A stretch of DNA of 64,000 nt, from NCBI GenBank assembly GCA_001804705.1, contig MHAY01000018.1, forward strand, positions 1-64,000, written 5' to 3'. The notes beneath the pieces were generated by a model. That model saw only the letters and a list, made by a program, of their open reading frames with translations, was not told where the DNA came from and searched no databases. Numbering within the stretch: the stretch's first letter is position 1; each line of letters starts with the position of its first letter. Source of the DNA: Ignavibacteria bacterium RIFOXYC2_FULL_35_21 (GTDB lineage: Bacteria; Bacteroidota; Ignavibacteria; Kapaibacteriales; UBA2268). Of the stretch, positions 1 through 64,000 are shown piece by piece. Made by a program: the position numbers and the translations under genes.

Positions 1-54
1 ATTTGTGCTTATTAAATAGGAAATTTTATTTATTGATTTATTAGTAAATTTTTT

Positions 55-186
55 TGAATAGCCACTATCTTCAGATAGTGGAATTATTTTAAGAATGAAC
101 CATAGACTTTAGTCACTTAAATAAGTGGATAAATCCCGCTTAATGGTTATGAAAGACCGCCACTACTTGAAAGTAGTGGCTATTCA
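55..186. repeat. 132-bp REP-pair/MITE-like element with 13-bp terminal inverted repeats
   Basis: The first 13 bases (TGAATAGCCACTA, 55-67) are the exact reverse complement of the last 13 (174-186). Inside each end lies a perfect hairpin with an 8-bp stem and 4-nt loop (62-81 and 160-179). The interior has no reading frame. The layout resembles a REP doublet or a small non-autonomous element. A 17-nt solo copy of the left end occurs at 1641-1657. Confidence 0.65.
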
Positions 187-228
187 TTTCTTTTATTAAT
201 CAGCAATTACTTCATTAGCCATTAGTCA

Positions 229-993
229 TTACTTCTGCTCCGATTGCTTATCCATCAATTTCAGAAACGGAGAAATCAAATCAATCGGTATCGGAAAAAT
301 CGTCGTAGAATTCTTCTCGGTTGCAATATCCGATAGTGTTTGCAGGTAACGCAATTGCAGAGCAATCGGATGTGTCTCGATTATTGTAGCAGCATCTGTC
401 AGCTTTTGGGAAGCCTGGTACTCGCCGTCTGCATTGATGATTTTGGAACGTCTCTCACGCTCGGCTTCTGCCTGCTTTGCCATCGCCCTCTGCATCTCGA
501 TTGGCAGGTCAATCTGCTTTACTTCGACTGTACTGACTTTGATGCCCCATGGCTCAGTGTGCTCATCAATAATTTCCTGGAGCTTTTTATTGATTCGGTC
601 CCGTTCCGAAAGCAATTCATCCATGTCAGACTGGCCCAAGATACTGCGGAGAGTTGTCTGTGCAATCTGGTTTGTTGCAAACAGGTAATTTTCTACACTC
701 ACTATCGCCTTGTCGGCTTCGACAACACGGAAATAAAGCACGGCATTCACCTTGATTGATATGTTGTCTTTTGTAATTACATCCTGGGGCTGAACGTCAA
801 AAGCAACTGTTCTCAGGCTCACACGCACCATCTTATCAATGAAAGGAATGAGAATAATTAAACCGGGCCCTTTTACCCCGATAAGCCTGCCGAGCCTGAA
901 AATAACAGCCCTTTCGTATTCTCTCAGTATCTTTATCGAAGAGAAAATCACAATAACTAAAAAAGCAACGATTAGTAATAACGGCATTGACAT
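229..993 (-). CDS. Slipin/stomatin-like SPFH (Band 7) membrane protein
   Basis: A 254-residue protein with one N-terminal membrane segment (about residues 4-20) followed by an SPFH/Band 7 domain (about 22-190) and a short tail. Motifs typical of slipins are visible: [12 protein letters not shown] near the membrane, then VEVKQIDLP and the Glu/Arg-rich [12 protein letters not shown] stretch. Slipins oligomerise on the cytoplasmic face of the inner membrane and are commonly paired with an NfeD-type protease, as here (the nfeD-like gene at 3078-4361 is on the same strand). The pairing supports a membrane quality-control role. An unrelated beta-barrel gene separates the two. The family call is secure; the physiological role is inferred. 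Confidence 0.9.
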
Positions 994-1435
994 ATTAACC
1001 TCTCAAATAAATATAATTAAAAAATTTTATTCACAATTTACATTATCAATAATAACATTAATTCAGATTATTTACAATTTAATTTCCCACAATTCAGAAT
1101 TCAGCATTCATAATTCAGATTATTTTTTTACCTTCTGTCTAAATCCCTATGAAAATAAATCAGTGAAAATCAGTTCCATCAGTCTCATCCGTGTTCTATC
1201 ACAAAGTCTCTTTGAGAAATAATAACCTTAAAGTCATATTCCTACAACCTTAGTAACAAACAAATTCCCGCTCCTCCCAACCTTATTACCCTATCCAAAT
1301 CATAATAAGGTTTGTCTTTTCGTTTTGTTTTTTCTATTAAGGTTAAATGGCTTTTATAAGGTTTTAATTAAATCATCCCTATCACATTAATCACACAAAT
1401 CACAGTTCAGACAATTTGCGTCTCTGTGTGAGATT
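994..1435. other. Gene-poor AT-rich spacer with degenerate dispersed repeats
   Basis: No convincing gene is seen. It contains short direct repeats of the AATTCAGAATTCAG type (about 1080-1120) and fragments such as ATCAGTGAAAATCAGT and CACAAAGTCTCTTTGAG that recur in other spacers of this window and look like decayed dispersed repeats. Confidence 0.5.
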
Positions 1436-1439
1436 AACT

Positions 1440-1501
1440 CCATGCTTCAGCATGGGGGGAGGAAATCGTCATCACCACAGCCCCGCCACACTAAAGTGTG
1501 G
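1440..1501. repeat. REP-like hairpin pair
   Basis: Two perfect hairpins, CCATGCTTCAGCATGG (1440-1455) and CCACACTAAAGTGTGG (1486-1501), each with a 6-bp stem and 4-nt loop, face each other across about 30 nt and are bounded by G-runs. This is the geometry of a REP doublet. No transposase gene lies nearby. Confidence 0.6.
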
Positions 1502-1582
1502 GGTTATTAAAATCCTACAATCCTCAAATCCTAAAAATCCTAATTCAGACATTTTTTTTTAAACCATTTTAAAACCGTTTTC

Positions 1583-1612
1583 TTGACATATCACCACCAC
1601 AACCTTATCTTT
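1583..1612 (+). promoter_or_regulatory. Candidate strong promoter without a downstream gene
   Basis: TTGACA at 1583-1588 is followed after about 17 nt by TATCTTTG, which fits the Bacteroidota -7 consensus TAnnTTTG. Just downstream is TGTTCTTTGAAATT, a sequence like those leading into stable RNA transcripts. No plus-strand gene follows before the minus-strand gene ending at 2142. It may drive a non-coding RNA or be a relic. Confidence 0.4.
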
Positions 1613-1812
1613 GCACCGCTTGTTCTTTGAAATTCCGGGATGAATAGCCACTATCTTTTGTTCGTGGTAGATAATATCAAATCATACATTGACTTAAGTC
1701 ACAAATTTGAGCATCATTAATAAAAATGATTAATAAAAAAATGCTGGATGTGCACATTGAATTCCTTTATTCTTTAGAATTTACCTTATGTTTTTTAGCA
1801 AATGAAAAATCG

Positions 1813-2119
1813 TGTCAAACCTGCTCAAAATGCCCTAATCTGCCCAATTTTGTCTCTATATAACCAAAAAAGCTCAGTGAAACTCCGTGCAAAACTCTGC
1901 GAGACTTTGTGGTAAAATTAGATTTGTCCTCAATTCTGCATTTTAAATTTTGAATTGAAAATTTATTGAAAATTGAAAATTAGAAATTGAAAATTGAAAA
2001 AACAAAACTCTGTCAAATCTGCTCCGGATGCACAAATCTGCTCATTTTTGGCTTCATATAACCAAAATTATCAGTGAAAATCCGTGCAAAACACTGTAAC
2101 ACTTAGTGGTAAAATTAGC
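1813..2119. repeat. Two direct copies of a ~110-bp dispersed repeat
   Basis: Copy A (1813-1922) and copy B (2011-2119) share the blocks TGTCAAAC/TCTGCTC, AATCTGC, ATATAACCAAAA, TCCGTGCAAAAC and GTGGTAAAATTAG in the same order. AAAATTGA-type tandem repeats separate them. Most of copy B plus the flanking AT repeats occurs again, inverted, at 7687-7806. Confidence 0.65.
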
Positions 2120-2141
2120 TTCTCCTATTTCCCATTTTCAA

Positions 2142-2900
2142 TTAAAACTCCCATCCGAAAGATAGTTCTGCCATAGCAATAATTGTGGTCTCCGTTTCCT
2201 TGTCGTTTGATAATTGAGGTGCAATTCCAATTATTCCGCCAACATTTAAGAAAAAACCGGAATCATAACGCCAGCGATAGCCGATGTTAGACGATAATGA
2301 AATATATGTATGGGAATAATATTGTATATTATTATTATCATTATAAAGTTCTCCGCCTCCCCAGCCGTATTCGATAATTCCTCCTACATAGAATTTATCC
2401 TGCGAAGCGCCATAAAAGTTTTTCATTGAAATCCCCACAGCCGCACTTGTCATATCGAGGCCTTCGGTATAATCGGCAACCACATGATACAAGACCCCAC
2501 CTGCTGAATAACGGAAATGCGGGCCTATAAAAAAGCTTTGCCCGATACGAAAATTATATTCAAAGATTGGACCAAACTGCAAAAAACCCAAAGGATTGAA
2601 TAAAAACTCAGAATTTCCCATCTGGTAATTTGAATAAATGTTTGTGCTTACGGGTTTCTCTTTTGTTATTTTCTCTACTTCCTCCATCTGATAGACAAAC
2701 ACACTACCGTCTGCAGTTTGAATTTTCAGGGATTTGCCGGGCACCTGTTCTATTATGGTACCACGTATTATGCTTCCGTTTTTGAGATAAACCACTTCCT
2801 GCAATTCCTGGGCATTTAATTGAATTGAGGATAATATACTTATTGTCAACAGAAAGGCAAAAAAGAAAAAAACTGTTTTGATAAATTTTGTGGAACTCAT
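2142..2900 (-). CDS. Secreted outer-membrane beta-barrel-like protein, unknown function
   Basis: The start is set at 2900 because a perfect ribosome-binding site (AAGGAGGT) lies just upstream of that ATG. The frame extends 6 codons further upstream, but that start has no such site. The protein (252 residues from this start) has a hydrophobic signal peptide ending near LNAQ. A short domain follows with a KNGSIIRGTI motif, a pattern common in Bacteroidota/Ignavibacteria secreted proteins. The rest has alternating aromatic and Gly-rich strands and ends in Phe, as expected of a small beta-barrel. It sits between the slipin and nfeD genes on the same strand. No enzymatic motif is recognisable. Confidence 0.75.
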   Translation of the reverse strand: MSSTKFIKTVFFFFAFLLTISILSSIQLNAQELQEVVYLKNGSIIRGTIIEQVPGKSLKIQTADGSVFVYQMEEVEKITKEKPVSTNIYSNYQMGNSEFLFNPLGFLQFGPIFEYNFRIGQSFFIGPHFRYSAGGVLYHVVADYTEGLDMTSAAVGISMKNFYGASQDKFYVGGIIEYGWGGGELYNDNNNIQYYSHTYISLSSNIGYRWRYDSGFFLNVGGIIGIAPQLSNDKETETTIIAMAELSFGWEF

Positions 2901-2967
2901 AATTACCTCCTTAATCAATAATTTTATGTAATTAAACTATAACCACAATTCAAAATTATTTTATATA

Positions 2968-3030
2968 ATCCCTACGGTATAAGAGTAGGAGTGGTGATTC
3001 TTATGACCAGATATTTAATCGCTATGCGAT
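2968..3030 (-). repeat. Two-hairpin interspersed repeat, copy 1
   Basis: In the transcribed (minus) direction it begins with hairpin ATCGC-ATA-GCGAT (3018-3030) and ends with a slightly broken ATACC-GTA-GGGAT (2968-2980). It belongs to the family found at seven other places in this window. Confidence 0.7.
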
Positions 3031-3077
3031 AAATATGTCATATTAATATAATTCAGCATTTTGCATTTTACATTCAA

Positions 3078-4361
3078 TTAAACTTTTTTCACTTTCAGCA
3101 ACAACGAATCGACATCGCTAACGACAACCTCATCGCCTTTGCCGATTGTCTCGTCTGATGCGGCTTTCCAGATTTCACCCATGACTTTGACATTCCCTTT
3201 TACGTTTGCTGAGATATCCGAAATAGCCACACCCTTCTGACCAATCATTGCTTCTTGGCCTAAGGCTCGTCTCCGCTTCTGTGCCTTCAAGCCCAAAGCG
3301 ACAATGAAAATAAAAAACAATGCCGTTAAAACCGTACCTGTGATTATTGAACTCATAGATATTTGCAGAAATTCAAATGGTGAATCTATTAACATGAGCG
3401 AGCCAAGCAGGAATGACACAACTCCACCAATCGTCAGGATTCCGTAACTTGGTACTTTTATTTCTAATAAAAACATTATAACAGCTAAAAAAATTAATGA
3501 TACACCTGCATAGTTGATTGGCAGGAATTGGAGTGAGTAACCGGCAAGAATAAGGCTTATCCCGCCTGCAACCCCGGGAACAATCGAACCTGGATTATAC
3601 AGTTCAAAAAATATTCCGTATATGCCAATCAAAAGCAGTATGTATGCAATGTTTGGATTTGTCAGTATGCTGAAGAATTCTTCTTTCCAGTTCATTTCCT
3701 GCTCTTCGACTACGACTGATGCAGTTCTCAATGTTACTGTCCCTGAAGAAGTTGTTGCCATATCGCCATCAACTGCTCTAAGCAATGAATCAACGTTTGG
3801 GCAGATGTAATCAATAACACCTTCCTTCAATGCTTCGTTTTCTGTAGCCGATATGCTCTCCCTGACTGAGCGTTCAGCCCAAGCTTCGTTTCTATGCCTC
3901 TTCTGGGCTATCGAGCGTATAAATGCACATGCATCATTTGTTATTTTATCGCTCATAACACTTGTTGTATCGCTTCCACCTCCTGCATCTACCGGATGTG
4001 CGGCACCAATATTAGTTCCCTGTGCCATAATAGCAAAATTTGCTGAAAGCGTTATGAACACACCTGCAGAACCAGCCCTTGCTCCTCCGGGAGCGACATA
4101 CACAATGATTGGAACTTTCGAACCGAGTATGTCCTTAACAATGTCTCTTGTGGCATCAAGCAAGCCACCCGGTGTGTTCAGTTGTATAATAAGTGCCTCT
4201 GCACGGGTTTCCTCAGCTTTTTCGATACTACTTTTGATGAAAGAAGCAGTTGCAGGGCCTATGCCGCTTTCAACTTTAATAAGTAGCACACGTGATTTTG
4301 CATTTGCCGTTATCAATACAGCGAAGAAGAAGAATATGATTGATTTTATCAGACCTTTCAT
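3078..4361 (-). CDS. nfeD: NfeD-type membrane-bound serine protease (ClpP-class domain)
   Basis: A 427-residue protein: signal peptide (about 1-21), a ClpP-class serine protease domain (about 25-215), four or five membrane helices (about 230-370) and a C-terminal NfeD OB-fold (about 375-427). The protease domain shows LIIQLNTPGGL and the nucleophile region GGARAGSAGVFI, with the likely catalytic Ser in RAGSAG. Long NfeD proteins cleave hydrophobic regions of membrane partners, especially stomatin/slipins. The slipin at 229-993 is the expected partner. Full length for the family. Confidence 0.92.
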   Translation of the reverse strand: MKGLIKSIIFFFFAVLITANAKSRVLLIKVESGIGPATASFIKSSIEKAEETRAEALIIQLNTPGGLLDATRDIVKDILGSKVPIIVYVAPGGARAGSAGVFITLSANFAIMAQGTNIGAAHPVDAGGGSDTTSVMSDKITNDACAFIRSIAQKRHRNEAWAERSVRESISATENEALKEGVIDYICPNVDSLLRAVDGDMATTSSGTVTLRTASVVVEEQEMNWKEEFFSILTNPNIAYILLLIGIYGIFFELYNPGSIVPGVAGGISLILAGYSLQFLPINYAGVSLIFLAVIMFLLEIKVPSYGILTIGGVVSFLLGSLMLIDSPFEFLQISMSSIITGTVLTALFFIFIVALGLKAQKRRRALGQEAMIGQKGVAISDISANVKGNVKVMGEIWKAASDETIGKGDEVVVSDVDSLLLKVKKV

Positions 4362-4735
4362 TTTTCATCTGCCAATTATTTCATAGAAAAGATTCGGAAC
4401 TAATTTACAAAATTTAGGAGTGATTATTCAATAAATTTTGGGATAAATGAAAAAGTAGTATCAAAATAATGTTCTGTCCGGATAATACTGTAGAAATTGA
4501 TAATAACATTCTGCAGAATTTATACTATTGTGTTTCAAGATGCAGAATGTAAAAAGAAGATAGCCGGATATTATACCCGGCTATCTAAGAGCAAAATTAA
4601 TTAAAAAATTTTTGTTTACAACATTATTAATTTAATTATTATTTTTTTAAAATCAAAGAAATATTTTGCTTTTTTAATAAAATTTTATTTAATTAGTAAT
4701 ATTAGGTTTAACAAAAATATTAATTAGGAGTAACT
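4362..4735. other. Divergent intergenic region with a 9-bp-stem hairpin
   Basis: This spacer separates the minus-strand nfeD-like gene from the plus-strand secreted protein. A perfect inverted repeat, GATAGCCGG (4559-4567) and CCGGCTATC (4577-4585), surrounds a 9-nt loop. It is followed by A-rich rather than T-rich sequence on the plus strand, so it is not a classical terminator. AT-rich sequence from 4600 to 4720 probably holds the promoter of the 4736 gene. Confidence 0.45.
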
Positions 4736-7405
4736 ATGGGCAAGTTAGCAAAAATTTTGTTGCTTCTATTTGTATGCTTTTTATTAGCATCCGAATACCA
4801 GCCATTATATGGTGAACCGTATGATTCCCGAATCCGCGAAAACGATTCCGAATTAAAGAAAAAACGTGAACAGTGGATTGAGGATATGCATAGAACCGAA
4901 CCCGGTGTCAATTGGAAAGTGTTGGAAAACGAAACACGTCTTTCCAAATATCAATATCTGCAAAACAATCTATATGATAAAATAAAAAATGGCGGGGATT
5001 ATAAAACGTTAGCTGCCGATGTTGAAATCGGAAATACAGGCTTCAGGGGATTTTGGACTGAAAAGGGTAGTCTCAACCTTGCAGGAAGGATACACACAAC
5101 CCACGTTCCTCCGGGTTCAAGTACTGTTTATGCTGCTTCGGCAGGAGGGAATATCTGGAAGGGTAATCTGGATGGTGATAACTGGACATGCCTAAACAAT
5201 GGTTTTAAAATTAATGATATTAGAATGATAACAACTGCAAGTGAAATAAAAAAATTCATTACAAGGGTCATCGTAGTTGGATATACATCACCTAATGTTT
5301 ACTATACAAATAATAACGGACAGTCCTGGAATCAGGCAACAGGACTTGATTCATTAGTTTATGGAGGGTGGATTATCAGGGCAATTGTGCAAAACACGAC
5401 AAATGATATTTACCTTTTGTGTGGTGAACAGGATTTTCAATCGTCGTTTGTAACCATCTATCACTCATCAAACAATGGAACTTCTTTTTCAAAAATTCTG
5501 ACAATCAATACAGACCCTCAGTTTTGTGATATCTGGACACCCAAATATGATAATGAAGATATATACATTATTTACAGAGACAATATTACAAAACTCGTTA
5601 ATAATCAATTACAACTTGTGTATAAAATCAATACCAAATTCAAGCCCTTGATTAATTTTGATAATTTAAGTCAGGCAATACTCCAGGGAACTTATGTACA
5701 AAATCAGGCTTATCTTTCAATCTTATTTAAAGATGCCATTAAAGACACATCATATTTATACAATTACAATGCAACTGATGGAATTAAATATGAAGGAATT
5801 GTACCTATTGGAACATTTGACCGCAACAGTTTTTGCGTCTCGGTTAATGACCCTGACTATTTATATATAGGAAAGGTAGAATGTTACAGAAGTAAAAATC
5901 GAGGTGATACCTGGTCAAAAATAAACGATTGGTATGATTATTATGACAAGCCAAACACAAGACTACATGCTGATATTCCGGGCATTTCATCATTAAGGCG
6001 GAGTAACGAAGAAATCACTCTTATTTCGACTGACGGAGGTTTGTATAAATCTGACGATAAATTAGGTTCGGTTAGTAACATATCCAGAACCGGTTTGAAC
6101 GTAAGCCAATATTACAGCACTTTAACTTCCCCGGGAAATCCCAAGATGGTGTTTGCCGGAAGCCAGGACCAGGGTTTCCAGATTTGCGAAGAAGACAGTA
6201 ATGCCGTACTTGGATTCGAGCAAATCAACAGCGGCGATTACGGACATCTTATATCAGGTAATGATTGTTATGATGTTTGGGGTGTCTATCCCGGCTTTAT
6301 CATATTGTATGACAAAGCAATTGAATCCGGAATAAAAAAATACACACTTGACTTTTCAGATTTTATGAAAAATTCTTTATGGATGCCGCCTCTCGCCCGT
6401 GACCCGGCTTCATCTTCTAAGGTATATTTACTTAGCGGACAACCACTTAATCAGACTGAAAAAGGTTCATATTTATGGAAACTCAGCTTTGCAGATAATA
6501 AAATCAACTATGAGCAAATACCATTCAATTTTGTTACACATAATGACTATGACAAGGTATCTGCCTTTGCCGGTAAAATAACATATATGTTTCCAAAAAA
6601 GAATCAATTTAATTATTATTATACTTTGACATCTTACGGCAGGTTTTTCTATTCCACCGACAAAGGTACAAGCTGGACCGAAAATCCAATCTTCAGGGGA
6701 CCGGGCGCTCATTATTTTTATGGAAGTACTATTGTCATATCACAAACTAATGCCGAAAAAGTCTATATAGCAGGGAGCGGATATTCTAATCCTTGCGTGT
6801 TTATGTCAACAGACCATGGACAATCATTTACTCCGCTCGACAGCGGCTTGCCCCGGACTTTGGTTTACAAGATGGTTGGTACACCCGATGATGAGTATTT
6901 GTTTGCCGCCACTGAAGCTGGCCCTTACGTCTATATAGCTGAAGAAAAACGCTGGTATTCTATGAGCAGTCCCGATTCTCCCGACCAAACATTTTGGTCT
7001 GTGGAGTACCTGGAAAATACGAAAAAAGTCAGGTTCAGTACTTATGGAAGAGGCATTTGGGATTTTAAAATTGTCCTGTTTAAAAAGTTCAATGATGTTA
7101 GTGAAGACAATCAAACAGCGGAACCGCCAAGTATAGATTTAAAGGCATATCCTAATCCGTTCAATGAGAAAATTTCTGTTGATGTTATTAGTTCTAAGGC
7201 ATCATATTATAATATCCGAGTTTTCGATGTACTCGGCAACCTTGTGAAGGAGCTATATTCGGGAACATTAAATGATGGAAAGAATCAATTCGAATGGGAT
7301 GGTAAGACAACCAACGGCTTAAAACTGCCTGACGGAATCTATATGCTCACAGCCTCATCAGAGGGATTCACTAATTATGCGAAATTAATTATGAATTCCG
7401 AATGA
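4736..7405 (+). CDS. Secreted beta-propeller (BNR/sortilin-like) protein with T9SS sorting domain
   Basis: An 889-residue protein with a signal peptide (about 1-25), a long region of BNR/VPS10-type propeller repeats (about 85-790) with repeated GxTW-like elements (GQSWNQ, GDTWSK, GTSWTE, GQSFTP) and a C-terminal domain (about 805-889) with YPNPFN and LPDGIYML motifs. The latter is the FlgD-like/Por sorting domain recognised by the type IX secretion system, so the protein is exported across the outer membrane. AGGAG precedes the ATG. Residues about 29-38 (YDSRIRENDS) look like the in-frame peptide of a dispersed repeat. Ligand or substrate is unknown. Confidence 0.85.
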   Translation: MGKLAKILLLLFVCFLLASEYQPLYGEPYDSRIRENDSELKKKREQWIEDMHRTEPGVNWKVLENETRLSKYQYLQNNLYDKIKNGGDYKTLAADVEIGNTGFRGFWTEKGSLNLAGRIHTTHVPPGSSTVYAASAGGNIWKGNLDGDNWTCLNNGFKINDIRMITTASEIKKFITRVIVVGYTSPNVYYTNNNGQSWNQATGLDSLVYGGWIIRAIVQNTTNDIYLLCGEQDFQSSFVTIYHSSNNGTSFSKILTINTDPQFCDIWTPKYDNEDIYIIYRDNITKLVNNQLQLVYKINTKFKPLINFDNLSQAILQGTYVQNQAYLSILFKDAIKDTSYLYNYNATDGIKYEGIVPIGTFDRNSFCVSVNDPDYLYIGKVECYRSKNRGDTWSKINDWYDYYDKPNTRLHADIPGISSLRRSNEEITLISTDGGLYKSDDKLGSVSNISRTGLNVSQYYSTLTSPGNPKMVFAGSQDQGFQICEEDSNAVLGFEQINSGDYGHLISGNDCYDVWGVYPGFIILYDKAIESGIKKYTLDFSDFMKNSLWMPPLARDPASSSKVYLLSGQPLNQTEKGSYLWKLSFADNKINYEQIPFNFVTHNDYDKVSAFAGKITYMFPKKNQFNYYYTLTSYGRFFYSTDKGTSWTENPIFRGPGAHYFYGSTIVISQTNAEKVYIAGSGYSNPCVFMSTDHGQSFTPLDSGLPRTLVYKMVGTPDDEYLFAATEAGPYVYIAEEKRWYSMSSPDSPDQTFWSVEYLENTKKVRFSTYGRGIWDFKIVLFKKFNDVSEDNQTAEPPSIDLKAYPNPFNEKISVDVISSKASYYNIRVFDVLGNLVKELYSGTLNDGKNQFEWDGKTTNGLKLPDGIYMLTASSEGFTNYAKLIMNSE

Positions 7406-7474
7406 TGAATGCTGAATTGGAAATAGGGAATAGGAATTGGGAAATAGGAAGTAGAATTCATCAATTTTATTAAG

Positions 7475-7533
7475 TAGTGATTAAATATCGGTAGCAAAAT
7501 AAGCAACAACAATCATCATTTTCCCGTAGGGAA
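7475..7533 (+). repeat. Two-hairpin interspersed repeat, degenerate copy
   Basis: The conserved GATTAAATATCGGTAG core (about 7479-7494) is followed by hairpin TTCCC-GTA-GGGAA (7521-7533). The outermost pair is changed from A-T to T-A relative to the other copies, so pairing is kept. The first hairpin has decayed. Confidence 0.55.
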
Positions 7534-7576
7534 TAAATAAACAATTACGAATTTCAAATTACGAATTATGAATGAA

Positions 7577-7612
7577 GGCTGTGATTCTGAATTTATTTCA
7601 GAATCCATAGCC
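7577..7612. terminator. Long hairpin, possible bidirectional terminator
   Basis: The arms GGCTGTGATTCTGAA and TTCAGAATCCATAGCC pair over about 15 bp with one bulge and a 5-nt loop. It lies about 170 nt after the T9SS gene and before the convergent minus-strand gene. There is no T-run, so the terminator function is tentative. Confidence 0.35.
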
Positions 7613-7686
7613 GGAAACCCGCTTCAACATATTTTATTTCACGCAAAGTCGCAAAGAATCTGCTAAGGTCGCAAAGATTTACCCTT

Positions 7687-7806
7687 AAATTTTGGTTGTA
7701 TAAAGCCAAAAAGGTGCAGATTTGTGCATTCGGAGCAGATATGACAGAGTTTTGTTTTTTCAATTTTCAATTTCTAATTTTCAATTTTCAATTTTCAATA
7801 AATTTT
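7687..7806. repeat. Inverted copy of the dispersed repeat at 1950-2069
   Basis: Reads as the reverse complement of 1981-2069 with only a few differences (shared blocks GCAGATTTGTGCAT, GGAGCAGAT and TGACAGAGTTTTG). The similarity continues into the adjacent TTTTCAATTTTCAA tandem repeats, so the repeat includes the AT-rich part. Confidence 0.7.
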
Positions 7807-7931
7807 CAATAAACTAATTTAAAATATTCAAATAATTTCAAAATACATTTATAAAGTTCAAGTTGGAAATATGGATTAGTTCATATTTGTTTTTCAAATT
7901 GAAAATTATAAAATTCATTGGAAATTGAAAA

Positions 7932-8063
7932 TTGAAAATTTTAGCAATACACACGGAGCTTCAATATGAAGTTACTGAAGAACTGAGTACACAAATAAAT
8001 TCTGCATTGCCTGAATATGCAGGGGGTGCAATTCAGATAATTGAAGGGTGGATGGGAGATTAG
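7932..8063 (+). pseudogene. Possible 3' remnant of a protein gene
   Basis: A short frame opening with TTG encodes about 43 residues with a protein-like composition (TEELSTQINSALPEYAGG, ending EGWMGD). It opens within the AAAATTGA repeat, has no clear ribosome-binding site and matches no family I recognise. It could be the tail of a gene destroyed by repeat expansion. Confidence 0.25.
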
Positions 8064-8097
8064 TTTTAAATCTCATCGTATCATAAATATTTAAAAA

Positions 8098-8859
8098 TCA
8101 AAACCAGAGCTTCAATCCGAGTTTTATTGAAAGAAAATCAATTGTTCTGTCTTTGTCGTTCGGATTGTCGGGATTTTTCCCGTCATTCAGTTCTCTTTCA
8201 GGTAAATATAATCGGGGCTGTGATGCAGGTTTTGTGTAACTTTTACCAATAAGATTAATATTTGAATAATTAGTAATCAATTCAACAGCAAGCGGTGTCT
8301 CAGGAATATTTAACCTGCCGCCTATTTCTGTTTCAAAGCCTAAACGTTGTGTCGGTATCACATCTGTCTCTGTAAAATAGTGAACATTTCCGGCAATAGT
8401 ACTTGTATTAATACCAAGTCTTCCGAATATATTAAGTAAATCTGCAGGTAAACCCAAAGTATATTCACAACCCAAAGACCATACAAAAAGAGTAATTGAA
8501 GCAAATGCTGAAGTTGACAGATATGAAGCATCACTATTTAGAAAAAAGAAGAATAAATTCAGTGAAAGATACGGGCTGAAATTGCTTTCCGGGAACCTGT
8601 AAGATAATTGTCCTCCAAAATTAAATGATTGTGTACCGCTTTCTCCAAATGGAAATTTGGAATTGTTGTAATCTTTGGAAAGGTCATTATAAAATTCTTC
8701 ACCGGTACCACGCATTGCTTCTGAAATTCCAAAATTAGTGAAATAATTGCCGTTGAACATTAAGCTCCATTGTCCCGGCAGTTTAGTTTGTGCAAAAATT
8801 TGAATTGTTAAAATAACAGAAAATGAAAAAATAAGAGCAAAAACAAATTTTCTGTGCAT
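8098..8859 (-). CDS. Outer-membrane beta-barrel protein, unknown function
   Basis: A 253-residue protein with a cleavable signal peptide (about 1-23, ending IFAQ), then alternating hydrophobic/aromatic strands (LSYRF, YLSLNLFFFF, LGCEYTLG) and a C-terminal LWF. This pattern is typical of outer-membrane barrels. The loop near residues 215-240 is rich in Asp, Asn and Pro. It lies downstream of the nickel-type permease on the same strand and could be co-transcribed, so an outer-membrane role in metal uptake is possible but unsupported by motifs. Confidence 0.7.
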   Translation of the reverse strand: MHRKFVFALIFSFSVILTIQIFAQTKLPGQWSLMFNGNYFTNFGISEAMRGTGEEFYNDLSKDYNNSKFPFGESGTQSFNFGGQLSYRFPESNFSPYLSLNLFFFFLNSDASYLSTSAFASITLFVWSLGCEYTLGLPADLLNIFGRLGINTSTIAGNVHYFTETDVIPTQRLGFETEIGGRLNIPETPLAVELITNYSNINLIGKSYTKPASQPRLYLPERELNDGKNPDNPNDKDRTIDFLSIKLGLKLWF

Positions 8860-8938
8860 GATTCACTCCAATTTAAAATGAATAATATTATTTATTTCAA
8901 TATGGAAATCCAATTGTTGTTAATTTGTAAAATAATTA

Positions 8939-9646
8939 TCACAATCCAAAAAATATTATACTAATACCACAAATAAGAATCGCTAATCCTGCAAAAGTGT
9001 GCACATGCCTTTCAAGCTTGTGCAGTGGAAGTAGGTTTATACCTTTCAATCCCAGGAAAGTCATTGCGAGCATTGTTGCAATCGTTACAACTCCAAAAAC
9101 AATAGTAACAACTGCAACTGCAAAATAATTCTGCGATGCAGCAGGATACATCAGCAGAGGTATGAGAGGTTCGCAGGGACCGAATGCAAAGATGATGAAG
9201 AGCATCCAGGGCGTAATATTTTGTTTTTCAGTTGTGTGAATGAGCAGATGATTTTCGTCGTGTGTATGCTCGTGGACATGCTCAATTCCATCATGATGAA
9301 TATGTATATGAGAATGAGGCTTATTTTTGATTGATTTTTTTATACCCCATATTATGTAGATTAATCCAAAGCTGATTAGCAGCCATCCTGCAATTTCCCC
9401 GCGGCTCGATTCAAACATTTTGAGTGAAGAAATAGTGATGCCCAGAGCAATACCTATCATTCCTATAATGACAGAAGATAGAATATGACCTAAACCGCAG
9501 AGACTCACAATGGACATCACTTTTGGATTAGGCCAGCTTCTTGCTTTTGCAATTGCAATGAAAGGCACATAATGGTCAGGTCCAACAATGGTATGTACAA
9601 AACCAAGTGACACAGCAGTAATAGATAAAATCAATAATTCAGACAT
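8939..9646 (-). CDS. Nickel/cobalt-type permease (UreH/TauE-SafE-like) with His-rich loop
   Basis: A 235-residue membrane protein with about six helices. The first helix carries a VGPDHYVPF motif typical of NicO/UreH-like permeases. The cytosolic loop at about residues 110-136 is extremely rich in His (HSHIHIHH, HVHEHTH), which suggests metal binding. It lies next to hypE in the hydrogenase maturation cluster, so nickel supply for the [NiFe] site is the natural role. Nickel specificity is inferred from context. Confidence 0.8.
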   Translation of the reverse strand: MSELLILSITAVSLGFVHTIVGPDHYVPFIAIAKARSWPNPKVMSIVSLCGLGHILSSVIIGMIGIALGITISSLKMFESSRGEIAGWLLISFGLIYIIWGIKKSIKNKPHSHIHIHHDGIEHVHEHTHDENHLLIHTTEKQNITPWMLFIIFAFGPCEPLIPLLMYPAASQNYFAVAVVTIVFGVVTIATMLAMTFLGLKGINLLPLHKLERHVHTFAGLAILICGISIIFFGL

Positions 9647-9648
9647 AA

Positions 9649-9712
9649 TAAAGTTAAAAGTTATAAAGTTATAATGTTAAAAGTTATAAAGTTATAAAGT
9701 TATAAAGTTGAA
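9649..9712. repeat. Short tandem repeat (AAAGTTATA-type)
   Basis: About six imperfect copies of a 9-nt unit (AAAGTTATA) lie between the nickel permease and hypE. Copy number in such arrays often varies between strains. Confidence 0.7.
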
Positions 9713-9724
9713 AGTAATTAACAA

Positions 9725-10786
9725 TTAACAAATTCTTGGTAATTGTTCGCCTGAAAGCATATCAACAATCCTCATGCTACCGATGCTCGTTTTCATTCTG
9801 ACTAAACCCGGATTATCGTCAACTACTTTTCCAATGATTGAAGCATCCTTTCCATAAGGATGATTTTTCATAACCTGTAATACTTTTTCTGCATCATCTG
9901 GAGTTACAAAAATCAAAACCTTTCCTTCGTTAGCAACATATAAAGCATCGAAGCCAAGTATTTCACAGGCTGATTTTACATTGTCATTTATTGGAATTTT
10001 ATTTTCTTCTATTACAATGCCGAGATTTGATGACATTGCTATTTCATTCAACACACTTGCAACACCACCTCGAGTTGGGTCTCGCATCGTATGAACATTC
10101 TTTGATACACTTAATATTTCCTGTACTAATCCATTCAGTGGACAGCAATCGCTTATGATTTCAGATTCAAATTCAAATCCCTCACGCTTGGATAGAATAG
10201 CAATCCCATGTTCAGCTATGCTTCCATTGATTATTATTACATCTCCAGGTTTACAATTCTTTGGTGAAATACTATCATTCTTATCAATAAGTCCGATACC
10301 TGCTGTGTTGATGAAAAGTTTGTCACCTTTACCTTTCTCTACAACTTTTGTATCGCCTGTTACAATTTGCACACCTGCGTTGTCGGCGGCTTGTTTCATT
10401 GAGTTAGATATTTCCCAAAGTTCTTCAATTGGAAACCCTTCCTCGATAATAAAACCTGCGGAAATAAAAAGAGGTTTTGCTCCGCACATAGCCAAATCAT
10501 TGACAGTGCCGTAAACTGAGAGTGAACCAATATCACCACCCGGGAAAAAGATAGGATTGATTACATAAGAATCGGTAGTAAATGCTAATTTCGTCCCGTT
10601 AATATCAAGTATTGCCCCATCATGTTGTAAATTTAATGCGGGATTATCAAAAACTTTTACAAATATTTCATTTATTAGCTGATGGGATAATGAGCCACCG
10701 CCACCGTGTGACAGCAGTATTTGCTTATAATCTCTTATTGGTGCAGGACAAGTCATTCCTGATGTTATTTTATTTTCAATTTCCAT
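9725..10786 (-). CDS. hypE: Hydrogenase maturation protein HypE
   Basis: A 353-residue AIR-synthase-family protein. HypE dehydrates a carbamoyl group placed on its C-terminal Cys by HypF to a thiocyanate, the source of CN ligands for the [NiFe] iron. The essential C-terminus PRIC is present. The ATP-binding features HGGGGS (about 27-32) and DTKVV and the metal-binding TDSYV region are visible. It is the last hyp gene in the order hypA-B-F-C-D-E. Complete. Confidence 0.96.
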   Translation of the reverse strand: MEIENKITSGMTCPAPIRDYKQILLSHGGGGSLSHQLINEIFVKVFDNPALNLQHDGAILDINGTKLAFTTDSYVINPIFFPGGDIGSLSVYGTVNDLAMCGAKPLFISAGFIIEEGFPIEELWEISNSMKQAADNAGVQIVTGDTKVVEKGKGDKLFINTAGIGLIDKNDSISPKNCKPGDVIIINGSIAEHGIAILSKREGFEFESEIISDCCPLNGLVQEILSVSKNVHTMRDPTRGGVASVLNEIAMSSNLGIVIEENKIPINDNVKSACEILGFDALYVANEGKVLIFVTPDDAEKVLQVMKNHPYGKDASIIGKVVDDNPGLVRMKTSIGSMRIVDMLSGEQLPRIC

Positions 10787-10821
10787 GCATTTACTATTTC
10801 CGAATTATTAATTATCAATTT

Positions 10822-11913
10822 TCAATTATTAATTCTCCTGTATCTGTAATAAGCCGCACAAGCACCTTCTGATGATACCATAGGAGCACCAAGTGGATGT
10901 TCTGGCTTACACTCTTTCCCATAAGAACTACACTTATCAGGTTTTTTTAATCCCTGCAATATTTCACCAGCAATGCAATTACCTTTTTCAATCCTACCTG
11001 TTTTTTCAAAATTAAAATTAATTAGAGCATCATATTTTTTATATTCATCTCTTAGTCTTAGTCCGCTATTTATAATAGTACCAATACCTCTCCACTCCCT
11101 GTCTTCCTTAATGAAAACTTTATCAATTATTTCCTTTGCTTTTATGTTCCCTTCTTTTGTTACTGTTCTTGAATATTGATTTTCAACTTCACATCGTTTT
11201 TCTGCAATCTGTTTTACTGTCAAATAAATTGCATTCATTATATCGAGTGGTTCAAAACCCGTAGCAACAATTGGAATGTGATATTTATCCGATAAGATTT
11301 CATATTCACTTAATCCCATTACTGTGCAGACATGACCCGCAGCTAGTATTCCATCCAATTTAATTTGAGTATTTGAAAGTAATGCTACTATTGCAGGGGG
11401 TACAAGCATATGTGAACAAATCATAAAATAGTTATTCAAATTCAATTTATCAGCTTCCAGAACAGCCCTTGCATTTGCAGGTGCAGTTGTTTCAAAACCA
11501 ATAGCAAAGAAGACAACTTTTTTTTCAGGATAAGATTTTGCAATTTTCACAGAATCCAAAGGAGAATAAACCAAACGAATATCAGCACCATTTGCTCTAG
11601 CAGTCAGCAAATTTTTTGTTGAACCCGGAACTCTAAGCATATCTCCATAAGAGGTGAGTATTACATCTTCCCTCATTGAAAGCTCGATTGCTTTATCTAT
11701 GAAATTAACAGGAGTAACGCAGACAGGACAGCCGGGACCATGAATCAAAGTAAGATGAGCTGGTAAAAATTCTTCGAGGTTGTATTTTAGAATAGTATGT
11801 GTCTGCCCTCCGCATATTTCCATTATGGATATTTTTCTTGTGGATATATCGTGAATTTTATCAGATACAGCCTTGATTAATTCCTGATTCCTATATTCAT
11901 CAATATATTTCAT
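10822..11913 (-). CDS. hypD: Hydrogenase maturation protein HypD
   Basis: A 363-residue iron-sulfur protein that, with HypC, assembles the Fe(CN)2CO unit. The diagnostic motifs CGGQTH (34-39) and GPGCPVC (59-65) are intact. The C-terminal [4Fe-4S] cysteines lie in the KCSSYGKECKPEHPLG and EGACAAYY regions. It is located between hypC and hypE, and its length is normal. Confidence 0.97.
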   Translation of the reverse strand: MKYIDEYRNQELIKAVSDKIHDISTRKISIMEICGGQTHTILKYNLEEFLPAHLTLIHGPGCPVCVTPVNFIDKAIELSMREDVILTSYGDMLRVPGSTKNLLTARANGADIRLVYSPLDSVKIAKSYPEKKVVFFAIGFETTAPANARAVLEADKLNLNNYFMICSHMLVPPAIVALLSNTQIKLDGILAAGHVCTVMGLSEYEILSDKYHIPIVATGFEPLDIMNAIYLTVKQIAEKRCEVENQYSRTVTKEGNIKAKEIIDKVFIKEDREWRGIGTIINSGLRLRDEYKKYDALINFNFEKTGRIEKGNCIAGEILQGLKKPDKCSSYGKECKPEHPLGAPMVSSEGACAAYYRYRRINN

Positions 11914-11934
11914 TTATTCTTTCAAATATTATCT

Positions 11935-12030
11935 TTGCATCTCCGCGTCTTTGCGGTAAGTAATTAGATCCTTCGACAAGCTCAGGGTGACAGATTGAAT
12001 GGATTCTGAACCAAGTTCAGAATGACATTT
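11935..12030. repeat. Dispersed repeat cluster between hypC and hypD
   Basis: Contains CTCCGCGTCTTTGCGG (about 11941-11956) followed by CCTTCGACAAGCTCAGGG, a sequence seen in dispersed repeats of many bacteria, and a perfect 9-bp hairpin ATTCTGAAC-CAA-GTTCAGAAT (12003-12023). Related sequence recurs at 32.0-32.4 kb and inside the gene at 61166. Confidence 0.6.
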
Positions 12031-12063
12031 TCCCAATTCCCATTTCCTAATTACCATTTCCAA

Positions 12064-12294
12064 TTAATAGCTCATAATTTCATTAATCAAATCAATATTT
12101 TTCAGTGCTTCTTCTTCATTTAAAACAATCAGTGCAAAACCGACATGAACTACAACATAATCTCCAACATTAACTTCAGGCACCAAATCAAAGCAAACAT
12201 CCTTAATAATGCCGCTGAAATCCACCTTCCCCATTTTCAAATCTTCATTTGAATTGTCAATCGTAACTATTTTACCCGGGACAGCAAGACACAT
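12064..12294 (-). CDS. hypC: Hydrogenase maturation chaperone HypC
   Basis: A 76-residue HypC/HybG-type chaperone. It starts MCLAVPGK, and the functional Cys2 needed to bind the Fe(CN)2CO unit and the large-subunit precursor is present. It sits between hypF and hypD. Only one HypC-type protein is seen in the window, consistent with one hydrogenase. Confidence 0.96.
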   Translation of the reverse strand: MCLAVPGKIVTIDNSNEDLKMGKVDFSGIIKDVCFDLVPEVNVGDYVVVHVGFALIVLNEEEALKNIDLINEIMSY

Positions 12295-12295
12295 A

Positions 12296-12440
12296 ATACC
12301 TATTCTTTCTATTAAGCTTTAATTTGAAATATTAAATTGATTTTAATAAACATTAATTTAAAATTTTTAATTTTCAATTTTCAATAAATTATAAATTTTA
12401 TAATTTTCAATTTCTAAGTGTTTTATTTAATTCTAACTAT
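12296..12440. repeat. AT-rich TTTTCAA tandem repeats between hypF and hypC
   Basis: A low-complexity spacer made of TTTTCAATTTTCAATAAATT-type units, the same family that precedes or follows many genes here. No gene or regulatory motif is recognisable. Confidence 0.5.
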
Positions 12441-12441
12441 G

Positions 12442-14739
12442 TTAAAAATTCGTTATTTTACTTCTGACAATCCAATCAGCGGCGGCAATCTGTCCAAACG
12501 CAATCCCACCGTCATTTGTCGGTACTCTCTGATGCCAGAAAACTTTAAAATTATTTATCTCAAGTAAATCAATCACACCTTCAAGCAAATAACTATTCTG
12601 AAAACATCCTCCGCTTAAAACAATTTTCTCTTCATTAAATTTAAGTGAAACGGAAAGAATTATCTCAATCAATGTGTTGTGGAATTTTGCAGAGACTATA
12701 GAATTTCCTATACCTGAATTAACATCTGATAAAATCTCTTCGATGATTGGCTGCCAATCTATTGTTATAAAACTATCACCAAAAAGATTAAAATGATAAG
12801 AACCTGTTTCATTTGATGAGGCTGTGAATTCAAGATTCATTGCCGCCTGACCTTCGAAGTTTATTTTCTGGTTCAAATTTAAAAGAGATGACACAGCATC
12901 AAAGAGCCTTCCGACGCTGGATGTCATCGGACAGTTTGTTTTATTTCTCAGCATCTTTTCTAATATAGATATTTCCTCAAACGTGAAATTATTTTGAATG
13001 ACAGGAAAATTTAAAGCTGAACTATCATACATTTCATACAATAAGCCAAGTGCAGAACGGCGGGGTTCTCTTATTGCAATCTCACCACCAGGTAAAGGGA
13101 ATTGCCTGCAACTGCAAATGTGCTCACATACATTGTCAGCTACTATGAAAAATTCTCCACCCCAAATAGTTTTATCTAATCCGTATCCGGTACCATCCCA
13201 TGCTACTCCGAGACAGCTTCCTTTAACTTGATTTTCTGCTTTACATGAGGCAATATGTGCAACATGATGTTGAATACTTCTGCTATCAATTTTTAAGTTA
13301 TTGGAAAATTTTGTTGAAAAATAGTCGGGATGAGAATCTTTAACTATTAGCTGCGGTTCTGCCTTATATAGCATTTTAAAATCATCTATAACATTTTTGT
13401 ATGCTTTACAAGCCTCATGAGTTTCCAAATCACCAATATGCTGGCTGACAAAAACATTTGAGCCGACTTTCATTGCAATTGAATTTTTCAATTGACCACC
13501 TGCCGCAAGAATAACCTGATTATTATCTGTCTTTGTATTGTTGTGAATATCATACTCTAAAGGTAATGGGGCATATCCCCTTGCCCTGCGGATTACCATA
13601 ACCTTTCCCTTGACAACACGAACTACAGAATCATCAATATGCCTCAGAATCGGACGATTATGAATAAGAAAATAATCGGCTATATTTTTCAATCTTTCAA
13701 GAGCTTCATATTCATCAATACACATAGGTTCTTCAGAAATGTTGGCGCTGGTGGCTATTATCGGAATATTCAGCTCTTTCATAATTAAATGATGAAGAGG
13801 CGAGTATGGCAGCATTACACCCAAATATGGATTGCCCGGTGCTGCATATTTTGATGGAGAAAGTATTGATGAATATTTTCTTTTTAATAATACAATTGGT
13901 GATTCGGGTGAAAGTAATAAATTTTCTTCAATCTTATCAACATAACATACATCTTTCACAGATTCAAGCGAAGGGAACATCAATGCAAAAGGCTTATCAA
14001 TACGGTTTTTCCTCTCTCTCATTTTAATTATTGCATCATCATTTTGGGCATCACATACTAAATGAAATCCTCCAATCCCTTTTAATGCTGTAATTTCTCC
14101 TGCCTTTATCAATTCAACAAGTTTGAGAATTGCATTATGATGAGTTTCTGTGACTTTTCCTTTATTGTTCCACAATTCCACGTGTGGGCCACATTCAGGA
14201 CAGGCAACAGGCTGGGCATGGTAACGCCTGTTTGTTGGGTCGTCATATTCATTTTGGCAGTAAGAACACATCTTAAAATTTTTCATTGAAGTGTTTTTTC
14301 TGTCATAAGGTATTGCTTCAACAATCGAAAAGCGGGGTCCACAGTTTGTGCAATTGATGAAAGGATACATATATCTTCTGTCTGATGGGTTCTTCATTTC
14401 TCTCAGACAATCATCGCATATTGCTATGTCAGGAAGTATAAATGCTGAAGTCTCGCTTGTTTCCTCGCTTTCAAGAATCCGAAAAGATTTGTAGCTATTT
14501 TTTTCATGAAAGGAAAATTCGAACCCTGTGATTTTTGCTAATGAAGGTTTTTTTTCACGAATAAAATTTATGAAATTATCAAGTGTCTGCTTTTCGCCCT
14601 CACCTTCAATGAGTACGCCTGTCGAATTGTTTTTTATGAATCCTTTTAATTGCAATTCAGAAGCAAGGCGATATATAAACGGACGGAATCCAACTCCCTG
14701 AACCGCTCCCCTGATTGATATTATGACTCTCGATGTCAT
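12442..14739 (-). CDS. hypF: Carbamoyltransferase HypF
   Basis: A 765-residue protein that uses carbamoyl phosphate and ATP to carbamoylate HypE. Domains in order: acylphosphatase (about 1-90, with GAVQGVGFRPF), two zinc-finger segments (CDDCLREM...CTNCGP and CSYCQNEY...CPECGP, about 108-190), a YrdC-like ATP-binding domain (about 205-385) and a Kae1-like carbamoyltransferase domain (about 405-765, with HHVAH and WDGTGYG). Full length. Its start overlaps the hypB stop by 4 nt, so the two are translationally coupled. Confidence 0.96.
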   Translation of the reverse strand: MTSRVIISIRGAVQGVGFRPFIYRLASELQLKGFIKNNSTGVLIEGEGEKQTLDNFINFIREKKPSLAKITGFEFSFHEKNSYKSFRILESEETSETSAFILPDIAICDDCLREMKNPSDRRYMYPFINCTNCGPRFSIVEAIPYDRKNTSMKNFKMCSYCQNEYDDPTNRRYHAQPVACPECGPHVELWNNKGKVTETHHNAILKLVELIKAGEITALKGIGGFHLVCDAQNDDAIIKMRERKNRIDKPFALMFPSLESVKDVCYVDKIEENLLLSPESPIVLLKRKYSSILSPSKYAAPGNPYLGVMLPYSPLHHLIMKELNIPIIATSANISEEPMCIDEYEALERLKNIADYFLIHNRPILRHIDDSVVRVVKGKVMVIRRARGYAPLPLEYDIHNNTKTDNNQVILAAGGQLKNSIAMKVGSNVFVSQHIGDLETHEACKAYKNVIDDFKMLYKAEPQLIVKDSHPDYFSTKFSNNLKIDSRSIQHHVAHIASCKAENQVKGSCLGVAWDGTGYGLDKTIWGGEFFIVADNVCEHICSCRQFPLPGGEIAIREPRRSALGLLYEMYDSSALNFPVIQNNFTFEEISILEKMLRNKTNCPMTSSVGRLFDAVSSLLNLNQKINFEGQAAMNLEFTASSNETGSYHFNLFGDSFITIDWQPIIEEILSDVNSGIGNSIVSAKFHNTLIEIILSVSLKFNEEKIVLSGGCFQNSYLLEGVIDLLEINNFKVFWHQRVPTNDGGIAFGQIAAADWIVRSKITNF

Positions 14740-15389
14740 TGTGATTTTACCTCATACAAAAGAAATTCGCACCACTCATTAATTCCTTCCATTGAGGTGC
14801 AAGAAACTTCGAAAACTTTTAAACCTGAATTTATTGAATGAGCATTCTTTATGATTGTATCAACATCGCAATTCACATGAGGCAATAAATCAATTTTATT
14901 AATTACGAGTACCTCAGAATTTCTGAATATTGCAGGGTACTTCAGAGGTTTATCGTCTCCTTCGGTTGTGCTGATGATTACCACTTTCATTTCTTCGCCA
15001 AGGTCATAAGCCGCCGGGCAAACAAGATTGCCGACATTTTCAATGAATAATATGTTTATGTCAATATCATTTAATTTTTGGAAAGCATCCCTGACAAGCA
15101 TTGCATCTAAGTGGCAGGCACCATTTGTAACAATCTGGACAACAGGAACGCCCAGTGCGTCAATCCTCTGGGCATCGATATTCGTCTGGACATCACCTTC
15201 GATAACAGCAATGTTCATTTTCTCTTTTAACAATTTAATTGTTTGTTCGATTAAACATGTTTTTCCCGAACCCGGCGAACTGACCAGATTCAAAGTGAAC
15301 ATCCCTTTGAATCTAAATTTTTCGCGATTGATGTTGGCAATTTCATCATTCTTTTCGAGAATTTTTCTTTCAACGGTAATTAAACTCAT
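14736..15389 (-). CDS. hypB: Hydrogenase nickel-insertion GTPase HypB
   Basis: A 217-residue SIMIBI GTPase that delivers nickel with HypA. The Walker A SSPGSGKT (37-44), the metal-site motif NGACHLDA, the NLVCPAAYDLGE region and the base-specificity NKIDLL are present. There is no His-rich N-terminus, so nickel storage is left to the His-rich permease loop or other proteins. It is preceded by hypA with an 11-nt gap. Confidence 0.96.
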   Translation of the reverse strand: MSLITVERKILEKNDEIANINREKFRFKGMFTLNLVSSPGSGKTCLIEQTIKLLKEKMNIAVIEGDVQTNIDAQRIDALGVPVVQIVTNGACHLDAMLVRDAFQKLNDIDINILFIENVGNLVCPAAYDLGEEMKVVIISTTEGDDKPLKYPAIFRNSEVLVINKIDLLPHVNCDVDTIIKNAHSINSGLKVFEVSCTSMEGINEWCEFLLYEVKSQ

Positions 15390-15400
15390 ATTTATTCCTT

Positions 15401-15745
15401 TCAGTCGTTAAGCTCAATTTCAATAACGTTTAACTCTGTACCCGTAAGAATTTCAACATTAGCACTTTCACATGAATTACAGAAGAAAAAAGGTTCTTCG
15501 AGGGTTGAAATATACCCACAGTCCTTGCATTTCACGGTCAATGGTATTTTGCTAATTATTAATTCAGCACCTTTCAATTCTGAATTTTCAGTCCTTACTT
15601 CAAAACCGAAGCTTAATGCTTCCGGTAAAATATTGCTGAATTCGCCAACTTCAACTTTAACCGATTTAACGGACACATGATTATTTTTTGGCAAATAACT
15701 TTTAACAATTTCAATAATTTCCTGTGCGATTGATACTTCGTGCAT
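15401..15745 (-). CDS. hypA: Hydrogenase nickel-insertion protein HypA
   Basis: About 114 residues from the chosen start. The ATG at 15745 is preferred over one three codons upstream because HypA needs the N-terminus Met-His-Glu (here MHEVSIAQ) to bind nickel. The zinc-ribbon cysteines CKDC and CNSC are present in the C-terminal half. First gene of the hypABFCDE run, divergent from the DsrC-like gene. Confidence 0.94.
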   Translation of the reverse strand: MHEVSIAQEIIEIVKSYLPKNNHVSVKSVKVEVGEFSNILPEALSFGFEVRTENSELKGAELIISKIPLTVKCKDCGYISTLEEPFFFCNSCESANVEILTGTELNVIEIELND

Positions 15746-15938
15746 TTTATACAATTAACAACACATTTTATACAAACATTATGTAAAATAACAAAAATTT
15801 GATAATTTGGTTTTTTAAAATTTATATTTCTTAAAATATTTATGAAATATTACAAATTACAACATTCATTTATACCAGCAGATGTACATTTTATTGTTTT
15901 CTCAGGGGATTAATGTAAAAGATGATGAAGGTGAAATT

Positions 15939-16592
15939 ATGGAAAAGTTAGTTATTAATGACAAGGAATACCAGCTTGATTCATTCGGGTTCCTTGCAAA
16001 TGTTGACGATTGGGATGAAAATTTTGCAAAAGGCATGGCACTTAATTTAGAAATACCGGATGGCTTGACAGACAACCACTTGAAGGTTATTAATTACATC
16101 AGGGAAGTTTTTAAGAGAGACAACACATGCCCGACAGTATATGATACAATGGAACATTTTAATTTTAATATCGGCGAATTCAGGAATTTGTTTCCTGACG
16201 GTTATCAGAGAGGTGCCTGCAAGTTAGCCGGTATAAGCTATGCTCGAGGATACCTCACATTACACACTCTTAAAAAAGTTCATACGTTACCGTTATCAGA
16301 GGAAACAAAGTCTTACAGGATTAATTCCAAAGGTTTCCTGATTGACTGGACCGAGTGGGACGAAGAATTTGCACTTAACACGGCAGATGAATTAAAAATG
16401 CCGAATCTGCTAACTGATAAACATTGGGAAATAATTAAATATTTGCGAAATCATTTTGAAAAAGGGCAATCGGTTCCAAACATATATCAATTGTGCGACG
16501 ATAATAGCATCACACTCGATGAACTGAAAGACCTGTTTCCCGATGGCTACCACAGGGGGGCTGTTAAAATCGCAGGCTTACGTATAAAATAA
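15939..16592 (+). CDS. Tandem fused DsrC/TusE-like protein with one CysB-type cysteine
   Basis: Two DsrC-like domains in one chain. Numbering from an upstream ATG at 15882, repeat 1 is about 21-125 and repeat 2 about 143-236. The ATG at 15939 is the likely start (GAAGGTG upstream; the first domain begins right after it). Each repeat shows the family pattern: GFL...W in the N-terminal strand, a helix with LTDNH or LTDKHW followed by IxYxR, and FPDGY(Q/H)RGA-x-K(L/I)AG at the end. Repeat 1 keeps the CysB-equivalent (RGACKLAG, Cys113), but the C-terminal CysA arm is missing. Repeat 2 has Val at that position (RGAVKIAG) and also lacks CysA. Cys83 and Cys205 lie elsewhere. DsrC proteins carry sulfur or partner HdrD/DsrK-type CCG proteins, and such proteins are encoded 8-11 kb away. 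The fold assignment is strong; the function is open. Confidence 0.8.
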   Translation: MEKLVINDKEYQLDSFGFLANVDDWDENFAKGMALNLEIPDGLTDNHLKVINYIREVFKRDNTCPTVYDTMEHFNFNIGEFRNLFPDGYQRGACKLAGISYARGYLTLHTLKKVHTLPLSEETKSYRINSKGFLIDWTEWDEEFALNTADELKMPNLLTDKHWEIIKYLRNHFEKGQSVPNIYQLCDDNSITLDELKDLFPDGYHRGAVKIAGLRIK

Positions 16593-16663
16593 GTGAATAA
16601 CGAATAATGAACAATAAAAAATTAACAATTCACAATTATTAATTAGCAATTAGTCATTAGTAA

Positions 16664-17101
16664 TTAACCTCGGACTCCGTTAATGTAGTCCCTGAGGTAT
16701 TTATTTTCATATTGAATAATCTTGCTTTGGGCTTTGACAATATCACCGATTGAAACAAGCCCGACTAATTTATTATTTTCAACAATGGGAACATGACGTA
16801 TGAACTCACTCGTCATAACCATTTCGATATAATCAATATCATCGTCGGGTTCGGCTACTATGGTCTGCTTTGACATAACATTTTTAATGAGCAATTTCTG
16901 AAAATTATCGGGATACTTGAAGCATAATTCCAGTATATCCCTTTCGGTGATAATACCCGTCAAATCTCCACTAATATTCAATATGACAAGAGAACCGATG
17001 TGGTTCCTGTGCATCATATCTATAGATTCCTTAACTGTCCTGTCTTCCCCGATGCTATAGACATGAGGGCCTTTTGATTTTAAAATTTCACTTACTTTCA
17101 T
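16664..17101 (-). CDS. CBS-domain pair protein
   Basis: A 145-residue stand-alone protein with two CBS domains (about 8-65 and 72-130), showing the repeated pattern HIGSLVILN...LTGIITERDIL and HVPIVENNKLVGLVSIGDIV. Bateman modules bind adenine nucleotides or NAD(H) and often tune partner activity. It is downstream of the hydrogenase large-subunit gene on the same strand, so it may sense energy state for the hydrogenase locus. The partner is unknown. Confidence 0.88.
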   Translation of the reverse strand: MKVSEILKSKGPHVYSIGEDRTVKESIDMMHRNHIGSLVILNISGDLTGIITERDILELCFKYPDNFQKLLIKNVMSKQTIVAEPDDDIDYIEMVMTSEFIRHVPIVENNKLVGLVSIGDIVKAQSKIIQYENKYLRDYINGVRG

Positions 17102-17410
17102 AACAACCCCCTTTTTTAATGAATAATTAATAATGAAAAATGAATAATTGCGGATATTTTTTTATAATCAGATTTTTCAAAAACATCACTTTTTCACGTT
17201 TCACTACCAATTAATTCGTAATTCATAATTCGTAATTAATTTAAATCCCCGGAAAATTATATTTCAATGAACAATCCCATTCTCAATTCAAAATCATCTT
17301 TTTGTCAGATATGCTTCAGTCTCTACAATACATAAATTCAATTTTGCTATTTACACTAATCAATGGGCAGAAAATTTTCTGCCCCCTACACCTTTATATT
17401 TATTTTTCTA
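17102..17410. other. Spacer between hydrogenase large subunit and CBS gene
   Basis: About 310 nt of AT-rich sequence with AATTCGTAATTCATAATTCG-type short repeats (17213-17240) and no recognisable gene or terminator hairpin. Confidence 0.4.
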
Positions 17411-18946
17411 TTACCTCGTAATTACTTCTAATAAATTCTTGTCTTTATCATATATACTTAATTTCAATGGCATACTCCCGGGCAATGAATGTGTAGCACA
17501 TCCATGACAGGGGTCATACGCCCTGAATGCCATTTCAATCATGTTCAATAAACCATCATTAACATTAAAATCATGAATAAGTGCTTTGGCACTTTTCTCC
17601 ACACTCATAGCAATTCGGGCAGAATTATTTTGAGTAGCAACAATTAAATTTGCTTTAACTATTAATCCTTTCTCGTCAGTTTCATAATGGTGAATTAAAG
17701 TTCCACGCGGAGCTTCAACAACACCTATACCGACTTTCGGTTCGTTAACAGATATAGTCCTCAACTCTTTGCCAGTAATTTCCGGCATAGATAATATTTC
17801 ATTAATCCTTTCGCCGGCATAAATCATCTCGATTACTCTTGCCCAATGATTAGCTAGAGTATGGTGAACAGGCTTACCTCCTAATGTCTTGAACATTTCA
17901 TCATAAGCTTTTTGTGCTTGAGGTGTTGCCATGCCATCAGCGGCATTAAGCCTTGCAAGAGGTGCAACGGAATATATGCTTGTGTCACGCCCGTCAACAA
18001 AGCCATGCCAGCCTAATGGTTTCAAATAATTAAATTTGACATAGCTCCAAGGCTCAACATGCTCGGCAATGTAATCAGTGTAATCCTGAACCGGGAATTT
18101 TGCCCACTCTGCGCCAATCGTATCTACAACACGGATTTTCCCGTCATAAAAATTCACTTTATTATTCTCGTCAACCAGTCCCATATAATAGGTTTGATGT
18201 GTGTAAGCATCTGAAGTAATCAACTTGACATATTCTTCATTCTTGAGAACAATATCCTTGAATATTTGTAAAGTGAACAAAGCAAAGTCAAGTCCGTCTT
18301 TTCCTACTTTCTGAAATCTCGGTAATTCTTCGGGTGGTAAACCTTTCGCAACTCCACCAGGCAAGCCGAGAACGGGATGTATTACTTTCCCTCCCAAAAA
18401 AGTAATCAGTTCTCTCAACTCACGACGCATCGAAATCACTTTTTTTCCTATATCAATTCCTACTTTCTGAATAACACCAATAACATTTCTTTGTTCTTTC
18501 GGTGCATCGGGACCTACAACGAAGTCGGGACCACCAAGAATATAAAAGTGAAGAGCATGGTCCTCAAATGTAAAAAGGTTATAGACAAGCTCCCTAATGA
18601 GTTTTGCCGTAATTGGCGGTTCAACTTTGTAAAGGTCATCCAAGGCTTTGGTCGAAGCCATGTGGTGAGCTGTCGGGCAAACGCCACAAATACGGCTCGT
18701 GATTTGAGGCATATCCTCTGCGGGCCTGCCACGGCTGAAAACTTCAAAGCCCCTCAACTCAGGCACCTGGAAATATGCTTTTTCGACATCACCTTTGTCG
18801 TTAAGGAAGATGTCAATTTTCCCGTGTCCTTCGAGCCTAGTGATTGGGTCAATCAGTATCCGCCTTCTATTCATATAGGTCTCATCAGCTTTCTTCATAG
18901 CTTCATTAAACTTTTTTTTGATTATTTTTTCCATTTTAATCACCAT
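17411..18946 (-). CDS. mvhA: Group 3 (Mvh/Frh-like) [NiFe] hydrogenase large subunit
   Basis: A 511-residue catalytic subunit. The N-terminal nickel ligands lie in RICGVCPTAHH (Cys87, Cys90). The C-terminal ligands lie in DPCHGCATH (Cys480, Cys483). SLPGSMPLKLS follows, giving a 25-residue C-terminal extension after the last His. Motifs and companions (MvhD, HdrA) place it in group 3 (3c-like). The ATG four codons inside (18934) has a better upstream GGTGA and is an alternative start. It is separated from the small-subunit gene by cupin and ECF-like genes. No maturation endopeptidase gene is seen in the window. Confidence 0.93.
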   Translation of the reverse strand: MVIKMEKIIKKKFNEAMKKADETYMNRRRILIDPITRLEGHGKIDIFLNDKGDVEKAYFQVPELRGFEVFSRGRPAEDMPQITSRICGVCPTAHHMASTKALDDLYKVEPPITAKLIRELVYNLFTFEDHALHFYILGGPDFVVGPDAPKEQRNVIGVIQKVGIDIGKKVISMRRELRELITFLGGKVIHPVLGLPGGVAKGLPPEELPRFQKVGKDGLDFALFTLQIFKDIVLKNEEYVKLITSDAYTHQTYYMGLVDENNKVNFYDGKIRVVDTIGAEWAKFPVQDYTDYIAEHVEPWSYVKFNYLKPLGWHGFVDGRDTSIYSVAPLARLNAADGMATPQAQKAYDEMFKTLGGKPVHHTLANHWARVIEMIYAGERINEILSMPEITGKELRTISVNEPKVGIGVVEAPRGTLIHHYETDEKGLIVKANLIVATQNNSARIAMSVEKSAKALIHDFNVNDGLLNMIEMAFRAYDPCHGCATHSLPGSMPLKLSIYDKDKNLLEVITR

Positions 18947-18979
18947 TTTAATTATTCATATTGTTATTTAAATGAACAT

Positions 18980-19345
18980 TTATCTTGCTGTTGAGAAAAC
19001 ATAAATATATTTCAACGGCTCACTGCCTGCATTGAATATGTTGTGCTGTGTTTGCGGCGGTATATATACTGCGCATCCGTTGTCAATCCTCTGTTTGCCG
19101 AGGCCTTCAGCTTCGACTTCACCGGTGCCGGACAGAATTATAAGCAATTCCTCTTTATTTTCAGTATTATGTGACCCGACATCCTGCCCGGATTGGAGAG
19201 TAACGAGTCCGGAACGCATAGTATAGCTCATGGAATCGTTAAGTATTTTAAAATAACTACTTCCGTCGTTCGGAAGAGTTAAAATGAGCGGTTTAAGACT
19301 TTTCCGTTCCTGAATATTATTTTCCGATTTATTTTTAAATGTCAT
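18980..19345 (-). CDS. Small cupin-domain protein
   Basis: A 121-residue single cupin. Motif 1 is partly altered (GSHNTENKEELLIILSG, with one His and a Glu); motif 2 reads PPQTQHNIFNAG. It may bind a metal or small ligand. Its start overlaps the stop of the ECF-like gene by 4 nt (ATGA), so the two are coupled, and both lie between the hydrogenase small- and large-subunit genes. A function in hydrogenase metal handling is only a contextual guess. Confidence 0.8.
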   Translation of the reverse strand: MTFKNKSENNIQERKSLKPLILTLPNDGSSYFKILNDSMSYTMRSGLVTLQSGQDVGSHNTENKEELLIILSGTGEVEAEGLGKQRIDNGCAVYIPPQTQHNIFNAGSEPLKYIYVFSTAR

Positions 19346-19908
19346 TGATTATCCTTTATAAATTTTCGTTCCTTTTTAATCCAAAAACCGGCAAGAAAAG
19401 GAAGTAAGATAATCTGGCAGACCGCAGCAACAGCACCGGGTAGAAATGCCGCTTTCAAATAACCGTTAAAGCTTAATGGCAAAGTGTTAAAAATAATTTG
19501 GGAGAAGATAAATATAATTCTGCCAAGAATTAATGCGACTGCAATTGAAATAAAGGAATTTAATCCAAGCCTCTCCCTAAGAAATCCGGTGATAAAGCCA
19601 TAAGCCGCCAGTTCCAGCATCATCGAAGGCAAAGAAATCGGTGATGGAAGGCCTGATAATAAAAAGCTTATTAGTGGAGCAGAAATTCCAATTAATAACC
19701 CGCTGCGCCACCCGTAAACCAAACCCGCAAGTATCACGGGCCAGTGCATAGGTAAAAAAACTCTTACAGGCGCTCCCGATAAATGAGCAAGGGAAGGCAA
19801 TATAAGCGCTGAAGCAATGAGTATTATTTGAAATAGATAACTCCGGATTCCTGAAATTGCCAATGTCGGCTTTGTTACGGAATTAATCGTTTCAGAGTAA
19901 TATGTCAT
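19342..19908 (-). CDS. ECF-transporter S-component-like membrane protein
   Basis: A 188-residue protein with about five or six hydrophobic helices and the short loops typical of ECF S components (PVILAGLVYGWRSGLLIG, FITGFLRERLG). The substrate cannot be read from the sequence. Location between hydrogenase subunit genes and next to a cupin suggests a vitamin or metal needed for hydrogenase or Hdr function. No energising EcfA/EcfT genes are in the window, so it would rely on a shared ECF module elsewhere. Confidence 0.65.
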   Translation of the reverse strand: MTYYSETINSVTKPTLAISGIRSYLFQIILIASALILPSLAHLSGAPVRVFLPMHWPVILAGLVYGWRSGLLIGISAPLISFLLSGLPSPISLPSMMLELAAYGFITGFLRERLGLNSFISIAVALILGRIIFIFSQIIFNTLPLSFNGYLKAAFLPGAVAAVCQIILLPFLAGFWIKKERKFIKDNQ

Positions 19909-19977
19909 CGTTTATTCTCCAATTGTTTTTTAATCATTATTTTCATTTGCTATATATAATTCGTAAATAATTATATA

Positions 19978-20041
19978 ATCCCTACGGGATAAGTGTGGTA
20001 GTGATTATTTATTTGCTACTGATATTTAATCGCTATGCGAT
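19978..20041 (-). repeat. Two-hairpin interspersed repeat, copy 2
   Basis: In the minus direction: ATCGC-ATA-GCGAT (20029-20041), a middle GTAG...CTAC pairing, then ATCCC-GTA-GGGAT (19978-19990). It lies downstream of the hydrogenase small-subunit gene and upstream of the ECF-like gene. Confidence 0.75.
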
Positions 20042-20145
20042 AAATTTGTATGTTTTAAATCAAAGAACAATACAATATAAAAATTTTCAATTTTCAATTT
20101 TCAATAAATTTTCAATAATTAATTATTAATTTTTAATTATTAATT

Positions 20146-21114
20146 CTATATATTTACCTTCTTTCTCAAAATAGAACCCGCCAGGCTATAACGATAGAAT
20201 GTTCCCACGGGGTCAGGTATTCCATTAAGAACAGCATCAATTTCTTTTTCAGTTTTAGCTGAAACATTAGATGCAATTGATGATAATATTTTCGCCCCCT
20301 GGTCTTTAACCCGTGAAGTAGGGCCATAACACCCCGTACAGGGCATGTTTCCGTTAACACACAAGGCTCCGCATCCGCTTCGGGTTGCGGGTCCCATGCA
20401 GACAAATCCCTGCGAAAGAATACACTTTTCAGGGTCAATAATATGTAAATTTGGACGCAGGAATTCTGTGAATGCCAAATCGGTTGGCTTTGTATCTTTT
20501 CTCGGGCATTCATCGCAGAGAGCTATGTCAGGAGCAAGGACAGTACCTTTCGGAGGTAAATTCCCCGACAACAAAACCAACACAGCTTCTTTCAATAATT
20601 TCGGAGAAGGCGGGCAGCCGGGAATATAATAATCTACATCAATAACTTTGTCCAGAGGCCTAACTACATTCCACAATTCCGGCAAAAATACTTCAGAACC
20701 ATTAACTTTATATTTAAGTTGAGGCCTTACTTTTTCTTCATTTATTATTGAGGGAGATTCTTCATATACCCATTTTAAAATTTCTTCTTTCTGAAATTCG
20801 TTAGCAAGCCCCGGTATTCCTCCGTACTGGGCGCATGCACCGTGGGCAATCACAACTTTGCTCTTCCTGCGAAGAAGCTGAACCATTTCCTGCTGTTCGG
20901 AAGTGCGTATTGCACCGTTAATCAGTGATGCAACAATCTCACCATCGGCATATTTTTCCACATCCGATTTCTTAAAGTCCATGGCAACAGGCCAGAAAAT
21001 AATATCAACATTATCAACAACAAAGAGAATGTCTTCGGCAAGGTCAACAACCGATTCTTCGCAGCCTCCGCATGAGGCACACCAGTAAAAAGCTAATTTA
21101 GGTTTGTCAGGCAT
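20146..21114 (-). CDS. mvhG: Group 3 [NiFe] hydrogenase small subunit (MvhG-like)
   Basis: The start is set at 21114, where AAGGAGG lies 7 nt upstream; the frame runs nine codons further. About 322 residues. The proximal-cluster motif CASCGGCEE is near the N-terminus, followed by HGACAQYGGIPGLA and PGCPPSP, and then Cys-rich segments for two further [4Fe-4S] clusters (CDECP, CGALC, CTGCYG). No signal peptide, so it is cytoplasmic. Its start overlaps mvhD by 8 nt. It transfers electrons from the [NiFe] site to MvhD. Confidence 0.94.
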   Translation of the reverse strand: MPDKPKLAFYWCASCGGCEESVVDLAEDILFVVDNVDIIFWPVAMDFKKSDVEKYADGEIVASLINGAIRTSEQQEMVQLLRRKSKVVIAHGACAQYGGIPGLANEFQKEEILKWVYEESPSIINEEKVRPQLKYKVNGSEVFLPELWNVVRPLDKVIDVDYYIPGCPPSPKLLKEAVLVLLSGNLPPKGTVLAPDIALCDECPRKDTKPTDLAFTEFLRPNLHIIDPEKCILSQGFVCMGPATRSGCGALCVNGNMPCTGCYGPTSRVKDQGAKILSSIASNVSAKTEKEIDAVLNGIPDPVGTFYRYSLAGSILRKKVNI

Positions 21115-21619
21115 ATACTTCCTCCTTCCCAGCAATTTCACTTTCTAAAACATTCATCTCATTAGCCCACTCTTTGTATTTAACAGGCAATCCGAGAGGT
21201 CCCAGAGCCTTGATTTTTGCAACCATGTCATTAACGACAATCCTTACTTTATCTCCTTCCGAAGCAGAAATCCACTCGAGGCGTAATCTATCTTTCTCGA
21301 TACCGAGTGAATCAACAACCCTCCTTAACATCTGAAATCTTCTCAGGAATTTATAATTACCTTCCTGGTAATGGCAATCGCCCGGATGGCATCCTCCTAT
21401 CAGCACTCCATCGGCTCCCTTGGCAAACGAATCGAGAATAAACTGCGGGTCAACCCTTCCGGAACACATCACCCTGATTACCCTGATATTCGGAGCATGT
21501 TTGATTCTCGAAACACCTGCTAAGTCTGCGGCAGTGTAGGTACACCAGTTGCAAAAGAATGCAACGATTTTCGGCTGCCATTGCTTAGAGGCGGCTTCTT
21601 CAATTTCAATTTTCAGCAT
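21107..21619 (-). CDS. mvhD: MvhD-type [2Fe-2S] hydrogenase delta subunit
   Basis: A 170-residue MvhD/FrhD-family protein that docks the hydrogenase to HdrA. The Cys pattern CNWCTY, RVMCSGRVD, GCHPGDCHY is complete. It overlaps the hdrA stop (ATGCTGA), with GGAGG in the last hdrA codons. In the HdrABC-MvhADG complex this subunit passes electrons from MvhG to the bifurcating flavin of HdrA. Confidence 0.95.
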   Translation of the reverse strand: MLKIEIEEAASKQWQPKIVAFFCNWCTYTAADLAGVSRIKHAPNIRVIRVMCSGRVDPQFILDSFAKGADGVLIGGCHPGDCHYQEGNYKFLRRFQMLRRVVDSLGIEKDRLRLEWISASEGDKVRIVVNDMVAKIKALGPLGLPVKYKEWANEMNVLESEIAGKEEVYA

Positions 21620-23619
21620 AAAGCCTCCTCCATTTTGTAATTCAATATTCCGTCAATTTCACTGTAAATTTCCTCATCTTCAAACAGATTCTGTTTGATT
21701 GAACCCGAAGGACATGACGCAACGCAAGTACCACAGCCTTTGCACAATGCTTCGTTAATGCTCGCCTTCTTTTTCACTTCATCATAAGATATAGCTGTAT
21801 AAGGACAAAGCGGAACACAGGATTTACAACCCGAACATTCTTCTTCGACTATAAATGCAGTATTCGGTTCGAGTTCGATATATCCCAAATCAATTAGTGC
21901 TAATGCCTCAGCCGCAGCAGCACCTGCCTGTGCTACTGTGTCAGGAATATCCTTAGGCCCCTGACAGCATCCTGCTAAAAAGATTCCATCTGTAAATGTA
22001 TTCACCGGTGCCAACTTCGGATGTCGCTCGATGAAGAATCCCTCGGTCGAGCAGGATATATTGAGCATCCTCCTTACATCCTGTGCATCATCTCTTGGGA
22101 CCAATCCCGTAGATAAAACAACCATATCTACAGGCACTTTGATAATTTCACTGATTAATGTGTCTTCTGCTTTAACGATCAACCTTCTATGCTCCTCATC
22201 ATTCGTATCCGGGTAAATGTCTGCCACTCTGCCTCTTATGAATTTTACTCCTTCTTCAGATATTCTGGTATAAAACTCATCCATCATTTTTCCTGGAGTG
22301 CGAATATCGATATAGAAATTATATATGTTTGCGTGAGTGTGTTCTTTGAGGAGATGAGCCAGTTTCAATGAATACAGGCAGCATACTCTCGAACACCATA
22401 AATTAGTATTTTTATCCCTCGAACCTACGCAATGAACGATTGCTATTGACTTAGGCCTGCTGCCGTCTCTCATAACTACTTCACCCGATGTAGGGCCGGA
22501 GGCGTTTATCAGCCTTTCCACTTCGAGTGCTGTATATACATTAGGATAGGTGCCGTAGCCGTAATAGTAAACTTTCTTTGCATCAAAAGGTTGAAAGCCC
22601 GTTGCTACTATTATTGTTCCGACTTCGATTTCTTTATATGTCGGTTGTTGGTTCAGGTCAACTGCTTTCCTATCGCAAACCTCGACGCATGTTTGTTTAC
22701 ACTTTCCCGTTTTAAACCAAATACATGTTTCAGGGTCAATGACGACAAGCTGTGGGGTAGCCTGCGGAAAGGGCATATACACAGGTTTTCGCTTTGACAA
22801 TCCCTGGTTAAATTCATCAAAGAACCTCGGCTCTTTATATACGCAGGCTTCTATGCAATCGAGACAGCCGACACATAAATCATCTATAATATATCGTGGT
22901 TTCCTTTTAACTTTTACCTGGAAATTTCCCACATAACCGTCAACGCTGACTACTTCGGAATAAGTCCACATTGTAATGTTGGGATGATTCTTGACAGCCG
23001 ACATTTTCGGTGTAAGAATACATGCCGCACAATCGAGAGTAGGAAATGTCTTGTCGAACATTGCCATGTGTCCGCCGATTGTCGGGTCTCTTTCGACAAG
23101 ATACACTTTCTTACCTGCATTTGCTAAAGTCAGTGAAGCGTGAATTCCTGCAATTCCGCCTCCCACAACCAGCACATCAGGTTTTATTGGAACTGTTTTT
23201 TTCTCAAGAGGTTTGTGAAAAGCGACCCTGTTAACAGCAGACCTAACCAAATCCATCGCCTTATCTGTTGAAGCTTCAGGGTCAAGATGTACCCAAGCAT
23301 TCTGTTCACGAGTATTGACCATCTGAAAATAGAATTGATTCAATCCTGCCTGCGATGTGGCATTACGAAATGTACGCTCATGCAGCAAAGGAGAGCAGGC
23401 GGCAACGACAACCCTGTTCAGTTCATTATCTTTTATATCCTTCTGAATCATTTCCTGCCCGGGGTCAGAACACATATATTTATAGTGTTTTGATACTACA
23501 ACATTCGGAAGAGTAGCTGCATAATCAACGACCTTCTGAACATCAATAATGCCTGCAATGTTTGTTCCGCAATGGCAGATATAAAAACCTATTTTTATTT
23601 TTCCGTTTGTACTTGACAT
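21613..23619 (-). CDS. hdrA: HdrA, flavin-based electron-bifurcating subunit
   Basis: A 668-residue HdrA. An N-terminal CHCGTNI domain is followed by the FAD-binding VVGGGIAGI (about 150-160), the [4Fe-4S] insert with DDLCVGCLDCIEAC, the thioredoxin-reductase-like body and two C-terminal ferredoxin clusters (CSGCKSCVPLCP and CKGCGTCVASCP). A GGAGG site lies within the last codons of the preceding gene. HdrA splits or merges electron pairs between H2, ferredoxin and a disulfide or other acceptor. It sits between the CCG protein and mvhD. Confidence 0.95.
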   Translation of the reverse strand: MSSTNGKIKIGFYICHCGTNIAGIIDVQKVVDYAATLPNVVVSKHYKYMCSDPGQEMIQKDIKDNELNRVVVAACSPLLHERTFRNATSQAGLNQFYFQMVNTREQNAWVHLDPEASTDKAMDLVRSAVNRVAFHKPLEKKTVPIKPDVLVVGGGIAGIHASLTLANAGKKVYLVERDPTIGGHMAMFDKTFPTLDCAACILTPKMSAVKNHPNITMWTYSEVVSVDGYVGNFQVKVKRKPRYIIDDLCVGCLDCIEACVYKEPRFFDEFNQGLSKRKPVYMPFPQATPQLVVIDPETCIWFKTGKCKQTCVEVCDRKAVDLNQQPTYKEIEVGTIIVATGFQPFDAKKVYYYGYGTYPNVYTALEVERLINASGPTSGEVVMRDGSRPKSIAIVHCVGSRDKNTNLWCSRVCCLYSLKLAHLLKEHTHANIYNFYIDIRTPGKMMDEFYTRISEEGVKFIRGRVADIYPDTNDEEHRRLIVKAEDTLISEIIKVPVDMVVLSTGLVPRDDAQDVRRMLNISCSTEGFFIERHPKLAPVNTFTDGIFLAGCCQGPKDIPDTVAQAGAAAAEALALIDLGYIELEPNTAFIVEEECSGCKSCVPLCPYTAISYDEVKKKASINEALCKGCGTCVASCPSGSIKQNLFEDEEIYSEIDGILNYKMEEALC

Positions 23620-23622
23620 AGT

Positions 23623-24819
23623 TCAATCCTCCATTGCTTCACAAACTAATTCCATAATATCCTTCACGGCCATTTTCTTGTCGTAACCGGCAACTTTGAG
23701 AGCATCTTCAAATCTTGGTATTTCATAAGGACAGACAACTGCAAGAACATCAGCACCCGTATCAATTGCCTCTCTTATTCTTATGTCAGAGAGACGCTCC
23801 ATGTTTTGCGATTTAAAATAAGTGTCGAGCCACATTCCTCCTCCTCCTCCTCCGCAGCAAATTGAATTGATACGGTTATGCACCATCTCAATCAATTTCA
23901 CTCCCTGTATTGATTTCAACAATGTCCGCGGTTCTTCATAATAATTATTATGTCTCCCAAGACAGCATGAATCATGGTATGTGACAGAGTATCCCAGTGT
24001 CTTTCTAAGCATAGGTTTCAACTTATCGAGATATTGCATGACGAAAGGCACAATGTGTGTTACGTTAGGTTTGAAGCCATACATTTTATATCTGAAATTA
24101 AAAGCATCGAGTGCATGAGGGTCGGAAGTAATTATTCTGTTAAATTTATACTTGCTAAGAATAGCCATGTTATAATCAACGAGAGCTTCAGCCAAACCTG
24201 ACTCCCATGATAACAAACCACACTCGCCGGCGCTCTTCTCTTCATTACCGAGAATAGCAAAATCAACATCCAGGGCAGATAGTATTTTAGCAATTGCCCT
24301 GCATGTGTCCTGTCCTCGCGGATGATAAGCCGGATAGCTCTCGACAAACCATAAAACGTCAACCGGCTCGGGATTCTGGCTCAGTATGCGTATTGGCACA
24401 GTCGAAGTCTGCACCCAGTTAGCCCTTTTTCTGCCTGATTCGCCCATCGGATTGCCATAGCGGTAATTATTTTCAAGGGCTTTTTGCAGTTCGGGTGGCA
24501 CCACAGGAAGTTTGATTACAGTCTGCTCTTTCACTAATTGGAGAAGAACTTCTGTTAAATGAATTTCTCTCGGACATTTCATCATGCAGGCATAACAGTT
24601 GACACACTTCAACATGCTGTCGGTGTTAAATACCTTATCAATCAAGCCGTGTTGAAGCATTTTAATTATTCTTCTCGGAGGGTAATCCATATATTCACCA
24701 TAGGGACAAGCTCCTGCACATGTCCCGCATTGAATACAGGTCTGAATCAGCGTCCCTTCGGACGAATCATAAATTGTGTCGAGCGTTACACCTCTAATCG
24801 CATCAAGTTCAACAATCAT
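23623..24819 (-). CDS. HdrD/HdrCB-like iron-sulfur protein with CCG domain
   Basis: A 398-residue soluble protein. Two [4Fe-4S] motifs come first (CIQCGTCAGACP, about 32-43, and CVNCYACMMKCP, about 73-84), then a CCG region with DSCCLGRHN and ICCGGGGGG. It therefore joins HdrC-like and HdrB-like functions in one chain; no separate hdrB/hdrC is present. It ends 4 nt before hdrA starts. The C-terminal half is clearly paralogous to the end of the membrane protein at 25044-27020 (shared RYGN, TYHD-C, EPPR or EEPR, CCG). Likely acceptor module of the HdrA complex. Confidence 0.88.
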   Translation of the reverse strand: MIVELDAIRGVTLDTIYDSSEGTLIQTCIQCGTCAGACPYGEYMDYPPRRIIKMLQHGLIDKVFNTDSMLKCVNCYACMMKCPREIHLTEVLLQLVKEQTVIKLPVVPPELQKALENNYRYGNPMGESGRKRANWVQTSTVPIRILSQNPEPVDVLWFVESYPAYHPRGQDTCRAIAKILSALDVDFAILGNEEKSAGECGLLSWESGLAEALVDYNMAILSKYKFNRIITSDPHALDAFNFRYKMYGFKPNVTHIVPFVMQYLDKLKPMLRKTLGYSVTYHDSCCLGRHNNYYEEPRTLLKSIQGVKLIEMVHNRINSICCGGGGGGMWLDTYFKSQNMERLSDIRIREAIDTGADVLAVVCPYEIPRFEDALKVAGYDKKMAVKDIMELVCEAMED

Positions 24820-24871
24820 ATTCTTTCTCTCCTAATTTATTTTTATTTTAATCAATCTAATTCAGTCTAAT

Positions 24872-24972
24872 AGTCTTAAGTCAACAGTCTTAAGTCAATA
24901 GTCTTAAGTCAACAGTCTTAAGTCAATAGTCTTAAGTCAATAGTCTTAAGTCAATAGTCTTAAGTGTCAATC
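24872..24972. repeat. Seven-copy 14-bp tandem repeat
   Basis: The unit AGTCTTAAGTCAAT (or ...CAAC) repeats seven times, starting at 24872 with a 14-nt period; the last copy carries a short insertion. It lies between the EMO-like and HdrD-like genes. Spacerless and too short for CRISPR. Likely a variable-number tandem repeat. Confidence 0.85.
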
Positions 24973-25043
24973 TATAGTTATAATTTCTAAATCCCATTTC
25001 CCATCTCCTTAATTAAAATATTGCATATATCAATATTAATTAT

Positions 25044-27020
25044 TCATCCCATTGCTTCAAATACCAACTCGGAAATATCCTTCACTTCAATCTTCTCTTC
25101 ATTCCCAGTAGTTTTGATGGCATCCTGAAACATTACTATATCTTTCGGACATGCAACAACTAAAGTCGAAACATCTTTCAGCGACACAGCCTCACGGATT
25201 CTGTTTTCCGAGGGGCGTTCTTTAACCGGTGTTTTATCTTCCATCCATATTCTTCCCCCGCCTGCACCACAACAGTAACTCTTAGCCTTGTTCCTTGGCA
25301 TTTCGACAAGGGTTATTCCAATTGATTTCAAAATCTTTCTCGGCGGTTCATAAACTCCGTTGTACCTTCCCAGATAGCAGGGGTCATGGTATGTTGCCCT
25401 GATGTTTAGTTTTTTATTAACAGAAAATTTATTATTTCTTATCAGTTCGTCAATAACTTCTGTATAGTGATGAACGCTTATACTATTGCCATTTGCATTT
25501 AATTTATACTCATTTTTAAGTGTGTTATAAGTATGCGGGTCGGTCGTAATAATTTTCTTGAATTTTGCTTTTTGCATTGATTGAATATTTTTCTCTTTTA
25601 CTATCTCGAACAGCCCTTCCTCGCCTATCCTACGGACATCATTCCCCGAATTTTTTTCTGCTTCATATAAAATACCAAAATCCAAACCTGCCTTTTGGAA
25701 AATCATAGCAGTTTTCTGAGTTATTCCCTGCAATCTCGTATCAAAAGCTGCATAATCGCCTGTAATCCAGAGATACTCAACTTCTTCCTTACGTGCATCC
25801 TTAATTTTCGGTTCAAGTGTAGTTACCCATTTTGCCCTGTTGCGGTCGGACTGTCCGAAAGAGTTTCCATAGCGGGTGATTTTTTGCAATACATCCTGAA
25901 CAGTCTGCTCGACTTCACCCTGATTAATAAGGAAACGCCTCATCGAAACAATCACAGGAATGTGCTCATTCAAAACAGGGCATTGCTGCATACAGGACAT
26001 ACAAGTCGTGCATTGCCACAATTCTTCCTTCGATATTTTTTCTGCGAATAATTCAGGTATTCCATTTCCTGTTGACTTAAATCCTGTTTCATACATCTGT
26101 TCTTTAATTTTATGAAGAATGACTCTCGGAGCAAGGGGCATACCAGAGTTAAGTGCAGGACAAGCCCTGTCGCATCTTCCGCACTCGGCACATGAAAAGC
26201 TGTTCAGCAAATCTTTCCAAGTGAATTCATTCCATTTGGAAGCACCTGTTGTAACATCCTCGCTTTTTGAGTTTATAGTTAAATCGGCAGGCTGGCTGTT
26301 GTTTCTGAATAACACATTGAATGGGGATGCAAGCAGGTGCATATGTTTTGAATAGGGTATATAGGCTAAAAAGAAGAGAACTGCGATTATGTGTACCCAC
26401 CAGAAAGCTTTGAATGCAGCTATTGCAGTACTTTCCGATATTCCCGTTAATCCAGATGCAATAATACCTCCAATTGGACTCCACACTGAAGCCTCTAAAG
26501 TACCATTATAGCCCTGTCCCAGTAACAATGTAATCATTAGTATTGCTATCAATGATAATATTATTACAGCATCAAAAGATTGCTGCAAATGAGCTGGCGG
26601 GAAAAATATTCTCCTTAACACAGCAACGATGATTGACAGAATTACCAATACACCTGTTATTTCGAGGGCGAGGGCAACAATTCCTACCTCGTCTGAATAA
26701 GGTATCGGAAGAACCGGTATAAGCCCTCTAATCAGGTTCCACCAGAACGAGCCGGCATAGAAGACAAAACCCCAAAAGAAAAAGAAATGAGGAAGTCCTA
26801 TTGTCCGTTCACCAAATATTTTCTTTTGCCCTAATACAAATAGAATAAAATTTACAATGTGCTCTTTAATATTTTCAAATCGGTTTTCAGGCTTTGCTTT
26901 TTTTAGAATCCCAACAATTTTAACTATTCTTCTCAGAAAAAAGAACATTGAAATTGCCGTCAATACCCACAGAATATAAACTCCCTGAATACCATAAATA
27001 TTAATATCAACCGGATCCAT
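25044..27020 (-). CDS. Membrane ETF:menaquinone oxidoreductase (EMO-type; cytochrome-b-like + FeS + CCG)
   Basis: A 658-residue fusion. Residues 1-245 form a NarI/HdrE-like membrane domain of five or six helices with several His suited to heme b. Residues about 270-350 carry two [4Fe-4S] motifs (CAECGRCDRACP and CTTCMSCMQQCP). Residues about 390-658 carry a CCG domain (YHDPCYLGRYN, YCCGAGGG). This architecture, next to etfAB, is that of the membrane-bound EtfAB:(methyl)menaquinone oxidoreductase of Geobacter and syntrophic fatty-acid oxidisers. It would connect acyl-CoA oxidation through ETF to the quinone pool. The etfA gene lies immediately upstream. Confidence 0.88.
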   Translation of the reverse strand: MDPVDINIYGIQGVYILWVLTAISMFFFLRRIVKIVGILKKAKPENRFENIKEHIVNFILFVLGQKKIFGERTIGLPHFFFFWGFVFYAGSFWWNLIRGLIPVLPIPYSDEVGIVALALEITGVLVILSIIVAVLRRIFFPPAHLQQSFDAVIILSLIAILMITLLLGQGYNGTLEASVWSPIGGIIASGLTGISESTAIAAFKAFWWVHIIAVLFFLAYIPYSKHMHLLASPFNVLFRNNSQPADLTINSKSEDVTTGASKWNEFTWKDLLNSFSCAECGRCDRACPALNSGMPLAPRVILHKIKEQMYETGFKSTGNGIPELFAEKISKEELWQCTTCMSCMQQCPVLNEHIPVIVSMRRFLINQGEVEQTVQDVLQKITRYGNSFGQSDRNRAKWVTTLEPKIKDARKEEVEYLWITGDYAAFDTRLQGITQKTAMIFQKAGLDFGILYEAEKNSGNDVRRIGEEGLFEIVKEKNIQSMQKAKFKKIITTDPHTYNTLKNEYKLNANGNSISVHHYTEVIDELIRNNKFSVNKKLNIRATYHDPCYLGRYNGVYEPPRKILKSIGITLVEMPRNKAKSYCCGAGGGRIWMEDKTPVKERPSENRIREAVSLKDVSTLVVACPKDIVMFQDAIKTTGNEEKIEVKDISELVFEAMG

Positions 27021-27078
27021 ATTAATCGCCTAATATTAAAATTTAACCATCATTCGAAATTCGTAAATGATTTATATA

Positions 27079-27142
27079 ATCCCTACGGGATAAGAATGGT
27101 AGCGTTCATTCATCAGCTACATATATGTAATCCCAACGGGAT
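27079..27142 (-). repeat. Two-hairpin interspersed repeat, copy 3
   Basis: In the minus direction: ATCCC-GTT-GGGAT (27130-27142), a middle GTAGC...GCTAC pairing, then ATCCC-GTA-GGGAT (27079-27091). It lies between etfA and the EMO-like gene. Confidence 0.75.
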
Positions 27143-27231
27143 AATTTTATTTAAATAATTCAAAGAACTTTATAAAAATTTTCAATTCATCATTTTACAT
27201 TCTACATTTTGCATTCTATATTCAGAATTAA

Positions 27232-28203
27232 TTAGCTTTTCTTTTCTTTAAGCTTATCAGTCAGCACCGGCATAATTTCAAGCAAATCTCCGCAGACTCC
27301 GTAATGTGCCACATTGAAAATCGGAGCCGCAGGGTCCTTATTGATTGCCACAATTAACTCGGAATCCTTCATTCCTTCAACGTGCTCAGGGGCTCCGCTG
27401 ATTCCAAGAGCAAAGTATAATTTCGGCTTTACTGTCATACCCGATTTACCAACCTGCCGGTTTAACGGCAGCCACCCCTGGTCAATGACAGGCCTGGAAG
27501 CAGAAATAGCTCCACCTATAAGACCCACCAAATCCTCTGCTAATCCGATGTTATCGGCATTTTCAATTCCTCTGCCAATCGAAATGAGAATACTTTCCTT
27601 TGTAATATCCACATCACCAGCTTCAGGTTCGATATATTTTTTGAAATAATTTTTGATTCCTATACCTGATAAATCAATTTCCTCAACCGGAGCAACCTTG
27701 CTGGCTTTACCAGCATCTGCAGGAAAAGAGCCCGGATTGATACTGATTATACCTCTTTTACCTTCAAGTTTTACATCCGATAAAATTTTCCCTCCAAAAA
27801 GTTGATTCGTGATTATTAAGGAATCACCTTCGATTCGCATATTCTTGCAAAAGTTAAGAAAAGGTAATTTTAACTTTGAGGATAAAATAGGACCCACACC
27901 TGCAGTTGTATTTGTACAGCCTAAAATGACAATTGATAATCCTTTATTATCAAAAATACTTTTTATTATATCGGCTATCGTAACAGGACATGACATTTCC
28001 AGCTTTTCATCTTCGACAACTAAGATAGAATCTGCAATCCCAAGCTCCGGTAAATGTTTGTTTATGTCCTTACCGATTACTACTGCAAATAAAGGAACAT
28101 TAAGGGAATCTGCTATTTTTCTGCCGATGCCAAGCATTTCGAATGTAATATCGGCAATAGCATCTTTAAGATGCTCGACTAAGACCATTATACCATTATT
28201 CAT
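27232..28203 (-). CDS. etfA: Electron transfer flavoprotein alpha subunit
   Basis: The start is taken at 28203, 10 nt after the etfB stop, because AAGGAGG stands just upstream; the frame extends 14 codons further. About 323 residues. The C-terminal FAD domain is intact (GRGIENADN, SRPVIDQGWL, ISGAPEHVEGM, INKDPAAPIF). With EtfB it accepts electrons from acyl-CoA dehydrogenases. Its neighbour EMO-like protein would reoxidise it. Confidence 0.95.
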   Translation of the reverse strand: MNNGIMVLVEHLKDAIADITFEMLGIGRKIADSLNVPLFAVVIGKDINKHLPELGIADSILVVEDEKLEMSCPVTIADIIKSIFDNKGLSIVILGCTNTTAGVGPILSSKLKLPFLNFCKNMRIEGDSLIITNQLFGGKILSDVKLEGKRGIISINPGSFPADAGKASKVAPVEEIDLSGIGIKNYFKKYIEPEAGDVDITKESILISIGRGIENADNIGLAEDLVGLIGGAISASRPVIDQGWLPLNRQVGKSGMTVKPKLYFALGISGAPEHVEGMKDSELIVAINKDPAAPIFNVAHYGVCGDLLEIMPVLTDKLKEKKS

Positions 28204-28213
28204 TCTGTCCTCC

Positions 28214-28993
28214 TTAAATAATTCCTTTATCCGAGAAAATGCCAATTAGTTTTTCAATTATTTCATCCGTTGAACCTTCGAGCATCTCAGCTTTTCCACT
28301 TGTCTCGGGTTCAAAAAGTTTATCAATGACTGCACCTGACGGTATGCCATCCAAAGGAATCTCTACTTCTTCGATAGAAGCAGATTTCATGATTGCACGA
28401 ATTTTTGCAATAGGGATATATCTTGGTGGCTTCTCTGCCGCTTGAATACCAATAACTGCCGGTACCTCTGATTCGAACTCACCCCGCAAACCGCCTGCAA
28501 ATTCTTTAACCAGGGAAATTCTGTTCTGGCCTGCATCATAATCAACATGAGTGATTACACCAAAAGCAGGAAGATTTAACAATTCGCCAAGATAATAAAC
28601 AAGCTCACCTTCGATATCATCAATTGATTGTGAACCTGAGAGAATAAGCGTCTGATTATCAATTGGGTAATTATCTCTTAAATATTTTGCGAATATTTCT
28701 GCGATTGCGGGTGAACGGACATCTTTCCATTCACCAACAATTTTGACGGCTTTGTCTGCTCCTTTTGCGAGTGCATTGAAAAGTGCATCGTCAAGTTCAG
28801 GGGCATCGAGAGCGACAGCAGTTACAGTTCCACCAAATTTTTCTTTAAGAATAACAGCTTCCTCAACAGCATTCTCATCACATTCACTCAACTTCATTCT
28901 TATCCAGTTACTATCGAGAGTCTTACCATCATCAGCAATTTTCAATTCTTCAATAACGTCAGGAACCATCTTCAAAAACACAATAAATTTCAT
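28214..28993 (-). CDS. etfB: Electron transfer flavoprotein beta subunit
   Basis: A 259-residue EtfB. The N-terminal KMVPDV, the SECDENAVEEA segment and the nucleotide-binding LSGSQSIDD...GELVYYLGELL region are visible. It is directly upstream of etfA with tight spacing. Whether this ETF belongs to a bifurcating group cannot be settled by eye. Adjacency to the quinone oxidoreductase favours the ETF:quinone type. Confidence 0.94.
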   Translation of the reverse strand: MKFIVFLKMVPDVIEELKIADDGKTLDSNWIRMKLSECDENAVEEAVILKEKFGGTVTAVALDAPELDDALFNALAKGADKAVKIVGEWKDVRSPAIAEIFAKYLRDNYPIDNQTLILSGSQSIDDIEGELVYYLGELLNLPAFGVITHVDYDAGQNRISLVKEFAGGLRGEFESEVPAVIGIQAAEKPPRYIPIAKIRAIMKSASIEEVEIPLDGIPSGAVIDKLFEPETSGKAEMLEGSTDEIIEKLIGIFSDKGII

Positions 28994-29052
28994 TAGCTCC
29001 TCCTAATTAAATATGTTAATTTATTTATTACATCATTTTTATCAATATCCTT

Positions 29053-29862
29053 TTATTGATTAAAAGCAATTGTTTTTACTTCGGGCATTTTATCGAGTAC
29101 ATTTCTAACATGTATTTCATATTTATCGCTGTCCATAATAGGACTCAACCCTTTAATTACCACCGAACGGTTGCGGGCATCTGCCTCCACATCAACTTCA
29201 ATACCTCGTGTAACGGGCGATAGATACAGGTTTAATTGAACTTTTGCAGACAGATGTAAATTTTTTAATGCATTTAAGGATTCATTTGTCGAATTAAATT
29301 CCGGTTGTTGTAAAACGGTTGTTACTAAATTCGTAGCAGTTTTAACCCTCATTGATTCCAGGTTAATTACTAAATCGTAAAATTTAGGGTCTTCGATATT
29401 GACCCCGTATAAAAACTCAGACCAGTGCCTGCGCCTTTCGTCAACTAACTTTACATAATTTAAAGCCTGCTCATAATTCATCTTATTTTTTTCCATCTGA
29501 TTAGCAATTCTCTTTTCCATTGGCTGTATGACCCTGATGCGAAGTACAAAAGGAATACCCGAAAGAAGATACTGGCCGAGATGGCCCTCATAAATACAAC
29601 TGCCCTGAATAGCAAGGTCAAGCAATGCTACCTGAAAGCTGAGAATATAATGTTTGCGGCGGTAATATTGTCTTTCCAGTACGCTTGGCGCCCGGTCAAT
29701 AAAGGAAATATCGCAAAAGCCGGTTTCGATTATTGAATATTTATCTGCTTCTTCAAAAACGTCTTCTCGCTTGATTATTGGTACATCAATCTCGCGAGCT
29801 AAATGCTCAGAGACTCTTTTGGCACCATCTAAAGAACCCCGGGAAATTGTGATAATCTGCAT
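29053..29862 (-). CDS. Cytidylate-kinase-like P-loop-family protein
   Basis: The start is placed at 29862 because CAGGAG precedes it; the frame continues nine codons upstream. About 269 residues. The N-terminus MQIITISRGSLDGAKRV resembles the cytidylate-kinase-like family (GSGG-type loop, here altered to GSLDGA). Residues 90-200 show EGHLGQYLL, and a C-terminal extension (about 200-269) has a BON-like mixed alpha/beta pattern. Standard Walker A residues are not intact, so it may sense rather than phosphorylate. First gene of the etf cluster. Confidence 0.6.
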   Translation of the reverse strand: MQIITISRGSLDGAKRVSEHLAREIDVPIIKREDVFEEADKYSIIETGFCDISFIDRAPSVLERQYYRRKHYILSFQVALLDLAIQGSCIYEGHLGQYLLSGIPFVLRIRVIQPMEKRIANQMEKNKMNYEQALNYVKLVDERRRHWSEFLYGVNIEDPKFYDLVINLESMRVKTATNLVTTVLQQPEFNSTNESLNALKNLHLSAKVQLNLYLSPVTRGIEVDVEADARNRSVVIKGLSPIMDSDKYEIHVRNVLDKMPEVKTIAFNQ

Positions 29863-29889
29863 ATTTGGACTCCTGACATATATTTTCAA

Positions 29890-30500
29890 AATTTTTATTT
29901 GTGATTTTATTCTGAAAAAAACATTATATCCGAACTACCGTGAGCTAATTTTGTACAAATTTTCTATAATATTAGTTGTACAAAAAACCAATCGTTGATT
30001 TTAATTGAGTTGATAATTAAATATTTGGAAAGGAATTGCCCGCTCTTGCACAATATAAACAGTACATAAAACTTGTCCCCGGCTATCTTTTGACATAACA
30101 AACAATAATAATGACTTTCAATGAATATTAATTATCAACATCAACATCACTATTAAAATAAAAATAATTTTTTTTAAAACAAAATATTTTTTTTATTTTT
30201 GGAAAAATTCTGTATAAAATAAGATTTTTGTATATTTGTAACATATAAGATTAACAATTAGTTTAGCGATGGTTAAAACACACAAGCTAACAATTTTGTA
30301 TAGGATATATTTATTACGTATATAGATTTGTTTATTTTTCGAACTTCATTTTCTTATTTGGTTTATACTTATATAATTCCGGAGATTTGTTTAAAAGTGG
30401 ATTAATACAAATTTATATACAAATTTTTTGTATTCTTAGATTCGAGGTAAAGCATCTCAAACAAAAAAATTAAAAGATTATATAGGACTGTATTAAGTAA
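29890..30500. other. AT-rich spacer at the strand switch, upstream of the integrase
   Basis: About 610 nt between divergent transcription units. I see no gene. A TATATTTG box (30231-30238) matches the Bacteroidota -7 consensus and may serve the integrase gene, but no TTTG is correctly spaced upstream. Poly-A and poly-T tracts are frequent. Confidence 0.45.
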
Positions 30501-31550
30501 ATGAAAAACTCAAAACAAAATTATATACATAATAATCATATCACCATGTTGCAGTTCCCCGAAAATTTCACGGATGAATTGGACTGGTGGATGGATAATT
30601 ATTTTGAATTTGAAGTACAAACATCTGACGAAACCCAAAAAGCACAGAAAAGAGACATCACCCTTTTCCTTGATTATATGCTTTCCCAAACAGGTTCAAT
30701 AAAACGTAATAATTGGACTTTAAAAGTCTCGAGAGGATTTCAATCATATCTCAAATCACAGACTGATTCTGAGGGAAAGCCGCAAAGAAACGACAGGACA
30801 ACCGACAGAATTATTGCTCACCTGAAAACTTTTGCAAAGTGGATCCACAGGATTCACCCTTTCACTTTATTTAATCCAATGCTTAAAATCAAATTGTCTG
30901 ACTCGGGAAAATTTCTGGATATTGACAATGCCATTACATCCGAAGAGAGAGAAAAACTTCTCGATGTTGCCGATAACCTGGTTACACTGACTGCATTATC
31001 CAAAGATAAACACAGATATAAGGATAAGGAAAAGCCTCAGCTTAAGTACAAGCGTCCCTACCGTGACAGGGCTATTGTTTATACTCTGACGGAAACCGGT
31101 ATGAGACGCAGTGATGTTATTAACATCACAATTGACAAAGTAAATTTCAAAACGAAAAAAATTTACATCAAAGGAAAGAAAACATATAAATACCAAATTT
31201 CAAAACCGGGAATTAATGCTGTAAAAGATTATATTAAAAAAGAAAGAGGAAAAGACTTCGAAAAATGGCAGTCAAACACTTTGTTTCTGCCCTCTTCCAC
31301 AGTTAGCAGAGGCAAAGGCAAACTTACTCCCTGTGTAATTAACAATATATGGAATAAAGTATGCAAAGAAGCAGGAATCAGCGGCAAAACTCCTCACTCA
31401 TCGAGGCATGCTATGGGTATTTACATTATGAAAAAGACAGGGAATCCTGCAGCCATTCAAAAGCAATTAGGACATAAAAATCCTGCTTATTCTGTACAAT
31501 ATTCAAAAGTATTGGAACAAAAAATCGAAGAAATTTTATTAGACAGATAA
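30501..31550 (+). CDS. Tyrosine recombinase/integrase (XerC/D-like)
   Basis: A 349-residue enzyme with an N-terminal SAM-like core-binding domain (about 15-115) and a C-terminal catalytic domain. Catalytic residues are visible: Arg202 or Arg203 in GMRRSD, the HSSR box (His299, Arg302), LGH at about 325 and a Tyr near 334 in YSVQYSK. A Lys in the beta-hairpin (GKKTYKY) also fits. No phage, conjugation or excisionase genes accompany it. It stands between the hydrogenase/electron-transfer region and the catabolic island, so it may have moved one of them or be a chromosomal Xer homologue. Confidence 0.9.
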   Translation: MKNSKQNYIHNNHITMLQFPENFTDELDWWMDNYFEFEVQTSDETQKAQKRDITLFLDYMLSQTGSIKRNNWTLKVSRGFQSYLKSQTDSEGKPQRNDRTTDRIIAHLKTFAKWIHRIHPFTLFNPMLKIKLSDSGKFLDIDNAITSEEREKLLDVADNLVTLTALSKDKHRYKDKEKPQLKYKRPYRDRAIVYTLTETGMRRSDVINITIDKVNFKTKKIYIKGKKTYKYQISKPGINAVKDYIKKERGKDFEKWQSNTLFLPSSTVSRGKGKLTPCVINNIWNKVCKEAGISGKTPHSSRHAMGIYIMKKTGNPAAIQKQLGHKNPAYSVQYSKVLEQKIEEILLDR

Positions 31551-31572
31551 GAATTATTATGAATAAAATAAT

Positions 31573-31636
31573 CACCCCTGAATCCTTCCTTTAATCAATG
31601 TGGGGAAATTTCGAGTGAAACGAGTAATAGGGGTGG
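31573..31636. repeat. Inverted repeat just after the integrase
   Basis: CACCCCT (31573-31579) and AGGGGTG (31630-31636) face each other about 50 nt apart, 22 nt after the integrase stop. An attachment-site arm or a transcription terminator are both possible. Weak evidence. Confidence 0.3.
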
Positions 31637-31667
31637 TATGATATAATTGGTATTTAAATTTTTACTT

Positions 31668-31970
31668 ATGAGAGTAACCCGAATAAAAAAAATCCGGAAC
31701 TGCTCCCAAAGCAACAATCAAATTGATTTATTATTTGACAGAAAAATCAACAGGAATTTTCTGTTTTACCTCTCAGCATCAGGCAAACTCGAAATATTTG
31801 AAAATTTTGAAAAACCTTTTTTCCGATTACATTATAAAAATAAATATATACTCAAGGGAGCACTCGATAATTTTAAAGCAAGAATCTACCTACCCGAAGC
31901 CAATTGCAATGAAATCGTCGAGGAATTAAAATTATTGGTTGAATCATTCAACCCACCATTCAGGTTTTAA
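31668..31970 (+). CDS. Small hypothetical protein
   Basis: About 100 residues from the ATG at 31668; the frame opens seven codons upstream at 31647. Composition is that of a soluble protein, with mixed beta strands (FLFYLSASGKLEIFENF, FRLHYKNKYILKG, RIYLPEA). I do not recognise the family. It is downstream of the integrase in the same direction and upstream of a MITE-filled spacer. An overlapping frame (31723-31929) is poorer in composition and taken as a shadow. Confidence 0.4.
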   Translation: MRVTRIKKIRNCSQSNNQIDLLFDRKINRNFLFYLSASGKLEIFENFEKPFFRLHYKNKYILKGALDNFKARIYLPEANCNEIVEELKLLVESFNPPFRF

Positions 31971-32024
31971 CCATCACACAATGTATTTTCATTATTGTTC
32001 CATGGAATAGACAAATAAATTATC

Positions 32025-32195
32025 CCAAATTATTCAATAGAAATTGAAATGGTATAATTTAATGTCATGCTGGGAGAAGTCGTAGCATCTTTCTTTTTTA
32101 AAGGGGGATTTCAGAATCTTCGTCGTTTTACTCATCAGAATGAGAGTCAGGCACTTGTTTTTAGGAAAATAATTAACTTCTATTGAATAATTTGG
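32025..32195. mobile_element. 171-bp MITE-like element with perfect 18-bp terminal inverted repeats
   Basis: The left end CCAAATTATTCAATAGAA (32025-32042) is the exact reverse complement of the right end (32178-32195). The interior carries the dispersed core GTCATGCTGxGxGAAGTCG...AGCATC...TTCTTCGTCG...CAGAATGA. No coding capacity. Confidence 0.75.
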
Positions 32196-32200
32196 TTTAA

Positions 32201-32363
32201 CCCAGATTATTCAATAGAAATTGAAAGTATATAATTTAATGTCATGCTGAGCGAAGTCGAAGCATCTCACCGATGTAAGAGATTCTTCGTCGTTACACTC
32301 CTCAGAATGACCGTGCTATACTTACCTTTCGCATATAATTTATTTTTCAATGAATAATCCGGG
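32201..32363. mobile_element. Second, diverged MITE-like element in tandem
   Basis: Starts CCCAGATTATTCAATAGAAA and ends with the imperfect complement CAATGAATAATCCGGG. It has the same internal core as the element 6 bp upstream (GTCATGCTGAGCGAAGTCG, GATTCTTCGTCG, CTCAGAATGAC). The two are tandem direct copies at different stages of decay. Confidence 0.7.
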
Positions 32364-32770
32364 TTTAAATATAATATAGATAACACATTTTATTAAATGT
32401 GTTATTATATAAATTATAGACGTTTCAGCGAATTTAAATTTCCTCAAAAATCCCTTAATTTTATAACTTAATTATTAGAAATGATATTTTTCAAAAATCG
32501 AATTCTTCCTAAAATATAATATTTTAAAAAAAATTATAGGTGGAAACCGATTGAAGTATTATGAAAAATATGTGTTTTTTGTCAAATATAGGAATTGTGA
32601 AATTAACTCGTAATTGAATTATTTTGTAAGTTTCCTTTTTTTATGTTAAATTCAAAATGAGGCGACAAGAAAAAAATCCTTGAAGTCATTTCAAAAAATT
32701 CTGTATTATAAGACTTGATATCATTATATATTAAAATAAAATTAGGTTCAAACATTTTAAGGAAGTCTTT
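32364..32770. other. AT-rich upstream region of the catabolic island
   Basis: About 400 nt with no gene. Contains ACACATTTTATTAAATGTGT (32382-32401), a perfect inverted repeat with 8-bp arms that could be an operator or a terminator stem, then AT-rich sequence up to the AAGGAAG ribosome-binding site of the 32771 gene. Confidence 0.4.
32382..32401. promoter_or_regulatory. Perfect inverted repeat, possible operator
   Basis: ACACATTT-TATT-AAATGTGT has 8-bp arms and a 4-nt centre, about 370 nt upstream of the first gene of the plus-strand island. It could bind a dimeric regulator, but the window has no recognisable regulator gene to pair with it. Confidence 0.35.
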
Positions 32771-34735
32771 ATGAATTTAGGGGAACAAAAATATCCACAC
32801 ATTTTTAGCCCGGGAAAAATTGGGAAAATGGAAGTCAAAAACAGGATTAAGTACGCATCTACCGAAACAAATTTTAATTTGAGAGACGGTTTTGTTACCG
32901 ATGTCGAAGTCGCTTACATGGAAGCTCAGGCAAAGAGTGGTGCGGGGATTGTTACAACCCAGGGAGCTTACACAGACCCTGCCGGTGAGGGTAAAGGATA
33001 TGTAGGAATGATGGGAATCTGGGATGATAAATATATTCCCGGATTGAAAAGAATTGCGGATGTTATCAGGAAACACGGAGCTAAGAGCATGTGCCAGCTT
33101 ATGCATTGCGGGCGTGTAGGAGGTGTCGAACTGGATTATACTGTGGGTCCTTCCGTTGTTAAGCAAGCTATTCCAAGGTTCAGGGAACCGGTCGAAATGT
33201 CGAAAGAGAAAATACAATTAACAATACAAGAACATATCAATGGTGCAAGACGTATTGTAGAAGCCGGATTTGATTCAATCGAAATATCCGGTATAGTCGG
33301 GTATTTAATTTCAAATTTTAATTCGAAATATACAAACAGGAGAACAGATGAATACGGCGGCTCTGTCGAAAACCGCGCCCGTTTTATGCGTGAAATTATT
33401 GAAGGAATACGAAAAGAAGTCGGTTCGGATATTCCAATCGTTATCAGGCTCTGCGGAGAAGAACTTCTCGATGACAGGGGCGGCAACACTCCGGAAGAAT
33501 GTCTGCAAATTATCAAAATTGCAGAGAAATCAGGAATTGATGCACTTAGTGTTACTATAGGCTGGCAGGAATCGGCAGTCTCTGTGATTACCCGTGATAT
33601 TCCAATGGGAAATTGGTTGTTTATTGCTGAGAGGATGAAAAATAACTTGAAAATTCCTGTTTGCATGGCTTACAGGCTTTTCGTTCCTGAGTTACCTGAA
33701 AAGGCGATAGCTGATGGTAAACTTGATTTTTGGGAGATGTGCCGTCCTATGATTGCCGATCCTAACTTACCCAGAAAAATTATTGAAGACCGGCAGGAAG
33801 ACATCATTCCTTGTATGGCTTGCAATCTGTGCCTGGCAAGGCTCTTCCGCGACCAGCCGATTACTTGTTTGGTAAGGCCTACTGTTGGTTATGAAGGGAA
33901 TCCCGATTGGCAAATTACTCCTGCTCCAAAGAAGAAAAGAGTTTATGTTATTGGTGGCGGCCCTGCAGGAATGCAATGTGCTGTGGTCGCTGCACAAAAA
34001 GGCCATGATGTTTCTCTTTTCGAAAAGAGCGACAGACTTGGAGGCCAACTTGCAACCGCATCAAAAGGATATTTTGGTGATGAGGAGTTCTCACGTCTAA
34101 TTAATTACTTTTCGACACAATTAAAAAAGAATAATGTTCAGGTAACTTTAAACCGTCAAATGACCGAAAAAGATTTCGCCGACCCATTAACGGCTCCTGA
34201 TACTGTTGTCCTGGCAAGCGGCAGTTACTTAAGCAAGTCGGATATTCCCGGGGCTAACAGAGATAATGTCTTTTTTGCTCATGATGTGATTGAAGGGAAA
34301 GTGAAACCCGGCAAAAAAGTGCTTGTTGCCGGGGGCCGTGGACTTGGAATAGCCGTTGCACAGTTTCTTCTTGGGAGCGGAAATAGTTATGAGATAACAA
34401 TGGTTGAGGCTCAGAAAAAATTAGGCAGGGACGTCAATCCTTCATATATCTGGCGCTATGTTAAAAAGCTTAAAGAAGGTAATGTTACTGTTTACAAGGC
34501 AAGTAAAATTCTTGAAATAAATGATAACGGAGTTGTTGTCGAAAACCCCGAAAGCGGTAAGGTTACAATTGCTGTTGATACTGTTATTCTGTCCGAGCCT
34601 GTTCATTCGAGAAATGAGCTTGCAGAACATCTCGAGTATGCAGTCGGTGAACTTTATACAATCGGCGATGCCGCAAAACCGCGCCGCGCCCATAATGCTA
34701 CTATGGAAGGATACAGGACCGGGTTGAAGATTTAA
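32771..34735 (+). CDS. Old-yellow-enzyme/2,4-dienoyl-CoA-reductase-like flavoprotein
   Basis: A 654-residue NADH:flavin oxidoreductase with a TIM barrel (about 1-350), [4Fe-4S] site (about 355-375) and NAD(P)/FAD domains (about 390-650, with VIGGGPAGMQ and VLVAGGRGLGIA). This is the FadH/enoate-reductase layout. Two details differ. The cluster motif reads C-x2-C-x2-C-x11-C (CMACNLC) rather than the usual C-x2-C-x3-C. The HGxHGYL-type ligand motif is ISGIVGYL, without His. It probably reduces an unsaturated, perhaps aromatic-derived, CoA ester or acid. AAGGAAG precedes the start. Confidence 0.85.
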   Translation: MNLGEQKYPHIFSPGKIGKMEVKNRIKYASTETNFNLRDGFVTDVEVAYMEAQAKSGAGIVTTQGAYTDPAGEGKGYVGMMGIWDDKYIPGLKRIADVIRKHGAKSMCQLMHCGRVGGVELDYTVGPSVVKQAIPRFREPVEMSKEKIQLTIQEHINGARRIVEAGFDSIEISGIVGYLISNFNSKYTNRRTDEYGGSVENRARFMREIIEGIRKEVGSDIPIVIRLCGEELLDDRGGNTPEECLQIIKIAEKSGIDALSVTIGWQESAVSVITRDIPMGNWLFIAERMKNNLKIPVCMAYRLFVPELPEKAIADGKLDFWEMCRPMIADPNLPRKIIEDRQEDIIPCMACNLCLARLFRDQPITCLVRPTVGYEGNPDWQITPAPKKKRVYVIGGGPAGMQCAVVAAQKGHDVSLFEKSDRLGGQLATASKGYFGDEEFSRLINYFSTQLKKNNVQVTLNRQMTEKDFADPLTAPDTVVLASGSYLSKSDIPGANRDNVFFAHDVIEGKVKPGKKVLVAGGRGLGIAVAQFLLGSGNSYEITMVEAQKKLGRDVNPSYIWRYVKKLKEGNVTVYKASKILEINDNGVVVENPESGKVTIAVDTVILSEPVHSRNELAEHLEYAVGELYTIGDAAKPRRAHNATMEGYRTGLKI

Positions 34736-34775
34736 TGAAGTTTTGAGTTTTGAATGTTAAGTGTTGAGTTAAAAT
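34736..34775. repeat. GAGTGTTGAG-type repeat after stop codon
   Basis: GTTTTGAGTTTTGAATGTT and following units directly after the stop of the reductase gene. Same family as the sequences following most plus-strand genes of this island. Confidence 0.5.
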
Positions 34776-34838
34776 TTGAATTCTAAATTTAAAACATAGT
34801 TAAATATTGATTAGAAAATAAAATTCAAATGGGAGTTT

Positions 34839-34902
34839 ATCCCGTAGGGATTAAATATCGGTAGTAAATGTTTTGCTACACCCCAACTTATCCCGTAGGG
34901 AT
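34839..34902 (+). repeat. Two-hairpin interspersed repeat, copy 4
   Basis: Hairpin ATCCC-GTA-GGGAT (34839-34851), conserved TTAAATATCGGTAGTAAAT, a GTAG...CTAC middle pairing, then a second ATCCC-GTA-GGGAT (34890-34902). Plus orientation like the flanking genes. Confidence 0.75.
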
Positions 34903-34986
34903 TATATATTGAGTGTTGGGTGATGAGTTAAATAATACATCTGTTGAATTAGTATTTTCATAAATAAATTAAAGAGTGGAAATTAT

Positions 34987-35484
34987 ATGGGTATTGAAAT
35001 TCCATTAGAAAAAAAGTTTAAAATTTTATGCGGTATTGCCCGTGCACAGCATTTTGCCTGGCGTGAAGCCTGCAGGCAATTATGCCCTGAGAAGGATACT
35101 ACCGAATTTGTAAATAAGATGTGGGAAGTTTCGGCAAACGATACAGCAAAAGCTTACCTGAAAATGCTCAATAAAGAAGAGTCCTTACCTAAACAGATAG
35201 CCGAATCTATTGTGAAAAGCAGTATCACAATGGGCGAAGACGCAAAAATTATTAAAGGCGAAAATGATAATGAGTATTTTGTTAAACACGAAGCGTGTCC
35301 TTGGTTCGATTGGCACAAGATGCTCGGCCTTCTTCCCGAAGACAGGCCCGGATGCGACACCTGGTATTTTAAGACGATTGATTACATGAATGAAGCATTA
35401 GGTACAAATGTAAAAATTGAAACTACAATGTCATTACCTGACGGAGACGATTGTTGCATGAGAAAAATCTGGGTCGAAAGTTGA
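34987..35484 (+). CDS. L-2-amino-thiazoline-4-carboxylate-hydrolase-like (DUF6125-type) protein
   Basis: A 165-residue soluble protein with conserved-looking segments RAQHFAWREACRQ, KHEACPWFDW and DGDDCCMRKIWVE, resembling the small L2ATC-hydrolase-like/DUF6125 family. These proteins are often encoded beside dienoyl-CoA reductases, HgdB-type dehydratases and ferredoxins in anaerobes. A metal or cluster may bind its Cys/His. It follows the reductase gene and precedes a ferredoxin and an HgdB-like gene. The reaction is unknown. Confidence 0.65.
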   Translation: MGIEIPLEKKFKILCGIARAQHFAWREACRQLCPEKDTTEFVNKMWEVSANDTAKAYLKMLNKEESLPKQIAESIVKSSITMGEDAKIIKGENDNEYFVKHEACPWFDWHKMLGLLPEDRPGCDTWYFKTIDYMNEALGTNVKIETTMSLPDGDDCCMRKIWVES

Positions 35485-35949
35485 GTGTTGAGTGTTAAGT
35501 TTTAAGTGTTTTATGATAAGAATTAATAAGATGAAATGAAAGATGGGAGCAGTTCAAATATTAAAGATAAGAGCTTTGATTTTGCTTTGGATATAATAAA
35601 TTTATATAAAAAGTTGAAAGAGAATAATGAATTTATATTATCTAAACAGCTTTTAAGAGCTGGTACAAGCATAGGTGCCAATGTTGCAGAAGCTGGGGCT
35701 GCGCAGTCCAAAAAGGAATTTATTACTAAAATGTCAATCGCTTCTAAAGAGGCAAGAGAAACAAAATATTGGCTTCAACTATTAAAGCAAAGTAAAATTA
35801 TTAAATTAGACTATGCTCCTTTTCTAACTGAAATTGATGGAATAATTAGTATTTTAACTAAAATCATAAAAACATCCCAAATGAATTTAGAGAATAAAAA
35901 TAATTATAAAACGCAACACTCAAAACTTAACACTTAAAACTTAAAACTG
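35480..35949 (+). mobile_element. Inverted-repeat-bounded four-helix-bundle cassette 1
   Basis: The left flank GTTGAGTGTTGAGTGTTAAG (35480 on) and the right flank (35911-35949, ...CACTCAAAACTTAACACTT...) are inverted copies matching over about 20 nt with one mismatch. They enclose one ORF of the S23/Avd-like family. The ORF's last codons lie inside the right flank. The arrangement resembles intervening sequences that carry S23 ORFs in 23S rRNA genes, but here it sits between protein genes. Confidence 0.5.
35536..35937 (+). CDS. Four-helix-bundle protein (S23/Avd-like), copy 1
   Basis: A 133-residue protein of the S23 rRNA-intervening-sequence family. The hallmark LLRAGTSIGANVAEA (about 44-58) and the segment MSIASKEARETKYWLQLL are present. 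Such proteins form pentameric four-helix bundles that bind nucleic acid; the family also includes Avd of diversity-generating retroelements. No reverse transcriptase or rRNA is nearby. The last eight residues (TQHSKLNT) are encoded by the flanking repeat. A close paralogue lies at 46716-47072. Confidence 0.9.
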   Translation: MKDGSSSNIKDKSFDFALDIINLYKKLKENNEFILSKQLLRAGTSIGANVAEAGAAQSKKEFITKMSIASKEARETKYWLQLLKQSKIIKLDYAPFLTEIDGIISILTKIIKTSQMNLENKNNYKTQHSKLNT

Positions 35950-35974
35950 AAAAATAGAAAGGATTATATAGATA

Positions 35975-36154
35975 ATGATTCCTGTAATTGATGTTGAAAA
36001 ATGTGACGGTTGTGAAAATTGCATAGAAGCTTGCCCTCCCCAGGCAATTTCAATGGTTGATGGGAAAGCTAAAATAGACGAAAGCTTTTGTGAGGAGTGC
36101 GGCGAATGTGTGAATGAATGCCCTATTGATGCTATTTCATTGCCGAGAGAGTAA
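35975..36154 (+). CDS. 2x[4Fe-4S] ferredoxin
   Basis: A 59-residue ferredoxin read directly from the sequence. Two complete clusters: CDGCENCIEACP (10-21) and CEECGECVNECP (39-50). GAAAGGA lies upstream. It lies between the L2ATC-hydrolase-like and HgdB-like genes, so it may feed electrons to the HgdB-like protein or the dienoyl-reductase-like enzyme, or accept electrons from IOR encoded further downstream. Confidence 0.93.
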   Translation: MIPVIDVEKCDGCENCIEACPPQAISMVDGKAKIDESFCEECGECVNECPIDAISLPRE

Positions 36155-36329
36155 TCTGAAAGAAATTTTCAATTTTCAATTTTCAATAAATTTATAATTT
36201 CTAATGATAAAATAATAAAATATTATCAGGGAAATAAAACTTTGAAGATAGTATTAAAAAGAATTTTTGATTTTCATTTTTACAATTTTCAATTATAATG
36301 TTTTGCATAAAGTAACGAAATAACAATTA

Positions 36330-37169
36330 ATGCCCGGAACAAAAATTTATACCTCAATAGATGATGCTTTAAGTAGTCCACTTGATGTAATAATGTTAGA
36401 TTTATCTTACATGGATATCGAGGAATTGCCGGAAGACATCAAAGAATTTAGTAATCTTAAGAAATTGAATCTGCAGGATAACGAAATTGAATATTTACCA
36501 GAAAGTTTTGGTGAACTAAAGAAACTTGAATGGGTTGATATTCAAAACAACTATTTGAATTATTTACCAAAAAGTGTATCGGAATTAAATAAACTCGAAT
36601 ATTTGAATCTGAATGATAATGATTTAGTTGTCTTTCCCGAAAATTTTGGGCAGTTAAAGAATCTGGTATGGTTATACTTTAATAATAACAATCTAATCTC
36701 AATTCCCGACTGTATTTTTGATATGAATAAATTACAATCTCTTTGTGCTGATAATAATATGATAACCGAAATACCGGAACAAATTATAAGTTTAATGAAT
36801 CTCAGCCAATTGAGCCTTGCTAATAATGAATTAACCTCACTACCCGATAGTATAGGAAAATTGAAAAATCTGAAATCTTTGGGATTACATAAAAATAAAA
36901 TTACATTTTTACTTGACTGCATCGGTGAATTAAAGAAACTGTCAAAGCTTGACCTGCACTCAAATAATTTAAGCAGTCTTCCTGAGAGTTTTTCTAATTT
37001 AGAAAATCTTGAATACTTGTTTTTGAACGATAATAATTTAACGGAACTACCTGAAAATTTCGGTGCTTTAATAAAGCTTGTATATATAAATCTTTCTGGA
37101 AATAATTTCTCAATTGAGGAAAAAAATCGTATCCAACATATTTTTCTTGATACTGAAATTGAATGGTAA
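36330..37169 (+). CDS. Leucine-rich-repeat protein
   Basis: A 279-residue protein made almost wholly of 23-residue leucine-rich repeats (LxxLxLxxNxLxxLPxxFGxL), about ten copies, beginning near residue 20 (for example LDLSYMDIEELPEDI). No signal peptide, kinase or other enzymatic domain. It is likely an intracellular protein-binding solenoid. It has no obvious connection to the neighbouring catabolic genes and may be an accessory insertion. Confidence 0.9.
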   Translation: MPGTKIYTSIDDALSSPLDVIMLDLSYMDIEELPEDIKEFSNLKKLNLQDNEIEYLPESFGELKKLEWVDIQNNYLNYLPKSVSELNKLEYLNLNDNDLVVFPENFGQLKNLVWLYFNNNNLISIPDCIFDMNKLQSLCADNNMITEIPEQIISLMNLSQLSLANNELTSLPDSIGKLKNLKSLGLHKNKITFLLDCIGELKKLSKLDLHSNNLSSLPESFSNLENLEYLFLNDNNLTELPENFGALIKLVYINLSGNNFSIEEKNRIQHIFLDTEIEW

Positions 37170-37525
37170 CCTTTGAAAAAGGGTTGAGTTTTAAGTGTTG
37201 AATGTTGGGTGTTGATTTGAAGAAAGAAAATTTCGATTGCGATATGTTTTAATTGGGAATTTGATTTAAAAAGAAAATTTATCGCATAGCGATTAAATAT
37301 TAGTAGTATATATAACCGCTATCAGACTTATCCCGTAGGGATTATATGTTGTTGATAGTCGAGAGTTGAGTGTTTAGTTAAATTGATTATGTTATTCATT
37401 GATGAGATTTTCATTAAATAAATAGAAATAGAGGGAAATCATAGACAAAGTATATATTGTAAAAGTTCTTTGTAATCCATAACTTTGAGATTATCTGTTA
37501 TACTCTAAAATAAGTAGGGATTGAT
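37170..37525. other. Spacer with post-stop repeat and two-hairpin repeat
   Basis: Holds GTTGAGTTTTAAGTGTTGAATG-type sequence (37182-37215), the two-hairpin repeat (37281-37342), further GTTGAGTG units and AT-rich sequence. No gene recognised. Confidence 0.5.
37281..37342 (+). repeat. Two-hairpin interspersed repeat, copy 5
   Basis: ATCGC-ATA-GCGAT (37281-37293) then ATCCC-GTA-GGGAT (37330-37342), with ATTAAATATTAGTAGTA between. The first stem carries the G-C/C-G swap that preserves pairing. Confidence 0.75.
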
Positions 37526-38257
37526 ATGAAAGATTTATCTGATATTTTTAAGGAATGTAAAAGAATTGTTTTTGAGGATAATTATACTTTTGCAAAAAAG
37601 TGGAAATCCGAAGCCACTAACCGTGTATTAATTGGAATTATTCCAAATTATTTCCCGAGGGAAATCATTCATGCTGCCAACGGTTTGGCTGTAGGTATAA
37701 TCGGAAAGGGATTAAAATATCCGACTGCCAAGGAGAGAAAAGAATCTGCATCATCTTCTTGCAGCATGCTTGAAGGATTATTTGAAGTCGTTCAAAACAA
37801 AAAATATAAAGATTTCGACGGATTTATTCTTCCTTCACAATGCCATACTCTTACTTCTAATAAAGAAATAAAGAAAATCAATAAAAAAGGGAAATTTATT
37901 AAGTATATTAATTTTCCTCAATACTTTCAAACTATTATCGGAGATGTTCTCAATCACTACCTGGTTCTTGATGTGCTTAAGGAAATTAAAAAAATCAATC
38001 ACATAGATGTTACTGCTCAAGCATTAAGCAACTCGATACAATTATTTAAAGACAATCTTAAATTAACTGAAAAAATCAGCTCCCTTCGGGAGAAAAATAA
38101 TATATCGCAAAACGATTTATACTATACTGTTCTGGCTGGTTTGCTTATACCAATAGAGGAGCATAATGAAATTCTCAGAAATATCATCGAATTATTGGAC
38201 GATACCGAAGTAGTGGATGATAAATTATTTAAAGTATATGCTGGGGCTTATTGCTGA
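37526..38257 (+). CDS. Truncated HgdB/BcrB-like (2-hydroxyacyl-CoA dehydratase/benzoyl-CoA reductase) protein
   Basis: 243 residues, compared with about 370-430 for HgdB/BcrB/BcrC subunits. The N-terminal part matches the family (IGIIPNYFPREIIHAANG). The three expected cluster cysteines are present: Cys79 (SSSC), Cys106 (PSQC) and Cys243 (GAYC). The chain stops exactly at the third Cys, where the C-terminal domain should begin, and the stop is followed at once by GAGTGTTGAG repeats. This looks like a gene cut short by repeat expansion, or a shortened family member. The full-length activity would be reductive chemistry on an acyl-CoA. Confidence 0.7.
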   Translation: MKDLSDIFKECKRIVFEDNYTFAKKWKSEATNRVLIGIIPNYFPREIIHAANGLAVGIIGKGLKYPTAKERKESASSSCSMLEGLFEVVQNKKYKDFDGFILPSQCHTLTSNKEIKKINKKGKFIKYINFPQYFQTIIGDVLNHYLVLDVLKEIKKINHIDVTAQALSNSIQLFKDNLKLTEKISSLREKNNISQNDLYYTVLAGLLIPIEEHNEILRNIIELLDDTEVVDDKLFKVYAGAYC

Positions 38258-38306
38258 GTTTTAAGTGTTGAGTGCTGGGTGTTGAGTTTTGAGTGTTGTG
38301 TGTTAA
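38255..38306. repeat. GAGTGTTGAG-type repeat at the end of the HgdB-like gene
   Basis: GAGTTTTAAGTGTTGAGTGC and following units start at the stop codon and continue about 50 nt. They coincide with the loss of the C-terminal domain of the HgdB-like protein. Confidence 0.6.
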
Positions 38307-38379
38307 GTAGAAATTTTGAATTTTAAATTTTTAAATTGTGGTTATATTTTAATTGGAAAAAAAATACACAGAGGAATTT

Positions 38380-38444
38380 ATCCCGTAGGGATTATATATC
38401 GGTAGTAAATGTATAACCACTCCTCTGACCTATCCCGTAGGGAT
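38380..38444 (+). repeat. Two-hairpin interspersed repeat, copy 6
   Basis: Hairpins ATCCC-GTA-GGGAT at 38380-38392 and 38432-38444, with TTATATATCGGTAGTAAATG between. Lies upstream of hyuA in the direction of transcription. Confidence 0.75.
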
Positions 38445-38488
38445 TATATATTGAAATGTTGAGTGATGATTTGATAATTGAAAATTGA

Positions 38489-40633
38489 TTGAAAATTGTA
38501 AAATTGAAAATTGAAAATTTAAAATATAAGCTTGGTATTGATGTTGGTGGAACATTTACTGATTTTATCCTTATTTCAGAAGCGGGAAATACAACAATCC
38601 ACAAAACCTTATCTACTCCAGAAGACCCGTCTATCGGTGTAATAACAGGTATTCAGGACCTTGCAGAAATGTTAGGAATCAGTTTAGCTCAATTGACCAA
38701 CGATATAGAAACAATCGTCCATGGTACAACGGTTGCAACAAATGCACTGCTGACACTTAAAGGGGCTAAGACTGCACTGATTACTACGAAAGGATTCAGA
38801 GATGCTCTTGAAATGAGAAGAGGAATCAGGGAAGAACAATATAATAATCATTATAGAAACGTTCAGCCTCTCGTACCGAGATATCTCAGGCTGACAGTAG
38901 ATGAAAGAATTGATACAGAAGGAAATGTACTAAAGAAAATTGATGAAACTTATTTAGATTTAGCATATGAAAAGTTGAAGAGTGAAAATGTTGATGCAAT
39001 TGCAATTTGTTTTATAAATTCATTCATCAATCACACTCATGAAGAAATTGCGTTATCATATTTTAAAGAAAAGTTCCCCGATTGCTTCATCACAGCATCT
39101 GTCGAAGTACTGCCTTCAATCAGGTTTTACGAAAGGGTTAGTACAACAGTTGTTAACGCATATATTGGACCCATAGTAGCAAATTACCTTGATAAGCTCA
39201 CAACAAAACTTGCTCAAATCAATTTCAAAGGAAAACTGCTTATAGTTCAATCGAACGGTGGAGTGGTTACACCTGATATTGTAAAAAAATCCCCTGTTGT
39301 AACAGTTTTATCAGGCCCTGCGGCGGCACCTACTGCAGGTATATTTTATGCTAACCTGCTTGGCAAAAAGAATTGTATTACGGTTGACATGGGCGGTACG
39401 AGCTTCGATGCAAGCCTTGTAGTTGATAATCAGTGTTTGACAAGCACCGAAGGTGAAATTAACAGGTATAAAATTGCATTGCCATCGCTCGATATTGTTA
39501 CGATAGGTGCCGGTGGAGGCAGTATAGGATGGCTCAACAAAGGTGGATTGCTTCAGATGGGTCCACAGAGTGCAGGTGCCTCGCCGGGTCCGATTTGTTA
39601 TGATAAGGGTGGTCAACTTCCGGCATGTACAGATGCTAATTTGATTTTAGGGTATTTGAATCCTGATTATTTTGCCGGAGGTAAAATCAAATTAAATTAT
39701 GCCCAAACTCAAAATTTAATGGAGAAAGAACTTGCCTCAATATTGGGATTATCATTATTGGAAACTGCCGCCGGGATGTACAGGATTATCAACTCTAACA
39801 TGGCACAAGGTGTCAGGCAGGTTTCTATCGAGAAGGGCCATGACCCCCGCGAGTTTTTATTCATTGTTGCAGGCGGCGCCGGTGCCATTCACGCAGGTGA
39901 GATATGCAAGGAACTTGAAATACCCATGTTCATGGTCCCTAATACTGCTTCGATATTTTGTGCGGCAGGTATGCTGCTTGGTGATTTAAAGCATGATTAT
40001 GTTCTTTCATTTCTTTCTTCTTTTTCTAAATTCGACAAAAATGAATTGCTGAAACTTTACTCTCAAATGAGAGACAAAGGCATGAGTACTCTCATTTCGG
40101 AAGGAATCAAAAAAGAAAAGATTGAATACGAACCGATAATGGACCTCAGATACATAGGACAGTACCATGAAGTACAGCTTAATGTTGACTGGAAAGATAT
40201 TGCAACCTGTAATCTTGAAAAAATCTCCGAAGCATTTCATGATGAACACAACAGACTGTATGGATATTCTTTAAGAGAGGGTGCAGAAATAGAATCAATA
40301 AATATTCGGCTTCGCTGCATCGGAAAAATTGAACGTCCAAAATTCCTGTCAGAAAGAATTGAAAGTATTCCTCTCGCTCAAGCCTTTAAGGGAAAAAGAA
40401 AAGCATTTATGCCCGAAACAAATTCTATGGTTGAAGTTCCTGTTTACGACGGCGACCTGGCAATCAGCAATAATAAAATCGAAGGTCCCGCTATTATTGA
40501 AAAAACTAATACATCAATATTCATCAGCGAAAGCTACGACTGCATTGTTGATAAATATTGCTCTTTTATTGTGTATAGTAAGAAGGATTTTCCTGAAGGA
40601 AATAAATTGATAACTAAAAATTTAAAGTCGTAA
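38489..40633 (+). CDS. hyuA: ATP-dependent hydantoinase/oxoprolinase subunit A (HyuA-like)
   Basis: A 714-residue HyuA-family protein with an ASKHA-type ATPase fold: the N-terminal phosphate loop GIDVGGTFTDF and the second signature VDMGGTSFDASLV (about residues 300-312). The start is uncertain: the frame opens with TTG inside AAAATTGA tandem repeats, so the first eight or so residues are repeat-encoded. With HyuB (42828-44498) it would open a lactam ring at ATP cost. In the Aromatoleum indoleacetate pathway a homologous pair opens 2-oxoindole-3-acetate to 2-aminophenylsuccinate, and the neighbours here fit that role. Generic 5-oxoprolinase cannot be excluded by sequence alone. Confidence 0.88.
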   Translation: MKIVKLKIENLKYKLGIDVGGTFTDFILISEAGNTTIHKTLSTPEDPSIGVITGIQDLAEMLGISLAQLTNDIETIVHGTTVATNALLTLKGAKTALITTKGFRDALEMRRGIREEQYNNHYRNVQPLVPRYLRLTVDERIDTEGNVLKKIDETYLDLAYEKLKSENVDAIAICFINSFINHTHEEIALSYFKEKFPDCFITASVEVLPSIRFYERVSTTVVNAYIGPIVANYLDKLTTKLAQINFKGKLLIVQSNGGVVTPDIVKKSPVVTVLSGPAAAPTAGIFYANLLGKKNCITVDMGGTSFDASLVVDNQCLTSTEGEINRYKIALPSLDIVTIGAGGGSIGWLNKGGLLQMGPQSAGASPGPICYDKGGQLPACTDANLILGYLNPDYFAGGKIKLNYAQTQNLMEKELASILGLSLLETAAGMYRIINSNMAQGVRQVSIEKGHDPREFLFIVAGGAGAIHAGEICKELEIPMFMVPNTASIFCAAGMLLGDLKHDYVLSFLSSFSKFDKNELLKLYSQMRDKGMSTLISEGIKKEKIEYEPIMDLRYIGQYHEVQLNVDWKDIATCNLEKISEAFHDEHNRLYGYSLREGAEIESINIRLRCIGKIERPKFLSERIESIPLAQAFKGKRKAFMPETNSMVEVPVYDGDLAISNNKIEGPAIIEKTNTSIFISESYDCIVDKYCSFIVYSKKDFPEGNKLITKNLKS

Positions 40634-40653
40634 GTTTTTTTTCAAAAAAAATT

Positions 40654-41247
40654 ATGAAAATTGATGGTGAACTTCTAAAAAAACGCAAAGAAAATTTAGC
40701 AAAAGCAATAGAATATCATGGACATTTGTGCCTGGGGCAAATACTCGGTGTTCATATTGCAGAGACAGGACTGAAGGCAATTGGAACCATTGACACGAAG
40801 AAAATAATTGTTTATGTCGAGATTGACCGATGCCTTGCCGATGCAATTCAGATAATTACCGGTACAAGATTAGGCAGGCGAAGTATGAAGCTTGTTAATT
40901 ATGGAAAAATGGCAGCTACCTTTATTAACACTGAAACAGGGGACGCTTACAGGGTTTGGGTAAGTGGAAAAATCAAAGAAATAATGGGTACTGAAAGTAT
41001 CGAAAAGTATAAAGATGAAAATCATTATGAAAAATTGCTGGAAGTTCCTTCGGAAGAAATAGTCAGTATTCAAAAAGTAATTGTAAATATTCCTAAGGAA
41101 GAAATGCCCGGAAAGCCATTACGAACGGTATTCTGTGTAAATTGTAATGAAAAAATATTTGATGGTAAAGAAATCCCGGGTGAGAAAGGCCCACTTTGCA
41201 AAGCATGTTCGGATAAACCATACTATATTGTAGGGGAGAATAACTAA
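40654..41247 (+). CDS. FmdE-like protein with C-terminal zinc ribbon
   Basis: A 197-residue FmdE-family protein. The usual HGHxCPG motif reads HGHLCLGQILG (about 29-39, Pro replaced by Leu), followed by EIDRCLADAIQIITG and GRRSM. The C-terminal ribbon has two Cys pairs (CVNCNE and CKACSD, about 163-187). FmdE proteins accompany molybdenum/tungsten enzymes such as formylmethanofuran dehydrogenase. No other methanofuran genes are present, so a role with the molybdenum hydroxylase of this island is more plausible. It lies between hyuA and a DUF364 gene. Confidence 0.85.
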   Translation: MKIDGELLKKRKENLAKAIEYHGHLCLGQILGVHIAETGLKAIGTIDTKKIIVYVEIDRCLADAIQIITGTRLGRRSMKLVNYGKMAATFINTETGDAYRVWVSGKIKEIMGTESIEKYKDENHYEKLLEVPSEEIVSIQKVIVNIPKEEMPGKPLRTVFCVNCNEKIFDGKEIPGEKGPLCKACSDKPYYIVGENN

Positions 41248-41248
41248 A

Positions 41249-41956
41249 ATGGAATTGGAAAATAAACTATTGCTTAGTGTCTCTGACCGGAATTACCCTG
41301 TGAAAGGAGTATGGATTGGGCTTTACTGGACTGCTATCGAGTCCAAATATATCGGGATGAGCCATACTTATAAAACCTCACAGAAAATAAATATAGAGAA
41401 TGCAGGAGAGCTTACATCTTTATCAATAGAACAACTCGCAAATCGCATTTTTTCATGGCAGCCCCTTGAAGCATCTTTGGGAGTAGCTGCAATTAATTCG
41501 TTAATCGAACCTAAAGGTGAACCCGGAAATATTAAGGAATATATTAAAGATAAAGCAAAAAATAAAACCGTTACTATAATTGGAAGATTTCCTTTTAATA
41601 ATGAGATATCTGATATTGCAAAAAAAACTTATATACTGGAGATAGAACCGGAAAAAAACGAATTGCCAATGATGGCTTGCGAAGATGTAATGCCAAAATC
41701 GGATATTAATATTATCACTGCAACTACACTTATTAATCACACACTACAACGCTTACTGGAACTTGGAAGCAATGGAATAAACATCGTATTGGGTCCTTCA
41801 ACGCCGCTTTCACCGGTATTATTTGATTTTGGAGCCAATATACTGGCAGGGTTAAGAGTTAATAATATTAATGATATTGTGAAAAGTATAACACAAGGAG
41901 TAAAAAAATTTAGTCTCCTCAATGGAACGGAATCAATTTATTTATATAAAAAATAA
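41249..41956 (+). CDS. DUF364 (putative heavy-metal-chelation) protein
   Basis: A 235-residue DUF4213/DUF364-type protein starting 2 nt after the FmdE-like gene. The family's GPSTPLSPVLFDFGANILAG motif (about 180-199) is clear. DUF364 proteins are often near molybdenum/tungsten enzymes, FmdE and metal transporters and have been proposed to bind metal. Translational coupling with FmdE suggests they act together, perhaps in cofactor or metal supply. The biochemical function is unknown. Confidence 0.82.
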   Translation: MELENKLLLSVSDRNYPVKGVWIGLYWTAIESKYIGMSHTYKTSQKINIENAGELTSLSIEQLANRIFSWQPLEASLGVAAINSLIEPKGEPGNIKEYIKDKAKNKTVTIIGRFPFNNEISDIAKKTYILEIEPEKNELPMMACEDVMPKSDINIITATTLINHTLQRLLELGSNGINIVLGPSTPLSPVLFDFGANILAGLRVNNINDIVKSITQGVKKFSLLNGTESIYLYKK

Positions 41957-41975
41957 TGATTGAAGAGAGGTTATT

Positions 41976-42701
41976 ATGAATACTATTAAAATTTCTCGAT
42001 TAACCGAATCTACTAAAATAGGAAATATGTTGGTTGGTATGCTTGTTATTGGTTCTATCTGGGGTTTATTAGATGCTATAACAGTAATTTACATTTCACC
42101 GTTGTTTCATATGAGGAAACTATGTTTATGTCCTCTTTCGGTAGTTGTATACGGTTTTACACTTATGTCAATAGCACTGGTCATTTACAGAAAACCGTTA
42201 ATGCTGATTGGAATCGGAATTATTGCAGCTTCGTTTAAATTGTTGGATTTTATATTTATCCCATTACCTGTCATAAATAATCATATCAATTATCAGCCGG
42301 TAGTAAACCCTGCTCTGGCGGCTATTACAGTTGCTATTATATATGCTTTGTTTTCGGGTATTCTTCTGAATAAATTGGAGAACAATAAATTTATGCTAAT
42401 TTTGATAGGAACAGTTTCAGGTTTTATTAATACTATTGCTTTTACATATATTGCTTTTTATGTAGTACAAACTCCTCCGTTAATCGTTGAAAGTCCATTG
42501 CAATTTATTTTTCCCTTCCATGCACCTATGAGTGCATTATTGGGAGCTTTTTTCCTGCCATTTGGCTTTTGGCTTGAATCAAGATTGCACAACAAAATAA
42601 GTATATTGCAAACAAAAAAAGTGTCGCTATATTATATTGGTTCGGGAGCTATTGTTACGTTTAGTTTATTAGCTTGTATTATTATTTTAATTACACGGTG
42701 A
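41976..42701 (+). CDS. Polytopic membrane protein, ECF S-component-like
   Basis: A 241-residue membrane protein with about six or seven helices (LVGMLVIGSIWGLLDAI, then ALVIY, ALAAITVAIIYALFSG, LIGTVSGFINTIAFTYIAFY, and a last helix at 218-240). It follows the DUF364 gene by 19 nt in the same direction. The layout resembles substrate-binding membrane components of ECF-type uptake systems. Together with FmdE and DUF364 it may serve uptake of a metal or cofactor. The substrate is unknown. Confidence 0.6.
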   Translation: MNTIKISRLTESTKIGNMLVGMLVIGSIWGLLDAITVIYISPLFHMRKLCLCPLSVVVYGFTLMSIALVIYRKPLMLIGIGIIAASFKLLDFIFIPLPVINNHINYQPVVNPALAAITVAIIYALFSGILLNKLENNKFMLILIGTVSGFINTIAFTYIAFYVVQTPPLIVESPLQFIFPFHAPMSALLGAFFLPFGFWLESRLHNKISILQTKKVSLYYIGSGAIVTFSLLACIIILITR

Positions 42702-42827
42702 AGAAATGTCGAAGCTGATGAGTTTTTTTGTGCTTGAAAGGAACTTTCTGAGTAAGTTGAAAAGAATAATACAATACACATAATTTTGAAAATTGAAAAT
42801 TGAAAATTGAAAATTATTTAAGATGCT

Positions 42828-44498
42828 ATGGCAGAAATTGATAAAATATTAGTCTCAATTTTTCAGCGGTCTTTCAAATCAATTACCGATGAGATGAGTA
42901 TTTCATTGACGAAAACTACAAGGTCGCCTATTCTGTGCGAAGCTAAGGATTTTGTTACGGGATTGTATGATGCAAAAGGTCAGATGCTCGAACAAACCGA
43001 AAACCTGCCGATACTTTCTTTTTCGTTAGGACCGGTTTGCAAAGTGATTATTGATTTCTTCGGCGAGGAGATTGAACCGGGCGATGTAATTATTCATAAT
43101 GATGTTTTCTCGATGGGTAATCAGAATAATGATGTCGCTATATTTAAGCCGATATTTTATGATAATATCCTCATTGGTTGGTCTGCCGCAAAGGGTCATC
43201 AGGCTGATATTGGCGGTGCTGTTCAGGGAGGATACAATCCTAATGCCACAGAAGTCTGGGAAGAAGCATTGAGAATACCTGCGGTTAAACTTTTTGAAAA
43301 AGGAAAACTGAGAAAAGATGTCTGGAATTTAATTTTTGCAAATATCAGGCTCCAGATGGTTCAGGAAGATATTATGGCTCAAATCGGTGCCTGTACACTT
43401 GGAGAAAGAAGATTGCAGGCATTAGTGGAAAAATACGGTTTTGAGACTTTTGAATCGCATAAGTTAGAGCTATTCCGCTCCACTGAAAATATGATGAGAG
43501 CAGAAATTCGCGGAATCCCGAATGGTGTCTATGAAGGCGAGAGCAGAGTTTATTATGACGGAAAGCATCCCGGCTCCAAATTCAATGTACATTCAAAAAT
43601 AACGGTCGAAGATGAATCCATTACTTTTGATTTTTCGGATTCGTCACCTCAGACAAACGGATTTGTGAACGGAACTTATACATCAACATGTTCGGCGATT
43701 ACACTAACATTTTTACAAACAGTAAATCCGAACATACCTCATAATGAGGGAATGTTGAAACCACTCAAATATATTGTTCCTGTCGGAACCATTCTGAATG
43801 CGGCATATCCGAAAGCAACAACTTTTGGTAATCACTTATGCCCGCAGGTTGCCGACTCGATTTTCAAAGCATTGTCCCAAGCTATCCCCGAAAGAGTTAC
43901 GGCAGGATGGAATCATTTGCTTTGTTCATTGTTCACAGGATTGCATCCTCGAACAGGGAGGAAATATGTTGATATTTGTTTTATGGGTCTGAAGGGAGGC
44001 TCCGGTGCATTGGAAGGTGATGATGGTTATGACCATATTGGGATGATAGACGCTTCGGGAGGAGTGCTTGACCAGGATTATGAAATGTACGAACGCCAAA
44101 CACCACATTTGATAATAAAACACGAATATTTGACTGACACTGCAGGAGCCGGCAAATGGCGAGGCGGTTTAGGTGTTGAAACAGTAATTCAAATTGGAGC
44201 AGCTCATACAAAAATGGTTGTCTTCGGCGATGGGGATGTAGAGCCTCCTTATGGCTTAAACGGAGGTAAGCAGGGAACATTAAATATAATCACCATAACC
44301 TATCCCGATGGCAAAGAAGTAATACCTATGAGCAAAGACCTTGTTAACGATATCCCGAAAGGCACAATATACAGACAGGTTGCCGGCGGCGGGGGCGGAT
44401 ATGGGAATCCAGAAGAAAGAGATAAAGTTCATGTTGATTTAGATATAAAAAATGAGGTTGTTTCTATTGATAAGGCAAAAGAAGAATACTTTTTTTAA
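42828..44498 (+). CDS. hyuB: ATP-dependent hydantoinase/oxoprolinase subunit B (HyuB-like)
   Basis: A 556-residue HyuB-family subunit. Conserved segments include HNDVFSMGNQNNDVAIFKPIF near the start (about 92-112), GWSAAKGHQADIGG, FDFSDSSPQTNGFVNG and the C-terminal VAGGGGGYGNPEERD. Together with HyuA it would form the ATP-dependent lactam-opening enzyme. It is separated from hyuA by three genes (FmdE, DUF364, membrane protein), which is unusual because the two subunits are normally adjacent. AAAATTGA repeats stand just upstream of the start. Confidence 0.9.
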   Translation: MAEIDKILVSIFQRSFKSITDEMSISLTKTTRSPILCEAKDFVTGLYDAKGQMLEQTENLPILSFSLGPVCKVIIDFFGEEIEPGDVIIHNDVFSMGNQNNDVAIFKPIFYDNILIGWSAAKGHQADIGGAVQGGYNPNATEVWEEALRIPAVKLFEKGKLRKDVWNLIFANIRLQMVQEDIMAQIGACTLGERRLQALVEKYGFETFESHKLELFRSTENMMRAEIRGIPNGVYEGESRVYYDGKHPGSKFNVHSKITVEDESITFDFSDSSPQTNGFVNGTYTSTCSAITLTFLQTVNPNIPHNEGMLKPLKYIVPVGTILNAAYPKATTFGNHLCPQVADSIFKALSQAIPERVTAGWNHLLCSLFTGLHPRTGRKYVDICFMGLKGGSGALEGDDGYDHIGMIDASGGVLDQDYEMYERQTPHLIIKHEYLTDTAGAGKWRGGLGVETVIQIGAAHTKMVVFGDGDVEPPYGLNGGKQGTLNIITITYPDGKEVIPMSKDLVNDIPKGTIYRQVAGGGGGYGNPEERDKVHVDLDIKNEVVSIDKAKEEYFF

Positions 44499-44546
44499 TT
44501 TTGAATTTTGAGTGTTGAATGTTGAGTGTAAATAATGTTTAATAAT

Positions 44547-44636
44547 ATGGACTATCAATTAAATGAAACACAGAAACTGATTCAGCGGTCTTTTAAAAGT
44601 TTTGTTGATGCACAATATAACACTGGATTCGAGTAA
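44547..44636 (+). pseudogene. Duplicated 5' fragment of the acyl-CoA dehydrogenase gene
   Basis: The first 66 nt repeat, with a handful of changes, the start of the gene at 45531 (protein MDYQLNETQKLIQRSFKSFV versus MDYQLNETQKLIQQTFKSFV). After residue 22 it runs into unrelated sequence and stops after 29 residues. The fragment and the intact gene flank the PIN toxin-antitoxin pair, so it marks an insertion with duplication of the 5' end. Confidence 0.85.
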
Positions 44637-44734
44637 TTGAAAATACGGATATCAAAATAAATATTATACTTAAACCGTTTTTAAATTCGTGGTTATGGTA
44701 AAATTCATATCTATCAAAATTTAAGGATTAATCT

Positions 44735-44938
44735 ATGATAATTGAAAGAACAAAAGGCGAGGTAATAATTAAAGTGCCTTCTTTTGTAAATACTGAAGGT
44801 ATTCAAAGAATTATTGATTTATTAGCATATCGTGAAGCAACTGCAAAAAGTAATGCTAAGGAGAAAGATATTGATAATCTTGTCAAGGAAATTAAAAAAG
44901 GCTGGTGGGCGAAAAATAAAAAAAGATTTGTAAAATGA
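44735..44938 (+). CDS. Antitoxin of a PIN-domain toxin pair
   Basis: A 67-residue protein with a short beta strand (VIIKVPSFV) then a Lys-rich helix and tail (NLVKEIKKGWWAKNKKRF). Its stop overlaps the PIN gene start (ATGA) by 4 nt. Size and coupling identify it as the antitoxin. The C-terminal aromatic/basic tail probably blocks the PIN active site. AAGGA precedes the ATG. Confidence 0.8.
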   Translation: MIIERTKGEVIIKVPSFVNTEGIQRIIDLLAYREATAKSNAKEKDIDNLVKEIKKGWWAKNKKRFVK

Positions 44939-45390
44939 AGATAATTGTTGACACTAACATTGTTTTTAGCGCCATTCTTAATACAGATAGCAAAATCGGT
45001 AATTTATTAATTGATTCCGAAAATCACTACCAATTTTATACCCCCGATTATTTAAGATACGAACTAATCAAGCACCATAAAAAGTTGAAGATAATTTCAA
45101 AATTAACAGACGAAGCAATTATTGAAGCAAAGTATAGAATCACTAAATATATTCATTTTATTAATGTTGAAATAATACCCAAAGATATTTGGTTGGAAGC
45201 CGAAGAATTAGTCAAAGATGTTGATATTGACGATATTGATTTTGTTGGCCTAACCAAATATTTGGGTGGTTATTTATGGACTGGTGATAAACGATTGTAT
45301 GAAGGTTTAAAATTAAAAGAATTTACACGTATTTTCAACACAAAAGAACTTTGGGAAAGAAAAGAACGCTTACTGAATAAACAAAGATAA
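44935..45390 (+). CDS. PIN-domain ribonuclease toxin
   Basis: A 151-residue PIN-domain protein. The first acidic motif VDTNIVFSAIL (Asp5) and the later acidic cluster VDIDDIDFVGL and WTGDKRL supply the metal-binding Asp residues. VapC-like toxins cleave tRNA or other RNA. Coupled to the antitoxin at 44735. The pair sits between the 5' fragment and the intact copy of the acyl-CoA dehydrogenase gene. Confidence 0.88.
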   Translation: MKIIVDTNIVFSAILNTDSKIGNLLIDSENHYQFYTPDYLRYELIKHHKKLKIISKLTDEAIIEAKYRITKYIHFINVEIIPKDIWLEAEELVKDVDIDDIDFVGLTKYLGGYLWTGDKRLYEGLKLKEFTRIFNTKELWERKERLLNKQR

Positions 45391-45530
45391 TAACTCATAA
45401 TAGATAAAATCATTATTATGATATGCTATAATTTAAAATTTGAAATATTTTTTAATTTTAATCTCTTAAATTCAAATTCTAATTTAAACATTGGATTTCC
45501 AATATATCAATCAGAAGTAAAAGTTTATTT

Positions 45531-46661
45531 ATGGATTACCAATTAAATGAAACACAGAAACTGATTCAGCAGACTTTTAAAAGTTTTGTTGATGCTCGTG
45601 TCAAACCGCAGGCTGAGGCAATTGATATTAACAAAGAGTTTCCTCATGAATTATTCAAAGATGTGGGTGAACTTGGTTTCTACGGCATGAGGTATCCAGT
45701 TGAAGCAGGAGGCAGCGGACTCGATATTCTTTCTTATTGTCTCGCTGTAACAGAACTTGCAAGAGGTTCTCTGTCGCTTGCCGCCGCATGTTCAATGCAA
45801 TCCCTGATGGCGACTTATTTTTTATACAGGTTCGGGGATGATGAAATAAAAACTAATTATTTTACTCCGGCTTTAACAGGCGAGAAAATCGGCACAATCT
45901 GTATGACCGAACCTAATGCAGGCAGCGACCTGTATAATATCACCACTACTGCGAAAGTTACAGACGATGAATTTATTTTAAACGGTCAAAAAATTTGGAT
46001 AACAGCATCAACTGTTGCCGATTTTATGACAGTATTATCGAGAACCGACAACCATGAGAAGCTTTCGTTTTTTTTGGTTCCTTCGCACTTTGAAGGTGTT
46101 CATATCGGAAAGAGCATTGATAAGCTCGGTGTGAGGGGCTCTATTACAGGTGAAATATCTTTTGATAACGTCAAAATTCCCAAAAATTATCTTCTTGGTG
46201 CCATAGGTGAAGGAACAAAGAGCCTTCTTGAAATACTGGCAGAGATAAGAATAATGACGGCAGCACTTGCTTATGGTGTATCCCTCGCGGCTTTTGAAGA
46301 TTCATTGGAGTATGCTAAAACCCGGGTTCAATTCGGTAAACCTATCGGGAAATTTCAATTGATTCAATCAAAGTTTGCAGATATAGCAGTTAAGCTTGAA
46401 ACAATGAAACAAATGATTTACCATACCGCAAAGCTTTGCGACCTGAATCTTCCAAGACAAAAGGAAGCGGCAATCGTGAAGTTGTATGCCTCCGAATGTG
46501 CAAATTCGATATGCGATGAAGCTTCGAGAGTCATGGCTTCCTATGGATATGCGATGGAATATCCTATGCAGAGATACCTGCGTGATGCAAGGTTTACCTT
46601 AATTGGCGGCGGCACTAACGAAATTCTTAAAATAAATATTGCAAAAGAACTCGGACTATGA
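45531..46661 (+). CDS. Acyl-CoA dehydrogenase (candidate 2-aminobenzylmalonyl-CoA dehydrogenase)
   Basis: A 376-residue full-length acyl-CoA dehydrogenase. FAD-binding motifs ICMTEPNAGSD (about 123-133) and WITAST are intact. The C-terminal motif is GGGTNEILK, not YEGTxxI, so the catalytic base is not at the MCAD position. Glu256 (AAFEDSLEYAKTR) is placed like the base of LCAD-type enzymes. In the indoleacetate pathway a member of this family oxidatively decarboxylates 2-aminobenzylmalonyl-CoA to 2-aminocinnamoyl-CoA. Electrons would go to the ETF encoded at 27.2-29.0 kb. Substrate inferred from neighbours. Confidence 0.88.
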   Translation: MDYQLNETQKLIQQTFKSFVDARVKPQAEAIDINKEFPHELFKDVGELGFYGMRYPVEAGGSGLDILSYCLAVTELARGSLSLAAACSMQSLMATYFLYRFGDDEIKTNYFTPALTGEKIGTICMTEPNAGSDLYNITTTAKVTDDEFILNGQKIWITASTVADFMTVLSRTDNHEKLSFFLVPSHFEGVHIGKSIDKLGVRGSITGEISFDNVKIPKNYLLGAIGEGTKSLLEILAEIRIMTAALAYGVSLAAFEDSLEYAKTRVQFGKPIGKFQLIQSKFADIAVKLETMKQMIYHTAKLCDLNLPRQKEAAIVKLYASECANSICDEASRVMASYGYAMEYPMQRYLRDARFTLIGGGTNEILKINIAKELGL

Positions 46662-46667
46662 AAAAAT

Positions 46668-47122
46668 TTTGAATGTTGAGTGTTGAATTTTGAATGATGG
46701 ATAAAGTACTGTTATATGGAAAATAAAAAAGAAAATATCATTCAGACAAAAAGTTTTGATTTTGCATTGAAAATTATCGAATTATATAAGTTCCTGAAAC
46801 AAAATAATGAATATGTAATTTCAAAACAATTATTAAAATCCGGTACAAGTATTGGTGCTAATGTTCAAGAAGCAGGTGCAGCCCAAACCAAAAAAGATTT
46901 TATAACCAAAATGTCCATAGCATCAAAAGAAGCACGTGAAACAAAATATTGGTTGAATCTACTTAACAAAAGTAATTTAGTTCAAAATAATTATAATGAA
47001 TTTATGTCAGCCGTTGATGAATTAATTAATATTTTAACAGCTATTGTTAAAACTTCACAAAAAAATATATGAGGAGATTAAAAAAAATAATTCAACATTC
47101 AACATTCAACATTCAACATTAT
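46668..47122 (+). mobile_element. Inverted-repeat-bounded four-helix-bundle cassette 2
   Basis: The left flank TTTTGAATGTTGAGTGTTG (46668 on) faces an inverted right flank AATTCAACATTCAACATTCA (47089-47120). It encloses one S23/Avd-like ORF. Same design as the cassette at 35480-35949. It lies between the acyl-CoA dehydrogenase and mutase small-subunit genes without breaking either. Confidence 0.5.
46716..47072 (+). CDS. Four-helix-bundle protein (S23/Avd-like), copy 2
   Basis: A 118-residue paralogue of the protein at 35536, sharing LLKSGTSIGANVQEAGAAQ and MSIASKEARETKYWL. The family forms nucleic-acid-binding four-helix-bundle oligomers and is typically found as an ORF in rRNA intervening sequences or as Avd in retroelements. 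Neither context is present here. Flanked by inverted TTGAATG/CATTCAA repeats. Confidence 0.9.
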   Translation: MENKKENIIQTKSFDFALKIIELYKFLKQNNEYVISKQLLKSGTSIGANVQEAGAAQTKKDFITKMSIASKEARETKYWLNLLNKSNLVQNNYNEFMSAVDELINILTAIVKTSQKNI

Positions 47123-47135
47123 TTTTTATAAGGAG

Positions 47136-47525
47136 TTGAAATTGATGAAAAGGTTAAGGATATTGTTAGGAAAACCCGGGCTTGATGGCCATGATGTCGG
47201 AGTTAAGGTGCTTGCTCATGCACTCGTTGAAGAAGGATTTGATGTAGTTTACACAGGGTTGAGAAAGACTATAGAACAAATTGTTGATAAAGCAATTGAT
47301 GTCAAAGCTGATGTTATTGGGCTGTCAATTTTATCGGGAACTCATATTGTCCTATGTCAGCAATTGAAGGAAGAATTAAACAAACGAGATTTGCTAATTC
47401 CCTGGATAGTCGGTGGCAACATACCGGATGAGGATGTTGAGAAAATCAAAGCAATAGGAGCTGATGCGGCTTTCCCAACAGGTACAAGTATTGAGACTGT
47501 AGTGAATTATTTCAAACAATTATGA
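47136..47525 (+). CDS. B12-binding small subunit of an acyl-CoA mutase
   Basis: A 129-residue cobalamin-binding domain protein. The lower-ligand motif DGHDVG (DxHxxG) is present near residue 16, followed by SILSGTH and GGNIPDED, which line the nucleotide tail groove. Separate small subunits occur in isobutyryl-CoA, 2-hydroxyisobutyryl-CoA and indoleacetate-pathway mutases. It pairs with the large subunit 75 nt downstream. No MeaB/ArgK-type chaperone gene is in the window. Confidence 0.93.
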   Translation: MKLMKRLRILLGKPGLDGHDVGVKVLAHALVEEGFDVVYTGLRKTIEQIVDKAIDVKADVIGLSILSGTHIVLCQQLKEELNKRDLLIPWIVGGNIPDEDVEKIKAIGADAAFPTGTSIETVVNYFKQL

Positions 47526-47600
47526 TTTTATGTTCGAAATTTGAAATTTAGATATTAAAAATTTATTGAAAATTGTAAAATTGAAAATTTTTTCAAAGAA

Positions 47601-49193
47601 ATGAATGACAAAGACGTTTTTTGGGAATCGGGTTTAAAAATTAATCCACTATATACAAAAGAGGATTTAGAAAAAAACGTTCCCGAAGCTGATATTGGTT
47701 TACCCGGCGAATATCCTTTTACGAGGGGTATTCACAAATTAATGTACAGGAAACAGCCATTTACAATCAGACAATATGCAGGATTCGGAACTCCAGAAGA
47801 AACTCACGAGCGATTTTTATACCTTATAAAAAACGGACAGACAGGCTTAAACGTTGCTTTTGATTTACCCACACAAACAGGACTCGACTCCGATGATAAC
47901 CGTGCTGTTGGTGAAGTTGGAAGAGTTGGAATGGCAGTTGATACATTGGCTGATTTCGAAACTGTTTTCAAAGATATTGATTTGGATAAAATCACTGTAT
48001 CATTGACAATAAACGGCTCGGCAATTGTGCTTGTTGCTATGTATCTGGCTATGGCACAGAAATTCGGTTTTAATATAAAAAATTTAAGAGGAACTGCTCA
48101 GAATGATATATTGAAGGAATTTATCGGCAGAGGGACATGGATTTTCCCGGTTCCACAATCGGTTAAAATCGTAGTTGACATTATAGAATATTGTGCAAAA
48201 GAAGTCCCTAAATATAGTCCGGTAAGTGTTTGCGGTTATCATATCCGGGAATCGGGGGCTAATCCCGTTCAGGAAATGGCTTATGCTTTCTGCATAGCCA
48301 AAGCATATATAAATGAAACCCTGAAAAGAGGTATCACAATAGATGAGTTTGCATCGCGATTGTCCTTCAATTTCGATATACATGGGAATTTCTTCGAGCA
48401 AATTGCAAAATTCAGGGGAAGCCGAAGGCTTTGGGCAAAAATAATTAAAGAAGAATATAATGCAAAAGATGATGCCTCATGCTGGCTGCGTATGATTGCA
48501 GGTGGTGGCGGCGGTGGATTAACAAAAGAACAGCCTGAGAACAATATAATAAGAAGCGCCTATTATGCACTCATCAGTGCATTGTCGGGAACTCAAACAA
48601 TGGCATTATGCTCTTATGATGAAGCATATACGATACCAACAGAGAAAGCTGCCGAGATTTCGCTCAGAACTATGCAAATCCTTCTTTATGAAATGGGTAT
48701 ATGCGATACGGTTGACCCATTGGGTGGTTCCTATTATATTGAGACTATGTCAACCGAAATGGAGAACGCTATAAAAAAACAAATGGCTGATGTTGAAGCA
48801 CAGGGTGATATTGTCAAGGAGATTGCCGAGGGTAAGATTCAGGAGGCTATATCGAGACAGGCATACCAAAGGGAAAAGGGAATACAGGAAGGTAAAGTTA
48901 AAAAAGTTGGTGTTAATTGTTTCATAAAAGAAGAGGAAGTCAGAACCATTGAGTTTCATCCTTATCATGAAGAAAATGCGATGAAACAACTTGAAAATCT
49001 CAAAAAAATAAAAAATGAAAGAGATAATAATAAAGTATCAGAATGTCTTGATAAGATAAAAAAAGACGCTCAGGGGAATAAAAATCTAATGCCTTCAGTT
49101 ATAGAAGCAGTCAAGGCTTATGCAACAGTCGGAGAAATAACGGATGCCATGAAGGAAGTCTATGGTGAGTATGAGGAGAAGATATATTTTTAG
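47601..49193 (+). CDS. B12-dependent acyl-CoA mutase large subunit (candidate 2-aminophenylsuccinyl-CoA mutase)
   Basis: A 530-residue methylmalonyl-CoA-mutase-family catalytic subunit. By memory-based alignment it keeps the Arg/Tyr pair of the CoA-ester pocket (TIRQYAGF, Tyr59) and the His of the active site (GYHIRESGA, His214). The residue equivalent to Arg207 of methylmalonyl-CoA mutase, which holds the substrate carboxylate, is Lys189 (PQSVKIVVD), and GYDSD reads GLDSD. A different carboxylated substrate is therefore likely. In context this is 2-aminophenylsuccinyl-CoA, rearranged to 2-aminobenzylmalonyl-CoA. Start just after AAAATTGA repeats. Confidence 0.88.
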   Translation: MNDKDVFWESGLKINPLYTKEDLEKNVPEADIGLPGEYPFTRGIHKLMYRKQPFTIRQYAGFGTPEETHERFLYLIKNGQTGLNVAFDLPTQTGLDSDDNRAVGEVGRVGMAVDTLADFETVFKDIDLDKITVSLTINGSAIVLVAMYLAMAQKFGFNIKNLRGTAQNDILKEFIGRGTWIFPVPQSVKIVVDIIEYCAKEVPKYSPVSVCGYHIRESGANPVQEMAYAFCIAKAYINETLKRGITIDEFASRLSFNFDIHGNFFEQIAKFRGSRRLWAKIIKEEYNAKDDASCWLRMIAGGGGGGLTKEQPENNIIRSAYYALISALSGTQTMALCSYDEAYTIPTEKAAEISLRTMQILLYEMGICDTVDPLGGSYYIETMSTEMENAIKKQMADVEAQGDIVKEIAEGKIQEAISRQAYQREKGIQEGKVKKVGVNCFIKEEEVRTIEFHPYHEENAMKQLENLKKIKNERDNNKVSECLDKIKKDAQGNKNLMPSVIEAVKAYATVGEITDAMKEVYGEYEEKIYF

Positions 49194-49238
49194 TTAATAA
49201 TAAATGGATACTATTATAACTGATTAAAATAAATTTTT

Positions 49239-49556
49239 TTAATCAGGATTTATTTCAATACCTGTCCTTTTGATTTCTTCAATAAATGGGTCGCTTTCAA
49301 TAAAATAATCAGTAGGAAAAGGATGCGTTTCAATATCAGGATAGTTTATATTTATTCTAGAATATTGCTTTATATTGTCGAATGGATTTCGTGTAAAATT
49401 ATCGGAAACAAGCATGATATCAATATCAGACCACTCGTTCATATCATCTCTGGCAGCGGAACCGAACATTATCACCTTGTTTATGTTTAAGCCGATAATT
49501 TTGCAGTCATGCAAAAAACTCTTTACTTGTTTTATAGCAAGTTCTTTATTAAGCAT
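49239..49556 (-). CDS. MNT-type nucleotidyltransferase (antitoxin of a HEPN/MNT pair)
   Basis: A 105-residue minimal nucleotidyltransferase with the catalytic pattern MFGSAARDDMNEWSDIDIML (GS...D-x-D, about 27-46). It overlaps the HEPN gene by 25 nt on the same strand. In such pairs the MNT enzyme inactivates the HEPN RNase by AMPylation. The pair is opposite in strand to the surrounding catabolic genes. Confidence 0.88.
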   Translation of the reverse strand: MLNKELAIKQVKSFLHDCKIIGLNINKVIMFGSAARDDMNEWSDIDIMLVSDNFTRNPFDNIKQYSRININYPDIETHPFPTDYFIESDPFIEEIKRTGIEINPD

Positions 49557-49930
49557 ACCCTAATCTCATCAATTTTTTTTAAACTGTTTTCTGTATATTC
49601 CAAAGTGCAAATCTTAAAGATATTGTTTAAATAATCAGGGTACCTGCCTTCAAGTTGAAATTTATTAACTTCAATTAAATATTCCTGTTGTTCTTGGTTT
49701 AAATTAACGGGTGTTTGAGATAGTAATTTCAATATATTATGAATTTTCGGTGGAATGTTGCTTTCATTATGCTTTACCCAAATTGCTTTTGAAATTTTCT
49801 CCAATACCAAATGTCCAAAGAATAAAGCCTGAACATAGTTTTTACCTTTTAAAAGAGAATAAACAGCCTTCCAATCCTCTTCTGCTGAATTTATCCAATA
49901 TTCAATATGTTCTTCTTTTGTAAGCATCAA
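49532..49930 (-). CDS. HEPN-domain protein (toxin of a HEPN/MNT pair)
   Basis: A 132-residue all-alpha HEPN protein. The core helix pattern EYWINSAEEDWKAVYSLLKG and YVQALFFGHLVLEKISKAI is typical. The canonical R-x4-6-H RNase motif is not clear; KHNESNIPPKIHN occupies its place. First gene of the minus-strand pair inserted between the mutase and CoA-transferase genes. Confidence 0.85.
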   Translation of the reverse strand: MMLTKEEHIEYWINSAEEDWKAVYSLLKGKNYVQALFFGHLVLEKISKAIWVKHNESNIPPKIHNILKLLSQTPVNLNQEQQEYLIEVNKFQLEGRYPDYLNNIFKICTLEYTENSLKKIDEIRVCLIKNLL

Positions 49931-50146
49931 TACAAAAATAATATAAATTTAGACATTTTGGTTACTAATAGCATTTACGAAGTTTTTTTTTATCGCAAGA
50001 TAATTAATTCTAATTCTAAAAATTCAAGTTTAATGTTAATATAAACCCTCATTTTCTATCTTTATCCTCTTTTTTTTCTTTAATTTCATTATTTTTGTTT
50101 ACATTCCTTTTTGGGTAGTTAGGTATTATTCGAATAATTTATAAAG
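49931..50146. other. Divergent promoter region between HEPN and CoA-transferase genes
   Basis: AT-rich 216-nt region with TTTTTTTTATCG and TTTTTTTTCTTTAATTTC tracts. Promoters in both directions are expected, but none matches a consensus well enough to call. Confidence 0.35.
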
Positions 50147-51364
50147 ATGGAAGCAAAAACTGTTTTATCGTTAGAACAAGCTCTGGCTTTGCCTTATGCA
50201 ACGCAGAGGTTTGTTCATCTTGGCTGGCGTGTTATCAGGATTGAATCCACTGTCGGCGGTGGTGACCCAAACAGGTATATAGGCTCTGACAAAGGCATAA
50301 AAGACCTGCACTCATATTTCATAGCACCGAATATAGGCAAGGAAGCTATCACAATCAATTTGAAAATTGAAGAAGGACAGGAACTTCTAAGAAAAGTAAT
50401 TAAGGAATTGAAAGTTGATATTTTTCTCTGCAACACACTTCCTATGCGATATAAACAGCTTGGTATTGACTTTGAAACACTGAAAGAAGCTAATCCTGAA
50501 TTGATATGGTGCGGGATTTCAGCCTTGGGTCCCGATTATCCTGATATAGCAGGATACGACCCTGCTTTGCAGGCGATGCTTGGTTGTATGCATCTGACAG
50601 GTGAACCTGACAGAGACCCAATGCTTTGCGGCATTCCTGTGGTTGACCTGAAAGCCGGTGATGAAGCTTTTTCGCAAGTCTTATTGGCACTTTTGGAACA
50701 AAAAGACCTCTCCCCAACCCTCTCCAAAGGAGAGGGAGAAGGAAATGGAAAGGAAATCTTTATTTCAATGGCTCAGTGTTTTACATCCTGGCTGATTACT
50801 GCTTTACCTGAACTTGCATTTAATCCCGAAGAGACTGGCAGATTTACACGTAGCGGAAATGAACATAGGAGTTTTATCCCATGCAATTGTTATTCAACAA
50901 AGGATGGCTATGTCTATCTTGCCATCGGGAACGACATCCAATGGGAAAAACTTACTAAAATCAAGGGATTTGAGCATACTGCAAAACCTGAGAGGAAAAC
51001 AAATGCCGGGCGTAATATAGATAAAGAAAATATATATGAAGATATCCGGCAGGGGACAAAATTGTACACCAATTCCGAATTTATTAAAGTTTGTGTTGAA
51101 AACAACCTTGCTGTTGCACCTGTAAATACCATCCCTGAAGTTGCTAATCTTGAGTTTGTTAAGAAAAATATGCTCAAAACAAAGTTGCCATTGGGAAAGA
51201 CTGTTGAATTGTTTACGGCACCAATAAATACTGATTTCTTAATGCAAAGAGACATGAATCTTGAGTTAGCTCCAAGACTTGGTGAACACAATGACAGTAT
51301 CTTCAAGGAAATAGGATTGAGCAGTGAGGAAATAGAAAAATTGAAAGAAGAAGGAATCATTTGA
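50147..51364 (+). CDS. Family III (CaiB/BaiF) CoA-transferase
   Basis: A 405-residue family III CoA-transferase. The probable catalytic Asp is Asp167 in PVVDLKAGDEAF; the family's SALGPDYPDIAGYD motif precedes it. Residues about 188-200 (DLSPTLSKGEGEG) are an in-frame dispersed-repeat peptide containing a 19-nt palindrome (50718-50736), placed at a likely surface loop after the catalytic segment. In context it resembles IaaL and would move CoA to 2-aminophenylsuccinate, with indoleacetyl-CoA as a plausible donor, releasing indoleacetate for hydroxylation. Confidence 0.88.
   Translation: MEAKTVLSLEQALALPYATQRFVHLGWRVIRIESTVGGGDPNRYIGSDKGIKDLHSYFIAPNIGKEAITINLKIEEGQELLRKVIKELKVDIFLCNTLPMRYKQLGIDFETLKEANPELIWCGISALGPDYPDIAGYDPALQAMLGCMHLTGEPDRDPMLCGIPVVDLKAGDEAFSQVLLALLEQKDLSPTLSKGEGEGNGKEIFISMAQCFTSWLITALPELAFNPEETGRFTRSGNEHRSFIPCNCYSTKDGYVYLAIGNDIQWEKLTKIKGFEHTAKPERKTNAGRNIDKENIYEDIRQGTKLYTNSEFIKVCVENNLAVAPVNTIPEVANLEFVKKNMLKTKLPLGKTVELFTAPINTDFLMQRDMNLELAPRLGEHNDSIFKEIGLSSEEIEKLKEEGII
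50718..50736. repeat. Intragenic palindrome in the CoA-transferase gene
   Basis: CCCTCTCC-AAA-GGAGAGGG, an 8-bp stem with 3-nt loop inside the coding frame. It is part of a widespread dispersed repeat and encodes PTLSKGEGE. Confidence 0.85.
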
Positions 51365-51436
51365 TATAAATTCTGATTTGATAATTGATAATTGTAAATT
51401 GAAAATTCTGAAATTGAAAAATTATTGATTTGATAT

Positions 51437-53962
51437 ATGAGCAAATTCAGGGAAATTGTTGAGGCTCCGCCGGGAACCAAATTCATTCTTCAAGGCAATG
51501 AAGCATTTGCACTTGGTGTAATTCATGCCGGATATCATGCGGCTGACGGTTATCCGGGTACTCCAAGCACTGAAGTAATTGACAGGTCCTTAGCTTATGT
51601 ACAGGATAAAATCAAAGTTGGGTGGTCAGTGAGTGAAGCGGTTGCGGTTGCAGTTGGCTTAGGCCATGCTATTGCGGGTTACGACGTAGTCGTTACAATG
51701 AAAATACCCGGTGTATTTCAGGCAGCGGATGCGATTTCATCTGCAGCATTTTTCTCAGGTGATGCAGGTGCTTTGGTGATTTTCGTTGCCACCGATTATG
51801 TTCCCTCAAGCACACAGCATGTAATTGACCCGAGATATTTCTTCTCCTCAATTTGTGTTCCTATATTAGAGCCGCGGGACCATCAGGAAATGTATGATAT
51901 AGCCGCTACTGCGGCAGATATTAGTAAAAATTTTAGAACACCAGTTGTAGTTCTTGCATCGGGAATGTTGACTCATTCGGAAGGATTAGTAACATTGAAG
52001 AAACAAAGGATAATCGAGCCAAAAGGTTTACCAAAAAATATGACTGACTGGATGTGCCTTCCTTTTATTGCAAGAAATAATTATGACAGGGTGATTCGTG
52101 ATAGGTTACCCGCTATAGCTGCTTGGGCTGAGGATTCTAACCTTGTTAACATAACCAAAGGTACAACCGAATGGGGAATAATTACCTGTGGTATAAATGA
52201 TATAGTAGTTAGGGAAGCACTTCAATTAGTGAATGTCAAAGCACCAATTCTATCCTTGGGCAAAACAAATCCTTTACCAATTAAAATAATTAAAAAATTC
52301 AGGGATAATGTCAAAGGAAGAGTATTTGTTATTGAAGATGGGTACAGGTTTTTGTGGGAGAAAATTACTTTTATGGGGATTGATGTAATTGGAAAAGAAG
52401 AGACAAGCACAATTACCGAATGGACTCCCGATAGAATTTTGGAATTTCTTTCTTCTCATTTGAAAGATTTTGAATTTAAACCTAAAAGAACGAAAATTGA
52501 CATTAAGCCAGTTGCAAGGCCTCCTTCAATCTGTCCGGGATGTCCTTACAGAGCACTAGCAGTGACGATTAATAAATTAAAGCGGAAGAAACTATTATTT
52601 GCTTCGTTTGGTGATATCGGCTGTTCGACATTACTATATTTTTTCAATGCCCTCGATACCGTGCTTTGTATGGGTGCTTCCGACTCTATGAGGCAGGGTT
52701 TCGTTATGTCCCGTCCTGATATGGCAGACAAGGTTATCAGTATAATAGGCGATTCGACTGAATGTCATAGCGGCTTGGATTCGACGAGAAATGCAATTTT
52801 CAGAAATGTTCCCGGTGTGAAAATAATCCTTGATAACAGAATAACTGCGATGACCGGGGGGCAGCCGGCACCGAGTTCACCGATTAATTTAGCCGGCTTT
52901 AAGCACAACTTTAACCTGAGAAAGGCTGTTGAAGCAGAAGGATGCAGGACAGTAATCCTGGATGGATATAATCTTAAACAAATTGAAGACGAGCTAAGAA
53001 ATTCTCTCCTACTTGCAAAAGATGGAATCTTTTCTGCTTTAATTATTGAAGGGGATTGCATAAATGAGGTTCCGAAAGAACGGACTATTCCAAGGCTTGA
53101 AATAGATTATAATATATGCGTGAATTGCGGTATATGCAATATTTGTACAGGAATTGAACTTGACGAAAATAAAAAGCCATCATTTACTGTGTTTTGTACA
53201 GACTGCGGCTCATATGAGCAGGTGTGTAAACAGATTTGCCCAATTGATGGAGCTATTGTACCAAAAAAGGAAAAGAAAAGAGAAACAAAAAAATCAAAGC
53301 CAACTATTCCTGAGCATATTTATGAGATGAAGGGTTCAATTGCAAAAAAATCACTGCCTGATTCAATAAGAGTTGCTATCAGAGGAATCGGGGGCCAGGG
53401 AAATTTGTTTTTCGGAAAAGTGCTTTCTGAATTAGCATTAAGAACACCTTATTCAAATACTCATATTGTAAAAGGCGACACTCATGGAATGGCTCAACTT
53501 GGCGGACCTGTAATTTCGGTTTTCTGTTGCGGTGATGTTTATTCTCCGGTACTGGCTCCAAATTCTGTGGATATTTTAGTTGCTATGGAAATTAATGAGG
53601 TTTTGAGGCCCGGATTTATTGACCTGCTGAAACCAGACGGAACATTAATATTTAATGATTTTTCTGCTTTGCCGGTTAATACAAAAAAAGGAGATTATCC
53701 TGAATTTAAGCAAATCAAAAATGGATTGAAAGGTTATAACGTAGTTATTGCCGATTTCTATAAAGCTGCAAAAGAACTTGGAGATATTAAAGGCATAACT
53801 GCTAATGTTGTGGCTATAGGACTATTGTCAACCATAAAACCATGCAGTTCCATTCCTCTTGAATTATGGATGGAAGCCCTATCATCCATTTCACCGAATG
53901 AGACTGCAAGAGATGCTAATATCTCGGCGTTTCTGAAAGGCAGGGAGATTCATCAAGCCTGA
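51437..53962 (+). CDS. iorAB: Indolepyruvate:ferredoxin oxidoreductase, IorA-IorB fusion
   Basis: An 841-residue fusion. Residues 1-545 are IorA-like: pyrimidine domain with DGYPGTPSTEV, TPP domain with GDSTECHSG (about 438) and NAIF...LDN. Residues about 555-610 are a ferredoxin segment (CVNCGICNIC and CTDCG...CKQICP); the first motif has an atypical spacing. Residues about 644-841 are IorB-like (IRGIGGQGN). The enzyme oxidatively decarboxylates aryl pyruvates to arylacetyl-CoA and reduces ferredoxin. In this pathway it would give indoleacetyl-CoA. IorA and IorB are usually separate chains. Confidence 0.93.
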   Translation: MSKFREIVEAPPGTKFILQGNEAFALGVIHAGYHAADGYPGTPSTEVIDRSLAYVQDKIKVGWSVSEAVAVAVGLGHAIAGYDVVVTMKIPGVFQAADAISSAAFFSGDAGALVIFVATDYVPSSTQHVIDPRYFFSSICVPILEPRDHQEMYDIAATAADISKNFRTPVVVLASGMLTHSEGLVTLKKQRIIEPKGLPKNMTDWMCLPFIARNNYDRVIRDRLPAIAAWAEDSNLVNITKGTTEWGIITCGINDIVVREALQLVNVKAPILSLGKTNPLPIKIIKKFRDNVKGRVFVIEDGYRFLWEKITFMGIDVIGKEETSTITEWTPDRILEFLSSHLKDFEFKPKRTKIDIKPVARPPSICPGCPYRALAVTINKLKRKKLLFASFGDIGCSTLLYFFNALDTVLCMGASDSMRQGFVMSRPDMADKVISIIGDSTECHSGLDSTRNAIFRNVPGVKIILDNRITAMTGGQPAPSSPINLAGFKHNFNLRKAVEAEGCRTVILDGYNLKQIEDELRNSLLLAKDGIFSALIIEGDCINEVPKERTIPRLEIDYNICVNCGICNICTGIELDENKKPSFTVFCTDCGSYEQVCKQICPIDGAIVPKKEKKRETKKSKPTIPEHIYEMKGSIAKKSLPDSIRVAIRGIGGQGNLFFGKVLSELALRTPYSNTHIVKGDTHGMAQLGGPVISVFCCGDVYSPVLAPNSVDILVAMEINEVLRPGFIDLLKPDGTLIFNDFSALPVNTKKGDYPEFKQIKNGLKGYNVVIADFYKAAKELGDIKGITANVVAIGLLSTIKPCSSIPLELWMEALSSISPNETARDANISAFLKGREIHQA

Positions 53963-53987
53963 GTGTTGAATGTTGAGTGTTGAGTTG
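53960..53987. repeat. GAGTGTTGAG-type repeat after iorAB
   Basis: GAGTGTTGAATGTTGAGTGT units start at the stop codon and are followed by an AAAATTGA unit. Confidence 0.55.
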
Positions 53988-54023
53988 AAAATTGAAAAAT
54001 TGAATTTAGTAATTTTTTGGATT

Positions 54024-54087
54024 ATCGCGTAGCGATTATATATCAGTAGTATATAATTTTCTGCATCCACTCTTATCCCTTAGGGAT
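54024..54087 (+). repeat. Two-hairpin interspersed repeat, copy 7
   Basis: ATCGC-GTA-GCGAT (54024-54036) and ATCCC-TTA-GGGAT (54075-54087), with TTATATATCAGTAGTATAT between. Another copy with swapped but paired stem bases. Confidence 0.75.
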
Positions 54088-54224
54088 TATATTAATAAAT
54101 ATAGAGTGTTGATACATTTTTCAATAAGAAAATAAAGATTGGAATTTTAATATAAAAAGTATAAATTATTTTTTATTTTTATTGATAAACAATAATAGAA
54201 TATTTTATCAATTGGGGAACTTAA

Positions 54225-54737
54225 ATGTTGAAATCCGGTTCTTATATAACACAGCAGGGATGGCAGAAAATCAACTCTAACGTTAACGGCACACCGGTTG
54301 AAGTTTTCATTCCACAATCAATGCTCTTAATTGACCTGATTCGTGATGTATTAAATCTTAAAGGAACAAAACCCGGATGCCTCGAAGGTGAATGTGGAGC
54401 ATGTACAGTTCTGTTAGATGGTAAAGCTATTAATTCCTGCCTTTACCTTGCTATTAATATTGATGGCAAAAAATTGACGACAATAGAAGGCTTATCAACA
54501 ACTGAAAAACCGTTAGACATAGTACAGGAAAAAATGATAGAGCATGGAGCGGTGCAGTGTGGTTTTTGCTCTCCAGGTATGGTAATGTCCATCAAAGCAT
54601 TTCAAAATGAATGTGAATCTAATCCCAATATCGAAAGGGATTCCGAAGCTATAAAAAAAGCAATAGAGGGCAATTTATGCAGGTGTACGGGATATGTAAA
54701 AATCATTGATGCTGCTGAGGATTTGCTTTCAAAATAG
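54225..54737 (+). CDS. Molybdenum hydroxylase small subunit, 2x[2Fe-2S]
   Basis: A 170-residue xanthine-oxidase-family small subunit. The plant-type [2Fe-2S] motif CLEGECGACTVLLDG (about 47-61) and the second cluster CGFCSPGMVMS and NLCRCTGYVKI are intact. It passes electrons from the molybdenum centre to the FAD subunit. The cognate large and FAD subunit genes follow at 57573 and 60640 but are separated by accessory genes. In context it would form an indoleacetate 2-hydroxylase. Confidence 0.93.
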   Translation: MLKSGSYITQQGWQKINSNVNGTPVEVFIPQSMLLIDLIRDVLNLKGTKPGCLEGECGACTVLLDGKAINSCLYLAINIDGKKLTTIEGLSTTEKPLDIVQEKMIEHGAVQCGFCSPGMVMSIKAFQNECESNPNIERDSEAIKKAIEGNLCRCTGYVKIIDAAEDLLSK

Positions 54738-54838
54738 AGTATTGAGTTTTGAGTGTTAGATATTAAGCAATTGAGTAGGGGTTTAAAATTTTAAACCCCG
54801 ATAAAAGATGAAAATTGAAAATTGAAAATTTATTTATT

Positions 54839-55117
54839 ATGTTATATTTTGAGTGGCATAGGGAAAAAGAGTATTTGAATATTAAAAAGCATAATGTAAG
54901 TTTTAAGGAAGCACAAACTGTTTTTGAAGACCCGTTAGGTATTTACAAACCTGATTATGTCCATTCAATAGGAGAGGAACGCTCTTATTTAATCGGTAAT
55001 TCTAATAAAAATAGATTAATAGTAGTTTCGTTCACCGAAAGAGCTGATAAAATAAGAATAATATCAGCAAGATTAGCAACAAAAAATGAGAGAAAAATAT
55101 ATGAAAAACGAGGTTAA
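54839..55117 (+). CDS. brnT: BrnT-family toxin
   Basis: About 92 residues from the ATG at 54839, which is where family homology starts (MLYFEWHREKEYLN). An upstream ATG at 54815 would add eight repeat-encoded residues (KIENLF...) and is less likely. The KHNVSFKEAQTVFEDP motif and the C-terminal RIISARLATKNERKIYE are classic for BrnT ribonucleases. Overlaps brnA by 32 nt. Confidence 0.93.
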   Translation: MLYFEWHREKEYLNIKKHNVSFKEAQTVFEDPLGIYKPDYVHSIGEERSYLIGNSNKNRLIVVSFTERADKIRIISARLATKNERKIYEKRG

Positions 55118-55328
55118 AATATTAGATACACCATGTGATTATCTTGATGAGGATATTCCAAAGGAAATTGACTTTTCAGATGGTAATCCTAATCCTTTTG
55201 TTCAACGGAAAAAAGTCAAAGTCGAACTTGAACCTGATGTAGCAGATGTGTTCTCTAATTCTAATGAAGTAAATAATGCATTGAGGGTTCTCATGCGTTC
55301 CGCAAAAAAAATTAAGGCACTGTTATAG
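55086..55328 (+). CDS. brnA: BrnA-family antitoxin
   Basis: An 80-residue protein following brnT with a 32-nt overlap; an ATG five codons in (MKNEVK) would reduce the overlap. The acidic linker (DYLDEDIPKEIDFSDG) and the C-terminal ribbon-helix-helix-like VKVELEPDVADVF...LRVLMRSAKK identify it as the antitoxin and DNA-binding autorepressor. Confidence 0.85.
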   Translation: MREKYMKNEVKILDTPCDYLDEDIPKEIDFSDGNPNPFVQRKKVKVELEPDVADVFSNSNEVNNALRVLMRSAKKIKALL

Positions 55329-55437
55329 ATGGTTTTAGATGTAGAATATTGAGTGTTGAATTGTAGTGGCTGAAAATTTTCAACCCAATTGATAATTGAA
55401 AATAGTAAAATTGAAAATAAATTTAAACGGAGGTTAA

Positions 55438-56193
55438 ATGAGTTCAGGGTTTAATATACGGGCTTTGCTTGTGTCAATAATCGTAGGTACAATAGTAGTT
55501 TTGTTATTTTCGTGGGCTTCAGGAAGCCAGTTTGATACATCTCTTTTTCCCGTATTGGCGATGCTCTCGGGTTTTATCATTACAGGGTTCATTATAGGTA
55601 TTATAACCAAAGGTATCACTATTATCGAACCGGGCTTAGGTTCAATAATAGTTGCATCAATTACATATTTTATTTTACCATCATTGCAAATCAAAGGTTT
55701 TACTGAGATTACTCAAGATACAGACTGGATAATTATTTTGATGAACGGAGTTGTTTTGACATTCTTAGGTGCTTGGCTTGGAGAGATGTTTCAGCACGGT
55801 GACATTAGAAAAGAAGAAGATAAATCCCTCTCATTTCATTGGGGCTGGGTATTTGCAGGTACGGTTTTCGGTATCCTGGTTAGCATAGTAATTGCCATCA
55901 TTGTTAATCTGATTGTTGGAGATGAGCCTTTTTATTTTATTATTCCATTCTTTGTGGGATTGTTTTTTACCGGGATAATGGTTGGTATGAAATCACCTGG
56001 TATAACAATCAAAGAAGCAGGTTTGTCAGGCTTTTTAACGATAACAATTTTAACTTCTATTGTTCGCTTAACATTGGTAACAGAAATTGAGTTTGAATAT
56101 ATAATTCTTGGGTTGGTTCTTGGCTATGTAGTAGCAATGCTCGGAGGTTTTGCAGGCGAGAAATTGCAATCTAGAAAAGAAAAAAAAGCCTAA
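55438..56193 (+). CDS. Integral membrane protein with internal duplication
   Basis: A 251-residue protein with about eight hydrophobic helices. The two halves are internal repeats: FIITGFIIGIITKGITIIEPGL (about 41-62) parallels FTGIMVGMKSPGITIKEAGL (about 178-197). A GGAGG site lies 6 nt before the ATG. It resembles small DUF5518-type membrane proteins. No connection to the molybdenum hydroxylase genes around it is evident. Confidence 0.7.
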   Translation: MSSGFNIRALLVSIIVGTIVVLLFSWASGSQFDTSLFPVLAMLSGFIITGFIIGIITKGITIIEPGLGSIIVASITYFILPSLQIKGFTEITQDTDWIIILMNGVVLTFLGAWLGEMFQHGDIRKEEDKSLSFHWGWVFAGTVFGILVSIVIAIIVNLIVGDEPFYFIIPFFVGLFFTGIMVGMKSPGITIKEAGLSGFLTITILTSIVRLTLVTEIEFEYIILGLVLGYVVAMLGGFAGEKLQSRKEKKA

Positions 56194-56293
56194 CAAAGTG
56201 TTAGTTTTAAGTGTTAGGTGTTGAATTTTGAATTGTAGGGGCTGAATATTTTCAGCCCAATTAAAAATTTTAAAATTGAAAATTTAGGTAATT

Positions 56294-56569
56294 ATGCCTG
56301 TTACGCAACAGCAAATAGATAAAGCGGTAGAAATCGCAAAAGAATATGGTGCAACTAAGGTTCTTCTTTTTGGGAGTGCCCTCGAAGACCCGGAGAATGC
56401 TAATGATTTGGATATTGGAGTATTAGGAATACCGGATGATAAGTTTTTTCAATTTGGTGGCGTTCTTGAAAATATCATTATTAAGAATGTAGATGTTGTT
56501 CCATTAAATAACAAATCTCTCTTTATTGAATACATTAAAAAACACGGGAAGTATATTTATGAATCTTGA
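56294..56569 (+). CDS. Orphan MNT-type nucleotidyltransferase
   Basis: A 91-residue nucleotidyltransferase-fold protein with LLFGSALEDPENANDLDIGV (GS...D-x-D, about 25-44). There is no HEPN gene next to it; the next gene encodes a lipoprotein. It could be the survivor of a lost pair or act on a partner elsewhere. Confidence 0.8.
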   Translation: MPVTQQQIDKAVEIAKEYGATKVLLFGSALEDPENANDLDIGVLGIPDDKFFQFGGVLENIIIKNVDVVPLNNKSLFIEYIKKHGKYIYES

Positions 56570-56626
56570 TGATTTGAAGGAGAATATTTAATCATTACTG
56601 TTTTATAAACATTTCAGAGTTAGGTT

Positions 56627-57514
56627 ATGAAAAAGATTATTTTTTTCATAAATATTGTTTTTTTATTAATTGTTTGTGGTTGCCAATCTTCAAGATTTGC
56701 TCAAGTTGATATAAGACCTGATTTTAATAAAGATAGTTTAAAAATAAAAAAAGCATTTGTTATAACTCATATTGAACCAATTTATTCAAATAATAGTAAT
56801 TATGAATTTCATAAAATAATTGGACAGACTATTTATCAAGAACTTGGTAAACATTCCATTTCCTATTTAGATGATATTGAAAGAAGAAATTTATTAAATG
56901 AATTTAAAAATTCTTATTCAATTGATTCTAATTTTATTTTATTATGCAAGCAAAATGAAATTGATTATATTTTTTATCCTAGTTTTAAATTATTCTCAAA
57001 TAATATTGACGGAGGAATTATTTCATTTAATAAATATCATGTTGCAGGGAAAATAAAAATTTTTTCAATTGATAGCAATTCTTTTATTGGAGAAATAAAT
57101 ATTGGAGCAAGCCGACAAATTCCAAGAGGGATTATAACTACATTTGGTTCAATTGTTTCAGTTGGAGAAATATTTTTAAAAGGACAAACCAATTATGGCC
57201 CATATATTATTGGACTGGGATTATTATTGGATTTAATAAATTTAACTCAATCTTCTGAAAAAATATGGCAAGGTTTATTAAAAGATGCAATTGTTAGTGG
57301 ATTTAATAAATTCTTTGATAATAATAAAATTGATATTTCTAAAAAAGACTTGTTAAAAAAAGGAATGACTATAAATGAAATTGAAAGCATTATTGGAACT
57401 GGAAAATTAGTAAGTAAAAAATATAATAATGAAATATATGAATGGGAAGATGAAGGTAATAGAGTGATAATTATTTTTAATGATGGTATTGTTGTAAAAA
57501 TATCTTATAGATAA
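56627..57514 (+). CDS. Lipoprotein with C-terminal SmpA/OmlA-like segment, unknown function
   Basis: A 295-residue lipoprotein: signal peptide ending at a lipobox with Cys19 (LIVCGC), a GNA1162/CsgG-like middle domain (about 30-225) and a C-terminal segment (about 245-295) with KGMTINEIESIIG...YEWEDEGNRVIIIFNDGIV, the pattern of SmpA/OmlA-type domains. Very AT-rich codon use compared with the flanking catabolic genes, so it may have a different origin. It interrupts the molybdenum hydroxylase genes. Confidence 0.7.
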   Translation: MKKIIFFINIVFLLIVCGCQSSRFAQVDIRPDFNKDSLKIKKAFVITHIEPIYSNNSNYEFHKIIGQTIYQELGKHSISYLDDIERRNLLNEFKNSYSIDSNFILLCKQNEIDYIFYPSFKLFSNNIDGGIISFNKYHVAGKIKIFSIDSNSFIGEINIGASRQIPRGIITTFGSIVSVGEIFLKGQTNYGPYIIGLGLLLDLINLTQSSEKIWQGLLKDAIVSGFNKFFDNNKIDISKKDLLKKGMTINEIESIIGTGKLVSKKYNNEIYEWEDEGNRVIIIFNDGIVVKISYR

Positions 57515-57572
57515 ACATTTAAATAATATTAAGAAGTTTTTGGATTCAATTTGATATTCTTAGTTAGAATCT

Positions 57573-59891
57573 ATGACAAAAGATTTGAAAATAATTGGTA
57601 AGCCGACACCCAAGATTGATGCTAACATCCGGGTTACAGGGGAAGCCCGGTACGGGCATGATATTCTACTCCCAAATATGTTATATGGAGCAATCCTGAG
57701 AACAAAAGAGCCCGCTGCGGATATTATTTCAATTGATACATCAAAGGCTAAACAGTTGGATGGTGTTAAATGCGTTATTACTGCGGATGATGTAGATGTA
57801 AATAATATCAGCTACAGGAGAGACCATCCGATTTTAAAAAAAGGGCAAGTGAATTGTATTCGCGATGAAATTGCCGCTGTGGCGGCGACATCTAAGGAAA
57901 TTGCTCAAAAGGCACTCGAATTAATCGAGGTTGAATATAAAGTAAGGGAAGGTATTTTCGACCCGTTTGAAGCAATAAAGGAAAATGCTCCTCAAATAAA
58001 TATGTTCATTGACGGAAAATATACTAATAAAAATATTGCTGAGCAATTTCATTATGAACATGGCAACCTTGAGGAAGAAAAAGCGAGAAGCAAATATATA
58101 GTAAGCCACAGATATACTCTTCCACGGGTTACTCATTGCTGTATGGCAACGAGTAACATGACTGCCGATTACTCAAAAACAGACGGCAGATTAACTTTGT
58201 ACAGTACAACCCAGATTCCGTTTTTATACCAAAGAGACATTGCCAGGGCATTAAAAATGGAACCGTCAAAAATAAGAATAATACAAGTTGTTATCGGAGG
58301 TGGTTTCGGAAGCAAATTGGATATGTACCCTTATGAACCTATTTGTGCATTACTTTCGATGAAAAGCGGACAGCCTGTCCAACTCATTTTTTCAAGAGAG
58401 GAAGAATTTATTGCATCGCCGACACGCCAGACTATGGTTTATGATGTAACTGCCGGAGCGGATGAAAACGGAAGATTTACTTTCAGGGATGTAAAAGCTA
58501 TACTCGATAACGGTGCATACACATCATGGGGAGCAACGACTCCGTTTGTTATGATGCAGACATTTTCATCTTTGTACCAATGCCCTGCTTGCTGTTTTGA
58601 TTCAACTTCGGTCTATACAAATAATGTTTATGCAGGTTCATTCAGAGGATATGGTAATCCACAGGCTACTTTTGCTTTGGAAAGAACCATAGACCTTCTT
58701 GCCGAAGAAATCGGAATGAGTAAAGCAGAAATACGTTTAATAAATGCAAATTTTAAGGGAGAAATTACAAAGCAAGGTTTACACTTTAATACCTGTGGAC
58801 ATAAGGAAGCATTGGAAACTGTGATTAATAAGGTTAGAGATAGTTTAATAGAAATCCCCCGAACCCCCTTTGATAAAGGGGGAAAGAAACTTGAAGAAAG
58901 GTATAAGCGGGGTGTGGGTTATGCATCTATGCTACATGTTGGCGGCGGAGCAAAAATATATCCTTCAGACGGCTGTGGCACAACTCTCAAAATTGACCCC
59001 TTCGGCCATTTGATAATCATCACAGGTTCAAGTGAAATCGGGCAAGGCTCTGAGACTGTTCTCGCAATGATTGCTTCGGAGGAGTTGGGAATTGATATAT
59101 CAAAAATTAAAGTAATTAATACCGACACTGATATTAAACCCTGGGACGTTGGTGTTCATGCCTCGCGGACAACTTTTGTTGCAGGTAATTCTGTGCTTGG
59201 AGCTGTTAAAAAGTTAAAAGAGAAAATTTCTCCGAAAGCGGCTCAAATGTTAAAAACTAATATTGATGATTTGAATTATGAAAAGGGAATTATTAATTCT
59301 ATAAAAAATGGAAATTCAATTGAGCTTGATAAAGTTGTAAGAGCTATACACTTTAAAGAGCCGGGAGATTTATGTATTGACACATATTTCTTTGAGCCAA
59401 GCAGTGAATTTGCCGATAAAGAATTTAAGGGAAATATTTCGGGAGCTTATGCATTTGCCGCTCAGGCTGTTGAGGTCGAGGTTGATACATATACCGGAAT
59501 TGTAAAAGTTTTGGACGTTTATGTTGCTCAGGATGTAGGTAAGGTTTTAAATCCTCTCGGGCTGACAGGCCAGATCGAAGGTGGGGTTGTTATGGGTATG
59601 GGGTATGCATTACTCGAGGAATTAATAGTAGATAAGGGAATAATATTGAATCCCAATTTTCATAATTATAAAATTCCTACTGCAATGGATGTCCCGCGGA
59701 TTCATTTCTATCCGATTGAAACTGAAGATGCATTGGGCCCGTATGGTGCTAAAGGTGTTGGGGAAGCACCGTTGATTCCGACTGCACCGGCAATTGCAAA
59801 TGCCATTTCGGATGCAATCGGGATTCAAATTGATTCATTGCCTGTTTTACCCGAAAAAGTGCTTAGGGCTTTGGCGGAAAAAGCAAAGTGA
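57573..59891 (+). CDS. Molybdenum hydroxylase large (molybdopterin) subunit
   Basis: A 772-residue xanthine-oxidase-family catalytic subunit. Motifs: GGGFGSKLD (about 245), SFRGYGNPQATFALE (about 352), SSEIGQGSET (about 488) and the active-site Glu in GAKGVGEAPLIP (about 727-738). Residues about 428-438 (IPRTPFDKGGK) are encoded by a dispersed-repeat insertion with a 19-nt palindrome (58864-58882). Substrate not readable from sequence. Neighbouring IOR, HyuAB, mutase and CoA-transferase genes point to indoleacetate C2 hydroxylation rather than xanthine oxidation. Confidence 0.9.
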   Translation: MTKDLKIIGKPTPKIDANIRVTGEARYGHDILLPNMLYGAILRTKEPAADIISIDTSKAKQLDGVKCVITADDVDVNNISYRRDHPILKKGQVNCIRDEIAAVAATSKEIAQKALELIEVEYKVREGIFDPFEAIKENAPQINMFIDGKYTNKNIAEQFHYEHGNLEEEKARSKYIVSHRYTLPRVTHCCMATSNMTADYSKTDGRLTLYSTTQIPFLYQRDIARALKMEPSKIRIIQVVIGGGFGSKLDMYPYEPICALLSMKSGQPVQLIFSREEEFIASPTRQTMVYDVTAGADENGRFTFRDVKAILDNGAYTSWGATTPFVMMQTFSSLYQCPACCFDSTSVYTNNVYAGSFRGYGNPQATFALERTIDLLAEEIGMSKAEIRLINANFKGEITKQGLHFNTCGHKEALETVINKVRDSLIEIPRTPFDKGGKKLEERYKRGVGYASMLHVGGGAKIYPSDGCGTTLKIDPFGHLIIITGSSEIGQGSETVLAMIASEELGIDISKIKVINTDTDIKPWDVGVHASRTTFVAGNSVLGAVKKLKEKISPKAAQMLKTNIDDLNYEKGIINSIKNGNSIELDKVVRAIHFKEPGDLCIDTYFFEPSSEFADKEFKGNISGAYAFAAQAVEVEVDTYTGIVKVLDVYVAQDVGKVLNPLGLTGQIEGGVVMGMGYALLEELIVDKGIILNPNFHNYKIPTAMDVPRIHFYPIETEDALGPYGAKGVGEAPLIPTAPAIANAISDAIGIQIDSLPVLPEKVLRALAEKAK
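58864..58882. repeat. Intragenic palindrome in the molybdenum subunit gene
   Basis: CCCCCTTT-GAT-AAAGGGGG, an 8-bp stem with 3-nt loop in frame, encoding the core of TPFDKGG, a repeat-derived peptide seen in unrelated bacterial proteins. Confidence 0.85.
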
Positions 59892-60021
59892 ATTTTGAGT
59901 GTTTGGAGTTGAGTTGAAAATTGAAAATGTTGTGTGTTGGGTGTCATGTTTTGCATTTAATTAAATAATTTTTATTTGGTGATTTCTTAATTTTTCTGAT
60001 TTAAATATTAAAATAAAATAG

Positions 60022-60417
60022 ATGGAATCTACTTTCGACAATTCAGAAAAAGAGAGTTTTAAATATGAATATGTCGAGCTTGAAAATGGGAATATTCCTT
60101 TTATCAAATTTCTTGATTCACTAAGTATTATTGAAAAAGCTGAAATAATAGCTGCAATTGATGAATTATTAAATTGGCTTAATAAAAATGAAATTCCACC
60201 TCAAAATATTTCAAAACATTTAATGAATGGAATTTTTGAGCTTAGAGTTAAACATTTCAATAGAATTACACGTTCATTTTATTTCTATTCTATTGGAAAA
60301 ATTATTATCTTTACACATGGATTTATAAAGAAAACAAATAAAATTGATAGGAAGGAAATTGAGAAAGCTATAAGATATAAGAATATTTATTTGAAAAGGA
60401 TTCATAATGAAAACTAA
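60022..60417 (+). CDS. RelE/HigB-like (Gp49-type) toxin
   Basis: A 131-residue protein of the RelE/HigB superfamily. The segments GIFELRVKHFNRITRSFYFY and KIIIFTHGFIKKTNKIDRKEIEKA match the phage-Gp49-like toxins, including the basic/aromatic residues used for ribosome-dependent mRNA cleavage. Its stop overlaps the next gene by 11 nt. Confidence 0.88.
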   Translation: MESTFDNSEKESFKYEYVELENGNIPFIKFLDSLSIIEKAEIIAAIDELLNWLNKNEIPPQNISKHLMNGIFELRVKHFNRITRSFYFYSIGKIIIFTHGFIKKTNKIDRKEIEKAIRYKNIYLKRIHNEN

Positions 60418-60613
60418 TGCAGAAATATATTTTGAAGAACAAATGAAAAATCCGGAATTTCGAGTTAATTATTCTTTTGCAAGAGAGAAATTCAAATTAG
60501 AATTTATGCTCGAGAAACTTATTGAAAACATCAATAATGATTTTGAAAAAACTAAATTATTGAAGCAAGCAAAAAAAATTGAAAAGTATGTTTCAAGGAT
60601 TTGCTTAATTTAA
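60407..60613 (+). CDS. Antitoxin partner of the RelE/HigB-like toxin
   Basis: A 68-residue protein encoded directly after and overlapping the toxin gene, with a toxin-first order as in HigBA. Mostly helical (FEEQMKNPEFRVNYSFAREK...). No full helix-turn-helix is evident, so it may be a short or truncated HigA-type antitoxin. Confidence 0.7.
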   Translation: MKTNAEIYFEEQMKNPEFRVNYSFAREKFKLEFMLEKLIENINNDFEKTKLLKQAKKIEKYVSRICLI

Positions 60614-60639
60614 AAAATTATATAACTTTTAAATAATCA

Positions 60640-61530
60640 ATGGTTGATTTTGATGTTTTTACACCTGAAAACGTTGATGAATTGATTCGTGAAATTGATA
60701 ATAATCAATCTAATAATTTCAGGTTTGGTGCTGGTTATACCGACTTGCTGCTTGAATTGAGAAAGCAGTCAGGACCAAAAATTAATGTGATAAATTTATC
60801 AAAGCTCAAAGACCCAAAATTTTCCGCAATTGAAAAAACTAATGATTATATTAGAATCGGCTCACTTGTTACTGCAGGCGAAATTGTAAAAAATAAAGAA
60901 ATTCAGGAACTATATCCTGTGTTGCACCAAGCTGCAAATACACTTGCATCAAAACAAATCAGGCAGGTTGCTACTGTCGGCGGGAATATATGCACTGCAT
61001 CGCCTGCAGGAGATATGGCAACTGCGTTGGTTGCATTAGAAGCTATTTGCGAAATTTTATCAACAAAGAATGAAATTCGTGAAGTCCCGTTAAAAGAATT
61101 TATGACAGGTGTCAGAAAAACCACACTGAAAAAAAATGAAATATTACGAAGCATTTCGATACCCCTGAGATTCTTCGCTACGCTCAGAATGACAAAGAAT
61201 AAGAATTATTCTGATTTTATTAAAATCGGTACAAGGAAGTCAATGGAATGTGCTATCGTATCGTTAGCATATCACTTTCTGATTGACGATGAAGATAAAA
61301 TTCAATATGCAGGAATTGCAATTGGCTCATCTGCTCCTACAATTAAATTCACAAAATCTGCATGTGATTTTTTGATTGGAAAAAGAATAAAAGAATTAAA
61401 TGAAGATGATATTACTAATTTTGCTAATAAAGTCATCGAATATGCTACTCCGATATCCGACATACGTGGTTCGGAATGGTATAGGAAACAGGTATTATTC
61501 AATATCAGTAAAAGCATTTTGGAAGTCTAA
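60640..61530 (+). CDS. Molybdenum hydroxylase FAD-binding (medium) subunit
   Basis: A 296-residue FAD subunit of the xanthine-oxidase family. FAD motifs RFGAGYTDLLLE (about 29-40) and TVGGNICTASPAGDMAT (about 112-128) are intact. Residues about 176-185 (RFFATLRMT) are an in-frame insert derived from the GATTCTTCGCTACGCTCAG dispersed repeat (61166-61194). It lies 27 nt after the antitoxin gene. It completes the small/large/medium set with the genes at 54225 and 57573. Confidence 0.92.
   Translation: MVDFDVFTPENVDELIREIDNNQSNNFRFGAGYTDLLLELRKQSGPKINVINLSKLKDPKFSAIEKTNDYIRIGSLVTAGEIVKNKEIQELYPVLHQAANTLASKQIRQVATVGGNICTASPAGDMATALVALEAICEILSTKNEIREVPLKEFMTGVRKTTLKKNEILRSISIPLRFFATLRMTKNKNYSDFIKIGTRKSMECAIVSLAYHFLIDDEDKIQYAGIAIGSSAPTIKFTKSACDFLIGKRIKELNEDDITNFANKVIEYATPISDIRGSEWYRKQVLFNISKSILEV
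61166..61194. repeat. Dispersed repeat inside the FAD subunit gene
   Basis: CTGAGATTCTTCGCTACGCT followed by CAGAATGAC, with CTGAG/CTCAG and ATTCT/AGAAT arms. Same family as the core of the MITE-like elements at 32.0-32.4 kb; kept in frame. Confidence 0.85.
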
Positions 61531-61730
61531 GTAATTATTATTCTTACCTCTTTCTGAATAAAATGGAATATTCATTAATATAAAACAATAATCCGCCATA
61601 TTATAACTCAACATCATCATTATATCACCCCCACTTCAATTAAAATATACAATTGTTTCTTTCCACTTGATTTATTTATCTGAAATATTATTGAGTTTTT
61701 ATTTATTTTGTATTTATTGATTCATTAAAT
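61531..61730. other. AT-rich spacer before the aminotransferase gene
   Basis: 200 nt with no gene. TTTATTTATTTTGTATTTATTG upstream of the start codons could hold a promoter, but no consensus is clear. Confidence 0.35.
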
Positions 61731-63083
61731 ATGAATATTATGGGTAAAGAAATAAGAAAAGACACACCGATTAATTTTGAAATTGTAAAGAAGAATATCG
61801 GAATTTATGATGCAAAAAATATCAGCTTGGGCAATACAAGGATCGTTAGTAAAATAGTTGATAATATCGAAAGTGAAACCGGGGAAAAATTTATCCGCAT
61901 GGAAATGGGGGTTCCAGGAATAAGCCCGTCTGAAATCGGAATAAATGCCGAAATCAATGCTTTAAAAAATAATGTAGCGGGTATTTATCCTCCTGTTGAT
62001 GGACATTCCTTCCTGAAGAAAGAGATGTCGAGATTTGTAAAGTTATTTCTAAATATAGAAGTAAAGCCTGAAAACTGCTTCCCAACTGTCGGTTCAATCA
62101 ATGGTAGTTATGCTTCGTTTATGGTTGCTGGCAGAAGAATCAAAGAGAAAAACACTATTCTGTTTATTGACCCGGGTTTTCCACCACATAAAAAAATAGT
62201 CCGTATGTTAGGCCTTCAACAGGAATCTTTTGATGTTAATAATTACCGGGGCAAGGAATTAAAAGATAAATTAACTGAAAAGCTTAATAAAGGAAACATA
62301 GCTGCACTTCTCTATTCAAATCCTAACAACCCCACGTGGATTTGCTTCACCGATGAAGAACTAAAAATTATAAGTGATATTGCAAGGGAAAATAATATTA
62401 TCGTTATTGAAGACCTTGCATATTTGGGTATGGATTTCAGAAAGGATTATTCACATCCCGGGCAACCACCATATCAGCCTACAATAGCAAATTATATGGA
62501 TAATTATATATTGTTGATATCAGGCTCCAAAGCATTCAGCTATGCCGGGCAAAGAATTGGTATGTTAATTATCTCAGAAAATTTATCTAAATCGCACTTT
62601 AAGGATTTATTGGATTATTATACAAGTGATATTTTCAGTAATGCCCTTATTTACGAAACTATTTTTTTAACTACAGCAGGTGTTGCTCAATCCGTGCAAT
62701 ACGGCTTTAGTGAAATCCTTAGGGCGGCGAACGACGGTAAATACAATTTTGTGGATGATGTAAGGGTTTATGGTGAAAAAGCAGAAATAATGAAAAAAAT
62801 ATTTACCGATAACGGTTTTAAAATTGTATATGACATGGATGGGGATGTGCCTATTGCCGATGGATTTTATTTTACTGTCTCCTTCCCGGGATTTCATGGG
62901 GATGAATTGTCGGAAAAGCTTCTTTATTACGGTATCAGTAGTATTCCTTTGTCTTCAACCGGGAGCCTGAGGACAGAAGGTATCAGGGCTTGCGTTTCAC
63001 TTGTTCAAAAAGTGCAAATGCCGCAGTTGGAAAAAAGACTAAATGTATTTTATGGGCATTATAAAGAAAATATTATTGAATAA
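61731..63083 (+). CDS. PLP-dependent aminotransferase (class I/II), candidate tryptophan/aromatic aminotransferase
   Basis: A 450-residue fold-type I aminotransferase. YSNPNNPTW carries the conserved Asn for PLP. EDLAYLGMDFR follows, then SGSKAFSYAGQRIG with the Schiff-base Lys (near residue 266). An ATG three codons in is an alternative start. It is longer than typical aspartate aminotransferases. Placed at the end of the island, it would deaminate tryptophan to indolepyruvate for IorAB. Specificity is inferred from context only. Confidence 0.85.
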   Translation: MNIMGKEIRKDTPINFEIVKKNIGIYDAKNISLGNTRIVSKIVDNIESETGEKFIRMEMGVPGISPSEIGINAEINALKNNVAGIYPPVDGHSFLKKEMSRFVKLFLNIEVKPENCFPTVGSINGSYASFMVAGRRIKEKNTILFIDPGFPPHKKIVRMLGLQQESFDVNNYRGKELKDKLTEKLNKGNIAALLYSNPNNPTWICFTDEELKIISDIARENNIIVIEDLAYLGMDFRKDYSHPGQPPYQPTIANYMDNYILLISGSKAFSYAGQRIGMLIISENLSKSHFKDLLDYYTSDIFSNALIYETIFLTTAGVAQSVQYGFSEILRAANDGKYNFVDDVRVYGEKAEIMKKIFTDNGFKIVYDMDGDVPIADGFYFTVSFPGFHGDELSEKLLYYGISSIPLSSTGSLRTEGIRACVSLVQKVQMPQLEKRLNVFYGHYKENIIE

Positions 63084-63113
63084 TCCCGGTTTATTTAATG
63101 ATTGGAATTATTC

Positions 63114-63138
63114 TGGGTTCGAATCACACCCTCTCCGC
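63114..63138 (+). other. tRNA-Ser-like 3' end fragment, possible attachment-site scar
   Basis: TGGGTTCGAATC followed by ACACCCTCTCCGC resembles the T-arm plus 3' acceptor strand of a serine tRNA (CCTCTCC-G). No matching 5' half (GGAGAGG) exists upstream and the T-stem is imperfect, so it is not a functional tRNA gene. Such fragments are left where islands integrate into tRNA 3' ends. Confidence 0.3.
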
Positions 63139-63174
63139 TTAAATTTGTGAATAATTAATAATGAATAGTGAATA

Positions 63175-63816
63175 ATGAAAAAAATATTTGTTTTAATCTT
63201 GGTTTTATCTTTATTTCTTATAAATTTGAACTTATTTGCTGTTCAGACTAAGAAACCTGATTTTAAAAAGCTTCCGAAATATGAGAGCTTGCTTAAGAAA
63301 TTAAAGAAAGGAAATAAGGAAATAAACTATTTCGATTTGAGGATGAGTTTCACTCGCTCAAAGGATTATAAGCCATCAAATCCTGAACTTGATTCCCTTA
63401 GGAAAAATATGATTCAGGAATTAAATAGCAAAGAATACAAAAATGCAATAAAACTTGCTGATTCGATTCTCAGTAGAGAATATGTAGATATGTATGCACA
63501 TTACACCTGCTATTATGCTTATACTGCACTCGGCGATTCTGTTAAAGCATCATATCATGAGTATATCATGGACAGGCTTTTGAATTCTGTCGTAGAATCC
63601 GGTGATGGGAAATCCCAGGAATCTGCATTTCTTATTATTTCTTCAAATGAAGAATATTTCTTAATCTTTATTTATAAGCTTCAGGCCAAAGAGAAATCAT
63701 TCACAAATTTCAACGGTGAACCCATTGATGTATTCAAGGCTATTGACCCTGAAACCAAAGAATCTTTTGAATTGTATTTTAACACAAGCCTAATGATAAA
63801 TGAACGGAACAAATAA
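63175..63816 (+). CDS. Secreted DUF4919-like protein
   Basis: A 213-residue protein with a signal peptide (about 1-23, ending LFAVQ). The pattern INYFDLRMSFTRSKDYKPSN, then a helical TPR-like part (about 70-140) and IDVFKAIDPETKESFELYFNTSL resembles the DUF4919 family of Bacteroidota secreted proteins. Function unknown. It is beyond the tRNA-like fragment and is probably not part of the catabolic island. Confidence 0.65.
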   Translation: MKKIFVLILVLSLFLINLNLFAVQTKKPDFKKLPKYESLLKKLKKGNKEINYFDLRMSFTRSKDYKPSNPELDSLRKNMIQELNSKEYKNAIKLADSILSREYVDMYAHYTCYYAYTALGDSVKASYHEYIMDRLLNSVVESGDGKSQESAFLIISSNEEYFLIFIYKLQAKEKSFTNFNGEPIDVFKAIDPETKESFELYFNTSLMINERNK

Positions 63817-63906
63817 TTTGTCGTTTATCGATAAATCAATTAAATTCATTTTTATTTCGTATATTTAATATGTATGTAAAACTATAGGGGAAACAATTTC
63901 TTTTCA

Positions 63907-64000
63907 ATGGAATTTTTATTTATTGGAGTTTCGATTCTTTTCGGGGCTTTTGCTGCATTGGTTTCAGCCATATTATCCTCTCTTTCCCAAGAAAAGTTAA
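63907..64000 (+). CDS. Membrane protein, 5' end only (runs off the window)
   Basis: The first 31 codons encode a hydrophobic helix (FIGVSILFGAFAALVSAILS). GGGGAAAC lies about 15 nt upstream. Too little is visible to name a family; CNNM/TlyC-type proteins begin similarly but this is a guess. Confidence 0.45.
   Translation, partial: MEFLFIGVSILFGAFAALVSAILSSLSQEKL

Follow-up and report, generated by a model that had tools for sequence, protein, structure and literature searches.

The window analysed here, positions 1 to 64,000 of contig MHAY01000018.1 from Ignavibacteria bacterium RIFOXYC2_FULL_35_21, harbors a gene encoding a protein made of two fused DsrC-like domains, hereafter the tandem protein (Table 1). 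The gene lies between a set of hyp genes and a hydrogenase locus, in a neighbourhood that is as an earlier note on this DNA had described it, with hypA, mvhADG, HdrA and two CCG proteins. The adjoining CBS gene accompanies the tandem gene in three genomes of one genus (G000, G275 and G276), and both are missing in a fourth (G277). Aligned across three sister genomes, the divergent promoter region between the hyp and tandem genes (15755-15938 in the window) is conserved and AT-rich, with no clear operator. Between mvhA and mvhG, the window has genes for a cupin and a small membrane protein (18980-19908) that are missing in G275, G276 and G277.

Table 1. Tandem DsrC gene, its repeats and its neighbours, with positions in the window.
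Feature	Positions	Strand	Basis
Tandem DsrC gene P0001, 217 aa	15939-16592	+	ORF, profile matches; start codon conserved in G275 and G276
DsrC repeat 1, residues 1-105, with arm-like GISYARGYL	15939-16253	+	Profile, alignment, structure
Cys64 of CP motif (NTCP)	16128-16130	+	Conserved in 71/73
Cys94, CysB-type cysteine (Cys113 of the earlier note)	16218-16220	+	Conserved in 73/73
Tyr105 at CysA place of repeat 1	16251-16253	+	Alignment
DsrC repeat 2, residues 122-217, ends GLRIK, without C-terminal arm	16302-16589	+	Profile, structure
Cys186 in repeat 2, not CysA/CysB site	16494-16496	+	Conserved in 71/73
Val209 at CysB place of repeat 2	16563-16565	+	Alignment
hypE	9725-10786	-	Synteny; name read from sequence
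hypD	10822-11913	-	Synteny; name read from sequence
hypC	12064-12294	-	Synteny; name read from sequence
hypF	12442-14739	-	Synteny; name read from sequence
hypB	14736-15389	-	Synteny; name read from sequence
hypA, divergent neighbour of tandem gene	15401-15754	-	blastp synteny in G275, G276, G277; name read from sequence
Two-CBS-domain protein	16664-17101	-	Profile, synteny
[NiFe]-hydrogenase large subunit, VhuA/MvhA-like (group 3c type)	17411-18946	-	Profiles
Hydrogenase small subunit, VhuG/MvhG-like	20146-21141	-	Profiles
MvhD/FlpD	21107-21619	-	Profiles
HdrA-like	21613-23619	-	Profile
CCG protein, HdrC/HdrD-like	23623-24819	-	Profiles
Membrane CCG protein, TmcB/DsrK/HdrD-like	25044-27020	-	Profiles

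Two domain profiles each recognise two stretches of the tandem protein, with scores of 139.1 bits for Pfam PF04358 (DsrC; cut-off 24.9) and 113.9 bits for NCBIfam TIGR03342 (cut-off 53.5), and in a whole-genome scan the two halves scored 71.7 and 70 bits separately. By profile score and fold, the protein is a member of the DsrC/TusE superfamily. The gene has evolved under purifying selection, with dN of about 0.14 and near-saturated synonymous change. A chance ORF or pseudogene is ruled out by the profile scores, the pattern of synonymous and non-synonymous change and conservation across the family; a plasmid-borne gene was also rejected, with no match in the plasmid collection. A longer ORF exists from an upstream, non-conserved start at 15882, while the start at 15939 is common to two sister genomes (MDK versus MEK). 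Because these two genomes begin at the 15939 position, the CysB-type residue is numbered Cys94; Cys113 counts from 15882.

Repeat 1 (GACKLAGISYARGYL) aligns with GACKVAGLAKPTGCV of the genome's own DsrC in such a way that CysB is kept and CysA is replaced by Tyr105. The arm region reads GISYARGYL in repeat 1 versus GLAKPTGCV, and is truncated in repeat 2 only, the C-terminus of which is GAVKIAGLRIK, with Val209 in place of CysB and no arm. The earlier note had assigned a lone CysB-type cysteine to repeat 1, no cysteine to repeat 2 and loss of the CysA arm to both. The CysB-type cysteine is indeed kept, but as Cys94 and in the company of Cys64; repeat 2 has no cysteine at either the CysA or the CysB site, but does carry Cys186; and CysA is missing throughout, with repeat 2 truncated, but repeat 1 retains the arm-like sequence. 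Similarly, a trisulfide between CysA and CysB is impossible within the molecule, as had been argued, but a mixed disulfide with the two-cysteine DsrC of the same genome could still form.

An AlphaFold2 model built from a 73-row alignment of tandem members (mean pLDDT 84.6, pTM 0.70, linker 104-121 at low confidence) was compared with known structures. Foldseek returned eight significant matches, all to the DsrC family, and VIA-align matched domain 1 to the DsrC structure 2xsj (Z 17.1 over residues 2-103) and domain 2 to the DsrC-family sulfurtransferase 7syb (Z 14.0 over residues 124-217). The predicted structure thus has the DsrC fold in both halves, with AlphaFold2 and VIA-align in agreement with the sequence, and bears out the proposed fusion of two DsrC-like domains. 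Helix-turn-helix parts of LexA, Rex, NemR and sigma region 4 were also matched, at Z about 4; these values are within the range of unrelated helical models and are not counted as evidence.

A scan of GTDB representative contigs with tandem-alignment patterns, which may overlook single-domain or more remote relatives, identified 80 tandem loci in some nine phyla, each spanning both repeats. According to record titles and tree labels, the carriers belong to the Zixibacteria, Acidobacteriota, Desulfobacterota, Myxococcota, Planctomycetota, Calditrichota, Electryoneota, Abyssobacteria and Bacteroidota/Ignavibacteriota, with one to four tandem copies per genome; the culturable Desulfobulbus elongatus (L184) is one of the carriers. 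Two of the loci, L170 and L172, are interrupted by frameshifts or by the assembly. The presence of 80 loci in many phyla rules out a one-off fusion in the window's genus. Within the window's order (123 genomes), full tandem proteins were found in G000, G275 and G276, of one genus, and in G231 and G235 (two copies).

Across 73 aligned members, Cys94 is invariant (73/73) and sits on the GYxRGACKxAG helix of repeat 1, Cys64 and Cys186 are each conserved in 71, and Cys71 is conserved in 64, being Met in the window's genus. CysA occurs in none of the 73 members, with no Cys 8-14 residues after Cys94 in any of them, and the CysB site of repeat 2 is occupied by V, I or L in all. On a tree of the repeats, inferred from a short alignment and weak in its inner branches, both repeats group apart from 14 single-domain DsrC-type sequences (100/99), and repeat 2 forms one side of a branch at 100/99. 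The simplest reading is that a diverged DsrC domain was duplicated internally, once and long ago; alignment, tree and co-occurrence support this origin and a later spread of the family, with gain of further copies, among bacteria that carry out dissimilatory sulfur metabolism. A tandem DsrC is not described in the open-licence literature searched, and the passages of dsr papers retrieved there mention ordinary DsrC only; the tandem-DsrC family is undescribed so far.

The link to sulfur metabolism is apparent in the genome of the window itself. This genome (4.15 Mb, 97.75% complete) encodes dsrA and dsrB above NCBIfam cut-offs with dsrOP beside them (contig C58), a two-cysteine dsrC with dsrMK-like genes (contig C34) and aprA (contig C29), so that the reported lack of dsrAB and tus genes is true of the window but does not extend to the dsr complement of the genome. 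At one locus of this genome (L005, 5124-10105), the gene order is dsrL-like, dsrC, dsrM-like and dsrK-like, where the dsrL and dsrM names rest on gene order and sequence reading. A dsrL-dsrC-dsrM2-dsrK2 order is reported for Candidatus Thermonerobacter (Kapabacteria) in PMC6338057. The host is probably an organism of the Kapabacteria type that carries out dissimilatory sulfur metabolism.

Analysis of 50 carrier genomes, drawn from many phyla and including the sister genome, revealed a DsrA-probe match in 46, mostly a full dsrA; among these matches, that of G314 is weak and of the DsrB type only, and that of G340 consists only of fragments at a contig end. dsrA was not detected in the remaining four of the 50 carriers, namely two Planctomycetota, one small Zixibacteria MAG and one Abyssobacteria MAG. 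The tandem loci of these two Planctomycetota (L126 and L143 in G320 and G330) are nearly identical. In the taxonomic family of the window (54 genomes), dsrA is present in 14 genomes, which include all five tandem carriers; by simple counting, with kinship ignored, the probability of this overlap is 2002/3162510, or about 6e-4. The earlier suggestion of a non-sulfur role is contradicted by this co-occurrence among carriers at large and within the family, as well as by tandem copies located in sulfur operons. Most carriers also encode a single-domain DsrC, indicating that the tandem protein does not replace it.

Hydrogenase neighbourhoods are the second recurrent context. In a sample of 44 carrier genomes with 74 tandem genes, a PF00374 hydrogenase-type gene occurs no more than 10 kb away from at least 18 tandem genes, in at least 10 genomes, where hydrogenase number and genome size predict 0.77 genomes; at 5 kb the count is at least seven genomes, compared with 0.41 expected (Poisson probabilities of about 1e-8 and 3e-7, respectively, with kinship ignored). 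In one of the 10 genomes (G352), the matches include a NuoD-like subunit beside a further hydrogenase. Mapped on the tandem tree, the hydrogenase label requires eight changes, of which at least four are forced by supported branches. These results support a recurrent hydrogenase neighbourhood of tandem genes, which, as the earlier note had anticipated, appears in unrelated genomes far above chance. The operons involved are of several types, named here and in Table 1 after the closest NCBIfam models, all of which scored below their equivalog cut-offs. In L108 and L111, two or three tandem genes come after an Mvh/Vhu-like operon (MvhGA; group 3c type) and the maturation protease. In sulfhydrogenase-like (group 3b type) operons the position of the tandem gene varies: hypB and hydB flank it in L122, hypE or a response regulator precedes it in L115, L116, L128, L136 and L137, and an HdrC-like gene lies shortly before it in L166. 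In L152 and L180, a VhuA-like subunit occurs with further electron-transfer subunits.

The association is nonetheless not a strict one, in either direction. A Mvh/Hdr/CCG/Etf cluster is present in eight of the 54 genomes of the window's taxonomic family, but G277, of the same genus, has a complete hypA-mvhA junction without the tandem and CBS genes, and G160, G245 and G263 likewise contain the cluster without a tandem gene, whereas genera g107 and g109 (G231 and G235) harbor tandem genes without MvhA or a CCG protein. Since gene and cluster occur without each other, the tandem protein is not an obligate partner of the Mvh/Hdr/CCG complex, and the earlier proposal of a ligand of this Hdr/CCG cluster in particular is not supported; a facultative link is possible. 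In the window, the cluster ends with a Cytidylate_kin2 (PF13189) protein (29053-29889), as it does in several genomes of the family (L102-L105), and proteins of similar appearance (cluster 29) lie near tandem genes in L166 and L178. A recombinase-like gene (30501-31550) beside the cluster has relatives of 50-64% identity in the same place in L102 and L104.

Tandem genes also occur in other contexts. In L157 the gene and the beginning of an HmcF/DsrK-like CCG gene overlap, and in L163 it follows a DsrM-like/DsrK-like pair. An APS kinase gene adjoins it in five loci (L121, L160, L174, L152 and L180), in L149 (438-5045) and L150 (7276-11801) it separates the cysW-type permease gene of a sulfate ABC transporter from the ATPase gene, and in the Zixibacteria locus L129 (10001-12878) it is located 11 bp before a NifS-SelD fusion. 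Taken together, these neighbourhoods concern redox, sulfur and selenium and are not confined to Hdr. In the Desulfobacterales, a CobW-domain GTPase with a long N-terminal part lies beside tandem genes in L161, L165 and L179.

Because every member examined lacks the C-terminal CysA, the tandem proteins, as judged from their sequences, cannot act as a sulfur-delivering DsrC. We tentatively favor, with somewhat less than even confidence, a role as a thiol-redox adaptor or regulator. Together with Cys64, Cys94 would provide the two-domain protein with a single thiol site that may be reactive; the second copy of the helix, in repeat 2, is thiol-free. Cys94 could then form a mixed disulfide or persulfide with the DsrC or sulfide pool of the cell, and the tandem protein would bind the redox module encoded next to it, or alter the expression of that module, such that hydrogen and sulfur metabolism would follow the state of sulfite reduction. 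The module is most often a group 3 [NiFe]-hydrogenase, and the operons suggest that different paralogues may address different neighbouring modules. Three findings count against an adaptor or regulator: the patchy distribution of the gene (7 of 297 Desulfobacterota genomes), its absence from the hydrogenase loci of G277, G160, G245 and G263, and the fact that in most carrier genomes no hydrogenase was seen near a tandem gene. A more general form of the idea, which we consider unlikely, is a sulfur-redox signalling adaptor whose Cys94 would form an intermolecular heterodisulfide or trisulfide with CysA of normal DsrC and whose paralogues would pass this state on to group 3 hydrogenase, CCG electron transfer, sulfate uptake, APS kinase and selenium metabolism; if true, such signalling would connect sulfite reduction with hydrogen metabolism at the protein level, in a way not described before.

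The tandem protein could instead be a dedicated electron or sulfur carrier, with the Cys94 thiol (together with Cys64) cycling to a disulfide or persulfide. The reductant would be the hydrogenase or Hdr/CCG protein encoded nearby, in the way that DsrMK or FlxABCD-HdrABC reduces DsrC. This explanation, which revives the proposed redox ligand but within sulfur metabolism, is a possible if rather doubtful one. It is consistent with the conservation of Cys64 and Cys94, with copies adjoining HmcF/TmcB/DsrK-type CCG proteins (L157, with overlap, L163 and L141) or HdrA-like genes (L155), and with the nature of group 3b and 3c hydrogenases, soluble enzymes whose electrons go to soluble carriers. Yet the sulfur-presenting residue of DsrC, CysA, is missing in all members, many copies have no redox enzyme nearby, and in the window's taxonomic family the gene and the Mvh/Hdr/CCG cluster occur apart. 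PMC10504309 also reports that D. vulgaris DsrC interacts with FlxABCD-HdrABC, in favor of such a carrier. A DsrC mimic devoid of chemistry of its own, which would bind DsrC partners (DsrAB, DsrMK) and modulate their activity or hold them near other modules, would explain why both repeats retain DsrC core and helix sequences despite the loss of CysA, and why carriers so strongly co-occur with dsrA; it would not, however, need an invariant Cys94, nor does it sit well with the four carriers in which dsrA was not detected, and we regard it as improbable.

Transcriptional regulation of the RspA kind, in which a helix-turn-helix-like part of each repeat would bind promoters such as the divergent hyp/tandem one, appears quite improbable. 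The divergent position between the hyp and mvh operons in the window's genus, the weak LexA, Rex, NemR and sigma region 4 matches, and the response regulators or histidine kinases found within 3 kb in 18 of the 80 loci point in this direction, but those matches are no better than unrelated helical models, the calculated pI is mostly acidic (median 6.1; 5.3 for the window protein), copies are often mid-operon, and the most conserved helix is the thiol-bearing one. For the adaptor or regulator favored here, the mostly acidic charge and the conserved thiol-bearing helix lead us to lean towards a protein rather than a DNA target. A hydrogenase assembly or maturation factor, to which copies among hypA/B/D/E genes or after a maturation protease could be attributed (L122, L132, L136-L139, L108 and L111), is very unlikely: the same hydrogenase loci lack the tandem gene in G160, G245, G263 and G277, this hydrogenase is present in three of the five carriers of the window's taxonomic family, most copies elsewhere are near none, and a maturation role would leave the copies in sulfate transporter and APS kinase operons unexplained.

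Comparison with known members of the superfamily places the tandem family apart from each of them. The tandem protein shares with canonical DsrC the fold of both repeats (VIA-align Z 17.6 to 3or1 and 14.9 to 1sau), a CysB on the GACK helix, in repeat 1, and an occurrence in dsrAB genomes, but differs in its two fused domains, the absence of CysA, a GYxRGA instead of a GPxxGA motif, its separate clade and the presence of a normal DsrC in the same genome. TusE, which keeps the C-terminal cysteine, belongs to the same superfamily (TIGR03342), whereas the tandem family keeps the other cysteine, CysB, and the window's protein scores 60.9 bits against the TusE equivalog NF008562 (cut-off 191). RspA, the regulatory sulfur-related protein reportedly named by Venceslau et al. 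in 2014, is a superfamily member unable to perform DsrC chemistry, with a proposed regulatory role for which conserved cysteines are not known to be needed. The tandem protein resembles it in belonging to the DsrC superfamily and being unable to carry out DsrC chemistry, but is a tandem protein with one cysteine invariant in 73 of 73 members. In the FlxABCD-HdrABC and DsrMK systems, a protein of the DsrC type acts together with Hdr/CCG proteins (PMC10504309), and some tandem genes adjoin CCG genes of this kind, their putative partners; the DsrC of those systems has both cysteines, however. With the sulfur-presenting cysteine removed, the other kept, the domain duplicated and its genes recurring in soluble-hydrogenase operons of dsr genomes, the tandem family constitutes a concrete candidate link between hydrogen turnover and sulfite reduction in sulfate reducers. 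Pfam and NCBIfam profiles recognise these proteins only as members of the TusE/DsrC/DsvC superfamily, and profile-based DsrC surveys may count them as DsrC; length, the missing CysA and the GYxRGA motif tell them apart.
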